A program made the translations under genes and the position numbers. From assembly GCA_930367205.1 (NCBI GenBank), contig OV884009.1, positions 93,331,189 to 93,395,188 of the forward strand: a stretch of 64,000 nt of DNA, written 5' to 3'. The stretch is from Acanthosoma haemorrhoidale (lineage: Eukaryota; Arthropoda; Insecta; Hemiptera; Acanthosomatidae). Under the pieces are notes generated by a model, which had not been told where the DNA came from, did no database searches, and saw nothing but the letters and a program-made list of their open reading frames with translations. This document shows, in pieces, positions 1-64,000 of the stretch. Numbering within the stretch: the stretch's first letter is position 1; each line of letters begins with the position of its first letter.

Positions 1-1129
1 CAATGTGATTTTTTTTTTCACAAAGGAATCTTACAAGGGCCTAAGCCCAGATAGTTGTCAGTTAGACCTACTAACTGCAATACCATTAATAATTGTTTTG
101 ATAAATTGTGCAGCGATGTTTTGAGGCATAATAACATTCCGACAATGAATTTTTAAAAAATACTCACTTATTTCCATTATTATATTGTCTTTATTTCGCT
201 CAAACTTTTACATAGTAAACTGTGGTTTCAACAATTGCAATGTTCAAAAATAACTTAATTGTCGAAACCATGATTCACTGCATGAACGAAGTGAAATATG
301 ATAATATCATAAATGTAATAACTGAGTTTTATTATTTTTAAATTCATTGTCAAAATATTAATAATATAAGTAGTTAACGTTGAATAATAGGTAGGTTGAT
401 ATGTTTTATAGAAAAATGAACTCTGAAATTTTATTTATATTTACATTTTGGTATCGAAGCCTAGACAAAAAAATTATTGTCCTTGGAGCAATACTAATTT
501 GTTATTTCTCGACCTTATTTTATTTTTGTGGATTTGGTCATTGATCTCATTTTCGTGATCATATATCCTTATTTTAAAACAATATGCCTCTGTGCTTTTA
601 ACAGTAATATAGAATGAGGTTCTTGTTCCAAAAAATAGTCTGTTGAAGAAAAAAACCTTTTTCCCTCGCACTTCTTCATAAGTAAACTTAGAAAAAAATT
701 TAAATATTGTTTTGTTATTTGTTTTTTTTCTTGTTGTAAAATTTCCTGGAGCCCTCTCTGCTTAACCAATAACAGTCCTTTTTCTTGTTTTCCTTCATCA
801 TTATCCTGCACTTCATCCAGGCATCCTTTGCACTAATTGGATATTTGGAGTTTATGTTTTTTAAAATGAAACCTTTAACATGATTAAAAAAAACATTTAT
901 ATTAATATTAGATTGTAATCAAAGAAGAATGTTTCGTGTTCTATGGTTATGATTCCGTTCCTCTAATCTATGTCCCTGATATATATTTGACAATGTGACT
1001 TGTCACATCACTTATTATATCAAAATAGCTTGATATATTTGGATTTTTTTGTATAACATCAAGTTGATTAATATTAAGCTCTGGAAAAAAAAAAATTAAA
1101 ATATTAAACATTTTACATGTTTACGTTAG
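1..1129. other. AT-rich sequence without a recognised gene
   Basis: I see no exon pair, RNA gene or repeat here that I can defend. The left part is plain AT-rich DNA. The minus strand between about 560 and 830 has lysine-rich open stretches that might be the far 3' end of the transposase relic that follows, but they match no motif I know. Confidence 0.3.
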
Positions 1130-2960
1130 TTTACCTGATTGTTTGTCATCTTCACCATGACTGTCCAGCATTTTCATTCTAGTAGACATTTCAGTAATTT
1201 CCTTTATTGGGCAAGAGGAGATTTTATGTATCTCCAAAATGATAATTTGGTCTAAAGGAATGGATAATTTGTCATATAATTTTCATGTAGCTGTTTGTGA
1301 ATTAGTTTGGCTCAAAAACTAATAAGTGAAGCACTTGCAGCTGGGATTGTTATTTCTTCCACCCCTCACTTGTATGTACGAAAACAAATGCTCAATGTGA
1401 TCCTGCTGATTTTGTAGGTTGGCAAATATTTTAAGGAATTTTCTTTTTCAACATACTTTTTGTAGAAGGCTAAACTACCCTACCTTCTATGCAGAGAAAG
1501 AATCCTAAGAAGCCAACTTTCCTTCCGCTTTGACAAACAGATTTTACATTAGTATATTTTAGTTCGGTTATGAATTATTTTGCCTCCTCCAAAAACATTA
1601 TGATGTTTGCAATGTTTAGCTTATTCAAAGCTTGTTTGTATCCTTTTATTCTGACACTACTTGAATTTAATATGCCAAATAATCGGTTAAATATTTTCAG
1701 AAATTTTATAGTTCCATCACAATTTTTGAAACCTGTTATATTTTTTTCTTGCAATATAGTATCGCATCAGCTACTGAATCGCATAACAGTTAGGAAGCCA
1801 ATTTAACTTTCATTTTATTGTGGTTATAGTATATATGAGAAGCAGCTAATTTGTTGCCTAATTTTAATCCTTCCATGTTCTGATAATAGTGAACTTTTTC
1901 TACATGGCCCCACTTGATTTCTGATCCCCACTCCCATCGACCAGACAGCCATAATCATGCAAATTATTACGAACCAATCAAAGCATTTGGCACGGTTCTA
2001 AAAAAGCTAGTATTTCGGTTTCTTCTATACAAGTCATAGATTTAATATTCTGAGGATCATGAAAAGTAAATCCTAATTTTTTAATAATGTTAAGTTACAA
2101 GCTTCTCCATCACATGTGATGGATGTTACAGTAAACCCGTGTTTCTTTCATAGTTTCAGAGTTGTACAAGTTAAGTTGAATAATTGTTTACCTGTTATCG
2201 AATTAACAAAAATATAGCCAATAGGAACTTTCCAAAATGAATTTATTCCAACTAAAAAAACACAATGCCTTCCTGTGCAAGGAGTGTTTTCTCATCATCC
2301 ATCAGATATCCAAAGTCTAATATCCGTAGAATTTTGAGCTATCCCAATCTACCGTTTTCCTTACAGACATACCATCAAACATTAGCGCAAACAAAAGCAA
2401 GCTATTTTGGCATTTCTCTTTTAAAATGTTCAGAACTTCTTCGCTGAATCCTGGTGATGCATTTACTGTGGCATACCACTTAACTATAATTCTTCTATGA
2501 GGTAACCATGTATCAAATTGGTCCACACGAAATTGTATGGTTTTTTACTTAAAAAATGAAGTGTGATACAAAATTCCCTTAATCTTTCATCAACTTTTTT
2601 TATTTTCAGATTTGCCAATTTTAATAAATGCCTTCTGAACAATGAATAGCTTTTCTTAATAATTTTGATAGACTGTTTGTATGTTCATCTGAAATCAAGT
2701 TTGTTTTTTTTGTAGCTAACTGCTTCAGCCAGAAATTTTGTTTTTTTTTCTTTCAGGAGCTTTCGCAAATTCTCATGAAATATAGTGATGTATTGATTTA
2801 ATCACATTCGATTTTGGGTGCTTGATGAATCCAAAATTAGGTAAAATACTTTTCACAATCGAGTATTCTTGATATTCATTAAGTGGTTCTAAATCCAAAT
2901 TCTCAAAATTGTCATGCTTATTAGTGGAAATAACAAATACTTTAGAAAGAACATTCAAAC
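1130..2960 (-). pseudogene. P-element / THAP9-like transposase relic
   Basis: Read on the minus strand this is a decayed transposase of the P-element/THAP9 type, a DNA cut-and-paste enzyme with an RNase H-like core. The open segment at 2317-2526 carries KWYATVNASPGF followed by LLLFALMFDGMSVRK, the family's first catalytic region (FDEMSIR in intact relatives; here the E is G). Downstream pieces in other frames keep the family order: a GKFLLAIFLL block near 2220, VTSITCDGEACN near 2110, IKWGHVEKVHYYQNMEGL near 1900, and the hallmark IQVRGGRNNNPSCK at about 1337-1378. Stops and frame changes separate all pieces, so it is dead. A further open stretch at 2773-2958 may be upstream transposase. I could not find the terminal inverted repeats or a THAP zinc finger. 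It lies upstream of the YIF1 exons on the opposite strand. Confidence 0.72.
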
Positions 2961-3509
2961 TAGCTTGAAAATTTATGGAATTACAGATGGTATTTTTTTA
3001 TAAGAGTGTCATTCCTTTCTAAAGGCTGATTAGGTACTGAAGCTACATTTTGTTCTATAATTGCAACCTCCTTACTTTAAACTTTTTTTTTTTTACTGTT
3101 TTTACATCTAAGCCCTGCCCCTAGTGAAACCAATCTTATTTATTTACCAAAACAAATTTATGAGTCATTTGAATAATTCATATACAATGCCAAGTCTATA
3201 CTTTAATAAACTTTACTAGTAAACCATAAATAAGTCCTTATGTTGGGTGAGAAATATAATGATAACTCTTCTTTTGTAAAATATTTTTTTACTTTTTTGT
3301 TCATAAGTATTCAAAGAACATAAAAAATTCATAAAGAATAATAAATAATAGTTTATTTTATAATATTTCATTTAATCTGATCTCAGGGTTTTAGTGCATA
3401 GTTTTGTCTATTTATAATTTTTATATTAACATAATTGGCTAAAGGAATTTATATAATGGAAATAATAGTTGGCCATTACAAAAAATGATTTATAATACAT
3501 AGGTACATT

Positions 3510-3745
3510 CTTAGTGTTTGGGGCACCCATCCCCCAGCTATTCATTCCTGGTTTCTTGCTCCATGCTGACCATTCTCTCTAGTCTAAAACATGTGGTGGC
3601 CCTTCTCCTCCACCCATTCTAGTAACTAACTGAACTCAACTGACCTTTCTGACAAAAAGACCTTTCTGTCTCATACCAGCTGCTGTTTATAGACTACACT
3701 ACCCCCCCCCCACCACCACCTTATAAATGTGGATTTTCCCCAAAG
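3510..3745 (-). repeat. Possible SINE-like insertion
   Basis: A GC-richer block sits in very AT-rich flanks just before the first visible YIF1 exon. It has a C-tract and a CCACCACC run near 3703-3720 and shares the short motif AGTAACTAACTGA with 46375-46400. Similar blocks lie near 8800-8990 and 46260-46545. Family membership is not proven. Confidence 0.22.
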
Positions 3746-3887
3746 GTCTTGACCCTTCGCTAACTGATTTTATACCTAAGGTCTTAACAGTTCTACATCT
3801 AATTAGATATTCATTTTAAAATAAGACTCAATTTGACCATAAAGTTATTGTTACAATATATATCTGTTTATTTTATTTTTTTTGTAG

Positions 3888-3962
3888 ATCACCAAGAGTA
3901 CATTCCTAATGCCAGGCAGGCCCGTTCTCAAATGAGAGGACCTCTCAAGTCCACAATGCCAG
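3888..3962 (+). CDS. Yif1: YIF1 exon a (cytosolic N-terminal region)
   Basis: A 75-bp exon between TTTTTTTGTAG and GTATTGTAAT, starting with the last two bases of a codon. It encodes HQEYIPNARQARSQMRGPLK then STMPG. It resembles the next exon in length, sequence and donor, so the pair looks like a tandem exon duplication; the two add linker-type sequence ahead of the conserved PIANVAVQYG block. Confidence 0.75.
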
Positions 3963-6900
3963 GTATTGTAATATCGTATATAATTTTTCCAGTGAATAAA
4001 GTTAATGTTTCTTTATTCATTCATTTAAAATTAAATACAGTGGAGTCAGTCATGATTAGTTCAGTTATTCAGCCTTTTATTTTATGGTCTATTTCATGAA
4101 ATCTTTTTGATTAAGAATATTTTATTTTTTACAATGAAAGGAGGCTTTTTTCTTTCTATCTAATAACACAGACAAACTCTAAATTAAATTAGATTTTTTG
4201 TTCTAAAAGAGGGACTTCATAATTTAAGTATGTCTCTTATCAAGTTTCTCTATATATGTGATGGCAGAATATGATATTGTGGATCAGCTAGCTAACCAGA
4301 TTCCAATAGAACAAGTTTCAAATTAATCAGTCAATTTTCATATTCTTCTTTATAGAATACTTTGTAATCAAAGTAGGTTTGCCGTCAAGTTCCATCCTAG
4401 TCTGGAGATGCTAGACTATGGTTTCCATATTAGGTAACTACTCTCATTAGTAAAAGTAACATCAACAGTAAAAGTTACAATCATAAATAATCAATTATCT
4501 TTGCAACTTTTTGACCTCTTTGGAGGGTCATATTTCAAAAAGTGTGTCCTGTCCATTTTATGTGCTACCAACCAATATTTAATAGGCAGAATTTGTTGTT
4601 AAGATGTATTAGGTTGGTGCGTATGAAATATCGGATTTTCTTTAAATGTGAACGTTTGTCTCCCTGTTTTTGTTATGCTTTTGTTTTTGACATAACCTGG
4701 TTTATAGTCGTACTGTCCATTGCCAGAGTCATATTTTAGCAAAGAAGATTTTCTCAAAAGTGTACCCTTTTGTTATTTGCTTTGAATTTTGCACCAATAT
4801 GAATTCAACCTATATTCGTGTAATTTTCTTATATGAGTATAAACTTGGTAATAATGTTGCAAAAGCTGCACGCAATATAAACCAGGCAGTTTGAAAAATT
4901 TCGGTCTGGTGATTTTTCCCTGCAAAATAACCGCGTGGAAGACCCGAAACGTCTGCGAAAAATGATGCTCTGAAAGCATTGGTGGAAACGAATCCAACTG
5001 TTTCTTCAACGGAACTTGCTGCCAGAATGGAAGTTGACTATACAACAATATTGCGACATCTTTCTGAAATTGGCAAGGTGAAAAAAATGGATAAGTGGAT
5101 ACCGCACGGACTAACCGAGCGAAATAAGCTGGATCGCTTGAACATATGCTCATCATTGCTAACCCGATTTAACACTCGGCCGCATACATCGTACAAAACA
5201 ATTGCGAAATTAAATGAATTAAAATATGAAATTTTGCAGCACCCACCTTATTCACCGGATCTTTCGCCAACCGACTTTCATTTATTTAAACATTTAGAAC
5301 TGATTTTACGGGCTAAACAGTATGAAAATGAAGACAGTCTGAAAAATGCCATATCAGAATTCATTGATTCTATAGATCAGAATTTCTTCAAGACAGGCCT
5401 CTATGCATTAAAATCTCGTTGGGAAAAGTGTATTGAAGTAAATGGATCATATTTTGATTAAATAAACAGCTTTTGGAAAAATATATGCAGTTTAATATAT
5501 TCACTTAAGAATCCGACATTTCATTCGCACCAACCTAATATATCTCACATTAAATATAACAGAAGGTCTCATTAACTATAGAACCGCAGTTTTTATGATG
5601 CCTGCTAAATTATGCTTTACCAACCTCTTAAATGAAATATATGATCAAATAAAAAAAAATTATAGTATCAACTGAGAACATCGTTGTTTTAACTTAGAAA
5701 TTACAAAGCCCATTGCAAAAAAAGTAAGAGTCATTTCTTGAACATGTTTCACGCACAATTTAATACTAAACCTTATTCCTTAAGTGCATTTTTTACTTAT
5801 TTTCTCTTATTAATATTTGTTGCATATTATTTTTATTTTAAGAGCAAGAAGAGTACCTTTTACATGCTCAGTCTCATCCTACTCAAATTGGAGGACCTCA
5901 ATCCGTAATACCAGGTATTGTAATATCTAATCAACCCTATGATAAAACAATATTAATTTATTTATTTTTTATGATGAATATATATTTATTTAATAATGTG
6001 CAATGCTATTAATTACACAAGTGCTATTAGCAGTAATTATAATAATTAATACTAAAGTCTTGTCCATTTTATGAGATAATGTCATTGGAGCACAGTTGTG
6101 CTATACTGCAAGCTTTTAAATATAAAACTATGTACATACATTTCCAATTATGTTTATTTTAATCTGAAATTATTCAAGAATCATCTTTCTAGAAGGTTTC
6201 CAAGAATTCTATTCATCCTTATGGCTTTTTTTATACACCCATTAATTTCTTGCATATATATACACATATATTTGTAAGTATACAGATATATATTTTTTTT
6301 ATAGAGCATGAAGATTATCTTGCTAATCCGATAGCTAATGTTGCTGTACAATATGGATCAAAGTTAATGGGAACAGGAAAACAAATGGTTGATAAAGAAA
6401 TTAATCGATATATTCCTTTACCATTATTAAAATTATACTTCTCAGTTAATACAGAGTATGTTACTAACAAAATTCGCTTGGTGTTATTTCCTTACATAAA
6501 TAAGGTAAGTTCAATTTCTTCACTAAGTTAAGTTAGCTTATTAATCAGTTTATATACAGTTGATTGAATAATTTATACTCTATTTAATATTTTTATGGCT
6601 TAAAAATAGCATGTGCATGAAAATGAAACCTATCATTAAACATGGTCAGTGCTTATATCATATAATATCATTATTCTATTCTATTCTTCTTTCCGTTCCT
6701 CTTTTGGGTCTCTCAGTAATGTTTTGAGGATTTATTCTTTGATGTTTTTAGTAGGATTTTTGAGACCTAACTTTAGCTCTTTCAGTATGTTAAGCTTCCA
6801 TGAATTATGGTGTGTTTTTTACTTTAAAGTAGACATGTGTAGCTCCTTGTGTATACCCTTATTTTTCAACCAATTCCTTATAATTTGTCAAACTATTCAT

Positions 6901-9900
6901 CAAAGGTAGAACATATTTTGTTTTGTTTGTTGTGATGTAACCTAAATTATTTTTGAGAGTGGCTATACACTTAAAGCTGTATAATAGTATCAAGAAGTAC
7001 AATGCTTTAAATATTTGGTGGATCTTTACTTGAATTGACACCTTTTATTTGCCCACTATAGAGTTAGTCACTTGCTACCTTATAGGATGACAGGTCCTAT
7101 TTTGCCCAAGGGATCATGGAACAGCTAGTTCTAAACAGTACTAGGTCACCCATTCAAGTACTGGCTAAGTGAGCTCAACCTTGTATAGCTTGCTTCCTCT
7201 ACTAGCCACTCTCCAGTCCACCTAAAAAAAAAAAAAGTATTTTACTATTTATTTGTATTAAGACCATTAATCCATCTGTCTATATTTTCCAATAGAAGGC
7301 ATTTTGAATTTCCTCTGACAAATAGAAAATCAAGCCTGTTTTTATTTATTTTTTTGGTAAGATAAAATTATTACAGAATGAATGTTGTTTTTTTTTATAT
7401 ATTCTTTTTTAAATATTTTTTATAACAAATATTTTACTTTTTTTAGTTCTATTATCATAAATATTATTTAATTAAATTATTTTTGAGAGTGGCTAATAAT
7501 AATTTTTAAAAATAATTTTGTTTTAACCTTTAGGATTGGTCATTAAAATATAATCAAAATAGTAGAGCTGGTCCTAGATATGATGCCAATTCCCCAGATC
7601 TCTACATACCTCTAATGGCTTATCTTACGTAAGTACCCTTTTTCATACACATATTTCTTACTATTAACATTCCCTTAAAATAAAATTTCACTCTTAAATT
7701 TAATAGCATTTATGTTATTATATGTTGTCTCATTTATTGGAATTTTTTTTTTGAACATTATTGGTGATTGCTGTAAAAAAAAGTAATAACTTATATTTCT
7801 TTTGTCAATCAATCTCAATAACTGATTTATTGACAAATGAAATCCATTTTTAATCACTCCTTCAAACCTATTGCTTACCTTTCTTACACTATGCCGGCCA
7901 TGGGTATGGAAAAGACATCAGCCATCCTCGTGAGAGGGCAGATGCCAGACTGTGCCCACCCTATCCACTTGGATATAAGAAGGTGGTCCATTAGAATAGT
8001 CACCAAGTTCACCTACCCATGGTGTGATGCTGACCAAGTGAACCTTTCACCCTACATCAATTATTTATCATAGTTTGCCTGGGACATGAACAGTTTTGCC
8101 AGGATATGCAAGGAATCAGGTTCCCAGTCGTTTTCAGTCCATAAGTTAATGCAGGTGCAGGCCTATAGGTCTGTCTTCTTTGAAGCAGCCCAGATACTAT
8201 GATAAAAGACTGGTGGATCAAATTGCCCACATTTTTGAGACAAATACAGTGCAGAGCAAGTCGTGCTTACCTAATGAGCCTTGGAACAGGATAAAGCATG
8301 AATGCTCCACTCATTCAGTCATTATAGAGTGGATGAGTCTGACATTCTGTCACTGCTAAAGAAAGAGGAGAACTCCGGGCCTTTCTCCTTTAGTAAAAGG
8401 AGGGGGCCACTTCACTATTTCTAGGATGTCTGCTTAAGACGGGCCAGGACCAGGACCAGGGAGGTGACAATGAAACAAGACATGGTTTGTATCAAGATAG
8501 CGAGGAAATACTGTTTGAAAGTGGATTAAGAATTTAGTTTTAAATGTTAAAGTATAGACACAAGTTATTTATAAATGAGAAGAGTATAAATCACATTTTG
8601 TAAATACACTCTAGTCCAATAAAAACCAGTGTACCATTAATCTCATTTAAAAACTCAATATCAATAAAATATTTTTGGTTTTGAAACAATAATGTATATT
8701 CCAAAGTTTGGGAATTCGGTTCATTTCAGATGTTTCATATTAACATTACTGGCTAGAAAATTTTATATAATTAAAATAATAGTTACCTAATTTAAACAGC
8801 ATGGGTGCATCATGCTTCGTTGTTGTGTGATGGGTGGTTTTAAATCCTGTTTTCTTCTATTTTCCGGTCTCGAGCCTGTGATATCTCTTCAACTCCCGGT
8901 CTTATGACTTCTGAACAACTTAACTGACTGGATGAATGACACCTAGAGACCTCTATGGTTTCTGTTTTTTTTTTTCTCAACCCCTGTTCATTTATTTATT
9001 GAAAAACAACACCAAACATCCTAAACCATAGTCTATTTCTCTCATCCCAGACATAATCTACCTATTGAGTGTATTTCAATAATTGTTATAGTCCTGATTT
9101 CCACTACTTAATAATTTTTTTGCTCGATTTAATGAAATATAACGATAAAAAAAAATATTTAAGCCTAAAGATTTAATACTGTTCAAATGTATGTATGTTT
9201 TGTTCCTACTACTTCCTTGATGCTACCAACCTATGTGATCCTTGGCCTCTTCACTGAGCTTTTGCCTGTTGATCAAGCCTTGAAATCTGTTTTCTATTTT
9301 TAAGTGTTTATGAGGGTTTGAGCTTCCTTGTTAATTGTATTATCTATCTCACCTGACTCGTTTACCTTTTTCCCTAGTGCTGTGCCACCAGCTTTCGTTC
9401 TAACAGCCATTTAGGGATTTCATCATTGGTTATGGGATTTTTGTACTAGATAGGTATAATGTTCATTATGGGTATGAAGATCATGTTATATTTTCAAACC
9501 ACAATATGAAGTACCTAAAACCTCTCTGGTGAGTGTCTGCAAATATAAACTAGTAATTTTTATTCATATATACATTTTTTTGTTAACTTTATTAATTAAT
9601 TCATTTATTTATATACTTGATGTTTTTTTTCTTTCAGTTATGTGCTTATTGCTGGAGTAATTCTAGGTATTAATGATATTTTTCAACCTGAATCATTGGG
9701 AATTATTGCAAGTCAGGCGTTAGCATGGACGATAGTAGAAATAATTATCCAGCTTATTATTATATATTTTATCAGCATCTCACTAACCTTAACAACATTT
9801 GATATTTTAGCATACTCAGGATATAAATTTATAGGGTAAGAATTTATAATTTACTAATATTTGGTTATTCCAATAATATATACCTAATATTAAAAATATG

Positions 9901-12900
9901 TTTGAGTTTGTTAGTGTCCTCAAGGCAAAAGAAATAGATTATTAATTCACTTTGGATGTTATGCTTGTCAGATTACAAATATCATCTTTTGTAACCAATT
10001 ATATTCCTCGTTTACTTTTCATATTTCTACTTATTTGCAGTGCATGCACATTATTAGATCTATAAATGTAATAGGATCAAACAAAAGCACACTTACTTAG
10101 TTATGATTGAATAAATAAAACCCTTTGATGGACAACTCCTGGTCCACTTACATGTAACTGGTCATAGAAAATAGAATATTTTATGTATCTAGCTACAGTA
10201 GAAACTTGTTATTTTTCTGGTTCAGGGCGGGGAGGGGGGAACAAAATCTGTGAAGGACAAAATTTATAATAAACATTTATACAGACTACATTGTTGACTT
10301 TGGTTAAATCCATTTTGTTGTTCTATCAGATAACCTGTAGGCCCAGTGCACACTTGCTGCAAAATTTATCGGGGGATGCTGGGCTGGGTCATTTTCAATC
10401 TGATAACTTTTGCAGCAAGTGTGCACCGGCCCTAAAGATGTAGGAGAAAAAAGTTTCATACTTCTCTGATGAAATGTGAAAACTCAGATCTGCTGGATCA
10501 ACCCCACACCACTCATTAACCTCCTTCATTTAATAGATTAAGTGAGAGAAAACTACAAACAGAGACCAAGAAGGTAGTATGGTTTCTTAAATTTTTCTCT
10601 CAAATAAAAGCTTTGCATCTCTCCAGCAAATTTATTTATTTAATCTTCAATGTTTTGCCATAATTCTGTTATCTTTAGGACTAAAAAAGTAAAATACATT
10701 ATTGTTTTATATACAATCTAACATGTTAAAATATTATTTGTAAATTATATCATGTAATATTACCAAAAACAATAAAATAAATTCATGGTGTAACACTTTA
10801 CTAACCTTCACAATTGTCAATGATTTATTAATAAAATCATTATTTGTTACTTGATAAAGTTTTATTAATTGTAAAAAACATTAAAAACACCAATCTTGAA
10901 TAATTTGATGTCAAAGTATGATGTTGATTCGCAGTGTTGTGCCAAAGAGTACTGCAGGAGTTAAGTCTCACCTGTTAATGGCCTATTGTTTCTAATTTAC
11001 ACAAAATATTTAATTATTTTACCTTGATTAGATTTCTATTCCACTAATCACATGAAGTAAACATAAGAAGGGTCTATTAAAAAATGAAAAAATAAATTGA
11101 GATCTTGGAGAGCTATCGAGTGGTTGACTGGTTGAAGGCTTGAACCAGACAACTACATAACATGATGTGATAATAAAATAATGTTTTTAATAATGCTAGA
11201 AGCTGTATAAAACAATTTTTTATTCTGAAGATGCCTGAATTTTAGTGAAATGTTGATAATTAAATAAATAAATTTGCTGGAGAGACCCAAAAAACTTTTA
11301 TTGAAAAAAAATTAAGAAACCATATTACTTTATTTATTTTTTGTGATTATGGAAAGTTCTTTGAAATGTCTTGAATTAATTTCATTTCTTCAAAATCTAG
11401 TGGCCAGACTTAGTTCTAAAGAAACTGAAGTCTTGTGGCTCTAAATCGTTTCCAAGCTTTTGGCACATTGAATATTACTTGGATTAAATAATTTTCTTTA
11501 AACTCCATTACATTTAATTCATACTTTAAAACTTTTGAGAAATTAAATGTCAAAAATTATTGTATATATTTCCCTTTCATTTACACTTTGGTTCTTAAGT
11601 CAACTGTACCAAGCTCATAGTATTTCTTGGAAAATACTGTTAAATGTCTTCTGCTAGGTGTGTTGATTATCCACCAGCAATAAATGTAATACCTTTGAAT
11701 GTTGTTTCTGATTTAAAATATTCATGTCAATTATAGTTTACTTACATTCCTATGTTTTTGCTATTGTGCATGATATATATTTTTTTGTTTATTTATTTAT
11801 CTCGTAAACAATTTATAATGATAATATTTCTAAAAATATATTAAACTGGTAGAAAATAAAAATAAAAAAATTATCTAACTTTTATATCCCTATTTTACCC
11901 TTAATTAATTATCAATTATCTATGCATTTTGATTTACATATGCCTTTTTTTTTTTTCAGAATAAACATCATAATACTGTTAGGAATGGCACTTAACAATT
12001 CAGCATACTGGATAAGTCTACTGTATTGTTGCATATCAATGGGTTACTTTACGGTAATGTTATAATTTTTTATTACTAATAGTTTATTTTAATTTGTTTT
12101 TGGGGCTCCGGGAATTAGTGTCAAATTCACGATAGCTGTTAAATTATTTTAGCTCATTATTTCATCTTCCATCTGCTGTTAATAATTTAATTTTTCAAAA
12201 ATTAGATTGGTAAAGCCTGATTTAATAAAAGCTATAACTCTTTCGACATTTTCTTTTATAATAGTTTTGTAGCTTGCTGTGAAGTTTTAGTATAAATTTT
12301 TATGTTGCTAGGCACCATTAGAGCTTCTAAAGATTATTTCATTGTTTGTGTGTATTAGCTGATTTACAAGAAGTGGGGAAATCTCTTGTAACATGGACAG
12401 GACTACCATTTTGGCAGATTTCTACTCAAGGGCTTAACTTGATTTGATTATTTTTCTTAGGGAAGAGATTCTAAAACCAATGAAAAAATTATAATTCAAA
12501 ATCTCTACTTAATCGATAATATACTAATAAACTAAGGTATTTTATACCAATTAGGGCTTTAATTAATTATTTAATATAATTTTTTTACAATTGAGGCAAG
12601 GGATGTATCAACCCCTAGTTAACCGGAATTGTTAGATAATTATATGTTATTAACTTGGGTCAAGACAATGGTGTCTTATCATTGGTTATAATATTTTAAA
12701 GCAAACTAGAAGAGATGGTTTGCATATATAGTTTAATATATATAATTTTTAATAGCTAAAATACGTATTTGGAATGGAAAACAAATTTTAATCTATTTTT
12801 CTAAACTATGAAAATGTATTGGTTTAATTAATAATGTATAGTTATCAGAAAATAGCGTCTGAACCATTAATTAAATTCAGAGAAAACTGCTTTGTTTCGT

Positions 12901-15079
12901 TCCTGGATCCCCCAGGTTTATAGGAATCTTGAGTCATCAGCAATTTTGAAGTTAGTACTAATAATTTACCCCATGGAGGTGAGAGGTTGATTACCAGAGA
13001 TTATTTGATTTGGGAATCTCAGCTTTTACTTGTTAATTCCCATCACATATAACATGATCCAGATTAGAAAGAAAAAACACATGCTAACTAGGATAGATTC
13101 AACAGTATTCAGTGCTCATACTTACATAGTATATAATTTTATATAATGCTTATACTTTTTAGATGCCAGTACTATTTTTCATTGATAATTACATTTTAGA
13201 AAATTGTAGCAGTTTCGAATAATTTTAATTGTGAATGCATTTCTCTGTCGTATCTTGATTTTTTATTAAATAACTAACAGAGAATATAAAAAAATGATGT
13301 AGAAAGTAATACAACCCATTCATTCATTGAAATTTCAGAGATTTGTTCCACACATTTCGATTAAAACTGTTAAGTTTTCCAATCCAAGCACATTCTTTTT
13401 AGTCTTCATACAAATTTATCCACATTAAAATCATCTTTATACCAACTTTCTGTTATTCCATAAAGCTAATTTTGAATTGTGCAGGGAAGCGTTAAAAACT
13501 AATCTTAATCTTCTTAGGTTCTCAAAAATAAGCTTATTTGTATTCCTTTATCTTTACCATCACAAGCTGTGAATTTGCATATCTAATATGGCTCAAATTA
13601 AAACATTGCTGTATTTTTTTTTATGTTATATTTCTGGACAAAGAAGAGAGGCCTCATTGTCACTCAGTATGGAAGTTCTATTCACAATGCTCCACACCTG
13701 CTTTGATTACTAGTATATAACAAACAAAAAATTTTACACACTGCAGAACTAGTCGGTTTGTCAAAATCAAATCACCAAAGATCATCATCCTCTCACCCCC
13801 CTCCCTAAAACATAAACTAGCCCTCTAGAAGCTCTAATTGTGTCCAATAACATGCAAAAAAAAAAAAAAGCTTAGTTAATTTTAAATCTGATCTAATTTT
13901 ATCCCAAGATTTACGAACTCATCTTGTCTTGAGTAGATCCCACATCACAAAATTTTATGGCCTCTGCATAATTTACTAACAAGCTTATACTAAAATTTAT
14001 TTTAAATGATTAGTGCCAGTTGTGGAAGGGTATGATTAAATAATAAAACTTCTGTCTTTCCACAATATGGAACTATATTGTGGGATGATGAAGGTTTATT
14101 ATTTAATATTTATTTTTTTATGTTTACTATTTCAGTATCCTATTCTAAGACATCATAGTAATTAACCCCTTAAAAATATGATTAGTAGATTACTTACTCC
14201 CTTTTCCTGTCTCATCTTCAATTTTTCTCACTTCTTAGGTCTCTATTGTTTTCAGGCTAAAATTTTCATTTAAGGATTCATGATTCTCAAAGATTAGCCC
14301 TGAATCTGCTCCAAGATAATAAAAGTGTTGTCTGATTTGTGTCAGTGAAACTATATTAACCCTTTTAAATGTGTTCCCTATTTAAAAATAACAAGACATG
14401 CCCAGGAACATATTTGAGGAAATTTGTTTTATTGAAGCTTGAATCCAGCTACATAAAACTAAAAAGAAGCTCACCAGATAAACTGCCCATTGAAAAATAA
14501 TTCTAGATAATTCATGGGCCAAAGAGACTTTTGTACAGATGGAGTGAAAATTCATCATCTGCACTCCAAGCTCAATAAACAAATTAAAAATTAGCAAAAA
14601 CAATTCTATTGTCACCCAAATTGGCAATTTACAATAGTAAATTTTTTCAGCTCAGAAAATAGCAATTCCCCAGCCCCCACCCCATTCAGCAAGGTTAAAA
14701 ATAAAACCACCAACTTGCCTCAAGGAATTAGAAGATCCCCTCTTAACGGCAAATTTACCAAAAGGTTGAACTCTCCATATTGTGCTGTTACTGTTACTAA
14801 CTGTTCGCATATTACAACCATGTTTCCATTCAGTTTGATCCTAGTTGTATGCTATGTGTGGTTAACAATAAATTATTATTTTTGTTTATTTTATAGGTGC
14901 AAACATTAAAGTGGCGACTCATGGCTGAAGATCAGGATTGTCAGCAACCCCAAGCTCGCTCTGTTGGTCAAATTGAGTACAAAAGAAAAACATATTTTCT
15001 GGTAATGCTAGCTCTCAGCCATGTTTTTCAGATGTGGTGGCTCTCAAGTAGCTTATTCAACAAAAAATTAAATATTTAA
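3888..15079 (+). CDS. Yif1: YIF1-family protein (YIF1A/YIF1B homologue), 5' partial
   Basis: YIF1 is a multi-pass membrane protein of the Yip1 family that cycles between ER and Golgi, partners YIPF5/Yip1 and acts in COPII/COPI trafficking. Seven exons join in one frame (304 residues plus stop): 3888-3962, 5843-5914, 6305-6504, 7534-7628, 9638-9835, 11960-12053 and 14897-15079; every border has AG/GT. Family landmarks follow in order: LANPIANVAVQYGSKL, GKQMVDKEINRYIPLPLLKL with YFSVNTEYVTNKI, LFPYINKDWSL, then PRYDANSPDLYIPLMAYLTY just before the first membrane helix. Four to five hydrophobic helices follow, and the protein ends WWLSSSLFNKKLNI. This matches the cytosolic N-terminus plus C-terminal Yip domain of the family. 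The first coding exon, with the start codon and the usual proline-rich N-terminus, is not visible and probably lies left of the window or in 3000-3887. Transposons occupy the introns without breaking the frame. Confidence 0.9.
4609..5538 (+). mobile_element. Internally deleted mariner element in a YIF1 intron
   Basis: The element is bounded by matching terminal inverted repeats of about 30 bp beginning TTAGGTTGGTGCG at 4609 and, in reverse complement, at 5538. Each end abuts TA (4607-4608 and 5539-5540), the mariner target duplication. The 930-bp length against roughly 1.3 kb for intact mariners agrees with an internal deletion seen in its transposase. It lies in the intron between 3962 and 5843 in the same orientation as the host gene. 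Confidence 0.93.
4799..5461 (+). pseudogene. Mariner transposase, frameshifted and missing the catalytic centre
   Basis: The probable start is the ATG at 4799. The first part reads as the paired helix-turn-helix DNA-binding region (YKLGNNVAKAARNIN), then stops and a frame change occur near 4890-4960. The open part at 4979-5461 continues with LAARMEVDYTTILRHL and KMDKWIPHGLTERN, the linker that normally precedes the catalytic core. It then jumps straight to HPPYSPDLSPTDFHLF, which holds the third catalytic aspartate of the DD34D triad, so the first two aspartates are deleted. The C-terminal YENEDSLKNAISEFID region and stop are kept. This copy could only move if a full-length relative supplied transposase in trans. 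Confidence 0.9.
5843..5914 (+). CDS. Yif1: YIF1 exon b (duplicate-like partner of exon a)
   Basis: A 72-bp exon encoding QEEYLLHAQSHPTQIGGPQ then SVIPG, followed by the donor GTATTGTAATATC, which repeats the first 13 intron bases after exon a. GAGTAC, GAGGACCTC and CCAG at equivalent places tie it to exon a. Its phase continues exon a into exon c without change, so either copy could be skipped in frame. Confidence 0.75.
6305..6504 (+). CDS. Yif1: YIF1 exon c (conserved cytosolic block)
   Basis: A 200-bp exon after a TATATTTTTTTTATAG acceptor and before the strong donor GTAAGT. It encodes the most diagnostic soluble part of the family: LANPIANVAVQYGSKLMG, the GKQMVDKEINRYIPLPLLK segment, YFSVNTEYVTNKI and LFPYINK. 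It opens with EHEDY, similar to the start of exons a and b. Confidence 0.92.
7534..7628 (+). CDS. Yif1: YIF1 exon d (DWSLKY to the first helix)
   Basis: A 95-bp exon with the acceptor TTTAG and donor GTAAGT. It encodes DWSLKYNQNSRAGPRYDANS then PDLYIPLMAYLT, matching the strictly conserved D-W and P-R-x-D-x-N-x-P-D-L-Y-I-P stretch before the first transmembrane helix. It ends two bases into a threonine codon completed by the next exon. Confidence 0.92.
9638..9835 (+). CDS. Yif1: YIF1 exon e (first membrane helices)
   Basis: A 198-bp exon with acceptor CTTTCAG. It completes the first helix (YVLIAGVILGI) and contains the conserved LGIIASQALAW motif, a second long hydrophobic helix (IVEIIIQLIIIYFISISL) and FDILAYSGYKFIG. 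The last codon is split across the intron to 11960. Confidence 0.92.
10340..10432. mobile_element. 93-bp hairpin / MITE-like element in a YIF1 intron
   Basis: Two 31-base arms, 10340-10370 and 10402-10432, are inverted copies with three mismatches and share GTGCACACTTGCTGCAAAA. They enclose a GC-rich loop of 31 bases. The GGGCC...GTGC end resembles non-autonomous DNA transposons, but no clear target duplication is visible, so a structured insertion of another type is possible. Confidence 0.55.
10574..11328. mobile_element. 755-bp fold-back element with about 85-bp inverted arms
   Basis: The left arm (10574-10659) begins GTAGTATGGTTTCTTAA and contains CTCTCCAGCAAATTTATTTA. The right arm (11245-11328) is its reverse complement with small gaps, beginning GTAATATGGTTTCTTAA from the outer end. 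The interior has no coding potential that I see. Long terminal inverted repeats with a non-coding middle are typical of non-autonomous DNA transposons. Flanks give no convincing target duplication. Confidence 0.65.
11960..12053 (+). CDS. Yif1: YIF1 exon f (third and fourth helices)
   Basis: A 94-bp exon after a long pyrimidine tract ending TTTCAG and before GTAATG. It encodes INIIILLGMALNNSAYWISL then LYCCISMGYFT, strongly hydrophobic and in phase with both neighbours. It corresponds to the membrane core of the Yip domain. Confidence 0.88.
12054..14896 (+). other. Yif1: Last YIF1 intron
   Basis: An AT-rich intron of about 2.8 kb starting GTAATG and ending TTTTATAG. I found no coherent transposon protein, RNA gene or strong repeat in it. 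Short open stretches on either strand look random. Confidence 0.7.
14897..15079 (+). CDS. Yif1: YIF1 terminal exon
   Basis: Begins after ATTTTATAG and encodes VQTLKWRLMAEDQDCQQ, a polar cytosolic loop, then YKRKTYFLVMLALSH and the last hydrophobic helix VFQMWWLSSSLF, ending in TAA at 15077-15079. The loop and final helix agree in placement with the C-terminus of YIF1 proteins. Confidence 0.9.
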   Translation: MQTLKWRLMAEDQDCQQPQARSVGQIEYKRKTYFLVMLALSHVFQMWWLSSSLFNKKLNI

Positions 15080-15123
15080 ATTTCTATATGTTCATATACT
15101 TATTGTGAAATTTGTTAATATTG

Positions 15124-15129
15124 AATAAA
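15124..15129 (+). terminator. Yif1: Polyadenylation signal of YIF1
   Basis: AATAAA lies 45 bases after the YIF1 stop codon, with a second AATAAA at about 15137-15142. A short 3' UTR is implied. Confidence 0.7.
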
Positions 15130-17250
15130 AAAGTTTAATAAAAAGACAATATACATCCTTACCGTTAGTTCATAAACCAATTTTTTTGTTTTTTATGACA
15201 GCAACTACTTTTAATTTTTTTTTAAAGATATTCTTTTTGCAATACAGTGATCAACATGATACAAAAAGATGGTAGTTAAGGATTCCAGTGACTTAAACAT
15301 AACTACAGGTTTATGGAGGTTTTTATTATTTGAATTATAAAAAGAATTTATTTGAAAAATAAATAAATTATCAAACTTACTTGTGGAATAAAACTCCGAG
15401 TTTTAACTTGATCTGTGTCCCCACCACTTGGCCCCAATTTAGTTAGTTCCCTTATGCCCTCCCTGTTACTCTTCCATCCTCCTTTGTCTATAGGACTGGT
15501 TTCCTGCGCTGATTGGCCCCAACTGGTCACGTGGTTCATGGCTGCCAGTATTATTAAACCGAAAAAGGCTCCATGGTTGTTTATAATATAAAATAATGTG
15601 CTCCTAATAAGCCTTTAATTAATTTCTGTCTCTTATATTTTACAAATGGTGCCATTTGGTATCATATTGATTAACAAGATCAAATTGTTTCATATATTTT
15701 ATTATTAAATTGTTGAACTACAATTTTGATACAAAAAATAATTAACAAAGTATTTAGTTGTACATATCAAGGTTTATAATGACTCAATCTAAGTAGTTTT
15801 ACAATTTTAATTTTATACAAGAGGAAAATAGTAAAATCTTAAAAGAAAAAAAAAACACCTCCATATAAATAAGATATTCAAATAAATATTAAATGTAATC
15901 CTTAATATGTGTTAGTTTCCTGATCGTCGTTCTGTGAGAGGCAGAATAGTACAAGAATGCGTTAAATAAAAGTAATCAAACACCTTTCAAAAGGGCCGCT
16001 TTTATCCCAGTTCTCCAATTAAGTCAGTCCAGTATCTTTTTTTCAGAAACTTCCCCTTCCACACTCGTGTCACAGCAAATGCTCGGTATCTCAACTCACT
16101 ACCAAATCAAAAAAAAAATCTTCGAAAATCGGAAAAACATCACACACGCCTCATCAACTCGATGCCTAGGCTTACACCAAATATCCCTCTTTTCGAACCT
16201 GGCCCTCCCCCTCTCTACTCATTCCTCCTTCCACACGCATCTGAGATAAGAAAATTATTACTCACCAAACCTCTAAGTTTTGATACTTTTTTTTCCAATA
16301 ATTAAAATTTATTTCAACTTTTTCTTCCTTTTGGTGGTCTCATAATATTCTCCCGATTATTTCCATTTTACGTTTTCCAAAATTTCAACGTAAGTACACC
16401 AGTGCCATCTACCGGATATAAGTTAAGTTAGAAGACTGGCCTCTAGCGGTCACAAGAAGAGTAAGCAGAGTGGCATCTACCGGTAAAATAATAAACCTAA
16501 ATGAGAAATTTCAATTGTGCCTTATGTCCTGATCATAACAGTATATTATTTATTATATTATTATTATTAATAATAAACATAAACAGTACAAACTAAATTT
16601 TTTTTTTTAATCTCTCAATCACATTCCATTTTACTTCACACAATGATGAGCAATTAAGATTTTTTTTTATTTATGGATATTTTTATGGCTCATTATGTGA
16701 TATTCTGCTTAATTTTAATTGTTTCTCGTACAATAGAAGAGCACACAGGTTTTACACTAATATGTCACTAGGATGTTTTTAAAAGTTTTTTTATTGTGTT
16801 ATCCTTAATATGTACAATGCAATGGTGATAGTAGTTTTTTCGTCCCATCACCAACGTTTTAAAATTCTATGAGTTCCGGACTGGACTCAAAACATACAGG
16901 TTTTTTACACAATGAAATAACTTTGAAAAGTCTTTAGGTACATCAATTCATTCCATCATCGTGGACTTGCGTCATCCTTATGTGCATTCAAAAACCAAGA
17001 TCTCCACATCCATTTACTAGTTGGAGAATTATTTGTTTATGCAATTCCCTTGTAAACCCCCGACTTTCTCTCTCTTCCTCCTCCCCCTAAATGTTTACAG
17101 GAATTTGGGGAAAATATTAATGCCAGGAGAGGGCATTACCCAAGGACAGGGGAACCTGAAATATTACAGGGAATTGACATATCTAGGGGAAGACAGATTT
17201 AGATTACCGACATTTATTAGATGATAATAAACAAATAGCATTTGATTAAA
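15130..17250. other. Intergenic region with a few unexplained short motifs
   Basis: No convincing gene. A GC-richer minus-strand open stretch at 15348-15539 starts with ATG and has CAA|GTAAGT about 25 bases before its end, so it could be a first or untranslated exon or a transposon end; I cannot tell. Near-identical 14-mers ending GCATCTACCGG or GCCATCTACCGG lie at 16402-16415 and 16470-16483. Confidence 0.3.
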
Positions 17251-17257
17251 AACCCCC

Positions 17258-17438
17258 CAAAAAAATACTTAAGCTATTTGATAAAAACTCCTTAAACTAT
17301 TTGATAAAAAAAAATACTTAAACTATCTGATAGAGAAAAACTCCTTAAACTATTTGATAAAAAAAAAATACTTAAACTATCTGATACAGAAAATACTTAA
17401 ATTGTCTGATAACAAAAATACTTAAATTGCTAATAGTA
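17258..17438. repeat. AT-rich minisatellite
   Basis: About seven imperfect copies of a 23-31 bp unit with the core CTTAAACTATTTGATA or CTTAAACTATCTGATA, joined by short A-runs and ACTCC or AATA spacers. The copies degrade towards the right end (CTTAAATTGTCTGATA). Confidence 0.85.
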
Positions 17439-17459
17439 AATAAAGTACAGTACTTTTGA

Positions 17460-17820
17460 CGGCTTCATTGGGTACCCAATCTGTCATCGTTGCTAATTAT
17501 CGATGGCATCGATTAGTGGAGAGTTGAGCGAGGTCCTCACTGCTACGAATTCCCAGTCGAACTCTCCCCCAGAGGTGCTCCACATAAACGATCGGCCGAT
17601 AAGGCGGTGATAAGTAAACCATAGGCCGATAAGGCGGTGAGATGATGGAGGGCACTCGCGTGTGTGTTAGCCCACTCAGATCTGGATCCACTCTGACTCT
17701 GCGAGCGACTTATCAACCGGTGCTCCGTCCTTTTAATCCTCTATAAAGGATATAGTGTTCTTAATCCGATTACGGGGCCTCGGATCGGTATTCGTTTCGT
17801 TTACCTTCCAACATATTTCA
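17460..17820. other. GC-richer island with a 30-bp direct repeat and a TATA-like box
   Basis: Directly right of the minisatellite the base composition rises. GGCCGATAAGGCGGTGA occurs at 17594-17610 and again at 17624-17640. A TATAAAGG motif lies near 17743. A minus-strand open stretch (17497-17691) encodes two SPPYRP(M/I)VY copies simply because of the direct repeat. The block could be a promoter or a solo retroelement end; neither is proven. Confidence 0.3.
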
Positions 17821-20200
17821 CTTAAACAAAATCAATACACTCACATTCGAAACACAAAGATATTCTTAGAACATTTATAATATTATCAATAATTATTAAT
17901 TCGTTATATAAACTAAACAAAAAAAAAATATTTATCTCTAATTTACACTTTAAAATTTATAATAAATTTTACGAGGGTACTTAGTTAGATAATTACTTGT
18001 CAGTGCAAGACCCCTTATTCGGGCTTAAACAATGAATGATAATTTTTTCCCTTCAATAAATAAAATAACCGAATTACAGGCGTAAACAATCGCTAATTTA
18101 CATTGGCTATAAAAGTCTATCGGTCACACCCTCATTATTACTATCGTAATTTATATTTTATTTTTAATTTCTGTTATTTTTAAAACGTCTAATCTATTTA
18201 AGTACTGAAAGTTTTTTGTGGGGGGTTATTTTTTTAATTGAGGTATAAACTTTATTTTACTAACATTTTTCTTTCGTTAACCAGAATTTTATTTATTTAT
18301 ATGCAACATATTTATAGGGAACATGATCCCATAATTGATAAAAAGTTTTTTTTATTATATTCCAAAAAATGTGTTGCTTTTTACTTAACCGCTTTTCTCG
18401 CTGCGAAGCAAAAACAGCTTTTTTCTTGAGGGAGTTTGAGTAGAACCTTGATGTTCCATGTATCTGGGTTTTTAATAACTTCAAAACAAAAATTATAGGC
18501 CTGTACGTTCATAAGCACATGGTAGTTTAAACAAGTTACATTATTGCTTTACAAAAAGCCAACGTATAGTCATACTTGTGTACATCTTTAAAACACAAAA
18601 AACCAAAACAAATGCATTCTGATGTCAAGCGAGCCACTCATGTCAATTATATTTACATTTGCCTTTTTAGTTATTTGACTGTTTTAAATAAAATTTGTAT
18701 CAAACATAATTTTTTATGTATCATTAAAATAGACAACATATATAAACAAAAGAGTGTGCTTTGGCAATGGCTGCGGAAAGCGCTCAGCTTTAATCTATAA
18801 ATTATAAAATATAAAAAAAATAACAATTTAGTCTTGATGAGCTCAGACAAATGAAAATTGACAGTATTATTAGACAAATCTTATGCATAAATAAAATAAT
18901 ATCACTCATTATTGACAAAGGTGGCATACAGTATGTGGAAGCTCATTCCTCTTTTTCTACCTCCCTCTATAAAACAGAGATTATTTGCCTGAAATGGTGT
19001 TCCCCTGAAACTCATGCAATGGGTTACTCTTTTGCATTTTCCCAACTATCGACCTATCAATTATTTATCCTGCTCTGCCTGAACTTACTGCTTCTATCTG
19101 ATGCAAGAATTTATTTTTTTAGTTAGTTTTTGTTGATTGCAGATATTATTTTCATTTATATTGGGATTTATTTCGTTTTGGTATACGTGATTATACATAT
19201 GTGACCCAGTGTAGTAACTATGTATAAAGTTCTTTGTCTAATAGTTATTAATAAAATAATTTAGCTTCACATACATTTTTTATACGTTTCGAAGGCATTT
19301 CATGATAGCCAGTAGTTAATATGCTAAACTTAAATTATGATGAGATATAAGGTATTGATTCTTAAATGATATATTATCTTATTTGTCACTACCTCTGAGG
19401 TGTTTTGATATAAGTTAACATTTCATGTCAATACAATTTTAATATTTTTATATATATATAAAAAAATACAATGAAATAATAATAAAATAGATGTAAACAT
19501 TTGAGGATAAAATTAAAATTTAGCTAGGTAATTACTCCTTCAATACTGAAATCATGATTAGTGTCATTATAAATACCCTCAATGATTTAAAAGTAAATAA
19601 GGAGTAAACAATGTTGCGAGAATAAAGGAATACAAGTTTATATTCATGTTGTTGTCGGCCATTAGAGGAGTGTTGAAAGACTGCAGGATGACATTGTCAA
19701 CAGAAAGGTCCAAAAACAAAGGTGCGAAAGAGTCAAGAAAAAAATTTAGGACGTCCAAGTTGACACTAATAAGTTGGTAGGTTGGCCTATTTACTTGTTA
19801 CCAAGTAGATCTGGTGATTTCAAGTTCCAAGGTGAACGGGCTCATACAGGTAAAACTTCTCTCAGCCCCAAAGCACCATTTGTGGGCCCAGAGCTCACTC
19901 TACCTTATTTACTGCATCAAATTTATAGTTTTTCAAACTATTTTTTTTTTTGCCAATAAAACCAAAAATAATATTGCTGTTAAGAAGGAATAAAATAAGT
20001 ACATTTCATAACTTACATTTAAAGTTTTAATCTTAAATATATGTCCATTTATAAAATATTTACATTATTTTTTGTCTTCAAATTTTCCCTGGCCTAACAA
20101 TAAGAAAGCAATAACAATAATAATAAGATGTTTTTTCATGAGAAACAATAAAAAAATCGAGAAAATATTAATAATTAGAAACAATGAATATTAATATTAC
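17821..20200. other. AT-rich region, possible site of missing XRCC4 exons
   Basis: The XRCC4-like gene must continue leftwards from 20201 on the minus strand, yet I could not pick out its next exon, which should begin with two bases completing a codon. A plus-strand hydrophilic stretch at 19670-19755 (KVQKQRCERVKKKI) is open only briefly and I do not call it a gene. Confidence 0.3.
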
Positions 20201-23200
20201 CTCTTTGAATCTTAGAGCATATGTCTGAAATGTTATCATACTCTTCTCTTAATGCTTGGCTATAGTCTAACAGAGAACAAATACTTTCTGCTACCAAATC
20301 ACTATCTCCAACCTAGAACACACATTACTTCAATAAATATAAATAATATGGAGTGTGGTATAACAAAATTAAAGAAAAAAAGCTGGTCGAAACAGTAATT
20401 TTTTGGTAACTAAATGACCATAGATTTTAAAAATAATTGCTGGCAGTAAGTAAATGGTGAAACCAAGAATATTAAACAACGATGCAATATACTATTTAGT
20501 TTTATTATAAGAGTGCCAAATTAATATACTTATTACAATGCATACATAACCACCAAGCTACTTTATCTCTAAACCTTTCCTAAGTGCTGAAGACATTAAT
20601 TTTTCACGATTTAACAATAAAATGTACAAAATATTTTATTTTATCAAGTGGTAAATTTGATGGATTCTTTTTAATTAAAAAGAAACAGAACATACTACAT
20701 TTATATGCTGTTTGTCTTTTTATTTTTTTATACTATCAATTAGTTATATAACAATCAAAAGTTTGTTAGTAACTGATTGTATATGTGGTGAATTCTCTCA
20801 AGTGATGAAGACGGGAGAAAAGATTTGCTTCCAGTCGATGTACTTTTCACTGTACCATCACCCCTAGCTTAGGAGCCAGTGTTCCTCTTCACTGTCTAGG
20901 AGGGAAGGTTCCTTCCTCTTTTCCATAAGTGAAACTGTGTTTGACCATTCCTTAATGTTTTATATAACTGCTTTTAAAGAATGAACCATCTGAATACAGA
21001 GTACCTCTAGTATTTTATATTTCTTAGGCTAATAACTGGTAAACCCACAGTTTGGTATTTTGTACAAAACAAACCAATAAGTGCATAGGCACAAGGTTAG
21101 TTACTTAGGCAGTTCAGAATGCACCTTTGGCCCTTCATTTTAAAAAAAAAACACCTACACTGATTTCTGTAAAGAAGCCACCAATGTCAATTATCTGTTA
21201 GTTATTTAGAAAGTTAATAATTCAACTATTTTTACTATACATAATGAAAAATAGTAAATGGTACATATCATTACAATATATACATTAATATTTAATAATA
21301 TGGTGATGGTTAGTTAATAATAAGAAACTTTAATATATTTGTGAAATATTGTTGTGTTTATTTATATTATTATTCTGGCTTCATTTTTGTTTTCTAAGTT
21401 GTTTGTTCTTTATTAAAAAAAAATTAACATTTTAGTTGAAATTAACTCTATATACGATTTGTAAATACATCTCTGAATGATTGACCTCCCTTTGGAATTC
21501 GATGAAAATTTCTACACCATAGTTTTAAATGGAATCATGGCCCAATATACACCTTAAAACAGACGTATAAATTTTTTTGCGCCCTTCTCTATGACTGTGA
21601 GACATAGAAAAAATTGCTGACAATATTAAGGAAACTTCAGACCTTTGTAACTCACTGTCTGTGGTGTCAACTAGGAGTTTGATGAGCTAGTTCATAGTCA
21701 AAGTAGTAGGTAGTTAGCAAACTAATGAGATACGTAAATTGTAAAATAAAAAGTCACGTATGAGAATTTAATTTATTGAGTGAAAATTATTTCAATAACA
21801 GCTTCAATGACTCTTGCTATTATAGTTCAAGGGTTACTGGTTTCGAAAAAAATAACAAGCCCCTAAAAAGGACTGAATAGTACCGACAGGAGTAGGCCCT
21901 GTGAAAATCTATACAGACATCACTACTTCGGTGTTGAGTTAATGCCCTTAAGATGGATGAAATGTCAAATCTACCAAGCAGGCAAGGAGCTTTAGTCATT
22001 TTTTTCCCCCTTCTGAAAAAGCAGCTTTAATTGGGAACACTTTGATGTGGCTGTGTCAATTGGTGCAAGAGACATCTGGTCATGGTTGAGGCCCCATGTC
22101 ACAGCTGTGACACAGGTTATAAGTCAAATTTTTACAAGTACCTTCAGAACTTTTGACATCACCAAATCCTTATTTATGTAAATATATACATCAAAGATAA
22201 AGAAAATCAAAGAAAGCATATTTTTTATTCATAAGTCTCGACATAATAATTGATTTTATTACCTTTATAACGAGAGGTTTTATGAAAGATAAGTAAATAA
22301 TGATAATGTTTGTTTAATTATCTAAACATATAAAAAAAAATGTCAAATTTTAATAAAGAAAAATCATAAATGAGATTAACTGGCATGCTTATTTTATGTA
22401 TGTGTTTAATTCAAGGCCCCCCAATACATAGAAGTTGGGGGTCAGACATATGACAGTGACAGGTTGGAACTTTTCAGGTAACTTCTTTGTAAACCTCAAA
22501 CCTTAAGTGTCAATGCACACTGAGACGACATCTTGCCACTTGCCTCTTTGCTTCTCTAAACTTGAAAGAAATTAACCAATAATTTTTATTTGTTTGCTGT
22601 TGGACACCATAGAAAATCACAGCAATATCAAGAACCTGTAAACAGCCTCAAAAATCTTCAACTGACTGAATGGTTGGTTCAACAATAAGCCACTGCCAAT
22701 GGGCAACCCAAAAAGATTACTACATGTGGAGCAACACACACACTGCCTAGAAAAATTTTATGAAATTTTTGTTGCTCTCATTAACACACTTAATCCAATG
22801 ACCCACTGACATCAGTGATGTGGTAGCAGACAAGAGAAAAAATAGTCATACTCTAGATAATCAATCAGCTGTCACTCTATTGCAAGTAAGCTCAAATAAA
22901 GTTGGGAGGTTCTTTTTTCCTGAATCTAACATAATACTGAAGAAAAACCAGCTTTTACAATTAGAAATTTATGATAATTCTTTGCTTTTATTAGTAAACT
23001 TGCATCTTTGTAACAAATAATTATGGAATGAGCCACTATTTTCTTATGATTTCAAGTATCTTAACTCAGATATACCAACAATTGATATTCATGCCTGAAT
23101 TTTGTTTTAAGGTGTACTTTCATAAAATTTATAATGAAAATTGAGATGTACACACCAAATCCAAGTTAAATGCTCCAAATGAAGTCATAGAACCAGCTTC

Positions 23201-23599
23201 TAGAATTTTTTGCCATCTCAAAACCCCTTTTTGAAAGCTGACAATATCATTTTTAGGGCCCATGGGTGAAAAAAATGCATACTTTAGAGAGTTACAATAA
23301 TCTTCATAATCGAGGTTGAGAAGCTTTGATCTTTCCTTCAACCTCCACCCCTCAATCTGAAATTGATACAATTTATCTTTTCGACATCACAAGTGAATAG
23401 GAAAAATAAAAATCTATCTAAAATACTAATTACTTACTGATCCCTGCCATACTGTATTATTGGTAACTAAAACAATATTCAAAGTGTTAATCACATTGTT
23501 CCTGATATCCCAGTTAGTTATAAGTCTAAGCTTTGAGCTATCAGTCAGGTCTACATCTAACGCACCGAAATGAAAACGGCATTCAGAGTCTGAAGTCAT
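20201..23599 (-). CDS. XRCC4: XRCC4-like non-homologous end-joining protein, first three exons
   Basis: XRCC4 is the nuclear scaffold that binds DNA ligase IV and XLF during non-homologous end joining. Three minus-strand exons join in frame: 23438-23599 from the ATG at 23597-23599, 23156-23356, and 20201-20312. Introns have GT/AG borders; the first is only 81 bp. Together they give 158 residues. The first exon ends NTLNIVLVTNNTVWQGS, like the strand region of the XRCC4 head that carries A-W-x-G-x-V. The second contains DYEDYCNSLKYAFFS then GPKNDIVSF, and SFGAFNLDL, where vertebrate XRCC4 has R-L-G-S-F-N-L-E. The third (VGDSDLVAESICSLLDYSQA) resembles the beginning of the stalk helix. The coiled-coil stalk and tail exons, phase 1 onward, were not found. 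Similarity was judged by eye, so another member of the XRCC4/XLF/PAXX group remains possible. Confidence 0.68.
20313..23155 (-). other. Long second intron of the XRCC4-like gene
   Basis: Runs from the donor GTGTGT to the acceptor TTCTAG on the minus strand. It includes GC-richer patches near 20810-20960 and 22400-22830 that look like old insertions, but I could not assign either to a family. Confidence 0.55.
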
Positions 23600-24400
23600 T
23601 GCGTATTAAAGATGCGTTTAACATAAAAACATATATACCAACTAAAAAATTAAGATGGCGTTTCTTTCGACGATAACCTATTCTAATGCCAAAGAGCTAA
23701 TTGTTGACAGCTACATTATAAGATAACTTCCCCCGTGTTAACTTCAGAAGCTTGAAAATTCCAGTAATAATAAGTAAAATGCAGTACAACCCTAATAATT
23801 ATTGTGAATTATTATTGATATTAGTGAATTCTTTACGAGCATATGCCTGATTAATCTGCCTTTGAAAAAATAAGACGTCACTGGGTCATATCTGTGATTT
23901 GTTCTTTCACTTCAATGAATCAACAAGTATTACGGCTTACCACTGCTTAAGGTTCCCTAAGCTTGTTGGCTGTGGCATGGAATGTAGCTAATTTTTCGGC
24001 GTGATTGCGTTATTTAGCCGAAATAATTGCCAACAGCAGGCAATAGCATCTACTCTTTCACAATCAAGTATTGAGAATTCGTATCCTCCCTTGTAGCTTT
24101 TGGGGGTCTATCGAGCTACCAGTTGAACTAAAGGGAGAAATTTGTTTATTTAAACTTCTGATCATTCTCTCATTCACTGCCACCGTAAATTTGGGAATGG
24201 ATTTCTGGCGGAAGATGCGTTTACGTCCGGGTATATAGATTGGTCAGTAAGAAAAGTTACATAAGGATCATTGTGGGAATGGCGTCATCTCGAGTACGCT
24301 CGTGGCTTAGAGGAATTCGTCACACGTAGAACACGAAAACAAAACAAGTTCATTCGCTAATGCAATAATTAGATAGCGAAGACGTTGGGGCGTACAAGCT
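23600..24400. promoter_or_regulatory. Probable XRCC4 upstream region
   Basis: Everything from the ATG at 23599 to the retroelement scrap at 24427 must contain the promoter and 5' leader if the exon call is right. GC content is somewhat higher around 24200-24420. No TATA box or other defined element is clear. Confidence 0.3.
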
Positions 24401-24426
24401 GAGTAGAACACGTCGTTGACATGGGT

Positions 24427-24740
24427 GACCAAAAACTAATAAAACATGGCTATTATCCTGTGTTGCCATACATTCAAATAATATTGAATGAGGAATTTAA
24501 TGCCATGCTGAAGGAAGGTATCATATTACCGTCTTAAATATCTTTTGCATCACCAGTATTTTTGGTTAAGAAACCAGATGTTAGCCATAGATTTTGCGTA
24601 TACCACCGCCAAGTAATGAATTTCACGAAACCCCGTCTGCCTTACATTTCTAGCATCTTGAACAGACTTTGAGATGCCAAGTATCTCTCAACACTTGATA
24701 TTAAAAGCACATATGGCAGGTTCCTTAGAAAAGAGCAGTA
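24427..24740 (+). pseudogene. Ty3/gypsy reverse transcriptase fragment
   Basis: One frame reads through the palm/finger part of a Ty3-type reverse transcriptase: a block ending MLKEGIILPS, a stop, ISFASPVFLVKKPDVSHRF, then PRLPYISSILNRL and AKYLSTLDIKSTYG. At least two stops interrupt it, and the catalytic YxDD part is not present. It is a short orphan piece without LTRs, unrelated in orientation to the minus-strand elements to its right. Confidence 0.8.
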
Positions 24741-25439
24741 AGTAATATAGAAATGTATGTGTATGCTTCTTTTTTATGCCAGTATTTACAGGCATATTTA
24801 CTTAATAAAGCTATACAATCCCACTCTCTTTCATAAATCACCTAACTCCTTCAATTCAAATCATCCGTTTACTTCCATTCTATCTACTTGTTCAAGCATT
24901 TCGTACCTATACATTCCGGCTCACTGACATGATTAAAAAATGTGATATGAATATGTAAAGGGTTACATTGGATGCTGTTAGAAAGGGATAATATAATAAA
25001 TGAATATCTGTCTAAAGCTACTGTGCAGTGAGCTGGAATGCATAGGTATACATACAAGATTTGTAGAATCCTAATTCTTATTTGTTTATGTACAGCTAGA
25101 AGTATGTTTAGTCTCAGATACATCTTTGGTAGTGAATATAAAAAAAAATTAAGTTTAAAGTTTATATATCGAAGTCAACTATATTTGTGTATGAATATTT
25201 TTTTAAAGTATTGTTTATTTTTCCTTTTTTACAGGTGAATTATAAGTATAAAAATGAGCTTTCAATATTTGTAGATTCGTGATTCTTATTTGTTTGCTTT
25301 CTTAGTTTTGAAAAAATGTAAATTTTGATAATAAATTGTTTACTTATTGATTTGATTTTATTTGGTATGTTAACATGTAAGTTGATTTTGGGATCCACTC
25401 TCCAGATATGTACTTCTCCATCTTGAACCTTTCCCTGTC
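24741..25439. other. AT-rich spacer between retroelement relics
   Basis: No gene or repeat recognised; short open frames on both strands lack family motifs. Confidence 0.4.
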
Positions 25440-26700
25440 CATCATCCCTTCTTTAGCTTCCAGTGGTGCTTCTCGAGATTCTGGATTCTCTTCATGATAG
25501 ATGTCAATACCTTTTCCTTCCATTCCATGAAATGAAACTTTCCATTTATTGGTGCTTTGAGTGACTCCTGGAATATAATGTTTCTTGATCTAAGTAATTT
25601 GTTGTTTGAGAAAACTCGGTATCTGTAGTCCCCCTCATATCCAACAAGTACTCCATGAGTAGTTTTTTATCAAATTTTCTTTGGCTATATGGACCCAACA
25701 TTTTGATCCTATTATTCGAAGATTTTTGATTCCAAGTTTTTCTACTTATCCAATGTTCAAATGGAAATTTACCTTTTTCTGATGGCAGACCAGTTCCATT
25801 TAATATATAGACTGCAGCATTAATAATTTATTTCTGCACATAGGTCCTTAGGTGAGAATGCTTCTGAGGCCTCTTGCAGTCTCAATAATCCTAAGGTTTT
25901 CACTCTTAGCACAGCCATTTGGTTGTGGAGTGTATAGTATAGCATACCTGATTTCAATCTCTTTGGATTTGAGGAAGTTTTCTAACCCTTTTATTTTTAA
26001 ATCCCCCACTGGTCATATTACACTGAATGCACATCACTTTATAACCTAGCATGTTTACTTCTGCTAAAAATTCCTTGATTTTTTAAAGACTTCATCCTTG
26101 CTTTTAATAAAATATAATTTTTGAATACAAGAAAATATTTAACACCACTTTTCGAAGGAATAAATGGGCCATATACATCAGTGTTTATAATCTGACCAGT
26201 CTTTTCCGATGTCCAAACTTGAGTCTATGAGCTTTTGCTTTTATGCAACCCTCACAGAATTCACCACCATAAGTTAAGTCAAAATTGAGCTCTCTATTAA
26301 CTATGCATACATGATGTTTATTCTGATGACTCATCCTTGCATGATATAGTTGCAATAGGTTATGGTTTTAAGTAGGAGTAGATAAATTGTTATTTTCCGA
26401 CTTACAGCTCTGTGTTGTGGGTACTACCCTAATGGCTAGATTATAGAGACCATCACAAACTTTACTACTCCCTGACACAAGAGTTTCTTTACCTTCAAGT
26501 AAGTTACAGCTAACTGTAGTGGATTCAAATTTACTATTTGGCCTATGATCATGTGCCCCAAAAAAGATTCTTAGAAATACCAGGAACCAGCCAGACATTA
26601 GTGAGCACCAATCTCTTCCAATAATCCTTTGAAGCAGCTTAAATCAAAATAGATCCCTTATCAAGTGCCTTGACATGGTCATCCTTGAATGAATCAAAAC
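25440..26700 (-). pseudogene. Copia-type retrotransposon relic (protease/integrase part)
   Basis: On the minus strand, broken frames give the Copia order. YHARMSHQNK and FCEGCIKAKAHRLKFGHRKR near 26200-26350 form the integrase zinc-binding end. A D-V-Y-G-P-F-like block follows near 26170. YTIHSTTKWLC near 25930 corresponds to Y-T-P-Q-Q-N-G, next to the catalytic glutamate. Then comes KKLLMEYLLDMRG near 25640, the post-integrase K-G-x-x-V-G-Y region. Part of the protease may lie at 26368-26598. Stops are frequent, and I see no LTRs or reverse transcriptase attached. It is older than the Copia copy at 30648-34403. Confidence 0.75.
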
Positions 26701-27904
26701 ATCTAGTTTTAACTATTAGTCATCTTAGCAACCATAACCTCTTCTGAACAACTATCGACCAGGTCGCTCTCAATGTACACAATTTTATAAAAGTTGTAAA
26801 CTCCTTTGTTCATTTATGAGTCTCCATCCAGTAGTAAAGAGATTGAATCGGAAGGGATTCAAAAATTTTGCATATCAGTAGAACATCTTTGTTTTTGGCA
26901 GATTGTTTATCAATTTCTCCCCTCAACCAGTTCCATGAATCCAATAGCTGATGTCTGTACTTCAACAGAACGACTAAAACAAAAAAAACTCTGATGACTC
27001 TAGAGATAATAACAGATTAGGTCACAGTTTTGATACTGAAAACTATTTCTATTCTTAGCAAAAATCTTAAAAAAATCAGGGCTTGTTTACTTTTACAGGA
27101 GGCAGTAGTTTGCTCTCTGAATTTTATTGTTAAGCTAAATATTGTAATTTTATAAATTGACTTTTTTCTCCAGATAAACCTAATCATAAAATAAAGGTCA
27201 AAATATCAGATATACAAGAAATTAGAAAAATTTTAACATATAAAAATAGAAGATATGTGGGTGATGTTTGGTATAAATATTAGAAGGTTATCATATTTTC
27301 CTTATTTATTATTATACAATGTAACAAGTATTGTTACAACAATGTACGAGTTATGTGTTTCTCAATGCTTAGAGTATTAGAAAAATCACATTATACAGGT
27401 CCTGTCAATTATTATATATTGCATAATAATACTTGACTTGATTCTTCATTATTGATTTTTCTTGGTACATTTGTTGCTCTAAAAAAGTTAAATTCTCAAA
27501 CGATGTAGTTTATCTAATTTTTAGTGACCCTAAACTAAGTAATTTACAAATAACTACTAAAGGAACAAATACATGGGTGAATTATGGTTTATACTTTTCA
27601 CTGGGTTGATTAGAAAGTTAGGAATTTTTAATTGTTTTGCTCAATTGCATCACTATTGCTAGTTCCTAATTGGAGTGTAATATTTGTCCAGATTGAGATG
27701 CTCCACTGAAGTTTCTTTCAGATTATGTAATGTTAAATATATATTTCTGAATTTTACGAAGTACGAGCATATAAAACTGTGTAAATTAAAAATTTTCGAC
27801 CAATTTAGATGCTACAACTCCAGTTATCTTCTTTTTTTTTTTTCATTTAATAGGATATTAAATAAAACAAAAGCACAATTTCATATAAACAGTTTATGTG
27901 ATTT
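26701..27904. other. AT-rich spacer
   Basis: Nothing identifiable on either strand. It separates two minus-strand retroelement relics and may contain their degraded ends. Confidence 0.4.
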
Positions 27905-28332
27905 CTAAAATCTAACGATGCCAGGTGAATGTGTAGGTGTGTTACTCCATATAACTAATGCTGCTTCCACAGCTTCTTTTTCTTTCGACTTCAACAATTT
28001 CTTTACTTGGTTAACTGCAGACTTGCCTACCCCTTTGGTATAATGTTGCCTTTCCATTGGACTGATAATGGTGCAACAATGTAATACGTTTTCAATGTAA
28101 AATTCCACTCTCCAATGAATAATATAAACTCTAAGGAGCAGTAGTTAGTGCTTTTATCGGAATAGACCACCTGCGTTACACCACATTTTGCATAAATATG
28201 TATTAGTGCTGATATAGTACTCGTAGATGACACATCAGATAGTCTTTTAAATTCAAAGAATGATGAAAAATAATCCACCACCACCAAAAATGTATATTTA
28301 TCGAATTCCAATATATCTGTCACTACTTCCAT
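27905..28332 (-). pseudogene. Ty3/gypsy integrase remnant
   Basis: The piece at 28027-28332 reads DKYTFLVVVDYFSSFFEFKR, covering the first catalytic aspartate, then CGVTQVVYSDKSTNY with the second. A frame change follows, and the piece at 27905-28108 (VKKLLKSKEKEAVEAALVIW then SNTPTHSPG) is the family's C-terminal helix. The region with the catalytic glutamate is scrambled (PLSVQWKGN in place of P-x-S-N-G-x-x-E). Confidence 0.85.
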
Positions 28333-28499
28333 CCATGGGCCTTCGGGAGCTTTCCTTAATTGCAGCGTCTCCTGATTTTTTTTATATCAAGATCTTCACA
28401 AATTTTATGTTGTTATGTATGTAAATGAATCCATAAGAGTTTTGACCTCACATACCTTTCACAGGCCTCAAACCCTTGGAGCTACTGGATGTTCTTCCT

Positions 28500-28926
28500 G
28501 TATCAATGCAGCACCCACACAATATCCACTTGCATCTACTTGAATCTCAACTTTTTTTGACGCATCAAGCTATTGTAAAATTAGAGCCACTTGCAACTTA
28601 CATTTTATAGTTTCCCAACCCTTTTCTTGCATTTAAAACCATTTGCTAAATGATTCTTGCAACCGGGCAGCTATACTAGGTCAATCAATGGCAACAAACA
28701 AATTTTGCCATGTAATTGACTAGTCATAAGCAATCACTTTAACCTTACTTGCATCTGGCATGATAACTTTATTCATAAAAAAGGGTCCCATATATTCTAT
28801 TTCTGTTTTTCTTATTTTGCATTTCTTCTTGTTTAACTTAAAATTTCTCTGTTCTGCTCTCTTTGACAATTTCCCTAATTTTTTATTATGGTCTCCTAGC
28901 TTCCTCCATTGTATCTTCTTTACCAA
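28500..28926 (-). pseudogene. Ty3/gypsy reverse transcriptase C-terminus and RNase H remnant
   Basis: FKLNKKKCKIRKTEIEYMG followed by MPDASKVKVI matches the thumb end of Ty3-type reverse transcriptase. Further on, a frame reads EIQVDASGYCVGAALIQEEH, the first catalytic strand of RNase H with its aspartate. The palm motif YxDD should lie just upstream (28930-29100), where only damaged sequence is seen. Confidence 0.8.
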
Positions 28927-29407
28927 ACACTACGATATCATCAGCAATGGCAATAACACCTTCTATGTCCTCCATAATTTGAAACATTCTTCTCTGGAAT
29001 TCTTCAGTGCTAAAGACGACCAAATGGGAAATGTTTAAACCAAAATCTTTCATAAGGTGTCCAAAAAGTGGTCAATTCTTGAGAATCTGGATATAAATTC
29101 ATTTGATGGAATCCATTTTTTGCATTGGGCACACTGCTAATTGCCGCTTTTGCTAACAGAGGAACGATCTCTTCTGTTAACAGATTGAAGACTGTTGGTG
29201 TGATAAAAGTGCCATATTAAATTTTTATTTAATTTCTATGGTGCGATTCATACTCTGTTTCATTTATTGGCCGTTACTATAAATACCATGTTTGTGGTCC
29301 ATTTAATTGTATGTTCCACTTAATATATCACATTTAATTTTTCTAGTCTCTGTATCTCTAGTTTAGCTATTATTTTTATCACTCTGACAGGCAATCTCCT
29401 GGGTGAT

Positions 29408-29719
29408 TTACATACTGGAAGTGCAACTTTCCGACCTTTCAACTTCTTCCATCTTCAAGTATTTCCATTTTATTAGCACTTCAATTTGTAAGACACGCTC
29501 TCTATCAACCACCTCCTCTCCATTATCACTTGTTAATACTTGACTATACTTACTTACCTTTGAAACTATAATCAATTTAAATATGTCCTTCAAACCTATT
29601 ACATTGTACGTTGCACAAGTATCTATTTGAACTTGAAAAATTTTAAAATCACTTGAATTAACTTTCAACAATTTTTGTGCTCTTCTTGAAGTTGCAATAC
29701 TAAGCACACACACTGTCAC
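29408..29719 (-). pseudogene. Retropepsin remnant of the Ty3/gypsy element
   Basis: A 103-codon open stretch contains FQVQIDTCATYNVIGLKD. Retroviral-type aspartic proteases have D-T-G-A here; the glycine is replaced by cysteine, so the active site is broken as well as cut off from its neighbours by stops. Confidence 0.78.
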
Positions 29720-30390
29720 TGTTTAACTTGCACTATCTGACTCCTTTTATAATTTTTTAACATACATTTACACATTTTTTTTAGACTGGGTGGATTTTGA
29801 ACATTTGAAACACTTTTTACCGTAGTGTCTCTGTAACTCACTTTTCTTTCATTAATGAATGCTTTCCCCACAATATCTGCAGGTTCCCATTCTGGATATA
29901 AACCTTTTTTTCAATTGATCTTCCTCAAATTTATTGACAATATCATCTTCGAATTTAGATTAAATTTTCATTTTCCCATTTGTTTGTTCATTTTCTGAAC
30001 TTCCTACTTTCCTACAAACTGATCGGTTAACATTTCATCTTGTAAAACTTTGAACTTAAATGTCATAGCTTCTTCTTTTAAGATTAGAATAAACTTACTA
30101 TAATCCATTTGTTCATATTGTACAGTCTTTTCTTGAGTGTCATCACCTAATCCAATTGCTAAATTATTTTGTCTACTGAAGTCTCTTCATCTGCACCTAT
30201 TTGTCATAACAATCTTGTACCTTCCAATTTGACAACTGTTTTAACAGTTGCTACCCTTTCCTTATCCTCCTTGTCGAGATCAGTCACCAATTTATAATTC
30301 TTCCAAGTTTGTTTCCACAATATATCGTTTTACCTTCAACTGGACTAGGACCAGAAAATTCATAATTAGCTCGTCTATTCTTCTTCTGAC

Positions 30391-30647
30391 ACCATGTTGT
30401 TTTATTCAAATACACTCGTAATAGATAACTTATTTATTATTAATAAATCACATATCCATACCAATGTGTACATATGTACACAGTGACTGTGTCAACTAAA
30501 CCCATCAATAACCTCTCCTATTGTTAGTTGTCCGTGTTGTCCAAGGAGGTGGGGAGAGCAATGGAGTGGCCAGGCCAACCTAAGGAGGAAAGATTGGTGC
30601 CAGGGAGGGGATTTCATAGAGGTCTTTCAGCGCCAGTTGAAATGGGC
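30391..30647 (-). repeat. Primer-binding site and probable 5' LTR of the minus-strand Ty3/gypsy element
   Basis: On the minus strand the LTR would end ...AAAACAACA, directly followed by TGGTGTCAGAAG (30383-30394), a typical primer-binding start. The LTR should run right from 30395. Its outer edge is not certain because the Copia 5' LTR begins at 30648, immediately beside it, and no second copy exists in the window for comparison. Confidence 0.45.
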
Positions 30648-30866
30648 TGTATTGGTATAATTCTGCATTTGTATTATTAGTTGTTTTATATGATTTATAT
30701 TTAGTTGTAACGATAAGAGCGGCACTGTTGCGTTTTGTGATCTGGTTGGCATGTGCCTCATTGACTCCTCTTGTGACCGTCCATGAGTGTGTGTACTGTA
30801 CATATGTATCCGATTAAATCTGTGCTCTTCTTCGTTTAACTTGCATTTATACTTTATTTCCCTGCA
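30648..30866 (+). repeat. Copia 5' LTR
   Basis: 219 bp starting TGTATTGGTATAATTC and ending TTTCCCTGCA. The matching copy is at 34185-34403. Confidence 0.93.
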
Positions 30867-30868
30867 CT

Positions 30869-30880
30869 TTATGGGCCCAG
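30869..30880 (+). promoter_or_regulatory. Copia primer-binding site
   Basis: TTATGGGCCCAG begins two bases after the 5' LTR. Drosophila copia uses the same motif, complementary to an internal part of initiator methionine tRNA, to prime reverse transcription. Confidence 0.75.
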
Positions 30881-30996
30881 GGTGTTGATTTTGCAAGTTT
30901 TGTTTTAACGAAAGAGTCGGATTCAGTTTTGTTTTGTGTGCGGTGTAACCTGTTTGACTCACGTGCGCGGTCGGTTTCGGTTTGTTCGTTTATGCG

Positions 30997-31490
30997 ATGG
31001 CTAGTTCATATATGAACCTTCCTTTCGGTATAAAGCCATTCGATGGCTCAAATTTTGGTAATTGGGACTTCAGGATAAAATTGCTACTTGAGCAAAACGG
31101 AGTACTTCAAGTTCTAAAAGAGGACCCCCCAACTGGGGAAGCCGAACTCAAGTTGTTTAATCAAGAAGATGTAAAAGCCCGTAACGTTATTGTGCAAGGA
31201 CTTGCCGATAATATATTACCTACAATCAAGGAAAAGAAGACGGCGAAGGGGATAATGGATGCCCTAGCAGTGACTTAAAGCATGGGATGAAATCGCTTGT
31301 CACCGCCCAGAAGGCTTGGAGAAAATTGGAATACAATAATGATCGCCCTCTCCAAGAGTTTTTTCAAGCGTTTGATTCAATGGCTTCGGAGGTGAGAGTG
31401 GCTGGTGGTAATTTAGAAGAGGATGAGGTTGTAAACCAGCTTCTTGTTGCAATGTCGTCCGATTATGATTCTGTGGTATCTGCGATGGAC
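30997..31490 (+). pseudogene. Copia gag, N-terminal part
   Basis: Starts at ATG 30997 (MASSYMNLPFGIKPFDGSNF); the W-x-x-R-I-K-L-L-L-E pattern that follows is typical of Copia gag. A TAA at 31276-31278 interrupts it and sequence is missing there. The other side (31287 on) continues with LEYNNDRPLQEFFQAFDSMA and LLVAMSSDYDSVVSAM. A duplicated block TGTGTTACTACA at about 31495 and 31528 shifts the frame into the next segment. Confidence 0.88.
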
Positions 31491-31495
31491 ATTTT

Positions 31496-32752
31496 GTGTT
31501 ACTACACAAAATACGACCAAGACGGCCTGTGTTACTACAGGACAAGACGGCCGTTACTTTGGAGTATGTGAAAAACACACTTCTGGCCGAATATGAGAGG
31601 AATTTGAAGAAAGAAGATCACCCGTCTGCAAATGTTTTTTCAGCTTATAAAAATAGAGCTAAAAGCTTTAATAAAAATTTGAAGGTCGGTCAAAACAAAA
31701 GTATGTCTAACGTTATTTGTTATTATTGCAAAAATCGAGGTCATTTTAAGAATAATTGTCCTAAACTTAAAAATAAAGGATTTGCCGCCATTTCTAGTGA
31801 TAACAACTGTGAGGAATTTCTGTTTACTACCCAGGATAACAGTAGTGATACCACAACAAATAAGGCAGTAGTATGTAAACAATCGTCTAATGAAGCATGC
31901 TTCGTAGTCGATTCAGGTGGGACATGTCATCTTATAAGGGAAGAGCTCAGTGTTTTTCTAAGAGATTCAACTCCAGTAAATGTTAATTTTAGTGTGGCAA
32001 AGGCAGGTGAATCAGTGGTTGCGTTAAGGAAAGGAAATTTGTTTTGTATGTCAGAAGATGGAAATAAGGTTCGTATAACTAATGCTATTGTGTGCAAAAA
32101 TTTAACAATGAATCTCTTATCTGTTATGAAGTTGGAGGAGAAGGGATGCAGAGTAGTATTTGAAAATTCCTGTGTTAAAATATTTAGGGGATCAAATGTT
32201 ATGACAGGCTATCTCCTTGGCAAACGGTATGTAATTAAACTTCACCTTCTTAAGGAACAAGCAAATGTTGTTGGTGCATGTAACAGTCTAATGCATCGAA
32301 GGATGGGGCATAGTGCATTATATCCTGTTGGAATTTGTGACATTTGTTTAAAGGGGAAGCAAACTAAGTTATCATTCATGAAGAGCAACGAACCTAAGCA
32401 CATCATTGTATCTCCAGAAAAATGCATTCCTGAAGATCAGAGTAAATCTCCCACACCTCAAGACAAATGTAAGTCTCCCATACCTGGACCGAGTGATGTT
32501 ATAGAAGATATTGCAGGTGATTCTGATTCAGAAAGTATTTTCCGTGGTTTTCCTGACGAAACGTCTGGTTATCCCAAGAAAGAACGAAAATCAAAAAGTA
32601 AAAAGGTAAAACCAAAGTATTTGGATGATTTTGTTATTAATTTTGCCTTAAATGAAATGGCTTTGTCCACTAATGCCGAAATAGATGTTCCCAAGACATT
32701 TTCAGATGCGACTACGATCCCGATTGGCAGCAAGCCATTAACGAAGAATTAA
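31496..32752 (+). pseudogene. Copia gag-pol segment: zinc knuckle, protease, integrase stub
   Basis: A long open frame of 418 codons. It contains the CCHC knuckle CYYCKNRGHFKNNC (binds element RNA), then the protease site VVDSGGTCHLI (D-S-G), then the pre-integrase helix LMHRRMGHSAL and CDICLKGKQTKLSF with its C-x-x-C pair. Right after SNEPKHI the frame jumps to a proline/serine-rich linker and PKYLDDFVINFALNEMAL, which normally lies after the integrase. The DDE catalytic core is thus deleted in frame. Confidence 0.92.
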
Positions 32753-33537
32753 CCTCATTAGAAAGTAATAAGACTTGGGAAGAGGTAGATGCTCCGCCGG
32801 ATTTGACCCCCATTGACTGTAAGTGAGTTTTCACCATAAAGACTTCCAACAGTGAATCTAAGAAGAAGGCGCGCTTAGTGGCTAGCGGTTTTCAACAACA
32901 TCTTTATGACGTTGACAACATCTATGCACCGGTTGCCCGTTTCACGACACTTCGAGTACTTCTTTCTACGGCTGCAGAGAAGGATCTATTAATTGATCAG
33001 CTTGATGTTCGGAGTGCGTTTCTTAAAAGTGATCTAAAGGTGCCAGTTTATATAAAGCCACCGGAAGGCTATAAAAGTGCTAAAGTGTTAAAATTGAAAA
33101 AGGCTTTATATGGTCTCAAACAAAGTCCAAAAGTGTGGAATGACCATTTAAATGATAGATTATTGAAATTTGGATTTTGTAGATCTAATGTAGACCCATG
33201 TTTATATTTTGATGACAGTGTTTATATTCTTGTATGGGTTGATGATTTTCTATTAATAGTTAATTCTAAATCTAAATTGGAAAATGTTAAGAAATTATTA
33301 ATGACAGATTTAGAATGTAAAGATTATGATAATAATGGAAATTTAGGGTTGAATATTTTCAGAAATAAACTAGGGAATATTGTAATTAAACAGGAAAATC
33401 TTATTAAGAAAATATTTCATAAGTTTAATATGTCAGATGCTAAATCTAAGCGAATACCTATTGAGCCTAAGCTTAATCTCGAAAAAGGAGATCCGAATAA
33501 TTGTCCTAAGCTACCTTATAAATATGAAGCTTAATGT
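32740..33537 (+). pseudogene. Copia reverse transcriptase
   Basis: Begins in another frame with the family's INEELTSLESNKTWEEV; a TGA near 32824 interrupts it. The main open part (32878-33534) holds KARLVASGF-like entry, YAPVARFTTLRVLLSTAA, QLDVRSAFLKSDL with a catalytic aspartate, KALYGLKQSPKVWN and the active-site motif ILVWVDDFLL (V-D-D). It ends prematurely at 33534 by a frame change into the RNase H part. Confidence 0.92.
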
Positions 33538-34112
33538 ATTTGATGGTCGCTTCTCTACCAGATCTAACTTATGCAATTTCATATTTTGGTATATTTCAAA
33601 ACTGTTTTACTGTAACTCATTGGAAGCACTTGAAAAATGTTGTAAGATACTTGAAACATAGTCCTGACATGGCTCTTAGCTTTGACAAATCTAACTCTAG
33701 TGATGTTCATATAAATGCATATGTTGATGCAGACTTTGCATTTGACAAAAATTACAGAAAAAGTGTATCTGGTTACGTTATCAAGGTAAATAATAATGTT
33801 GTTTCATGGGGATCCAGGAAACAAGGTGTAGTTGCTTCAAGTAGCTGTGAAGCCGAATATTATGCACTAGGTGACTGTATTAAAGAGGTACTATTTTTGA
33901 ACAAATTATTAAATGAGAGTTTTAACTTTAAAGGTAAAATTAATATTTTTGAAGACAACCAGGGCACTATTAAAATTGCAAGTACCTGTGAGACCAAAAG
34001 GTCCAAACATTTTGATGTAAAGTATAATTTCGTAAAAGATATTGTTGATAAAAATATAGTTAAATTGCATTATGTTGATTCTTCTAATCAAATAGCGGAT
34101 TTGAATCCTTAG
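33534..34112 (+). pseudogene. Copia RNase H
   Basis: Open from 33534. It contains HWKHLKNVVRYLKHSPDMAL, AYVDADFAFDKNYRKSVSGY (first catalytic aspartate, S-G-Y), VVASSSCEAEYYALGDC (catalytic glutamate) and KRSKHFDVKYNFVKDIV. The last residues are ADLNP and a stop, where intact elements read A-D-x-x-T-K. It is nearly full length but no longer joined to the reverse transcriptase. Confidence 0.92.
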
Positions 34113-34184
34113 CATTTAATAAATTCTCGATTTTTGTTGAACATTTAAACTTGATAGATTGTAAGTAATGCGAAATTAGAAGGG

Positions 34185-34403
34185 CGTATTGGTATAATTC
34201 CGCATTTGTATTATTAGTTGTTTTATATGATTTATATTTAGTTGTAACGATAAGGGCGGCACTGTTGTGTTTTGTGATCAGGTTGGCATGTGCCTCATTG
34301 ACTCCTCTTGTGACCGTCCATGAGTGTGTGTACTGTACATATGTATCCAATTAAATCTGTGCTCTTCTTCGTTTAACTTGCATTTATACTTTATTTCCCT
34401 GCA
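34185..34403 (+). repeat. Copia 3' LTR
   Basis: 219 bp matching 30648-30866; it starts CGTATTGG (the T of TG is mutated) and ends CCCTGCA. It is preceded by the purine-rich AGAAGGG, the expected plus-strand primer. Confidence 0.92.
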
Positions 34404-34479
34404 CCTTAAAAGGTTGTAGGCCTGTTCTATTAGTTGTTTTAATTATTATAAAATGGTCTTATTTATTATTATTATTATG

Positions 34480-35230
34480 GGCATCCACTATTGTTCTCAG
34501 GACTTTTGATTGAAAGGATTGGTGTTCGACTTTTTTGCTGTTTGGAAAAAAATAATATTCCTTATTTTACACCTAAAGAGATAAAAGATGTTGAAATTAT
34601 GGAACATGTCCAGGAAATCACTGAAGAAATTTCTGGATAAAATATGTCATGGTTTCTCTCGTTACACTTCTTGTTTATGGCTTAACGGAAAACATTGTTG
34701 ATCGCCTTTACTTCATTGACTACAATGCTTGATCCCCGATGGAAACAATGTGTCATCTAATCAAGCAACAATGCTGATAGTGCTTAAGTGTTACTTCAAA
34801 GACCTGTAGCTTTTTTATTGCCTCCAAAAAATCACCCCAGCACAACAAATCTAGAAGATTTGTGAGGGAAACAAACATAAAAAGCTTTTGGATTTTCTTC
34901 ATCGGATAATAAAATGGGAGGAACTTACAACGTATTGAAACAGTTGACGCATCCGTGACCATTCAAGGATATTTGGAAGAATAAATACTCTCTAATGAAA
35001 ACGATTTTTTTAAATTTAAGAAGAATGAAGAAATGCGAGAAAATTTCGTCCCCCCACACAAGGTTGAAAAAACGATCTTTGCGCTCTAGGGTGTCGAGTG
35101 GCATCAGAACGTGAGTTCTCCAGTGCAGATAAAATCATTACTGAACTACGAAGCTATCTGAGCCCAAGGAAGGACAAAATGCTTGTTTTTTGTCAGACAA
35201 CATGTGGGGAAAACAAAAGAGATGGTAGAT
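34480..35230 (+). pseudogene. hAT-family transposase fragment
   Basis: Two hAT landmarks survive. Near 34716 a frame reads MLDPRWKQC, the conserved L-D-P-R-x-K. Near 35090-35200 another reads SEREFSSADKIITELRSYL then SPRKDKMLVF, the C-terminal dimerisation motif (S-E-R-x-F-S-x-A). Stops lie between, and the zinc-finger and catalytic aspartate regions are absent. No terminal repeats or 8-bp duplications were seen. Confidence 0.75.
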
Positions 35231-35879
35231 AGTCCTTTTTTTAATCAAAGTTTAATAATTATTATTACTAGGTGCCTACTTGCTTGAAACATATTTTTCT
35301 TCATAAAAATTGCAAGTTAAACCTTTTAAATAATTAAAATGTTAACAATTGGGTTCTTACTATTTGTATTTAGTTATTGCCGTAGTCTCTCAATAAAGTG
35401 TTGTTTTTTTTCACTAACGCGTCAAGCATTTCTGATGAATTTTGCTTTCAACAAGTTTATTTTTTTTTAATAAAATTGAATTTTGCTTTAATTTCTCCAT
35501 ATAACAAATACTGAAAAATAATTGTAAAGTATTACTCTTTGAAATAGGAATTACAAACTATCATTCAGACCTTATTACCTTCTAAAACTGTGCTTTAAAC
35601 AGTTCTCATTCAATTATACTTGTTTATTATTATAACAAGACCTCTCCAGCCTTTCAGGTATATTTGTAATCATTTTATATATATTGTTTTAATTCTTCTG
35701 AATGCACGGGGATTGTTATAAATTGATCTTTAGCTACATGTTATTTTTATTTTATTTGGTTAGCCCAACTTCCATACACAGGGTCTTTGGAGCATACAGT
35801 AATATATTTAACTTTGATTTTAGAATAAAAAACTTTTTGAAAACTTCACATATTCGCCGTGCCATATTCATAATCTGCC
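35231..35879. other. AT-rich spacer
   Basis: No recognisable gene, RNA or repeat. Confidence 0.4.
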
Positions 35880-36122
35880 TAAAATATTTTCTGCTGTGTT
35901 TATGAAGTGGTTTTGACTGTTTGGAGTGCCTTTGTTATTACGAACTGATTTTTTTATTAAGTAATATTTTTCTTCCCATTCCCATTGATCCAGTTTTCTA
36001 TTGACACTGGTGTCTTGTTCTATTTTGGCTATTGAATGGTTCTCATTTGTTCTAGCTATCTGTGCAATGGCTTGATCAGCTTTCTCATCCCCTTTGTTGC
36101 TGCAGTGAGAAGGAGTCCAGGT
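35880..36122 (-). pseudogene. RNase H fragment of a non-LTR retrotransposon
   Basis: On the minus strand from 36122, WTPSHCSNKGDEKADQAI matches the W-x-P-S-H-x-x-x-x-G-N-E-x-A-D motif that ends RNase H domains of I/Jockey-type elements. The same frame continues open through LDQWEWEEKYYL and NNKGTPNS. It is an isolated scrap with no reverse transcriptase nearby. Confidence 0.65.
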
Positions 36123-36799
36123 AGATTATTTTTATTACATGCAGTTTGATTAAAGAAGAACTGAAAATTTCTTTGAAGTAAATGTCCAATGATAAGATCA
36201 TTTTTTCATTTTTTTTTTTTTTTGCATTACTCAAAATATAAATACAAAAGAAGGTAATAATATATGCAACAATGAAAAATGAAGGAAAAGCCATTGAATC
36301 TGTAGTTTTGAAATCGTACCATAAGTCACTTTTGCTAAATTTCTTAAATGATATTTTTTCCAATTAGGCAGTCATGAATATTAGATGTAAAATCAAATAT
36401 GTCGTCAAATATATATTCGAGAGGATAAAGTGTTTGTTACCTCATGATTTCAATAATTTGTGCACCATCATCAAGCCCCAAATGATTTTGGAGTTATTGT
36501 GAGTGGAAATCGGTAACTATATTATTTATTATCAGAACAGTGGAACAGTACAACATTTGCAAACTGCTGCGACTCAAATAATTTATAAGTAAATAATTAT
36601 GGGAAAACATGCATCTGGTGGAATTCATTTGAAATCCTGGATTTATTTAATTGTGCCAGTCTTTAAATAACCTGTGGCAGCCATTATAAGGGCCAATAAT
36701 TATTATTTAACTTTCATGATCTTGTCTTTAAAAATAAATAAACGTATATTTTTACATATTAGTATTATAATATTTAATTATTCTTTACATACTTTCTAG
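36123..36799. other. AT-rich spacer
   Basis: No gene recognised. It contains a T-run near 36210 and nothing else of note. Confidence 0.4.
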
Positions 36800-37033
36800 A
36801 TCTTGCAGTGGTTATGATGAGTTGGGGTGCGCTATTGACTTCTGCTCTGTTCAATTTGAGAAAATTAAAGACAAAGGAATGAGAACTGAAGCAGATCTTG
36901 CTACGTACATTTTTATACCTGCAAAAAAATTGTTCAATAAACTATTGCTGTTACTGTTTCTCAGTATTTTAGGTTTAATTAACCTGAAATCAAAATTATT
37001 AGCGATTAACTGTGAAATTTACCTGATTAAGTG
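36800..37033 (+). other. Exon-like open stretch, identity unknown
   Basis: A pyrimidine-rich TTTACATACTTTCTAG precedes two overlapping open frames. One reads SGYDELGCAIDFCSVQFEKI and stays open to a stop ending at 37033. The other reads LAVVMMSWGALLTSALFNLR and stops at 36882, giving a possible membrane-helix C-terminus. I cannot connect either to an upstream exon or a family. Confidence 0.18.
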
Positions 37034-37207
37034 AAAATTGTAAAGCATGGAAAAGTGGAGATAAATTTTAGTTTATTAAGATTATGTTAATTTGAGGATT
37101 TAAAGATGCATTTACAGGCTTAAGATCAGGGTTTGAAAAAACAAATGTATGTTTAGGCTTAAGATAAATTAATAAGAACAAGGCTTATCAGCTGAAAACT
37201 GATTCTC

Positions 37208-37290
37208 GAAATGAACAGGGATAGCTCAGAGGTAGAGTACCCGAGCAAAGACTATGAGGAACACAGGGTCAAGCCCTGACTCTGTCATTA
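37208..37290 (+). repeat. tRNA-like sequence (tRNA pseudogene or SINE head)
   Basis: GGGATAGCTCAGAGGTAGAG matches a tRNA A box with D-arm, and GGGTCAAGCCCTG, 30 bases on, matches a T-arm with B box. The two acceptor ends do not pair, so it is unlikely to be a working tRNA. Confidence 0.45.
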
Positions 37291-37299
37291 TTTTTTCTT

Positions 37300-39220
37300 T
37301 TTGGCTAATAATCACTGAACATCTATTTAGCCAGTTTCGTTGAAATAAAGAGTTTTATAGCCTGCCTACAACAGTGTGTGACTAAAAGTTTCAAGAAATG
37401 GAAAAATCCATAAAAATAAAGAAAAAATATTTATTCACTAATTCGGGTTATTTCAGTGGTTTCCCACAAAAGAATTGGTTTTGTTTTGCTGTTTTTTTTT
37501 ACACAATCATGAATTCTCTTTTTCTATTGGTGGTAGGCCAAAATTTCTTGAAGCTGTTACTTAAGTGTATCACTTTTAATTCAACACTTGCTGGATAGAT
37601 AATTGTCCTCTTCAGACCGTTTATAAACTAAGTCTTAAACAGGTAATGCCTAAAGCCACCTATTAGCTCTTCTTATAAGAACCTAGCCTTCTCATAATAC
37701 TTCCTGGTATCAAAATATTCTCAAGATTTTTTTTATAAATACATATTTTTTATATAGATGTCTCACTATACAGATTGTTGGATTACATAAAAACTAAACA
37801 TAATAGCCAATGAGAAAATTCAGGAAAACCATTGGTGTTTAAGATGCACTCTAGTCATCATGCTGGGTTTGAAAGAAAGTCCATCTTATACACCGACAAA
37901 TATTGTTGCTACTTGACTTTATGTGACTGAATGGCTCTCAAAATCAGAAAGCTTTAGGAATAATATTAACTTTTCTTTGGGGTCATAGCCTTAATTATGT
38001 TAACTTATTTCAATGAAACAATAGCTTCTGAAAATCCACTGATTCAGGAGATTGGTAACTAAAGGGAAAATTCTCTTAAATGATACATTCATCAAAGAAC
38101 TGAACATGTTTTGCTAAATTTAAATTTTCTGTTGCAATGAGATTATGTGTTCCCCAATCTAAGTACGAAATAGGTTAAATATAGTTTGGTACAACTAAAT
38201 ATATTTAATTATGTATAATATAATTGTGTATATACTTGATACTATAGTATATACATAAAATAAACATAGTACTTAATATATTTAGTATAAAACCAAAGTA
38301 CAACTTCTGTAACTATAATATAAATAACTTCTGATGTGTAAATAAAACTCTATCATGATTACCTTAAAGATTATCTTAATTTAAATTATAAATATTTTTT
38401 ATTATATTATAAATAGTCTTGTATAATTTGTGAACATTTATATTTAATTTGTAAATAAGGTATTTGTTCATTTTTTTTTCTCTTTTCTTGAAGAGTTTTT
38501 ATTTTATTAAAACTTTATCGACTTTTATTAAAACACATTTTTATTAATATTCTTGAGTATTTTTCCTACTATTTAAAAATCATTGAATATTTATATATAT
38601 GTTATAGCCAGTAAAAAAACTGGAAAGATCCTGGAACATGTAATAACAATTTAGTAACTAATTGAATTGTAAATTAAATTTTAAATAAAGTTTTCTTATC
38701 TCTATTCTGTCTTTTATTCCAGATGTGAGCAAGATAATCCACAACATCAAAAGATTGTCAGTTACCCGCAGTATTAGAGCATACACATATTGTCCTCTCA
38801 TAAATACGCTTCATGAACCACCTATTAATTTAATTTAATCTCTCCATTGTTAATCACTTTATCATAGAACAATCATTCTGTCCACCCTACCAGTAGACAT
38901 CTAGACCAGCTGGGTGCTCGGATGGAAATATGAATAAAATGATTCTGTGCAAATTACTAAATATTTTCAACCAAAAGAATTTTGTTTAATTTTTTAATCC
39001 ACTCCATGTGAAGACTCATTCATATGTTAAAGAAGATTTCACATTTAATTTTTCTTTCTTTTATTTCCTGTTATAATTCATTTATAACTTTTTTTTGTCT
39101 TTGATAATATTTTAATAAACAAAATTATAATTACCTACATTGAAAATAAAATAAAAGTACATGACAAATAAAACAAAAGTTGTATTGAAAATAAAATAAG
39201 AGTACATGGATAACAAATAA
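37300..39220. other. AT-rich region without a recognised gene
   Basis: One splice-acceptor-like TTTTATTCCAG at about 38712-38722 is followed by a short open stretch, but no partner exon is visible. The rest is low-complexity AT DNA. Confidence 0.35.
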
Positions 39221-39224
39221 TTCC

Positions 39225-39480
39225 CTGTAGACTTGTTATTAACATGCTGACTTCATACTGCAGAGACCCAGGTTCAATTTTTGACTTGATCGAGGAATAA
39301 GTGAGGGAAAAAATGGGCGGGGCCAGGCGGAAGAGATGAAGACAAGGAAGAGATGGTGATGTGGTTAAAAAAAGTTAGTTAGAGCCAGTTGAGAAGGGAA
39401 GTTTCAAGTAGTTAGTGGATGATCGAAGACGATTGGTGTGGGGACCTCGTATTTTCACTTGAAAGTATTGTAAGATGATT
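39225..39480 (+). repeat. tRNA-derived SINE candidate
   Basis: GCTGACTTCATACTGCAGAG followed by ACCCAGGTTCAATTTTT resembles a tRNA anticodon arm and T-arm/B box. A GC-richer tail containing GGGCGGGGCCAGGCGG follows, in AT-rich flanks. This head-plus-tail layout is that of tRNA-derived SINEs. Confidence 0.42.
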
Positions 39481-39636
39481 GTTATTATGTAAGGGTGCAG
39501 ACAATATCAAGGAAACCGACCAAGCAGCATTATTGTTTGGAATTTCAGGTTCAATAAAAGGCACTATTTAAACTGGAGCAAGCCAAATTGAATAACAATA
39601 AAATAATTAAGAACTCAAAAAGTATTTTATTTAGTA

Positions 39637-39659
39637 TAATATATATATATATATATATA
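39637..39659. repeat. (TA)n microsatellite
   Basis: About eleven uninterrupted TA dinucleotides. Confidence 0.8.
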
Positions 39660-41296
39660 AGTTTAATATGTTTGGTTGTCAATACCCAACCCTTAACCCC
39701 CAACTTAACAAGAGGTGTTAAGAATAAATTATAAGTTTAATTATTTCGTTTTGTCAAAAAAAATATAATAATTTCATAATATTTATGAACATGTGGGTAT
39801 ATTTGATTTGTTCCTTTATAAACTTGGATATGAATGGAATTGTACATCAGTATGAATGAATTCTTACATCAAAATTATTAATTCTGTGTAAGCAAATTGT
39901 AATTTTCTAATAAAGATCTTTAATTCTGTATTCTAATATAAAAAAAATATTTGAAGAAATATTTTTGATAAATAGTGTTTTTGTCTTTTGTTTGTGGCAG
40001 AAGGATTATGTAGGCCTCATAGTGAAAGTAAAATGTGTTCTGATAGTACTGAACCTCCACCTCTACCACCACAATCAGCAACTCCATGAGCGATGAATCG
40101 GGTTTATTAAGGCTTCCGGCTTGATTATCTTTAATCCCAATCAATTGGGTTAATCAAAGTTGACACTGGTGAACATTTTACCTGCATTTACTCTGTGACG
40201 TTTTTTTCCTCTCCTCAACCAAGTGTCATGAACTACTCAAAACTTTACAGAGATTTAGTCTAAAATCCCTTTTGAAATTGAAATTTTTTTTTTAATTTGG
40301 TTTTAAGTTTTGGTTTTGTATAAAAATTTACAAAAGTAAAACTATATTTTTAGGGATGTATATGAAAAAAAATGATGATTCTTAGTATAATTAGTTGTGG
40401 TTGTTTTCAACTACTGCCCTGCATTTTCAAGAAATACTGGATGAATATTGTCACTGATCACTGTAGAATTTGATTCATAACTTCAATAATTTGATCCTTC
40501 AAGGAGTGTGGAATGTTATTAGAAACTTTTTTTGGAGTATATTAAACATATGATCAATGGGGTTCAATTAGGCTTGGTTGAGAGGTAGGAAACAACAAAA
40601 AGTTTCTTATAATTTCAGCCAAAGCCCCAAATGTATTTCTTGGCATTTTTTTTTTATCCCTATAAAAATGTATTATTCTTGTTTTCTGTTAAAAGTAACT
40701 TCTTTAATTAAGACTGGAGCATTCAAAAAAGGAAATTATAGATTTTCAGACTATATCCATATTCATTATTACATAAATAGCACATATTCATTTAACAATT
40801 GATGTTTTTAAAATTTAATAAATACAAATTTTTTATTTAGTCTTCCTAAAAAAAGTAAATGATTTTTATTATTGTATTTCCTTCTAACCTTTATTTATTG
40901 TTCTACAGGGAAGTTTTTGATTTCTTTATGTCCCATACATTAGTACATTACATATGCTGTTTCATATTTATTTACATGTTCTTTCGCATATCTACTGAAG
41001 AAAAAAACTAATGTTAATTAGTAACGACCTCAAAATGCTAAGAGTCTTCAATCCTACAGGCAACTGTCATATATAGAAACTTATAAGCAACTGAAAAAAC
41101 AAAATAAAAGGAACTATCAGTGGATGGAAATTAGATTAAGAAGATATAATTAAATATTAGAAGGAAACTGTGAATAGATTTTACATATACATTTTAATAC
41201 ACACCATCTATTTACATATAGAAATAGTATTTATTTTTTTTATTAACTGCATCCATGATGTGTTTGGCATTTTGAAGGTTATATGAAATTTTTAAA
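39660..41296. other. AT-rich region without a recognised gene
   Basis: A good-looking acceptor (TCTTTTGTTTGTGGCAG, ending about 40000) precedes a short open frame that ends EPPPLPPQSATP and a stop at about 40090. It could be a terminal exon, but no upstream exon can be named. Otherwise nothing. Confidence 0.3.
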
Positions 41297-41310
41297 GATG
41301 TAAGCTTATA

Positions 41311-41336
41311 CTGCAGTCAAATGCTCTACCACTGCA
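41311..41336 (-). tRNA. tRNA-Cys fragment (D-arm to anticodon arm)
   Basis: The minus strand carries CAGTGGTAGAGCATTTGACT then GCAG, the D-arm and anticodon stem-loop with GCA of eukaryotic tRNA-Cys. Acceptor and T-arm halves are missing. Both sides are flanked by TAAGCTTATA (41301-41310 and about 41340-41349). It is a truncated pseudogene. Confidence 0.7.
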
Positions 41337-41462
41337 TTATAAGCTTATAAGGTGATCCCCATCACCTTTATTAGGGTCATATCAATCCAGTCATGATAAT
41401 GTGCATCATTGTACTTGTTATTGCATTATATAATTTTTATAAGAAATCAAACCTGTATATAA

Positions 41463-41825
41463 TGTAGCGCCGCTCCATGAAATAGAAAAAATAATATGTA
41501 ATCAGATTCGACTAAGAATCTATATTTGAATAATTACTGTAAACTTTTTTAAGGGGCTATGAAAAAAACAAGATTAAAAACCGATTATAATGTTAATGAA
41601 TAAATATTCGCATTATATTCTCATAATGATTTCAGAAAGAGAATATAATTCATCGCCTGCACTATGAATAATTTATAATATATGTATATAATATAATTAA
41701 ATATATATGTATATAAGTTAAAGCCAGAGGCCTGACTATGTCGAATACTAATACGATCATGAAAAGTGATGTATTTCCCTCTTTCGTTATTATCTTTTTA
41801 TCTATCTTAACCGCCGGCGATTAAC
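41463..41825 (+). repeat. Probable 5' LTR of the Ty3/gypsy element
   Basis: Starts TGTAGCGCCGCTCC and ends just before TGGTGCCGGAACCCGGGA at 41826-41843, a typical primer-binding site. With no 3' LTR left, its limits rest on the start motif and the primer-binding site only. Confidence 0.55.
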
Positions 41826-41942
41826 TGGTGCCGGAACCCGGGAACCTCGTACGGCGTCGTAGAAAGTAATTGTTTTTTTTCTCTTACTCCCTAAGTTTTT
41901 TTCTTATCGTCTCCTCTCTTTATACGTTTTTTTTATAATAAC

Positions 41943-42900
41943 ATGCCAGAGGGAGTGTTACGACCCGCGGTGCTGAGTGGAGCTGCAGATATACCGCAGT
42001 TGCCTCAAACGACGATGGCAGCGGCTCACGCGACTACATTTGCGTGGATGAAGATTCAGGTGATCACGGCTCAGGATATGAGGAAGTCCATTTCCGATCT
42101 GGAGAGATTAGCGGGTGAGACCGGGGAACTGAATCATTTCCTTAAGGGGGGTGACCGGCTGATGATGTGGATAGAAGGAAAACGGACGGAGGACTTAATA
42201 ACTGAAGGAGATGCCGATTCACTAAGAGCAGCTCTGGTGTGCAGAGTTAAGCGGAGTATTCTGAACATGATCCAGGCTGACGAGGAGACCTCATGGACCA
42301 TAGTGAAGGAGCGGCTGAAGAAAGCATTCAGTGGGGGAAGATAGACCCCAGAAAAGGATATTTTTAAAATGTTCCGGGAGACGAAGAGGCACCGACAAAC
42401 AAACGGGCAGTACGCCGGAACACTGCTGGCTCAATATAATGGCATCACGGAGAAGATGCGGGAGACAGTGAGCGCGGCTGAAGAAGAAGACAGGATGGCG
42501 TTTTTGTCAACAATATTGAAGGTGCAGCTAGCGAATGAGACAGAAAGAAAGGAGGCGTTACCTAGAGAGCACACGCTTCTAGAATGCGCTCAAGAAATGG
42601 TGGACACCAGCGCCAGAGAGGAAATTACAGCTGGCGAGGAAGAAATGGGCTGAAGGAAAGTAGTATATAGAAGGCCCAAAATCACGCCGGTTACATGAAG
42701 GAAGAAGGAAGCGGAGTACGGTGGAATAGAGAGAGCAGCAGTGGGAGAAAGGAGCCGAGGAAACAAGGGACGCCCCCCGGAGAAGGGAAGACAGGAAGTG
42801 TTATGAGTATGGGAAGACAGGACACCTGGTAGCAAAGTGCCCACGCACTAGGTGCTTCGAGTGTGGCACGGAGGGTCATGTAGCAAGACAGTGCCCATAT
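41943..42900 (+). pseudogene. Ty3/gypsy gag
   Basis: ATG at 41943. The open part to 42341 gives a capsid-like sequence (LIQ-poor, with KSISDLERLAGETGELNHFL), a stop follows at 42342, and the next frame (42369-42650) continues it (YNGITEKMRETVSAAEEEDR). Two CCHC knuckles follow at about 42798-42897: the second is CFECGTEGHVARQC, while the first has CYEYGKTGHLVAKC, so its second cysteine is tyrosine. Confidence 0.85.
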
Positions 42901-43139
42901 ATGAGCCCACGCAGAAACGTGAACCGGCCCGAATCAATGGAAATAAATGCTCAGAGAGTGTGGAGAAGGGAAGGCAGCAGTCGGAGGCTACAGAGACTTT
43001 GGAAACCTCCGAAACGGACAACGAAAGGGAAGAACCAGAAAGCGGAGTGGGCTGTGGAAGCGGCAGTGCCCGAAGGAGCGGTCGACGACAGGCGACAGAG
43101 GAGTGGGAAGAACGCGAGATCTGAGAAGAGTGGCAGCGG

Positions 43140-43320
43140 AGAGGCAACCGTAAGTTAATAAATAATAGTGTAAAAGGCGCACATAGCGGTCTGCCTATAA
43201 TTAGAGTCGTGAGTGGAGTGCAGTGCTTAGTGGACACCAGGAGTACCAACACAATAATGTGTCGGGAGACACTAGAGAACATGTGTGGAGGAGGGAGGAT
43301 GCCTCAAATGCAGGTATTTT
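43140..43320 (+). pseudogene. Ty3/gypsy protease with a damaged active site
   Basis: One frame reads GLPIIRVVSGVQCLVDTRST then NTIMCRETLE. Aspartic proteases need D-T-G; here it is D-T-R. The inverted sister fragment at 45670-45885 keeps D-T-G-S-T, so the change is private to this copy. Confidence 0.8.
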
Positions 43321-43699
43321 CTTGCAGCTTGGTCACCCTGGGGGCCCCTACAGGGTTGAAGGGGAAGCGATAATAGGGCTAGAGAGATGTGATCGTAGCA
43401 AGAAGAAATTGCGGGTCCATGTCGTGGAAAAGATGCCCAAGGAATATGGTAGGATCATAGGATGTGATCTGTTAGGGAAAGAGGGAGCGAATATTAGGAA
43501 CAGGGAGGGGCAGTGGGACATTCGCTTTGGTAAGAAAACATATAGGTGGCTGAGAAAAGGGAGGGACGTAGGGAGAGACGGTAGGGCGCCAGTAGGGGCG
43601 ATTAGGCGAGCGGAGGACTGGAGAGTGGAACTCAAGAGAGAATATACGGACATTTTATTTAAGGAAGGGGAGAGATTGGGGGTCACAGGAAAAATGGTA

Positions 43700-44250
43700 C
43701 ACGAGATTCAGCTCAAGCAGGACCAAGTAAGCTACGTGAAGGAGCGCAGATACCCACCAGACTCTGAGACACCATATTAGGGACAACTTAAGGAAACAGG
43801 GGATCATCGAAGATAGCACGTCACCATATAATAGCCCCTTATAGGCTGTTAAGAAAAAGAACACGGAAGGTGGGGTCCCAGATAAGTACAGGGTCGTAGT
43901 AGATTATTGGAGATTCAATGAAAATACGGTGGACGAGAAGTACCCGATTCCCAGGTTCGATGACATTCTGGACAGGCTGAGCGGCGCCAGGATTTTCAGC
44001 ACCCTGGATCTCAAAGCGATCTATCGCCAGATACGAATGAATCCTAGGGACCGACATAAGACAGCCAGAGAGAGGTCACTACGAGTTCACCAGGATGCCA
44101 TTTGGATTGAAAAATGCACCCATCACATTCCAAAGGATGTAAAAGGGATACGGTGGTTGATGGGAACACTGAACTACTACAGGCGAACATTTGCAAGTGC
44201 ATGGGACGACTACAAGAACATCCTGTACTGGCTTTTCCTGATTTCACAAA
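43700..44250 (+). pseudogene. Ty3/gypsy reverse transcriptase, active-site part deleted
   Basis: Frames in this stretch include an entry block ending VKERRYPPDSET, DKYRVVVDYWRFNENTVDEK (family R-x-V-V-D-Y-R-x-L-N), YPIPRFDDILDRLSGARIFS and TLDLKAIYRQI. The next block ends APITFQR and then runs straight into GIRWLMGTLNYYRR, which belongs after the thumb. The Y-x-D-D region between them is missing. Confidence 0.87.
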
Positions 44251-44530
44251 GCAATTCACAATAACGACAGATGCCAGCGAATATGCCTTAGGAGCGGTTC
44301 TGTCACAGGCGGGGGGCACAGGGGACCGTCCAGTAGCGTACGCCAGTAGGCGCCTCACAGAGGCGGAAAGTCGGTATAGCGCGCTGGAACGCGAGTTACT
44401 TGGGATAGTCTGGGCGATCGATCACTTCCGGCCCTATGTGTTCGGGAGAAGGTTCCGGGTGCAAACAGACCACCGACCGCTACAGTGGGTCAGTAAACTG
44501 AAGGAATCGTCAGTGAGGGTCACTCGGTGA
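44245..44530 (+). pseudogene. Ty3/gypsy RNase H
   Basis: The best-kept domain: DFTKQFTITTDASEYALGAV, PVAYASRRLTEAESRYSALE (with the catalytic glutamate), RELLGIVWAIDHFRPYVFGR and VQTDHRPLQWV. It ends in TGA at 44528-44530. Confidence 0.92.
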
Positions 44531-45029
44531 AAAGAGTTCCTCGGTCAATATAACTTGGAGGTTGTATATAAGTCCGGTAAAGAGAACATTGTGGCGGACC
44601 CGGGCGATGACAGTCGACGCACTAGAAGAAGATCAGGGGGAATCATCCAGGAACGTACGGCAGTTCTTGCGGGAATGGACGCCGAAGAGAGAGACGACAA
44701 ACACGAGTCTGCTGAGGAGGAACGGTTGGCAGGAGGAGGGAGCTCGACAGATGACAGGCCTGAGGACATGGAAGAGCGCGAAGAAATCATAAACGATAAG
44801 CGCCGCCAAATAGTCTGGAAGACGAAGACCTTGGACCCCATGAAGATAGCGAGCGGTAGCTATGGAAGATCCACCACCACCACCACCACCATATGGTCTT
44901 CACCAGCGGTGAACAATGACCAAATTTGTCGTGCACTCAAGGATGCTTCCAAACCAGGGAAAACTCACTATTTGTACGTGGGAAACACGACCATTTGGGA
45001 AAAGATTAGGTGACTGTGGCGGACAGAAC

Positions 45030-45670
45030 AGATCGTGGTGGATCGAATATTTGTGCGGTATACCATGTTGGTAGAAACCATCACGGATGAGACAACTCAG
45101 AAGGAGATAACGCTGGCGTACCATCAGGGTAAAACGAATCACCGGGGGGAACACGAGACGGCTCAGGCGTTGAAGCGCAAGTACTTCTGGTGGGAGATGC
45201 GGAACACGATTCAGGAGACGCTAGGGGCATGCGAGGTCTGCCACCGTACGAAATATGATAGGCACCCACCAATAGGCCTACAAGTTGAGACCCCCACGGC
45301 GCAAACACCGCTAACTGACCTTCAAGTGGACACCTTTACCTGGAAGGGACACAAGTGGGTCACGGTGGTTGACCTATTCAGCAAAATGGCCATGGCATAC
45401 CCCGTGCGGGAAAAGTCTTCGGAGGCAGTGGTAGGAGCGCTGAGGAGGTGGTTCCAATTTTATAGAGTCCCCGATCGGATAGCGTCGGACGGCGGGAGGG
45501 AGTTTGATAACGCCGACGTGAGAGAGGAGATGAAAGCTCTGGACGTAATATAGCATGTCAATACCCCAGGGCATCCAAAGAGCAGAGGGGGAGTTGAGCG
45601 TCTTCACAGCACCTTGGGAGATCATCTCCGTGTTTACCATGCCGACAAAGGGTTGGAGCCGGCAGAGGCA
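45030..45670 (+). pseudogene. Ty3/gypsy integrase, 3' truncated
   Basis: The zinc-binding HHCC part is seen as TLAYHQGKTNHRGEH and ACEVCHRTKYD. The catalytic core has LQVDTFTWKGHKWVTVVDLF (first aspartate), RIASDGGREFDN (second) and, after a TAG near 45551, PGHPKSRGGVERLHSTL with the glutamate. Sequence ends after KGLEPAEA at the inversion junction, so the C-terminal DNA-binding part is lost. Confidence 0.9.
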
Positions 45671-45885
45671 TCCTCTCTCCTTCACGCATCCTCTCTAGGG
45701 TCTCCCAACATATTATCGTATTAGTACTCCCAGTATCCACTAGACATTTCAGTCCACTCACGACTCTGATTATAGGCAGACCACTATCCACGACTTTCAC
45801 ACTATTATTTACTATTGTGCGGTCACCTCTCCGCCACCACTCTCCTCAGATCTCTCGTTCTCCCCTCTCCTCCACTGTTTTGTTT
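45668..45885 (-). pseudogene. Inverted protease fragment of a second Ty3/gypsy copy
   Basis: The minus strand aligns with plus-strand 43095-43310 of the neighbouring element: the pre-protease ACCGCACAATAG-like spacer, GLPIIRVVSGLKCLVDTGST and ETLERMREGERM. It begins at the exact point where the plus-strand integrase stops. It therefore comes from a sister copy, not from this one, and has kept an intact D-T-G. Confidence 0.88.
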
Positions 45886-46259
45886 ATTTTATGCACTTAT
45901 TTTGGTTAGATGCAAGTGAAGGAAGTGCAACATTGTTGGCTTAGATTTCTTTTGGGGGGTAAAATTAAGTATTTTGTTGTGGAACAGGTTAGCGATTTTT
46001 TTGAAAAATTCTATATGGTTGGCAAAGGTTTCATCAGCATTGTTAATGTCAAAATATTGTAGTTTCCACTTTTTATTAAAATATATTTCTATACTTTCTT
46101 ATTTATTAAGAGGTAAAAGGAGATTCACAAGAATAAAAGTTTATTTAATAATGATTAAAATTAATTCCCTCTCAGGGTTAAATGTGGCCCTTGTATAATA
46201 TGTTTTACATTATAAAATAAAAGAGTTTTATGCATGTGGTTAAAAATAAATAAGTATAT

Positions 46260-46545
46260 GGATAGCCTTCAATGTTTGGTGGTCAGTGTTCTTCTTTCTT
46301 TGTTGCACCTATCCTCTGGCCTCATCATATGACTGCTTGTTCACAACTGCAACATTAGACCTCATGGCCACTGACTAAGTAACTAACTGATTCTCCGAGC
46401 TGCTTGAATGAGAAGAGAAAGAAAAAATGAGTTCTCCTGCCTCCTAAACTCTGCTATTTATGACAACCTTCTGGAAAAATCCAGGGCAGGGTTCAACTAC
46501 CTGCAGGTAAGGCTACCTTGTCTTGGACCAGGTCAAAACATAACC
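46260..46545 (-). repeat. Possible SINE-like insertion
   Basis: A GC-richer block in AT-rich flanks. On the minus strand it carries CAGTTAGTTACTTAGTCAGT, similar to a motif in 3510-3745, and GTTGAACCCTGCC, a weak B-box look-alike. Family not established. Confidence 0.22.
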
Positions 46546-46716
46546 ATTATTAAAATTATTTAAACAGAAAATTCATTTCTTAAAAACAATGTATTTTAAT
46601 AAATAATTAATTTCCTAACAAAAAAAAAACACATTACAATATATTTATCTATTTTATTTATGAGAGAAGGAATACAGTAAGCTTTGCTTATGAAATATTT
46701 TATGAATTTTCCACAG

Positions 46717-46903
46717 ATTGTTAACACCTGGTTTTAGAGAGTGGTTTGAGGAACAAATACAAGCATACTTTGATGTCGACGTGATCACGCCTATAACATT
46801 TAAATGTTTAGTAACTTTATTGTTCCTTATGTCGGTTCCAATTTTCGTACTGTGTCATAACACCACAGTGCGAAAAATTTATCCATTTGGTTCCTCACAT
46901 TAG
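46717..46903 (+). CDS. Candidate terminal exon with a membrane helix
   Basis: After the acceptor TGAATTTTCCACAG an open frame (one base completing a codon, then LLTPGFREWFEEQIQAYFD) runs 61 codons to TAG at 46901-46903. It includes a hydrophobic helix TFKCLVTLLFLMSVPIFVLC and a basic tail. No upstream exon is identified. Its last 77 bases overlap the minus-strand exon below. I do not recognise the protein. Confidence 0.3.
46816..46821 (-). terminator. Polyadenylation signal for the minus-strand terminal exon
   Basis: AATAAA on the minus strand lies five bases past the TAA at 46827-46829, which would give a very short 3' UTR. Confidence 0.45.
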
Positions 46904-47255
46904 ATAAGTTGGTCTCAATGTTATTGAGTATCGAACTGATTTCTCCTCCACTTATAGCTTGAATCCGGTTTTCAGACCTTGAAATATACTCATTATTTGG
47001 GTCAAGTTTTCCCAACAAAAGGGATTCCAGATCTTTATTACTTTCCTCCAAAGCTTCACAATATTCGTTGGTAAAATGTCTCACAATGCCTAAACCTTCA
47101 TTTAGACACTTGGTCATGGAAAATGAACTCTGTTCAATATCAGGATCGCTTGAATAATTATAAATAGTCACATCTTCTTCAAAGCGGACACGCTTGTTTT
47201 TGGTTGTATTTTCAAAAACCTCGGGCTTAGGAAATGGTCTTTTTAGTCCTCCGAC
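46827..47255 (-). CDS. Terminal exon of a minus-strand gene, possibly the repeat-exon gene
   Basis: Minus-strand acceptor ATTTTCCAG at 47256-47264, then 142 codons to TAA at 46827-46829. The protein is hydrophilic: it starts VGGLKRPFPKPEVFENTTKN, has KRVRFEEDVTIYNYSS, and a helical heptad-like tail (ISSILNNIETNLSNVRNQMD). The R-V-R-F tetrapeptide fits the PP1-docking pattern, which is common by chance. It is phase 0, like the exon array 2 kb upstream, so it could be spliced to array exons when the array's own terminal exon is skipped. It may equally belong to a separate gene. No family recognised. Confidence 0.5.
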   Translation of the reverse strand, partial: VGGLKRPFPKPEVFENTTKNKRVRFEEDVTIYNYSSDPDIEQSSFSMTKCLNEGLGIVRHFTNEYCEALEESNKDLESLLLGKLDPNNEYISRSENRIQAISGGEISSILNNIETNLSNVRNQMDKFFALWCYDTVRKLEPT

Positions 47256-47369
47256 CTGGAAAATCAAATAAATAATTAATTTTTTTAAATAGATGATAAT
47301 CCTCATAAACCAATAAATGTTCATACATGAACTAATATTAATTATTTATTTTATTATAGCCTCTTCCCT

Positions 47370-47660
47370 AATGGGTTATTAGATTACAATGATAATAGTT
47401 ATGGAATTACAATAACTCAAGAAACTGAAGATTGTTGCATGTAGTATCGTAATATCTGGAATTCTCTCCCTCTTAATATTTATCATACTTTATCCTAACA
47501 CACTTTTAAAACCCTCATATACCGATTCCTCCTTACCACTAGGATTTTTGTATTCATTTTTACTATTATCTTATTTTGTTTATTTATGATTACCACCATT
47601 TAACTTTTCTGTTAGTAAGCCCATAGCTGCAACCTTGTCAAAGAGTAATCACTAATATTT
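47370..47660 (+). pseudogene. 3' end of a non-LTR retrotransposon (tentative)
   Basis: A frame near 47450-47530 reads WNSLPLNIYHTLS and HTFKTLIYRFLL, with a stop between. W-N-S-L-P...S-x-N-x-F-K is the usual C-terminal end of non-LTR reverse transcriptase proteins. The tail is AT-rich. Nothing upstream supports a longer element. Confidence 0.4.
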
Positions 47661-48344
47661 ATTTAATTAATTTTATTTCTATTATTTTTCTTTTAATTTA
47701 ATTGTGTATAATACTTTTTCATGTTTTGTATTTAAACAAAATCTTGGATGATAATTTTTTTATTTGAAGTATTGTATTCCCTTTAGTTTTTTATTTTATT
47801 TTACTTTCTCTATTTTTCTATTCTATTGTTCACCATATTCTCTAGAACTTATTACATGTTACAGATAAAGTAAATTAACCAAAAATCTTAGGTGAGTTTG
47901 CTATGTTTTGGTATGGGTATGTTAATACTTGTACAATGTAAGGTTATCATTATTTTCTTAAAATTCTATTATTTCCACGCTCCTATGTTTGTTATCTGCA
48001 GAACCAGAACAACAAAAAGGATGATTACTGTTAATGTCTCCTCAAAGTAAGAAAAGTCATGGTAGTTGGGTAACCAACATTTGTAATATAATTGTAGACA
48101 GCACACAATGTCTGTGGCTGAGGTAAAAAATGTTCCACAGCTAGCACATCTAAATAAGTTTTTAATTCAATGTTATTTGTGAAAACATTGTCACTTATAA
48201 CTACAGATACACCAACCGAGGCATGGTCAGGTGATTGATATCTTCTTACTACAATCTTACTAAGCCTTTTCCATTTAGAGGATATTAGTTTTCAATTCTC
48301 AGTCAGTGGGCAGTTGCTTATAAAGATCTTATGTTGGAGGATTT

Positions 48345-49032
48345 AAGAAAAGAACTGGACGGATAAATCAAAGTTTCAAATGTTAGGATCTAATCGCCGG
48401 ATAACGGATCCTCAAACATCGTCAGAAAAGTTAATTCCTCAGTGTATAATTCCAATTGTACATCATGGAGGAGGTTTGGTCCTTGCTTGGAGGTATTTCT
48501 CTGGCTTTGGACCTGAAAATCTCATTCATAATTTTGGAATACTCAATAAAGAGGTACAAAGGCATTTTGAAAGACCCAAATCGTCCAAAACATTCGTCCA
48601 ACCTTTGGAGGGGCTATTTACAAGAAAAAAAATTAAAGCTTTTTATAAAACATGATATAGCCAACTCAATCTTCAGATTACATTCCAAGTGACTTGCTTT
48701 TGTAATGGCTTGATTGGAATGTCCGAAGTCCTGCTCAAATTTTACAAAAACACCTTTGGGTCCTCCTGCAAAGTTTTTGGAATAACACGCTATTTGTAAA
48801 ATAATACAGACAAAAGAATGCCACTAGTTGTCCAAGCTGTCATGAAAAGGTAAAGGATGATTTTTTGTCGAAAAATAATTTTTCATAATTGTCATAATTT
48901 TTTCAGTTTTGTCAAATTATTATAGTCTACAAGTTTACATCATTGTTATTTACACATTTGTTTTTTTCAAATTTCGGTTTTATTTGAGTTGTCCCGAAAA
49001 TTCAGGTGGTCCTAAAGTTTACACAGGGAGTG
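48345..49032 (+). pseudogene. Tc1-like transposase fragment with its right terminal repeat
   Basis: Frames read WTDKSKFQMLGSNRRI (second-aspartate region entry), VHHGGGLVLAWRYFSGFGPE, then HSSNLWRGYLQEKK and finally RMPLVVQAVMKR, all in the order of the Tc1 catalytic and C-terminal regions. The right end has TTTAGGACCACCTG in reverse complement and abuts TA at 49033-49034. The left end and DNA-binding domain are gone. Confidence 0.82.
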
Positions 49033-49190
49033 TACATGGGGTACATATGTTATCCCAAAAGTGCCATAATAAATTGCTTCAGACAATGGGGGAAAATGAG
49101 AACTGTAAACCTTAAATTGCTTCTGAGGTTGACTTGCGAAGTCTTAGAAGTTATCAAAAGAAACCAATCATTTCCCATGTAAATTTTGTT

Positions 49191-49196
49191 TTTATT
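49191..49196 (-). terminator. Candidate polyadenylation signal of the repeat-exon gene
   Basis: AATAAA on the minus strand, about 130 bases past the stop codon at 49326-49328. Confidence 0.4.
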
Positions 49197-49325
49197 ATTT
49201 TCATTTATACGAAATACTAATATGCTAATGTTAGGGTGTTGTGATATAGGAACTAAAAATCTTTCATCAATGAATGCATATTTGTGAACACTAAAACAGA
49301 ATATACATACATTCATAAAGACAAA

Positions 49326-49493
49326 TTAAAGATGACCAGGACCCTGAATCGATTTGAGATTAGCTTTAGACACTTTGTTTAGGACCCCCTTAGTACTGTT
49401 CCCATGTGGTAAATAGGACACCCTAGATACAGGTACATCAAACCCAACAGGTTTGGTTAAATCTAATAAATTACTCGTTTCTGGTTTGGCTTC
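49326..49493 (-). CDS. Terminal exon of the array
   Basis: The leftmost unit reads EAKPETSNLLDLTKPVGFDV and so on to NLKSIQ. Where other units have CAG|GTATAT it has CAGGGTCCTGG, so there is no donor; the frame runs six codons further to TAA at 49326-49328. Its flank (TCATCTTTAATTTG on the minus strand) recurs at about 59764-59778, outside the other end of the array. Confidence 0.7.
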   Translation of the reverse strand, partial: EAKPETSNLLDLTKPVGFDVPVSRVSYLPHGNSTKGVLNKVSKANLKSIQGPGHL

Positions 49494-52400
49494 CTAAGAA
49501 CCATAAAAAAACCAACGTTTAATTGATTTAATATTCGTTGATGGACCTAATGTACAGATATATACAATAATAAAAGACTATGTTCGTTTTTAAATAAATA
49601 TCAAAAATAGTAAATTAACATAATTTTAGAAAAATTACAATATACATCTAAAGTAATAATAATTGAGCTATAGGTGTTGATTCACAGCCAATTAAATGCA
49701 AGAAAAATTGTCATAGTTCTATTAGCATTTAAAATATTACTTTATTATATACCTGAATCGATTTGGGATTAGCTCTAGACACTTTGCTATGGACCTGCTT
49801 AGTACTGTTCCCATGTGGTACATAGGACATTCTAGATACAGGTACATCAAACCCGACTGTTTTGGTTAAATCTACGGTATTTCTTGTTTCTGGTTTGGAT
49901 TCCTAAGAAACATAAATAAACAAAAGTTTAATTGATTTAATATTAGTTGATGACCCTCATGTACAGATGTATACAATAATAAAAGATTTTTTTCTTTTTT
50001 AAATAAATATCAAGTATAGTAAATTAACATCATTTAAAAAAAATTACAATTTCCATCTAAAGTAATTATTGTGCTATAAGTGTTGAATCACACCCAATTA
50101 AATGAGAAAAATATTGTCATAGTTTTATTAGCAATTACAATAATACAGTATTATATACCTGAATCGATTTGTGATTAGCTATAGACTCTTTGCAAAGGAC
50201 CTCCTGAGTACTGTTCCCATGTGGTACATAGGACATTCTAGATACAGGTACATCAAACCCGACTGTTTTGGTTAAATCTACGGTATTTCTTGTTTCTGGT
50301 TTGGATTCCTAAGAAACATAAATAAACAAAAGTTTAATTGATTTAATATTAGTTGATGACCCTCATGTACAGATGTATACAATAATAAAAGATTTTTTTC
50401 TTTTTTAAAAAAATATCAAGTATAGTAAATTAACATCATTTAAAAAAAATTACAATTTCCATCTAAAGTAATTATTGTGCTATAAGTGTTGAATCACACC
50501 CAATTAAATGAGAAAAATATTGTCATAGTTTTATTAGCAATTACAATAATACAGTATTATATACCTGAATCGATTTGTGATTAGCTATAGACTCTTTGCA
50601 AAGGACCTCCTGAGTACTGTTCCCATGTGGTACATAGGACATTCTAGATACAGGTACATCAAACCCGACTGTTTTGGTTAAATCTACGGTATTTCTTGTT
50701 TCTGGTTTGGATTCCTAAGAAACATAAATAAACAAAAGTTTAATTGATTTAATATTAGTTGATGACCCTCATGTACAGATGTATACAATAATAAAAGATT
50801 TTATTCTTTTTTAAATAAATATCAAAAGAAGTAAATTAACATAATTTTAGAAAAATTACAATATACATCTAAAGTAATAATAATTGAGCTATAAGTTTTG
50901 ATGCACACCGAATTAAATGAGAAAAATATTGTCATAGAGTTATTAGCAATTACAATAATACAGTATTATATACCTGAATCGATTTGTGATTAGCTATTGA
51001 CTCTTTGCAAAGGACCTCCTGAGTACTGTTCCCATGTGGTACATAGGACATTCTAGATACAGGTACATCAAACCCGACTGTTTTGGTTAAATCTACGGTA
51101 TTTCTTGTTTCTGGTTTGGATTCCTAAGAAACATAAATAAACAAAAGTTTAATTGATTTAATATTAGTTGATGACCCTCATGTAAAGATGTATACAATAA
51201 TAAAAGATTTTATTCTTTTTAAATAAATATCAAAAGAAGTAAATTAACATTATTTTAGACAAATTACAATATCCATCTAATGTAATTATTGTGCTATAAG
51301 TGTTGAATCACACCCAATTAAATGAGAAAAATATTGTCATAGTTTTATTAGCAATTACAATAATACAGCATTATATACCTGAATCGATTTGTGATTAGCT
51401 ATTGACTCTTTGCAAAGGACCTCCTGAGTTCTGTTCCCATGGGGTACAAAGGACGCCTTAGATACAGGAACATCAAACCCGACTGTTTTGGTTAAATCTA
51501 CGGTATTTCTTGTTTCTGGTTTGGATTCCTAAGAAACATAAATAAACAAAAGTTTAATTGATTTAATATTAGTTGATGACCCTCATGTACAGGTGTATAC
51601 AATAATAAAAGATTATGTTCGTTTTTAAATAAATATCAAAAGAAGTAAATTATTATTATTTTAGGCAAATTACAATATCTATCTAAAGTAATTATTGTGC
51701 TATAAGTGTTGGATCGCACTCAATTAAATGAGGAAAATATTGTCATAATTTTATGAGCAATTATAATATTACTTTATTAAATACCTGAATCGATTTGGGA
51801 TTAGCTCTAGACACTTTGCTATGGACCTGCTTAGTACTGTTCCCATGTGGTACATAGGACATTCTAGATACAGGTACATCAAACCCGACTGTTTTGGTTA
51901 AATCTACGGTATTTCTTGTTTCTGGTTTGGATTCCTAAGAAACATAAATAAACAAAAGTTTAATTGATTTAATATTAGTTGATGACCCTCATGTACAGAT
52001 GTATACAATAATAAAAGATTTTATTCTTTTTTAAATAAATATCAAAAATAGTAAATTAACATAATTTAAGAAAAATTACAATATACATATAAAGTAATAA
52101 TAATTGAGCTATAGGTGTTGATTCACAGCCAATTAAATGCAAGAAAAATTGTCATAGTTCTATTAGCATTTAAAATATTACTTTATTATATACCTGAATC
52201 GATTTGGGATTAGCTCTAGACACTTTGCTATGGACCTGCTTAGTACTGTTCCCATGTGGTACATAGGACATTCTAGATACAGGTACATCAAACCCGACTG
52301 TTTTGGTTAAATCTACGGTATTTCTTGTTTCTGGTTTGGCTTCCTAAGAAAGATAAATAACCAAACGTTTAATTGATTTAATATTAGTTTATAACACTCA

Positions 52401-55400
52401 TGTACAGATATATACAATAATAAAAGATTTTATTCTTTTTTAAATAAATATCAAAAGAAGTAAATTAACATTATTTTAGACAAATTACAATATTCATCTA
52501 ATGTAATTATTGTGCTATAAGTGTTGAATCACACCCAATTAAATGAGAAAAATATTGTCATAGTTTTATTAGCAATTACAATAATACAGCATTATATACC
52601 TGAATCGATTTCTGATTAGCTATTGACTCTTTGCAAAGGACCTCCTGAGTTCTGTTCCCATGGGGTACAAAGGACGCCTTAGATACAGGAACATCAAACC
52701 CAACTGTTTTGGTTAAATCTACGGTATTTCTTGTTTCTGGTTTGGCTTCCTAACAAAGATAAATAACCAAACGTTTAATTGATTTAATATTAGTTTATGA
52801 CACTCATGTACAGATATATACAATAATAAAAGACTATGTTCGTTTTTAGATAAATATCAAAATTAGTAAATTAACATCATTTTGGAAAAATTACAATTTA
52901 TGTCTAAAGTAAAAAAAATTATGCCATAAGTTTTGATGCACACCGAATTAAATGAGAAAAATACTGTCATAGTTTTATTAGCAATTACAATAATACAGTA
53001 TTATATACCTGAATCGATTTGGGATTAGCTCTAGACACTTTGCTATGGACCTGCTTAGTACTGTTCCCATGTGGTACATAGGACATTCTAGATACAGGTA
53101 CATCAAACCCGACTGTTTTGGTTAAATCTATGGTATTTCTTGTTTCTGGTTTGGCTTCCTAAGAAACATAAATAAACAATAGTTTAATTGATTTAATATT
53201 AGTTGATGACCCTCATGTACAGATGTATACAATAATAAAAGATTTTTTTCTTTTTTAAATAAATATCAAGTATAGTAAATTAACATCATTTAAAAAAAAT
53301 TACAATTTCCATCTAAAGTAATTATTGTGCTATAAGTGTTGAATCACACCCAATTAAATGAGAAAAATATTGATATAGTTTTATTAGCATTTATAATATT
53401 ACTTTATTATATACCTGAATTGATTTGGGATTAGCTTTAGACACTTTGAAATGGACCATCTTAGTACTGTTACCATGTGGCCCATAGGACACCCTCAGTA
53501 CTGGTACATTAAACCCTAATATTTTGGTTAAATCTACGGTATTTCTTGTTTCTGGTTTGGATTCCTAAGAAACATAAATAAACAAAAGTTTAATTGATTT
53601 AATATTAGTTGATGACCCTCATGTACAGATGTATACAATAATAAAAGATTTTATTCTTTTTTAAATAAATATCAAAAATAGTAAATTAACATAATTTTAG
53701 AAAAATTACAATATACATCTAAAGTAATAATAATTGAGCTATAGGTGTTGATTCACAGCCAATTAAATGCAAGAAAAATTGTCATAGTTCTATTAGCATT
53801 TAAAATATTACTTTATTATGTACCTGAATCGATTTGGGATTAGCTCTAGACACTTTACTATGGACCTGCTTAGTACTGTTCCCATGTGGTACATAGGACA
53901 TTCTAGATACAGGTACATCAAACCCGACTGTTTTGGTTAAATCTACGGTATTTCTTGTTTCTGGTTTGGATTCCTAAGAAACATAAATAAACGAAAGTTT
54001 AATTGATTTAATATTAGTTGATGACCCTCATGTACAGATGTATACAATAATAAAAGATTTTATTCTTTTTTAAATAAATATCAAAAGAAGTAAATTAACA
54101 TAATTTTAGAAAAATTACAATATACATCTAAAGTAATAATAATTGAGCTATAGGTTTTGATGCACACCGAATTAAATGAGAAAAATATTGTCATAGAGTT
54201 ATTAGCAATTACAATAATACAGTATTATATACCTGAATCGATTTGTGATTAGCTATTGACTCTTTGCAAAGGACCTCCTGAGTACTGTTCCCATGTGGTA
54301 CATAGGACATTCTAGATACAGGTACATCAAACCCGACTGTTTTGGTTAAATCTACGGTATTTCTTGTTTCTGGTTTGGATTCCTAAGAAACATAAATAAA
54401 CAAAAGTTTAATTGATTTAATATTAGTTGATGACCCTCATGTAAAGATGTATACAATAATAAAAGATTTTATTCTTTTTAAATAAATATCAAAAGAAGTA
54501 AATTAACATTATTTTAGACAAATTACAATATCCATCTAATGTAATTATTGTGCTATAAGTGTTGAATCACACCCAATTAAATGAGAAAAATATTGTCATA
54601 GTTTTATTAGCAATTACAATAATACAGCATTATATACCTGAATCGATTTGTGATTAGCTATTGACTCTTTGCAAAGGACCTCCTGAGTTCTGTTCCCATG
54701 GGGTACAAAGGACGCCTTAGATACAGGAACATCAAACCCGACTGTTTTGGTTAAATCTACGGTATTTCTTGTTTCTGGTTTGGATTCCTAAGAAACATAA
54801 ATAAACAAAAGTTTAATTGATTTAATATTAGTTGATGACCCTCATGTACAGGTGTATACAATAATAAAAGATTATGTTCGTTTTTAAATAAATATCAAAA
54901 GAAGTAAATTATTATTATTTTAGGCAAATTACAATATCTATCTAAAGTAATTATTGTGCTATAAGTGTTGGATCGCACTCAAATAAATGAGGAAAATATT
55001 GTCATAATTTTATGAGCAATTATAATATTACTTTATTAAATACCTGAATCGATTTGGGATTAGCTCTAGACACTTTGCTATGGACCTGCTTAGTACTGTT
55101 CCCATGTGGTACATAGGACATTCTAGATACAGGTACATCAAACCCGACTGTTTTGGTTAAATCTACGGTATTTCTTGTTTCTGGTTTGGATTCCTAAGAA
55201 ACATAAATAAACAAAAGTTTAATTGATTTAATATTAGTTGATGACCCTCAAGTACAGATGTATACAATAATAAAAGATTTTATTCTTTTTTAAATAAATA
55301 TCAAAAATAGTAAATTAACATAATTTTAGAAAAATTACAATATACATCTAAAGTAATAATAATTGAGCTATAGGTGTTGATTCACAGCCAATTAAATGCA

Positions 55401-58400
55401 AGAAAAATTGTCATAGTTCTATTAGCATTTAAAATATTACTTTATTATATACCTGAATCGATTTGGGATTAGCTCTAGACACTTTGCTATGGACCTGCTT
55501 AGTACTGTTCCCATGTGGTACATAGGACATTCTAGATACAGGTACATCAAACCCGACTGTTTTGGTTAAATCTACGGTATTTCTTGTTTCTGGTTTGGCT
55601 TCCTAAGAAAGATAAATAACCAAACGTTTAATTGATTTAATATTAGTTGATGACCCTCATGTACAGGTGTATACAATAATAAAAGATTATGTTCGTTTTT
55701 AAATAAATATCAAAAGAAGTAAATTATTATTATTTTAGGCAAATTACAATATCTATCTAAAGTAATTATTGTGCTATAAGTGTTGGATCGCACTCAATTA
55801 AATGAGGAAAATATTGTCATAGTTTTATGAGCAATTATAATATTACTTTATTAAATACCTGAATCGATTTGGGATTAGCTCTAGACACTTTGCTATGGAC
55901 CTGCTTAGTACTGTTCCCATGTGGTACATAGGACATTCTAGATACAGGTACATCAAACCCGACTGTTTTGGTTAAATCTACGGTATTTCTTGTTTCTGGT
56001 TTGGATTCCTAAGAAACATAAATAAACAAAAGTTTAATTGATTTAATATTAGTTGATGACCCTCATGTACAGGTGTATACAATAATAAAAGATTATGTTC
56101 GTTTTTAAATAAATATCAAAAGAAGTAAATTATTATTATTTTAGGCAAATTACAATATCTATCTAAAGTAATTATTGTGCTATAAGTGTTGGATCGCACT
56201 CAATTAAATGAGGAAAATATTGTCATAGTTTTATGAGCAATTATAATATTACTTTATTAAATACCTGAATCGATTTGGGATTAGCTCTAGACACTTTGCT
56301 ATGGACCTGCTTAGTACTGTTCCCATGTGGTACATAGGACATTCTAGATACAGGTACATCAAACCCGACTGTTTTGGTTAAATCTACGGTATTTCTTGTT
56401 TCTGGTTTGGATTCCTAAGAAACATAAATAAACAAAAGTTTAATTGATTTAATATTAGTTGATGACCCTCAAGTACAGATGTATACAATAATAAAAGATT
56501 TTATTCTTTTTTAAATAAATATCAAAAATAGTAAATTAACATAATTTTAGAAAAATTACAATATACATCTAAAGTAATAATAATTGAGCTATAGGTGTTG
56601 ATTCACAGCCAATTAAATGCAAGAAAAAATGTCATAGTTCTATTAGCATTTAAAATATTACTTTATTATATACCTGAATCGATTTGGGATTAGCTCTAGA
56701 CACTTTGCTATGGACCTGCTTAGTACTGTTCCCATGTGGTACATAGGACATTCTAGATACAGGTACATCAAACCCGACTGTTTTGGTTAAATCTACGGTA
56801 TTTCTTGTTTCTGGTTTGGCTTCCTAAGAAAGATAAATAACCAAACGTTTAATTGATTTAATATTAGTTTATAACACTCATGTACAGATATATACAATAA
56901 TAAAAGATTTTATTCTTTTTTAAATAAATATCAAAAGAAGTAAATTAACATTATTTTAGACAAATTACAATATTCATCTAATGTAATTATTGTGCTATAA
57001 GTGTTGAATCACACCCAATTAAATGAGAAAAATATTGTCATAGTTTTATTAGCAATTACAATAATACAGTATTATATACCTGAATCGATTTCTGATTAGC
57101 TATTGACTCTTTGCAAAGGACCTCATGAGTTCTGTTCCCATGGGGTACAAAGGACGCCTTAGATACAGGAACATCAAACCCGACTGTTTTGGTTAAATCT
57201 ACGGTATTTCTTGTTTCTGGTTTGGCTTCCTAAGAAAGATAAATAACCAAACGTTTAATTGATTTAATATTAGTTTATGACACTCCTGTACAGATATATA
57301 CAATAATAAAAGATTTTATTCTTTTTTAAATAAATATCAAAAGAAGTAAATTAACATTATTTTGGAAAAATTACAATTTATGTCTAAAGTAAAAAAAATT
57401 ATGCCATAAGTTTTGATGCACACCGAATTAAATGAGAAAAATATTGTCATAGTTTTATTAGCAATTACAATAATACAGTATTATATACCTGAATCGATTT
57501 GGGATTAGCTCTAGACACTTTGCTATGGACCTGCTTAGTACTGTTCCCATGTGGTACATAGGACATTCTAGATACAGGTACATCAAACCCGACTGTTTTG
57601 GTTAAATCTATGGTATTTCTTGTTTCTGGTTTGGATTCCTAAGAAACATAAATAAACAAAAGTTTAATTGATTTAATATTAGTTGATGACCCTCATGTAC
57701 AGATGTATACAATAATAAAAGATTTTTTTCTTTTTTAAATAAATATCAAGTATAGTAAATTAACATCATTTAAAAAAAATTACAATTTCCATCTTAAGTA
57801 ATTATTGTGCTATAAGTGTTGAATCACACCCAATTAAATGAGAAAAATATTGTCATAGTTTTATTAGCAATTACAATAATACAGCATTATATACCTGAAT
57901 CGATTTGTGATTAGCTATTGACTCTTTGCAAAGGACCTCCTGAGTTCTGTTCCCATGGGGTACAAAGGACGCCTTAGATACAGGAACATCAAACCCGACT
58001 GTTTTGGTTAAATCTACGGTATTTCTTGTTTCTGGTTTGGCTTCCTAAGAAAGATAAATAACCAAACGTTTAATTGATTTAATATTAGTTGATGACCCTC
58101 ATGTACAGGTGTATACAATAATAAAAGATTATGTTCGTTTTTAAATAAATATCAAAAGAAGTAAATTATTATTATTTTAGGCAAATTACAATATCTATCT
58201 AAAGTAATTATTGTGCTATAAGTGTTGGATCGCACTCAATTAAATGAGGAAAATATTGTCATAGTTTTATGAGCAATTATAATATTACTTTATTAAATAC
58301 CTGAATCGATTTGGGATTAGCTCTAGACACTTTGCTATGGACCTGCTTAGTACTGTTCCCATGTGGTACATAGGACATTCTAGATACAGGTACATCAAAC

Positions 58401-59262
58401 CCGACTGTTTTGGTTAAATCTACGGTATTTCTTGTTTCTGGTTTGGATTCCTAAGAAACATAAATAAACAAAAGTTTAATTGATTTAATATTAGTTGATG
58501 ACCCTCATGTACAGGTGTATACAATAATAAAAGATTATGTTCGTTTTTAAATAAATATCAAAAGAAGTAAATTATTATTATTTTAGGCAAATTACAATAT
58601 CTATCTAAAGTAATTATTGTGCTATAAGTGTTGGATCGCACTCAATTAAATGAGGAAAATATTGTCATAGTTTTATGAGCAATTATAATATTACTTTATT
58701 AAATACCTGAATCGATTTGGGATTAGCTCTAGACACTTTGCTATGGACCTGCTTAGTACTGTTCCCATGTGGTACATAGGACATTCTAGATACAGGTACA
58801 TCAAACCCGACTGTTTTGGTTAAATCTACGGTATTTCTTGTTTCTGGTTTGGATTCCTAAGAAACATAAATAAACAAAAGTTTAATTGATTTAATATTAG
58901 TTGATGACCCTCATGTACAGGTGTATACAATAATAAAAGATTATGTTCGTTTTTAAATAAATATCAAAAGAAGTAAATTATTATTATTTTAGGCAAATTA
59001 CAATATCTATCTAAAGTAATTATTGTGCTATAAGTGTTGAATCACACCCAATTAAATGAGAAAAATATTGTCATAGTTTTATTAGCAATTACAATAATAC
59101 AGCATTATATACCTGAATCGATTTGTGATTAGCTATTGACTCTTTGCAAAGGACCTCCTGAGTTCTGTTCCCATGGGGTACAAAGGACGCCTTAGATACA
59201 GGAACATCAAACCCGACTGTTTGGGTTAAATCTACGGAATTAGGGGTTTCTGGTTTGGTTTC
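49326..59262 (-). CDS. Repeat-exon gene: 25 tandem 50-codon exons, 5' partial
   Basis: Minus-strand exons, right to left: 59113-59262, 58707-58856, 58301-58450, 57895-58044, 57489-57638, 57080-57229, 56674-56823, 56265-56414, 55859-56008, 55453-55602, 55044-55193, 54638-54787, 54233-54382, 53824-53973, 53415-53564, 53009-53158, 52600-52749, 52194-52343, 51785-51934, 51379-51528, 50974-51123, 50565-50714, 50159-50308, 49753-49902, and terminal 49326-49493. Each full exon is 150 bp with TTAG before and GT after, phase 0 on both sides. A typical unit reads ESKPETRNTVDLTKTVGFDV, PVSRMSYVPHGNSTKQVHSK and VSRANPKSIQ. No copy has a stop or indel in this frame. The last exon lacks the donor, adds GPGHL and stops. 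The repeat is hydrophilic, with no signal or membrane segment. The N-terminal exon(s) lie right of 59262 or outside the window. The function is unknown; splicing of all copies is inferred, not shown. Confidence 0.72.
49344..59262 (-). repeat. Tandem array of 405-409 bp exon-plus-intron units
   Basis: Twenty-five exon starts are spaced 405, 406 or 409 bp apart. The whole length difference lies in the introns (255-259 bp). Sequence classes by the exon's second half: class A (KQVHSKVSRANPKSIQ) in 13 units, class B (QEVLCKESIANHKSIQ after SRMSYVPHGNST) in four (50159, 50565, 50974, 54233), class C (SKASFVPHGNRT with the B-type tail) in six (51379, 52600, 54638, 57080, 57895, 59113), one divergent unit at 53415, and the terminal unit. 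Diagnostic intron variants show block copies: units 50974-52343 match 54233-55602, and units 52194-53158 match 56674-57638. Confidence 0.95.
53415..53564 (-). CDS. Most divergent internal exon of the array
   Basis: It keeps the 150-bp length, both splice sites and the open frame but reads ILGFNVPVLRVSYGPHGNST then KMVHFKVSKANPKSIQ, with about ten replacements against class A. Divergence with the frame preserved argues for protein-level constraint in the array. Confidence 0.7.
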
Positions 59263-59925
59263 CTAAAAAACGTAAATAAACAAAATTTTAATTGATTTAA
59301 TATTAGTCGATGACCCTCATAAACTATTTTTCTTAGGACACTTTGGGAATACTCAATTTTTTTTGTGGAGGTAGCTCAATACATATAGCAAAAGGTCAAG
59401 CCTTCTTGCTCTCTTTTAGCCGTTAGGAATGAATTTAGTTAGAATGTCAATGATTTAGTAGTGTTGAGGTCTGTCTGGGGTCGCAGGTATGTGGAACAGC
59501 CGCATTTTGAGCATACATATTAAAGATGAAGCTTTTACATCAACCGACAATGCAGAATAGTTATGTTATTCAGGCATGTATTAATGTTATACTCAATCAT
59601 AATTGTGAAACATTTAAAAAGTAAACTCATGTATAAACTAAGAATTATTTCTATTTTTAGAATAAACTGTTATCCATTACATAGTCTTTTGTTCCTCGCC
59701 TCTTAATAAACAAAATATTTATAAAAATAACTGAATAGTAGGAACCATGACAGAGCATTCACAAGGTCAAATTAAAGATGATCAGGTATGTAAATCGAAA
59801 TGTTTTTTGCTTTAGCCTCTTAAGTAATGTTGAAACAAATTAAACACGGTAAAATACCAGTACCCCCAAGAAAAATAATTAAAGAAAACTTTAGCTGATT
59901 TAATATTAGATGATGACTGTCATAA
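59263..59925. other. Right flank of the array
   Basis: Array-intron similarity continues to about 59320 and then breaks. A sequence at 59757-59785 matches the flank of the terminal exon (AAATTAAAGATGA). I found no clear first exon for the repeat gene here. Confidence 0.4.
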
Positions 59926-60367
59926 ACAGATATACATATGCAAAAATTAACTTACAATGCTATAATAAAAGATTAATTTCACTTTTCAATTAATATCACA
60001 AATAGTTTATTAGAAAAATTAAAATTTCTATCTAAAGCATTAATAATTGTAATATAAGTGTTGATTCTCACTCAATAATTATAAAAGGAAGAAAAATGTT
60101 GTCATAGTTTTGTTAGTTATGATAATCTTGTTAACAGAAAGAGCCCGATTTGGAAGTTACAGATATGCACTAATTTATTCAATAAATTATATAACAAAGT
60201 TTGTACATATAAGTTCTTCTGAAAAGTGATTCATTCTTAAATTAAATGGTATGAATGAATGAATAAATTTTTAACTGGGACATTAGTCACCAGAGGATAT
60301 CAAAAATAAGATGCATAATACAACTAAAGGTTTTGTTTAGAGTGGGTAAATGTTTTCAATGACTTTT
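59926..60367 (-). repeat. Diverged array-type repeat, copy 1
   Basis: Contains the intron landmarks of the array in order (ATAATAAAAGATT, AATATCACAAATAGT, ATCTAAAGCATTAATAATTG, ATATAAGTGTTGATTC, TTGTCATAGTTTTGTTAG) but no 150-bp exon. It then carries an extra segment with AAATTAAATGGTATGAATGA and AACTGGGACATTAGTC that the array lacks. Confidence 0.75.
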
Positions 60368-61340
60368 TATAATGATAATTCACTAAATAACAAATTAAAA
60401 CATAAATCTGGGAGATAAGTCCCTTAAGACTAACGAAAATAAAGATGTATTACATATTTAATGTTTTGGTTAAAGTTTTGAAAATGATTTCAATGACAGT
60501 TTGAATGACTTTTTGTAATAGTGATTCACTAAAGCACATTGCATAATACCTATAGTTACTCAAGTTTGTAGAGATTTTCAATTGGATAACCTTCTTAATA
60601 TGATAGGAAAATACTCATCACAGGCAATTTGTTCATCTAGGATTGATACAAAAGGACAGAACATCCCCTTGTGAGGACTAATTCTCAGGAAACTCTCAGT
60701 GGCAAAAAAAAAAATAGAAAAGGTACAAAAGGACAGGTTATAGGAAATGAACCCTGAAAGTGAAAACACCTTGAAAATGACCGAAGAAACCCCACAGGGC
60801 ATAAACCACGACACAAGGGGATAATCAGCCTTGTAACCCTACAAAGCCTTGTACCCGGCTAGGATGACTGTAAATACCAGGTTTGCAAGAGAGCTGGATC
60901 TCTCTCTTAAGTCCTTAAGCCTTAATTCGTTAGAATTTAATTTTTTTAGTATCTTTGAACACGAGTCTGAATGTGGGAACTAGTGCTGGATGAGGAAAGG
61001 AAGGAATGGATGGAAGGAATAAAAAAGCAATGAAGGCAACCCATCACCCAACAACACAGAAGACAATATTTTATTTGTCACACGTATTTATTATTTTAAG
61101 TATATAACTAGAGACTTTTATACAAATCGTAAATATGAAACATTTAAATAGATAATTCAAAGATTATGTATTCAAAGATAGATAATTCAAGGATATGCAC
61201 TAGAAGAACCACATTGAACCCTGTAATAAACATAACTTGATCATTATTAAACAAACAGTTATTCATTATGAAGTTTTATGAATGTCCTTTAACCACTTAA
61301 AAAATAAGAAAGTATAAAAATATATTTTAAAATTGTAGGT
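60368..61340. other. Mixed spacer with a GC-richer insertion at about 60570-61030
   Basis: The insertion includes CCTTGTACCCGGCTAGGATG and short open stretches on both strands, but no transposon motif I can name. The right part (61077-61349), from TGTCACACG to CGCTACA, may be a BEL/Pao LTR because a BEL-type primer-binding site follows. Confidence 0.3.
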
Positions 61341-61349
61341 ATCGCTACA

Positions 61350-61369
61350 TTTGGCATCCAACGTGGGGC
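61350..61369 (+). promoter_or_regulatory. BEL/Pao-type primer-binding site
   Basis: TTTGGCATCCAACGTGGGGC, one change from the TTGGCGTCCAACGTGGGGC form common next to BEL/Pao 5' LTRs. It fits the BEL/Pao reverse transcriptase relic 1 kb to the right. Confidence 0.5.
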
Positions 61370-61734
61370 TTTTTATTTTTTGGTTTATTAAATAAAATCT
61401 TGGTCAGCGCGTATCAGTTATTGATTGATGATTCATAAAGTTATTATGGTAAATAAATATGTTTTATTTCAAAAATTGCAAAAAATGTGCAAAGATATGT
61501 TTTGATGCCTGTTTTAATGACATACATAACTATAATCCACTCAAGAACCGACACAATCAGGAGAAATAAAAAAATATGTTATATAACTGCAATATATTTA
61601 TATGTTATCATAACTGCAGGGGAGTTGGAATTTTTGAGTTATTTAAAATAATTTGAAGTAAGTTTTCTGGAATTTCCTAGGGAAGGTCATTTTTTTTTCC
61701 AGATCACTACTTGTTCTCGATTTGTGAGACCTAT

Positions 61735-62215
61735 GCTGCATCATAATTGTGCGTAATTTGGTAGTTATAGATATGCCCTTATTCATTAAATAAGTCACAT
61801 AAAAAAGTTCACGCATATAAGTCCATTTGACAAGCAATCCATTCTTAAATTAAATGGTATGAATAAATTTTTAACTGGGGCATTAGCCCCCTTAGAATAA
61901 CAAAAATAAGATGCATAACACAATTAAAGGTTTCGTTTAGCTTGTGCAAACGTTTTCAATGACTTTTTATATTAATTATAAACTAAATCACAAACACTTT
62001 TAATATAATTAATCAGGTGCAGACAAGTTAAATTGGATAATCTACTTACATATTATTATACTTACAATTTCCATCTAAAGTATTAATAATTGTGGTATAA
62101 GTGTTGATTCACACTCAATTAATATCAAATGAAGAAAAATGTTGTTATAGTTAGTAATAATAATCTCATTAACTTAGATAGCCCGATTTGTTAGTTACAG
62201 ATCAGGTGCAGAGAT
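61735..62215 (-). repeat. Diverged array-type repeat, copy 2 (rearranged)
   Basis: The extra segment (AAATTAAATGGTATGAATAA, AACTGGGGCATTAGCC at about 61850-61890) comes first here, and the intron-like part (ATCTAAAGTATTAATAATTG, GTATAAGTGTTGATTCACAC) follows at 62060-62210, so the order differs from copies 1 and 3. Confidence 0.7.
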
Positions 62216-62393
62216 TTTTAAGTGGATGATTGTTTAGTCAATTGCAACAAGTTTTTTCATTTTTCTGATGTTTGTTACATGGATAATTAATTTTAATTTA
62301 ACTATTATTAAGAATAATAATGCATGTAAAAAAGAAAAGAAAAGCAAGAAGACGTTTGTATCAGTTATGGGACTGATGTGTTAATGGATTGGA

Positions 62394-63375
62394 ACCACAC
62401 GGCAGTCTGATGGAAGGTATATAGTTGCGTTGCCATTTCATGACCAACCAAAAACATTTCCTGGATCTCTACCTTTAGTGATGGCTAGGTTTGGCAGGAT
62501 AGAACTAAATCTTACTAAGCCACCCGATGTAAGAGAACAGTAGAACGAATTCATGCGTGAATACCTTTATTTAAATCATATGGAAGAGACTGCTACTAGT
62601 TCCACTTACGTGGCGCCACATCATGCAGTTTTTAAAATTACAGGAAACAATCAAAAAATAAGAATTGTTTTTCACGCTTCAATGCCTATGCCACCCGGTT
62701 CTTTAAATGAAAATCTACTTATTGGTCCTAAGCTTCAAAAAGATATATCTAGGATTTTGATAAATTTCCGGAAACATTGAATAGCTCTCTGTGCGGACAT
62801 ACTTAAAATGTTTAGGCAAATCTTGGTGACTACCGAGCATAGATGCTACCTGCAGATTCTATGGTGCTTCTCTCCAGATGAGGCAGAAATATGAGATATG
62901 GACGTTAACATATGGATACTCTACTTCACCATAATAATCTTCATCTCTCGAAGCTTTGAGAGTTCTTGACCAATTAGCAGAGGTTGAGGGTGAAAAATTT
63001 CCCAAAAGATCAAAGGCACTTCACAGTGACATTAATGATGACATCATAACTAGGGCGAATTTGTTGGAAGAAGCAATTGAGCCGAAGGCGCAACTCATTC
63101 AGTTGTTTGGCAAATGGTGTTTCCCAGTTTACAAATGGGCAAGCAATTCAATGGAACTGATGGATTCAATCCCAAAGGAAGATAAACAGGTTCAAGTATG
63201 TTTAAAACCTGAAGACACTACCACCCAAGTCCTTGGCATACACAGGGATACAAAAACTGACTGCTTCTACTATAAAGTGCAATTGACAAAGGCAAAAATA
63301 GCAACATGATCAATGGTAGCAACAATCACTTGATCATATGACCCACTTGGTCTCCTAGCCCCTGTAATAGTTCTG
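62394..63375 (+). pseudogene. BEL/Pao reverse transcriptase relic
   Basis: Frames in order: DGRYIVALPFHD-like start, EFMREYLYLNHMEET, YVAPHHAVFKITGNNQKIRI and VFHASMPMPPGSLNENLLIG (the conserved R-V-V-F-D-A-S block, with the aspartate now H), then a stop at 62778, ADILKMFRQILVTTEHRCYL and ILWCFSPDEAEI. After a frame change come LHSDINDDIITRANLLEEAI (in place of D-x-Y-V-D-D), YKWASNSMELMDSIPKED, a block ending LGIHRDTKTD, and finally YDPLGLLAPVIV. At least four stops or shifts are present. Protease, RNase H and integrase are absent. It ends exactly where array-type repeat copy 3 begins. Confidence 0.88.
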
Positions 63376-63379
63376 ATTA

Positions 63380-64000
63380 CACAATTTAATATAAGATGAT
63401 GACCCTTCTATACAGACATATGCAAAAATTAACGAATAATGGCATAATAAAAGATTGTTTTCCCTTTTTAATTAATATCACAGATAGTTTATTAACAGCT
63501 TCAATAGAAAAATTACAATTTCCATCGAAAGTTTTAATGATTCTGGTATAAGTGTTGGCTCACACACAATTAACATGAAATGATGAAAAATATGATCATG
63601 GTTTTGTCAGCAATTATATTCTTGTTAAAATAAAAAGCCAGATTTGCTATTTACTGATTTACACTAATTCATTCAATAAACCATATAACAAAGTTTATAC
63701 ACATATAACTCCATCTGACAAGCGATCCATAAATGGTATGAATGAATAAATAAAAATCTAACTGGGACATTAGTCCTAGAGTATGACAATGTATTTAGTT
63801 TTAAAATATTTAGTGCATTGAGTGGAATTACATCCCTCACATACTTACGCTTACATTTTCTGGTTGGAGAATATTCATTTTACAAATCACAAGAGATTGA
63901 TTAATAATGGACCGGTTATTGATATCCATTAGCCTGTATTTAGTTTTAGGATATTTAGGGCATTGAGTGAAATTCTATTTCAAAGTAAAATACATCTGCG
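63380..64000 (-). repeat. Diverged array-type repeat, copy 3, running to the window edge
   Basis: Shows the same intron landmarks (TAAGATGATGACCCTTC, CATAATAAAAGATTG, AATATCACAGATAGT, GGTATAAGTGTTGGCTCACAC) followed by the extra segment AAATGGTATGAATGAATAAA and AACTGGGACATTAGTCC. No exon is present where one would be expected, because the BEL/Pao relic occupies that side. Confidence 0.75.

Follow-up and report, generated by a model that had tools for sequence, protein, structure and literature searches.

A tandem array of symmetric 150-bp exons as the probable repeat-coding middle of an ADD-only, ATRX-like gene in Acanthosoma haemorrhoidale

The array of predicted exons described here is probably the repeat-coding middle of a gene for an ADD-only, ATRX-like histone reader, which is present in five tandem copies with 17–25 symmetric predicted exons each. 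The gene is best read as a paralogue of the ADD-only (ADD1-like) kind known from insects, whose coding part includes an exon array, and the count of 50-residue repeats in the predicted chromatin protein likely changes fast.

Results

An array of 25 exons in the window

The window, i.e., the whole stretch of 64,000 nucleotides that was analysed from A. haemorrhoidale contig OV884009.1, contains an array of 25 units on the minus strand (59262..49344). Each unit is a predicted exon of exactly 150 bp with phase 0 at both borders and no stop (0/25). The AG acceptor is present in all 25 units and the GT donor in 24 of them. The units follow each other at 405, 406 or 409 bp, with introns of 255, 256 or 259 bp between them. 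This re-scan bore out what the initial annotation had reported on unit number, spacing, exon length, phase, splice borders and open frame, and TRF recovered the same array (49343-59320, period 406, 91% matches). The features of the array and its surroundings are as follows.

49344..59262, minus strand: 25 tandem 150-bp phase-0 predicted exons, 50-residue unit, introns 255–259 bp (exon scan and TRF)
59113..59262, minus strand: array exon 1 (ETKPETPNSVDLTQTVGFDVPVSKASF...KSIQ), AG upstream and GT downstream
49344..49493, minus strand: array exon 25, with GGTCCTGG instead of a GT donor at its border (exon scan)
59867..60126, minus strand: degenerate intron-like unit relic, no AG at the acceptor place (nhmmer E 1.6e-26)
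62060..62152, minus strand: partial intron-like unit relic (nhmmer E 8.3e-13)
63384..63620, minus strand: degenerate intron-like unit relic (nhmmer E 2e-28)

The frame of unit 25 runs on to 49329 as ...KSIQGPGHL and then meets a stop. This donor-less ending is common to all five arrays, and the last unit is possibly an alternative last exon. The repetition among the exons themselves, with 14 DNA-distinct sequences in the 25, goes beyond the initial annotation, as do the four further arrays and the 5′ part of the gene, which lies outside the window.

Five tandem copies and a distant locus

The array in the window is one of five such arrays arranged in tandem, 79–82 kb apart, and a related locus is located about 26 Mb from the cluster. 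Copies 1 to 5 contain 25, 25, 24, 17 and 22 complete units, respectively (113 in sum). All 113 are open with 150 bp between the splice borders and have AG, and GT is lacking only from the terminal unit of every array. The unit scan of the five arrays tolerated substitutions only, and the spacing shows that only three broken units, one each in copies 2, 4 and 5, were passed over. The G+C content in the five arrays is 40.8% in the exons versus 20.8% in the introns; together with the conservation of the pattern in every complete unit, this upholds the earlier claim that the array is no plain satellite.

The flanks of copies 1, 2 and 5 are 99.5–99.9% alike, and their arrays differ in unit number and order. 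Since the compared copies are so alike, the intactness of several copies is not independent evidence. Because higher-order repeats of four units and mosaic units are present in the arrays, we infer that gene conversion between units, or unequal exchange, may shift their number and order. Near-identical exon-intron tandem units, in the same frame and in variable number, were thus found among the five copies of one genome, which is the definition of a coding exon VNTR.

ADD-coding exons upstream of the arrays

Three ADD-coding exons were found upstream of the array on the same strand, about 11 kb away and outside the window, in 5/5 copies and at the distant locus. The ADD exons of copy 1, copy 5 and the distant locus were read, and all of them are open; a TAA flagged with exon B in copy 1 sits in the preceding intron, not in the exon. 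One of these exons and the candidate 3′ end of the gene are located as follows.

C6:93401278-93401418, same strand as the array: ADD exon C (three-exon ADD search)
46827..47255, minus strand: candidate 3′-terminal exon, phase-0 acceptor TTTTCCAG, 142 codons and a stop (in-silico splicing)

An ATRX-type ADD domain is recognized by a GATA-like finger and an imperfect PHD with paired Cys, and by a score above the cut-off of the ADD_ATRX profile. The joined ADD exons scored 44.6 bits against Pfam ADD_ATRX (cut-off 25.7), and exon A alone scored 29.6. They also matched the ATRX ADD structure 3ql9 over residues 11-122 with an E of 6.7e-26. The domain is complete, its Cys pairs align with those of eight relatives, and it is therefore of the ATRX type. 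Between the cluster and the distant locus, the ADD domain has 10 synonymous changes in 78 sites and 16 nonsynonymous changes in 309, with the zinc-site Cys retained.

The eight relatives, six of which have names, all hemipteran, were found by a search with words from the ADD part only, and none of them (0/8) contains the 50-residue repeat. At the position that we take to be Tyr203 of ATRX, by applying the ATRX numbering to the structure alignment, the cluster has Ala and the distant locus Cys, and Phe is found in all eight relatives and in the C4 gene. The H3K9me3 contact residue, which is part of the ATRX-type ADD, would thus not be kept in the cluster or at the distant locus. ATRX Tyr203 contacts H3K9me3, and in ATRX the Y203A mutation weakens H3K9me3 binding (PMC12900691). 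In a tree of 11 ADD domains, the inner support was weak and the long branch of the cluster joined another long branch, and therefore, the tree was not used for dating the split.

Splicing in silico and the candidate 3′ exon

Copy 1, spliced in silico, gave one frame of 1,562 residues with compatible borders throughout; the initial base of its opening codon was assumed. The 135-bp exons upstream of the array, which weakly resemble the unit and have the same preceding intron end, share the phase-0 frame with the array, and so does the 3′ exon. The predicted coding exons are phase 0 at both borders, and it therefore holds, as had been proposed, that any number of them can be skipped without a change of frame. 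The N-terminal exon of the predicted ADD-array gene was looked for and not found.

The candidate 3′ exon is open in copies 1, 3 and 5; copies 2 and 4, like the distant locus, have a stop within it. It differs from the distant locus by 5 synonymous and 14 nonsynonymous changes, which looks neutral; for the 135-bp exon, the corresponding numbers are 0 and 4. Its C-terminal end tentatively resembles the end of ADD-only proteins. The likeness is weak, with a BLASTP E of 0.002 and a score matched by 7 of 1000 shuffles, and with an hhalign E of 0.00055 yet a probability of 30%. Haemagglutinin matches of this exon (E of at least 0.13) were taken as chance. The exon alone, searched against a set of 5.8 billion proteins, gave 14 candidates and no relative at E up to 10. 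This search and that with four units (below) covered proteins of 0.55–1.75 times the query length, a range that a long annotated array relative could escape.

The 50-residue unit

No Pfam family was above its cut-off for the 50-residue unit, and AlaE, ATP-synt_10 and LytTR, which appeared with a three-unit test protein, were below their own cut-offs and taken as chance. A four-unit protein gave 383 candidates and no relative in the same set of 5.8 billion proteins. The statement that the array belongs to no described family therefore stands for the unit, but not for the likely gene, since the latter has an ATRX-type ADD domain.

The sequence [VIL][DE]LT is present in 113/113 units, with VDLT as the commonest core. 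In RNF4, SIM2 and SIM3 have VDLT as the core tetrapeptide (PMC3901395), and the core of these tandem SUMO-interacting motifs thus equals the commonest one here. Unlike the RNF4 motifs, most units have no hydrophobic residue ahead of VDL, and canonical SUMO-interacting motif patterns were found in 18/113 and 13/113 units, so that not every repeat contains one. A SUMO-type interaction via the VDLT core can be named, with low confidence and from the motif, as the first candidate for a ligand. The MELT repeats of KNL1/Spc105, suggested at first by VDLTKT, were dropped, as M[DE][LIV]T occurs in 0/113 units and the ADD domain appeared; the HP1 chromoshadow ligand (PxVx[LMV] or LxVxL) likewise occurs in 0/113.

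A one-unit structure model was built from the sequence of 12 of the 25 window exons. It has a hairpin at 19-30/33-44 (block means 87 and 90), with a mean pLDDT of 69.2 and a pTM of 0.33; the four other models had mean pLDDT of 56–62. The model thus predicts a loose first half of the unit, with the invariant DLT, and a beta-hairpin in the second half, in which the changes cluster.

Constraint on the repeats and alternative explanations

A dN/dS comparison had been proposed in the initial annotation as a check, and its outcome was divided. The pooled value for the repeats, 0.75 (codon-bootstrap 0.44–1.43), is not separable from 1, whereas no stop occurs in the 113 complete units. The allele density is alike in exons (74 in 150 bp) and introns (128 in 257 bp). 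From these two results, the constraint on the repeats is weak. They would fit a young, decaying pseudogene cluster, in which the array is a 406-bp satellite made from exon and intron and is open through recent amplification; the stops found in the 3′ exon of two copies and of the distant locus, the three broken units in the arrays, and the degenerate unit relics adjoining the array point the same way. However, the introns diverge by about 11% between units, so that many mutations have been sampled, and the exon alleles comprise 48 nonsynonymous, 26 synonymous and 0 stops, where the intron rate predicts 59, 19 and 4, respectively (P = 0.023 for the absence of stops and 0.019 for so low a nonsynonymous count). 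There are no indels in the exons of complete units, as against five gap classes in the alignment of 105 introns, and the ADD exons are kept in every copy and open wherever read. We therefore regard the decaying cluster as rather unlikely.

The symmetry of all units, by which any subset stays in frame, would also suit alternative exons, with one or a few units per transcript chosen by mutually exclusive or combinatorial splicing and one repeat varied in the protein. In its favour, 12 nonsynonymous changes in codons 24-46 separate the two main unit types. Many exons of one array are DNA-identical, however, and a choice among them would be pointless, which makes this explanation very improbable. 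The array could instead be a separate gene that happens to occupy the stretch from the ADD exons to the following copy: the N-terminal exon is missing from the model, and translation could begin at a methionine in the 135-bp exon. Strand and order are nevertheless identical in 5/5 copies, the borders of copy 1 are phase-0 compatible throughout, and the 3′ exon is tentatively like the ADD-only C-terminus; a separate gene is improbable on these grounds.

Discussion

In the preferred reading, as the middle of an ADD-only, ATRX-like gene, the ADD exons, the 135-bp exons, the array and the 3′ exon would form one transcript, and in the protein the ADD domain would be followed by a long series of 50-residue repeats. 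Against it count the roughly 11 kb that separate the ADD exons from the array, the missing N-terminal exon and the donor-less last unit. The ADD domain may dock on chromatin, probably with altered reading of H3K9me3, and the repeats may serve as a multivalent binding arm with its valency set by the exon number. A bolder proposal, which we consider unlikely, is that a reader freed of the H3K9me3 contact has been amplified fivefold, that the exon number acts as a genetic dial for SUMO-binding-like, variable beta-hairpin repeats, and that the turnover of the arrays outpaces that of their flanks through germline chromatin conflict.

Chromatin readers are usually regarded as fixed modules. Here, a chromatin reader is amplified, its mark-contacting residue is changed, and the adjoining exon array ranges from 17 to 25 units between neighbouring copies. 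If expressed, the copies would amount to a naturally occurring set of variants of one chromatin protein that differ in repeat number, and a test of splicing across 25 near-identical exons in a single pre-mRNA.

Among the open-licence papers listed in literature searches, none describing an ADD gene that carries an exon array came up. Long runs of symmetric exons, in which in-frame skipping is possible, occur in nebulin and titin PEVK; these proteins are unrelated to the present one, and their exons are older and more diverged. The human LPA kringle IV type 2 (KIV-2) has two exons per unit and encodes a secreted protein. Unlike LPA KIV-2, the array here has a 406-bp unit with one exon, an unrelated protein and five neighbouring copies. 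Like the LPA coding VNTR (PMC11462820), it consists of near-identical tandem exon-intron units. The ATRX remodeller has an SNF2 helicase downstream of ADD, and the insect ADD-only family is marked by an N-terminal ADD domain, a related C-terminal region and the lack of a helicase. In insects, ATRX underwent fission into separate ADD and helicase genes (PMC4249797). The ADD-only insect proteins, such as dADD1/CG8290 of Drosophila and the 'transcriptional regulator ATRX-like' of Cimex lectularius (443 aa), have a complete ATRX-type ADD as found here; no helicase is among the exons read, and the C-terminus is tentatively similar. The present gene differs from them in the 50-residue repeats, in the five tandem copies with a distant one, and in the Ala or Cys at the Tyr203 position.

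Structure of the exon array and the predicted gene

In the window, 25 units, each an exon of 150 bp (50 residues) with its intron, follow one another at a spacing of 405, 406 or 409 bp. Every unit has an open 150-bp stretch in phase 0, with AG at the border in 25 of 25 and GT in 24, and the array of 25 such exons at 405–409 bp spacing claimed by the initial annotation was confirmed. Intron lengths are 255, 256 or 259 bp, and the G+C content in the five arrays described below, pooled, is 40.8% in exons versus 20.8% in introns. The last unit, unit 25, lacks the border GT, and its frame continues to ...KSIQGPGHL, followed by a stop. From the frame-by-frame comparison of the cluster (copies 1–5 on contig C6; copy 1 holds the window array) with a distant locus, zinc-finger-like exons were found 11–17 kb upstream of the array, beyond the window.

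Parts of copy 1
C6:93407764-93407882, minus, exon A, 119 bp
C6:93403863-93403991, minus, exon B, 129 bp
C6:93401278-93401418, minus, exon C, 141 bp
C6:93399806-93399940 and 93395460-93395594, minus, two 135-bp phase-0 exons between exon C and the array
Window 59262..49344, minus, array of 25 units, AG/GT borders, open phase-0 frames
Window 47255..46827, minus, candidate 3' exon, phase 0, downstream of the array

Exons A, B and C, when joined, matched Pfam ADD_ATRX with 44.6 bits (cut-off 25.7) and the ATRX ADD structure 3ql9 with an E of 6.7e-26. All three are present in the five copies and the distant locus, and read open in copies 1 and 5 and the distant locus. One stop was flagged in several match rows; in copy 1, the stop flagged with exon B belongs to the intron directly upstream of that exon. 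The 135-bp exons show a weak likeness to the unit and are preceded by the same intron end. When copy 1 was spliced in silico, with the first base of the first codon assumed and in a model without the first coding exon, one frame of 1,562 residues was obtained without unit 25, and 1,475 residues when ending with unit 25. This single frame is a predicted gene model.

Other features of the window
6193-6528, plus, YIF1 frame (Pfam YIF1 68.5 bits, cut-off 27.6), fragment of a conserved cellular gene located at the window's left end
4931-5458, plus, Tc3-type transposase-like frame, weak helix-turn-helix matches below cut-off
31212-34112, plus, Copia-type element frames, RVT_2 155.9 bits at 32827-33531, with a zinc knuckle in the preceding frame
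41895-45553, plus, G+C-rich island, 51% G+C versus roughly 30% background

One frame of the island matches an integrase with an H2C2 zinc site, which makes an LTR element the probable identity of the island. At the corresponding place before array 2, there are frames nearly identical to these.

Copies of the array and their apparent turnover

The genome assembly (865.6 Mb, 72 contigs; the window is C6:93331189-93395188) was searched with the unit. Five arrays, each in minus-strand orientation, were found on C6, with 81.9, 81.5, 81.5 and 78.9 kb between the last units of neighbouring arrays. Copies 1–5 have 25, 25, 24, 17 and 22 complete units (113 in total), as assembled, and assembly errors may affect these numbers. 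Copies 2, 4 and 5 each have one extra broken unit, in which the unit sequence starts normally but breaks off after about 24 residues. The sixth, distant locus is the short-array counterpart of the cluster, with open ADD exons and long matching blocks 94–98% identical to it (a few blocks 69–78%).

C6:119940001-119990000 (L021-L024, L042; units at 119.98 Mb), plus, opposite to the cluster, four complete units and pieces

The flanks of copies 1, 2 and 5 are 99.5–99.9% identical in long blocks, while unit number and order vary among the arrays, and therefore the arrays seem to turn over faster than the surrounding DNA, probably by unequal exchange or conversion. A higher-order period of four units is clearest in copies 2, 4 and 5.

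Selection on the exons

None of the 113 complete exons contains a stop or a length change, while the alignment of 105 introns has five gap classes. Variation in the exons amounts to 74 alleles, of which 48 are nonsynonymous, 26 are synonymous and none is a stop, against 59 nonsynonymous, 19 synonymous and 4 stops expected at the intron rate; the probability of zero stops was 0.023, and that of so few nonsynonymous alleles 0.019. Allele density, however, is equal in exons and introns of the five arrays, and the pooled dN/dS of 45 distinct exons was 0.75 (bootstrap range 0.44–1.43), being 0.49 (0.19–1.55) in codons 1–23 and 0.93 (0.44–2.33) in codons 24–46. Codons 24–46 account for 12 nonsynonymous and 3 synonymous differences between the two main unit types; for codons 1–23, the counts are 0 and 1, respectively. 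Against the distant locus, the unit dN/dS was 0.78, and the ADD exons had 16 nonsynonymous changes (309 sites) and 10 synonymous ones (78 sites), with 4 and 0 for the 135-bp exon, and 14 and 5 for the 3' exon. The 3' exon reads open in copies 1, 3 and 5, but is interrupted by a stop in copies 2 and 4 and at the distant locus. From these results, the ADD part itself and the array's reading frame seem conserved, and constraint on the repeat residues is at most weak; the 3' exon may be either wrongly assigned or dispensable.

Properties of the repeat unit

KPET, DLT, GF, VPV, GN and KSIQ, among others, are invariant in all 113 units. A structure model of one unit, built from 12 of the 25 window exons, gave a beta-hairpin at 19–30 and 33–44 (block means 87 and 90) after a loose first half, with a pTM of 0.33. 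[VIL][DE]LT occurs in this loose half in 113 of 113 units, and resembles the VDLT of SIM2 and SIM3 in RNF4, as given in an excerpt of PMC3901395; however, canonical SIM patterns were matched in only 18 and 13 of the 113. SUMO binding by the repeats is thus a candidate function, a lead rather than a result.

Related ADD genes and the H3K9me3 pocket

C4:18834216-18838366 (L043), three ADD exons, 41–64% identity, probably the unamplified ADD gene

In this C4 gene a long open frame follows (18838697-18839383), and the plus-strand frames over 10 kb gave no unit match above noise. A further weak ADD-like match is at C3:36560092-36560337 (41% over query residues 8–83, E 7e-9, one open frame). A protein-set search, with query words from the ADD part only, gave eight relatives at E ≤0.01 among 28 candidates, from Rhynocoris fuscipes, Cimex lectularius, Nesidiocoris tenuis, Nezara viridula, Homalodisca liturata, Graphocephala atropunctata and two more. 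From these relatives, the window probably comes from a true bug. All eight are ADD proteins of 360–1,048 residues, and the unit profile matched none of the eight (best E 0.32, 0.2 bits). The C-terminus of the 3' exon shows a weak likeness to the C-termini of the eight relatives and of the C4 gene (BLASTP E 0.002; score reached by 7 of 1000 shuffles; hhalign E 0.00055, but probability only 30%).

On the alignment with the ATRX ADD structure, the position which we take to be Tyr203 in ATRX numbering is Ala in the cluster (copies 1 and 5 read directly; copies 2, 3 and 4 have the same ADD match scores), Cys at the distant locus, and Phe in the C4 gene and all eight relatives. Excerpts of the literature describe Tyr203 as the sole aromatic residue coordinating the trimethyl group (PMC7764450) and Y203A as weakening H3K9me3 binding (PMC12900691). 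Judged from this residue, the amplified ADD form may read H3K9me3 more poorly.

Discussion

We propose that the ADD domain with the changed pocket would carry the protein to chromatin, where a repeat arm would present 17–25 binding units. The valency of the arm would track exon number, which could shift through exchange between near-identical units with the frame intact, because each exon is symmetric.

The cluster could instead consist of young pseudogenes, to which the dN/dS and the equal allele density would be congenial, but the stop-free exons argue against this. The units might also be used alternatively, as their symmetry would permit, or the array might belong to a separate gene; the single predicted frame, with 135-bp exons weakly like the unit in between, is rather consistent with one transcript joining the ADD part to the whole array. 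This reading, with docking through the ADD domain and a multivalent repeat arm, is the one we prefer.

ADD-only proteins are already known; according to excerpts, the ADD and helicase parts of ATRX have become separate genes by fission in insects (PMC4249797), and dADD1 is an HP1a partner (PMC10671109). Among the literature matches listed, none describes an ADD gene with such an exon array, and for tandem coding units a precedent exists in LPA KIV-2.
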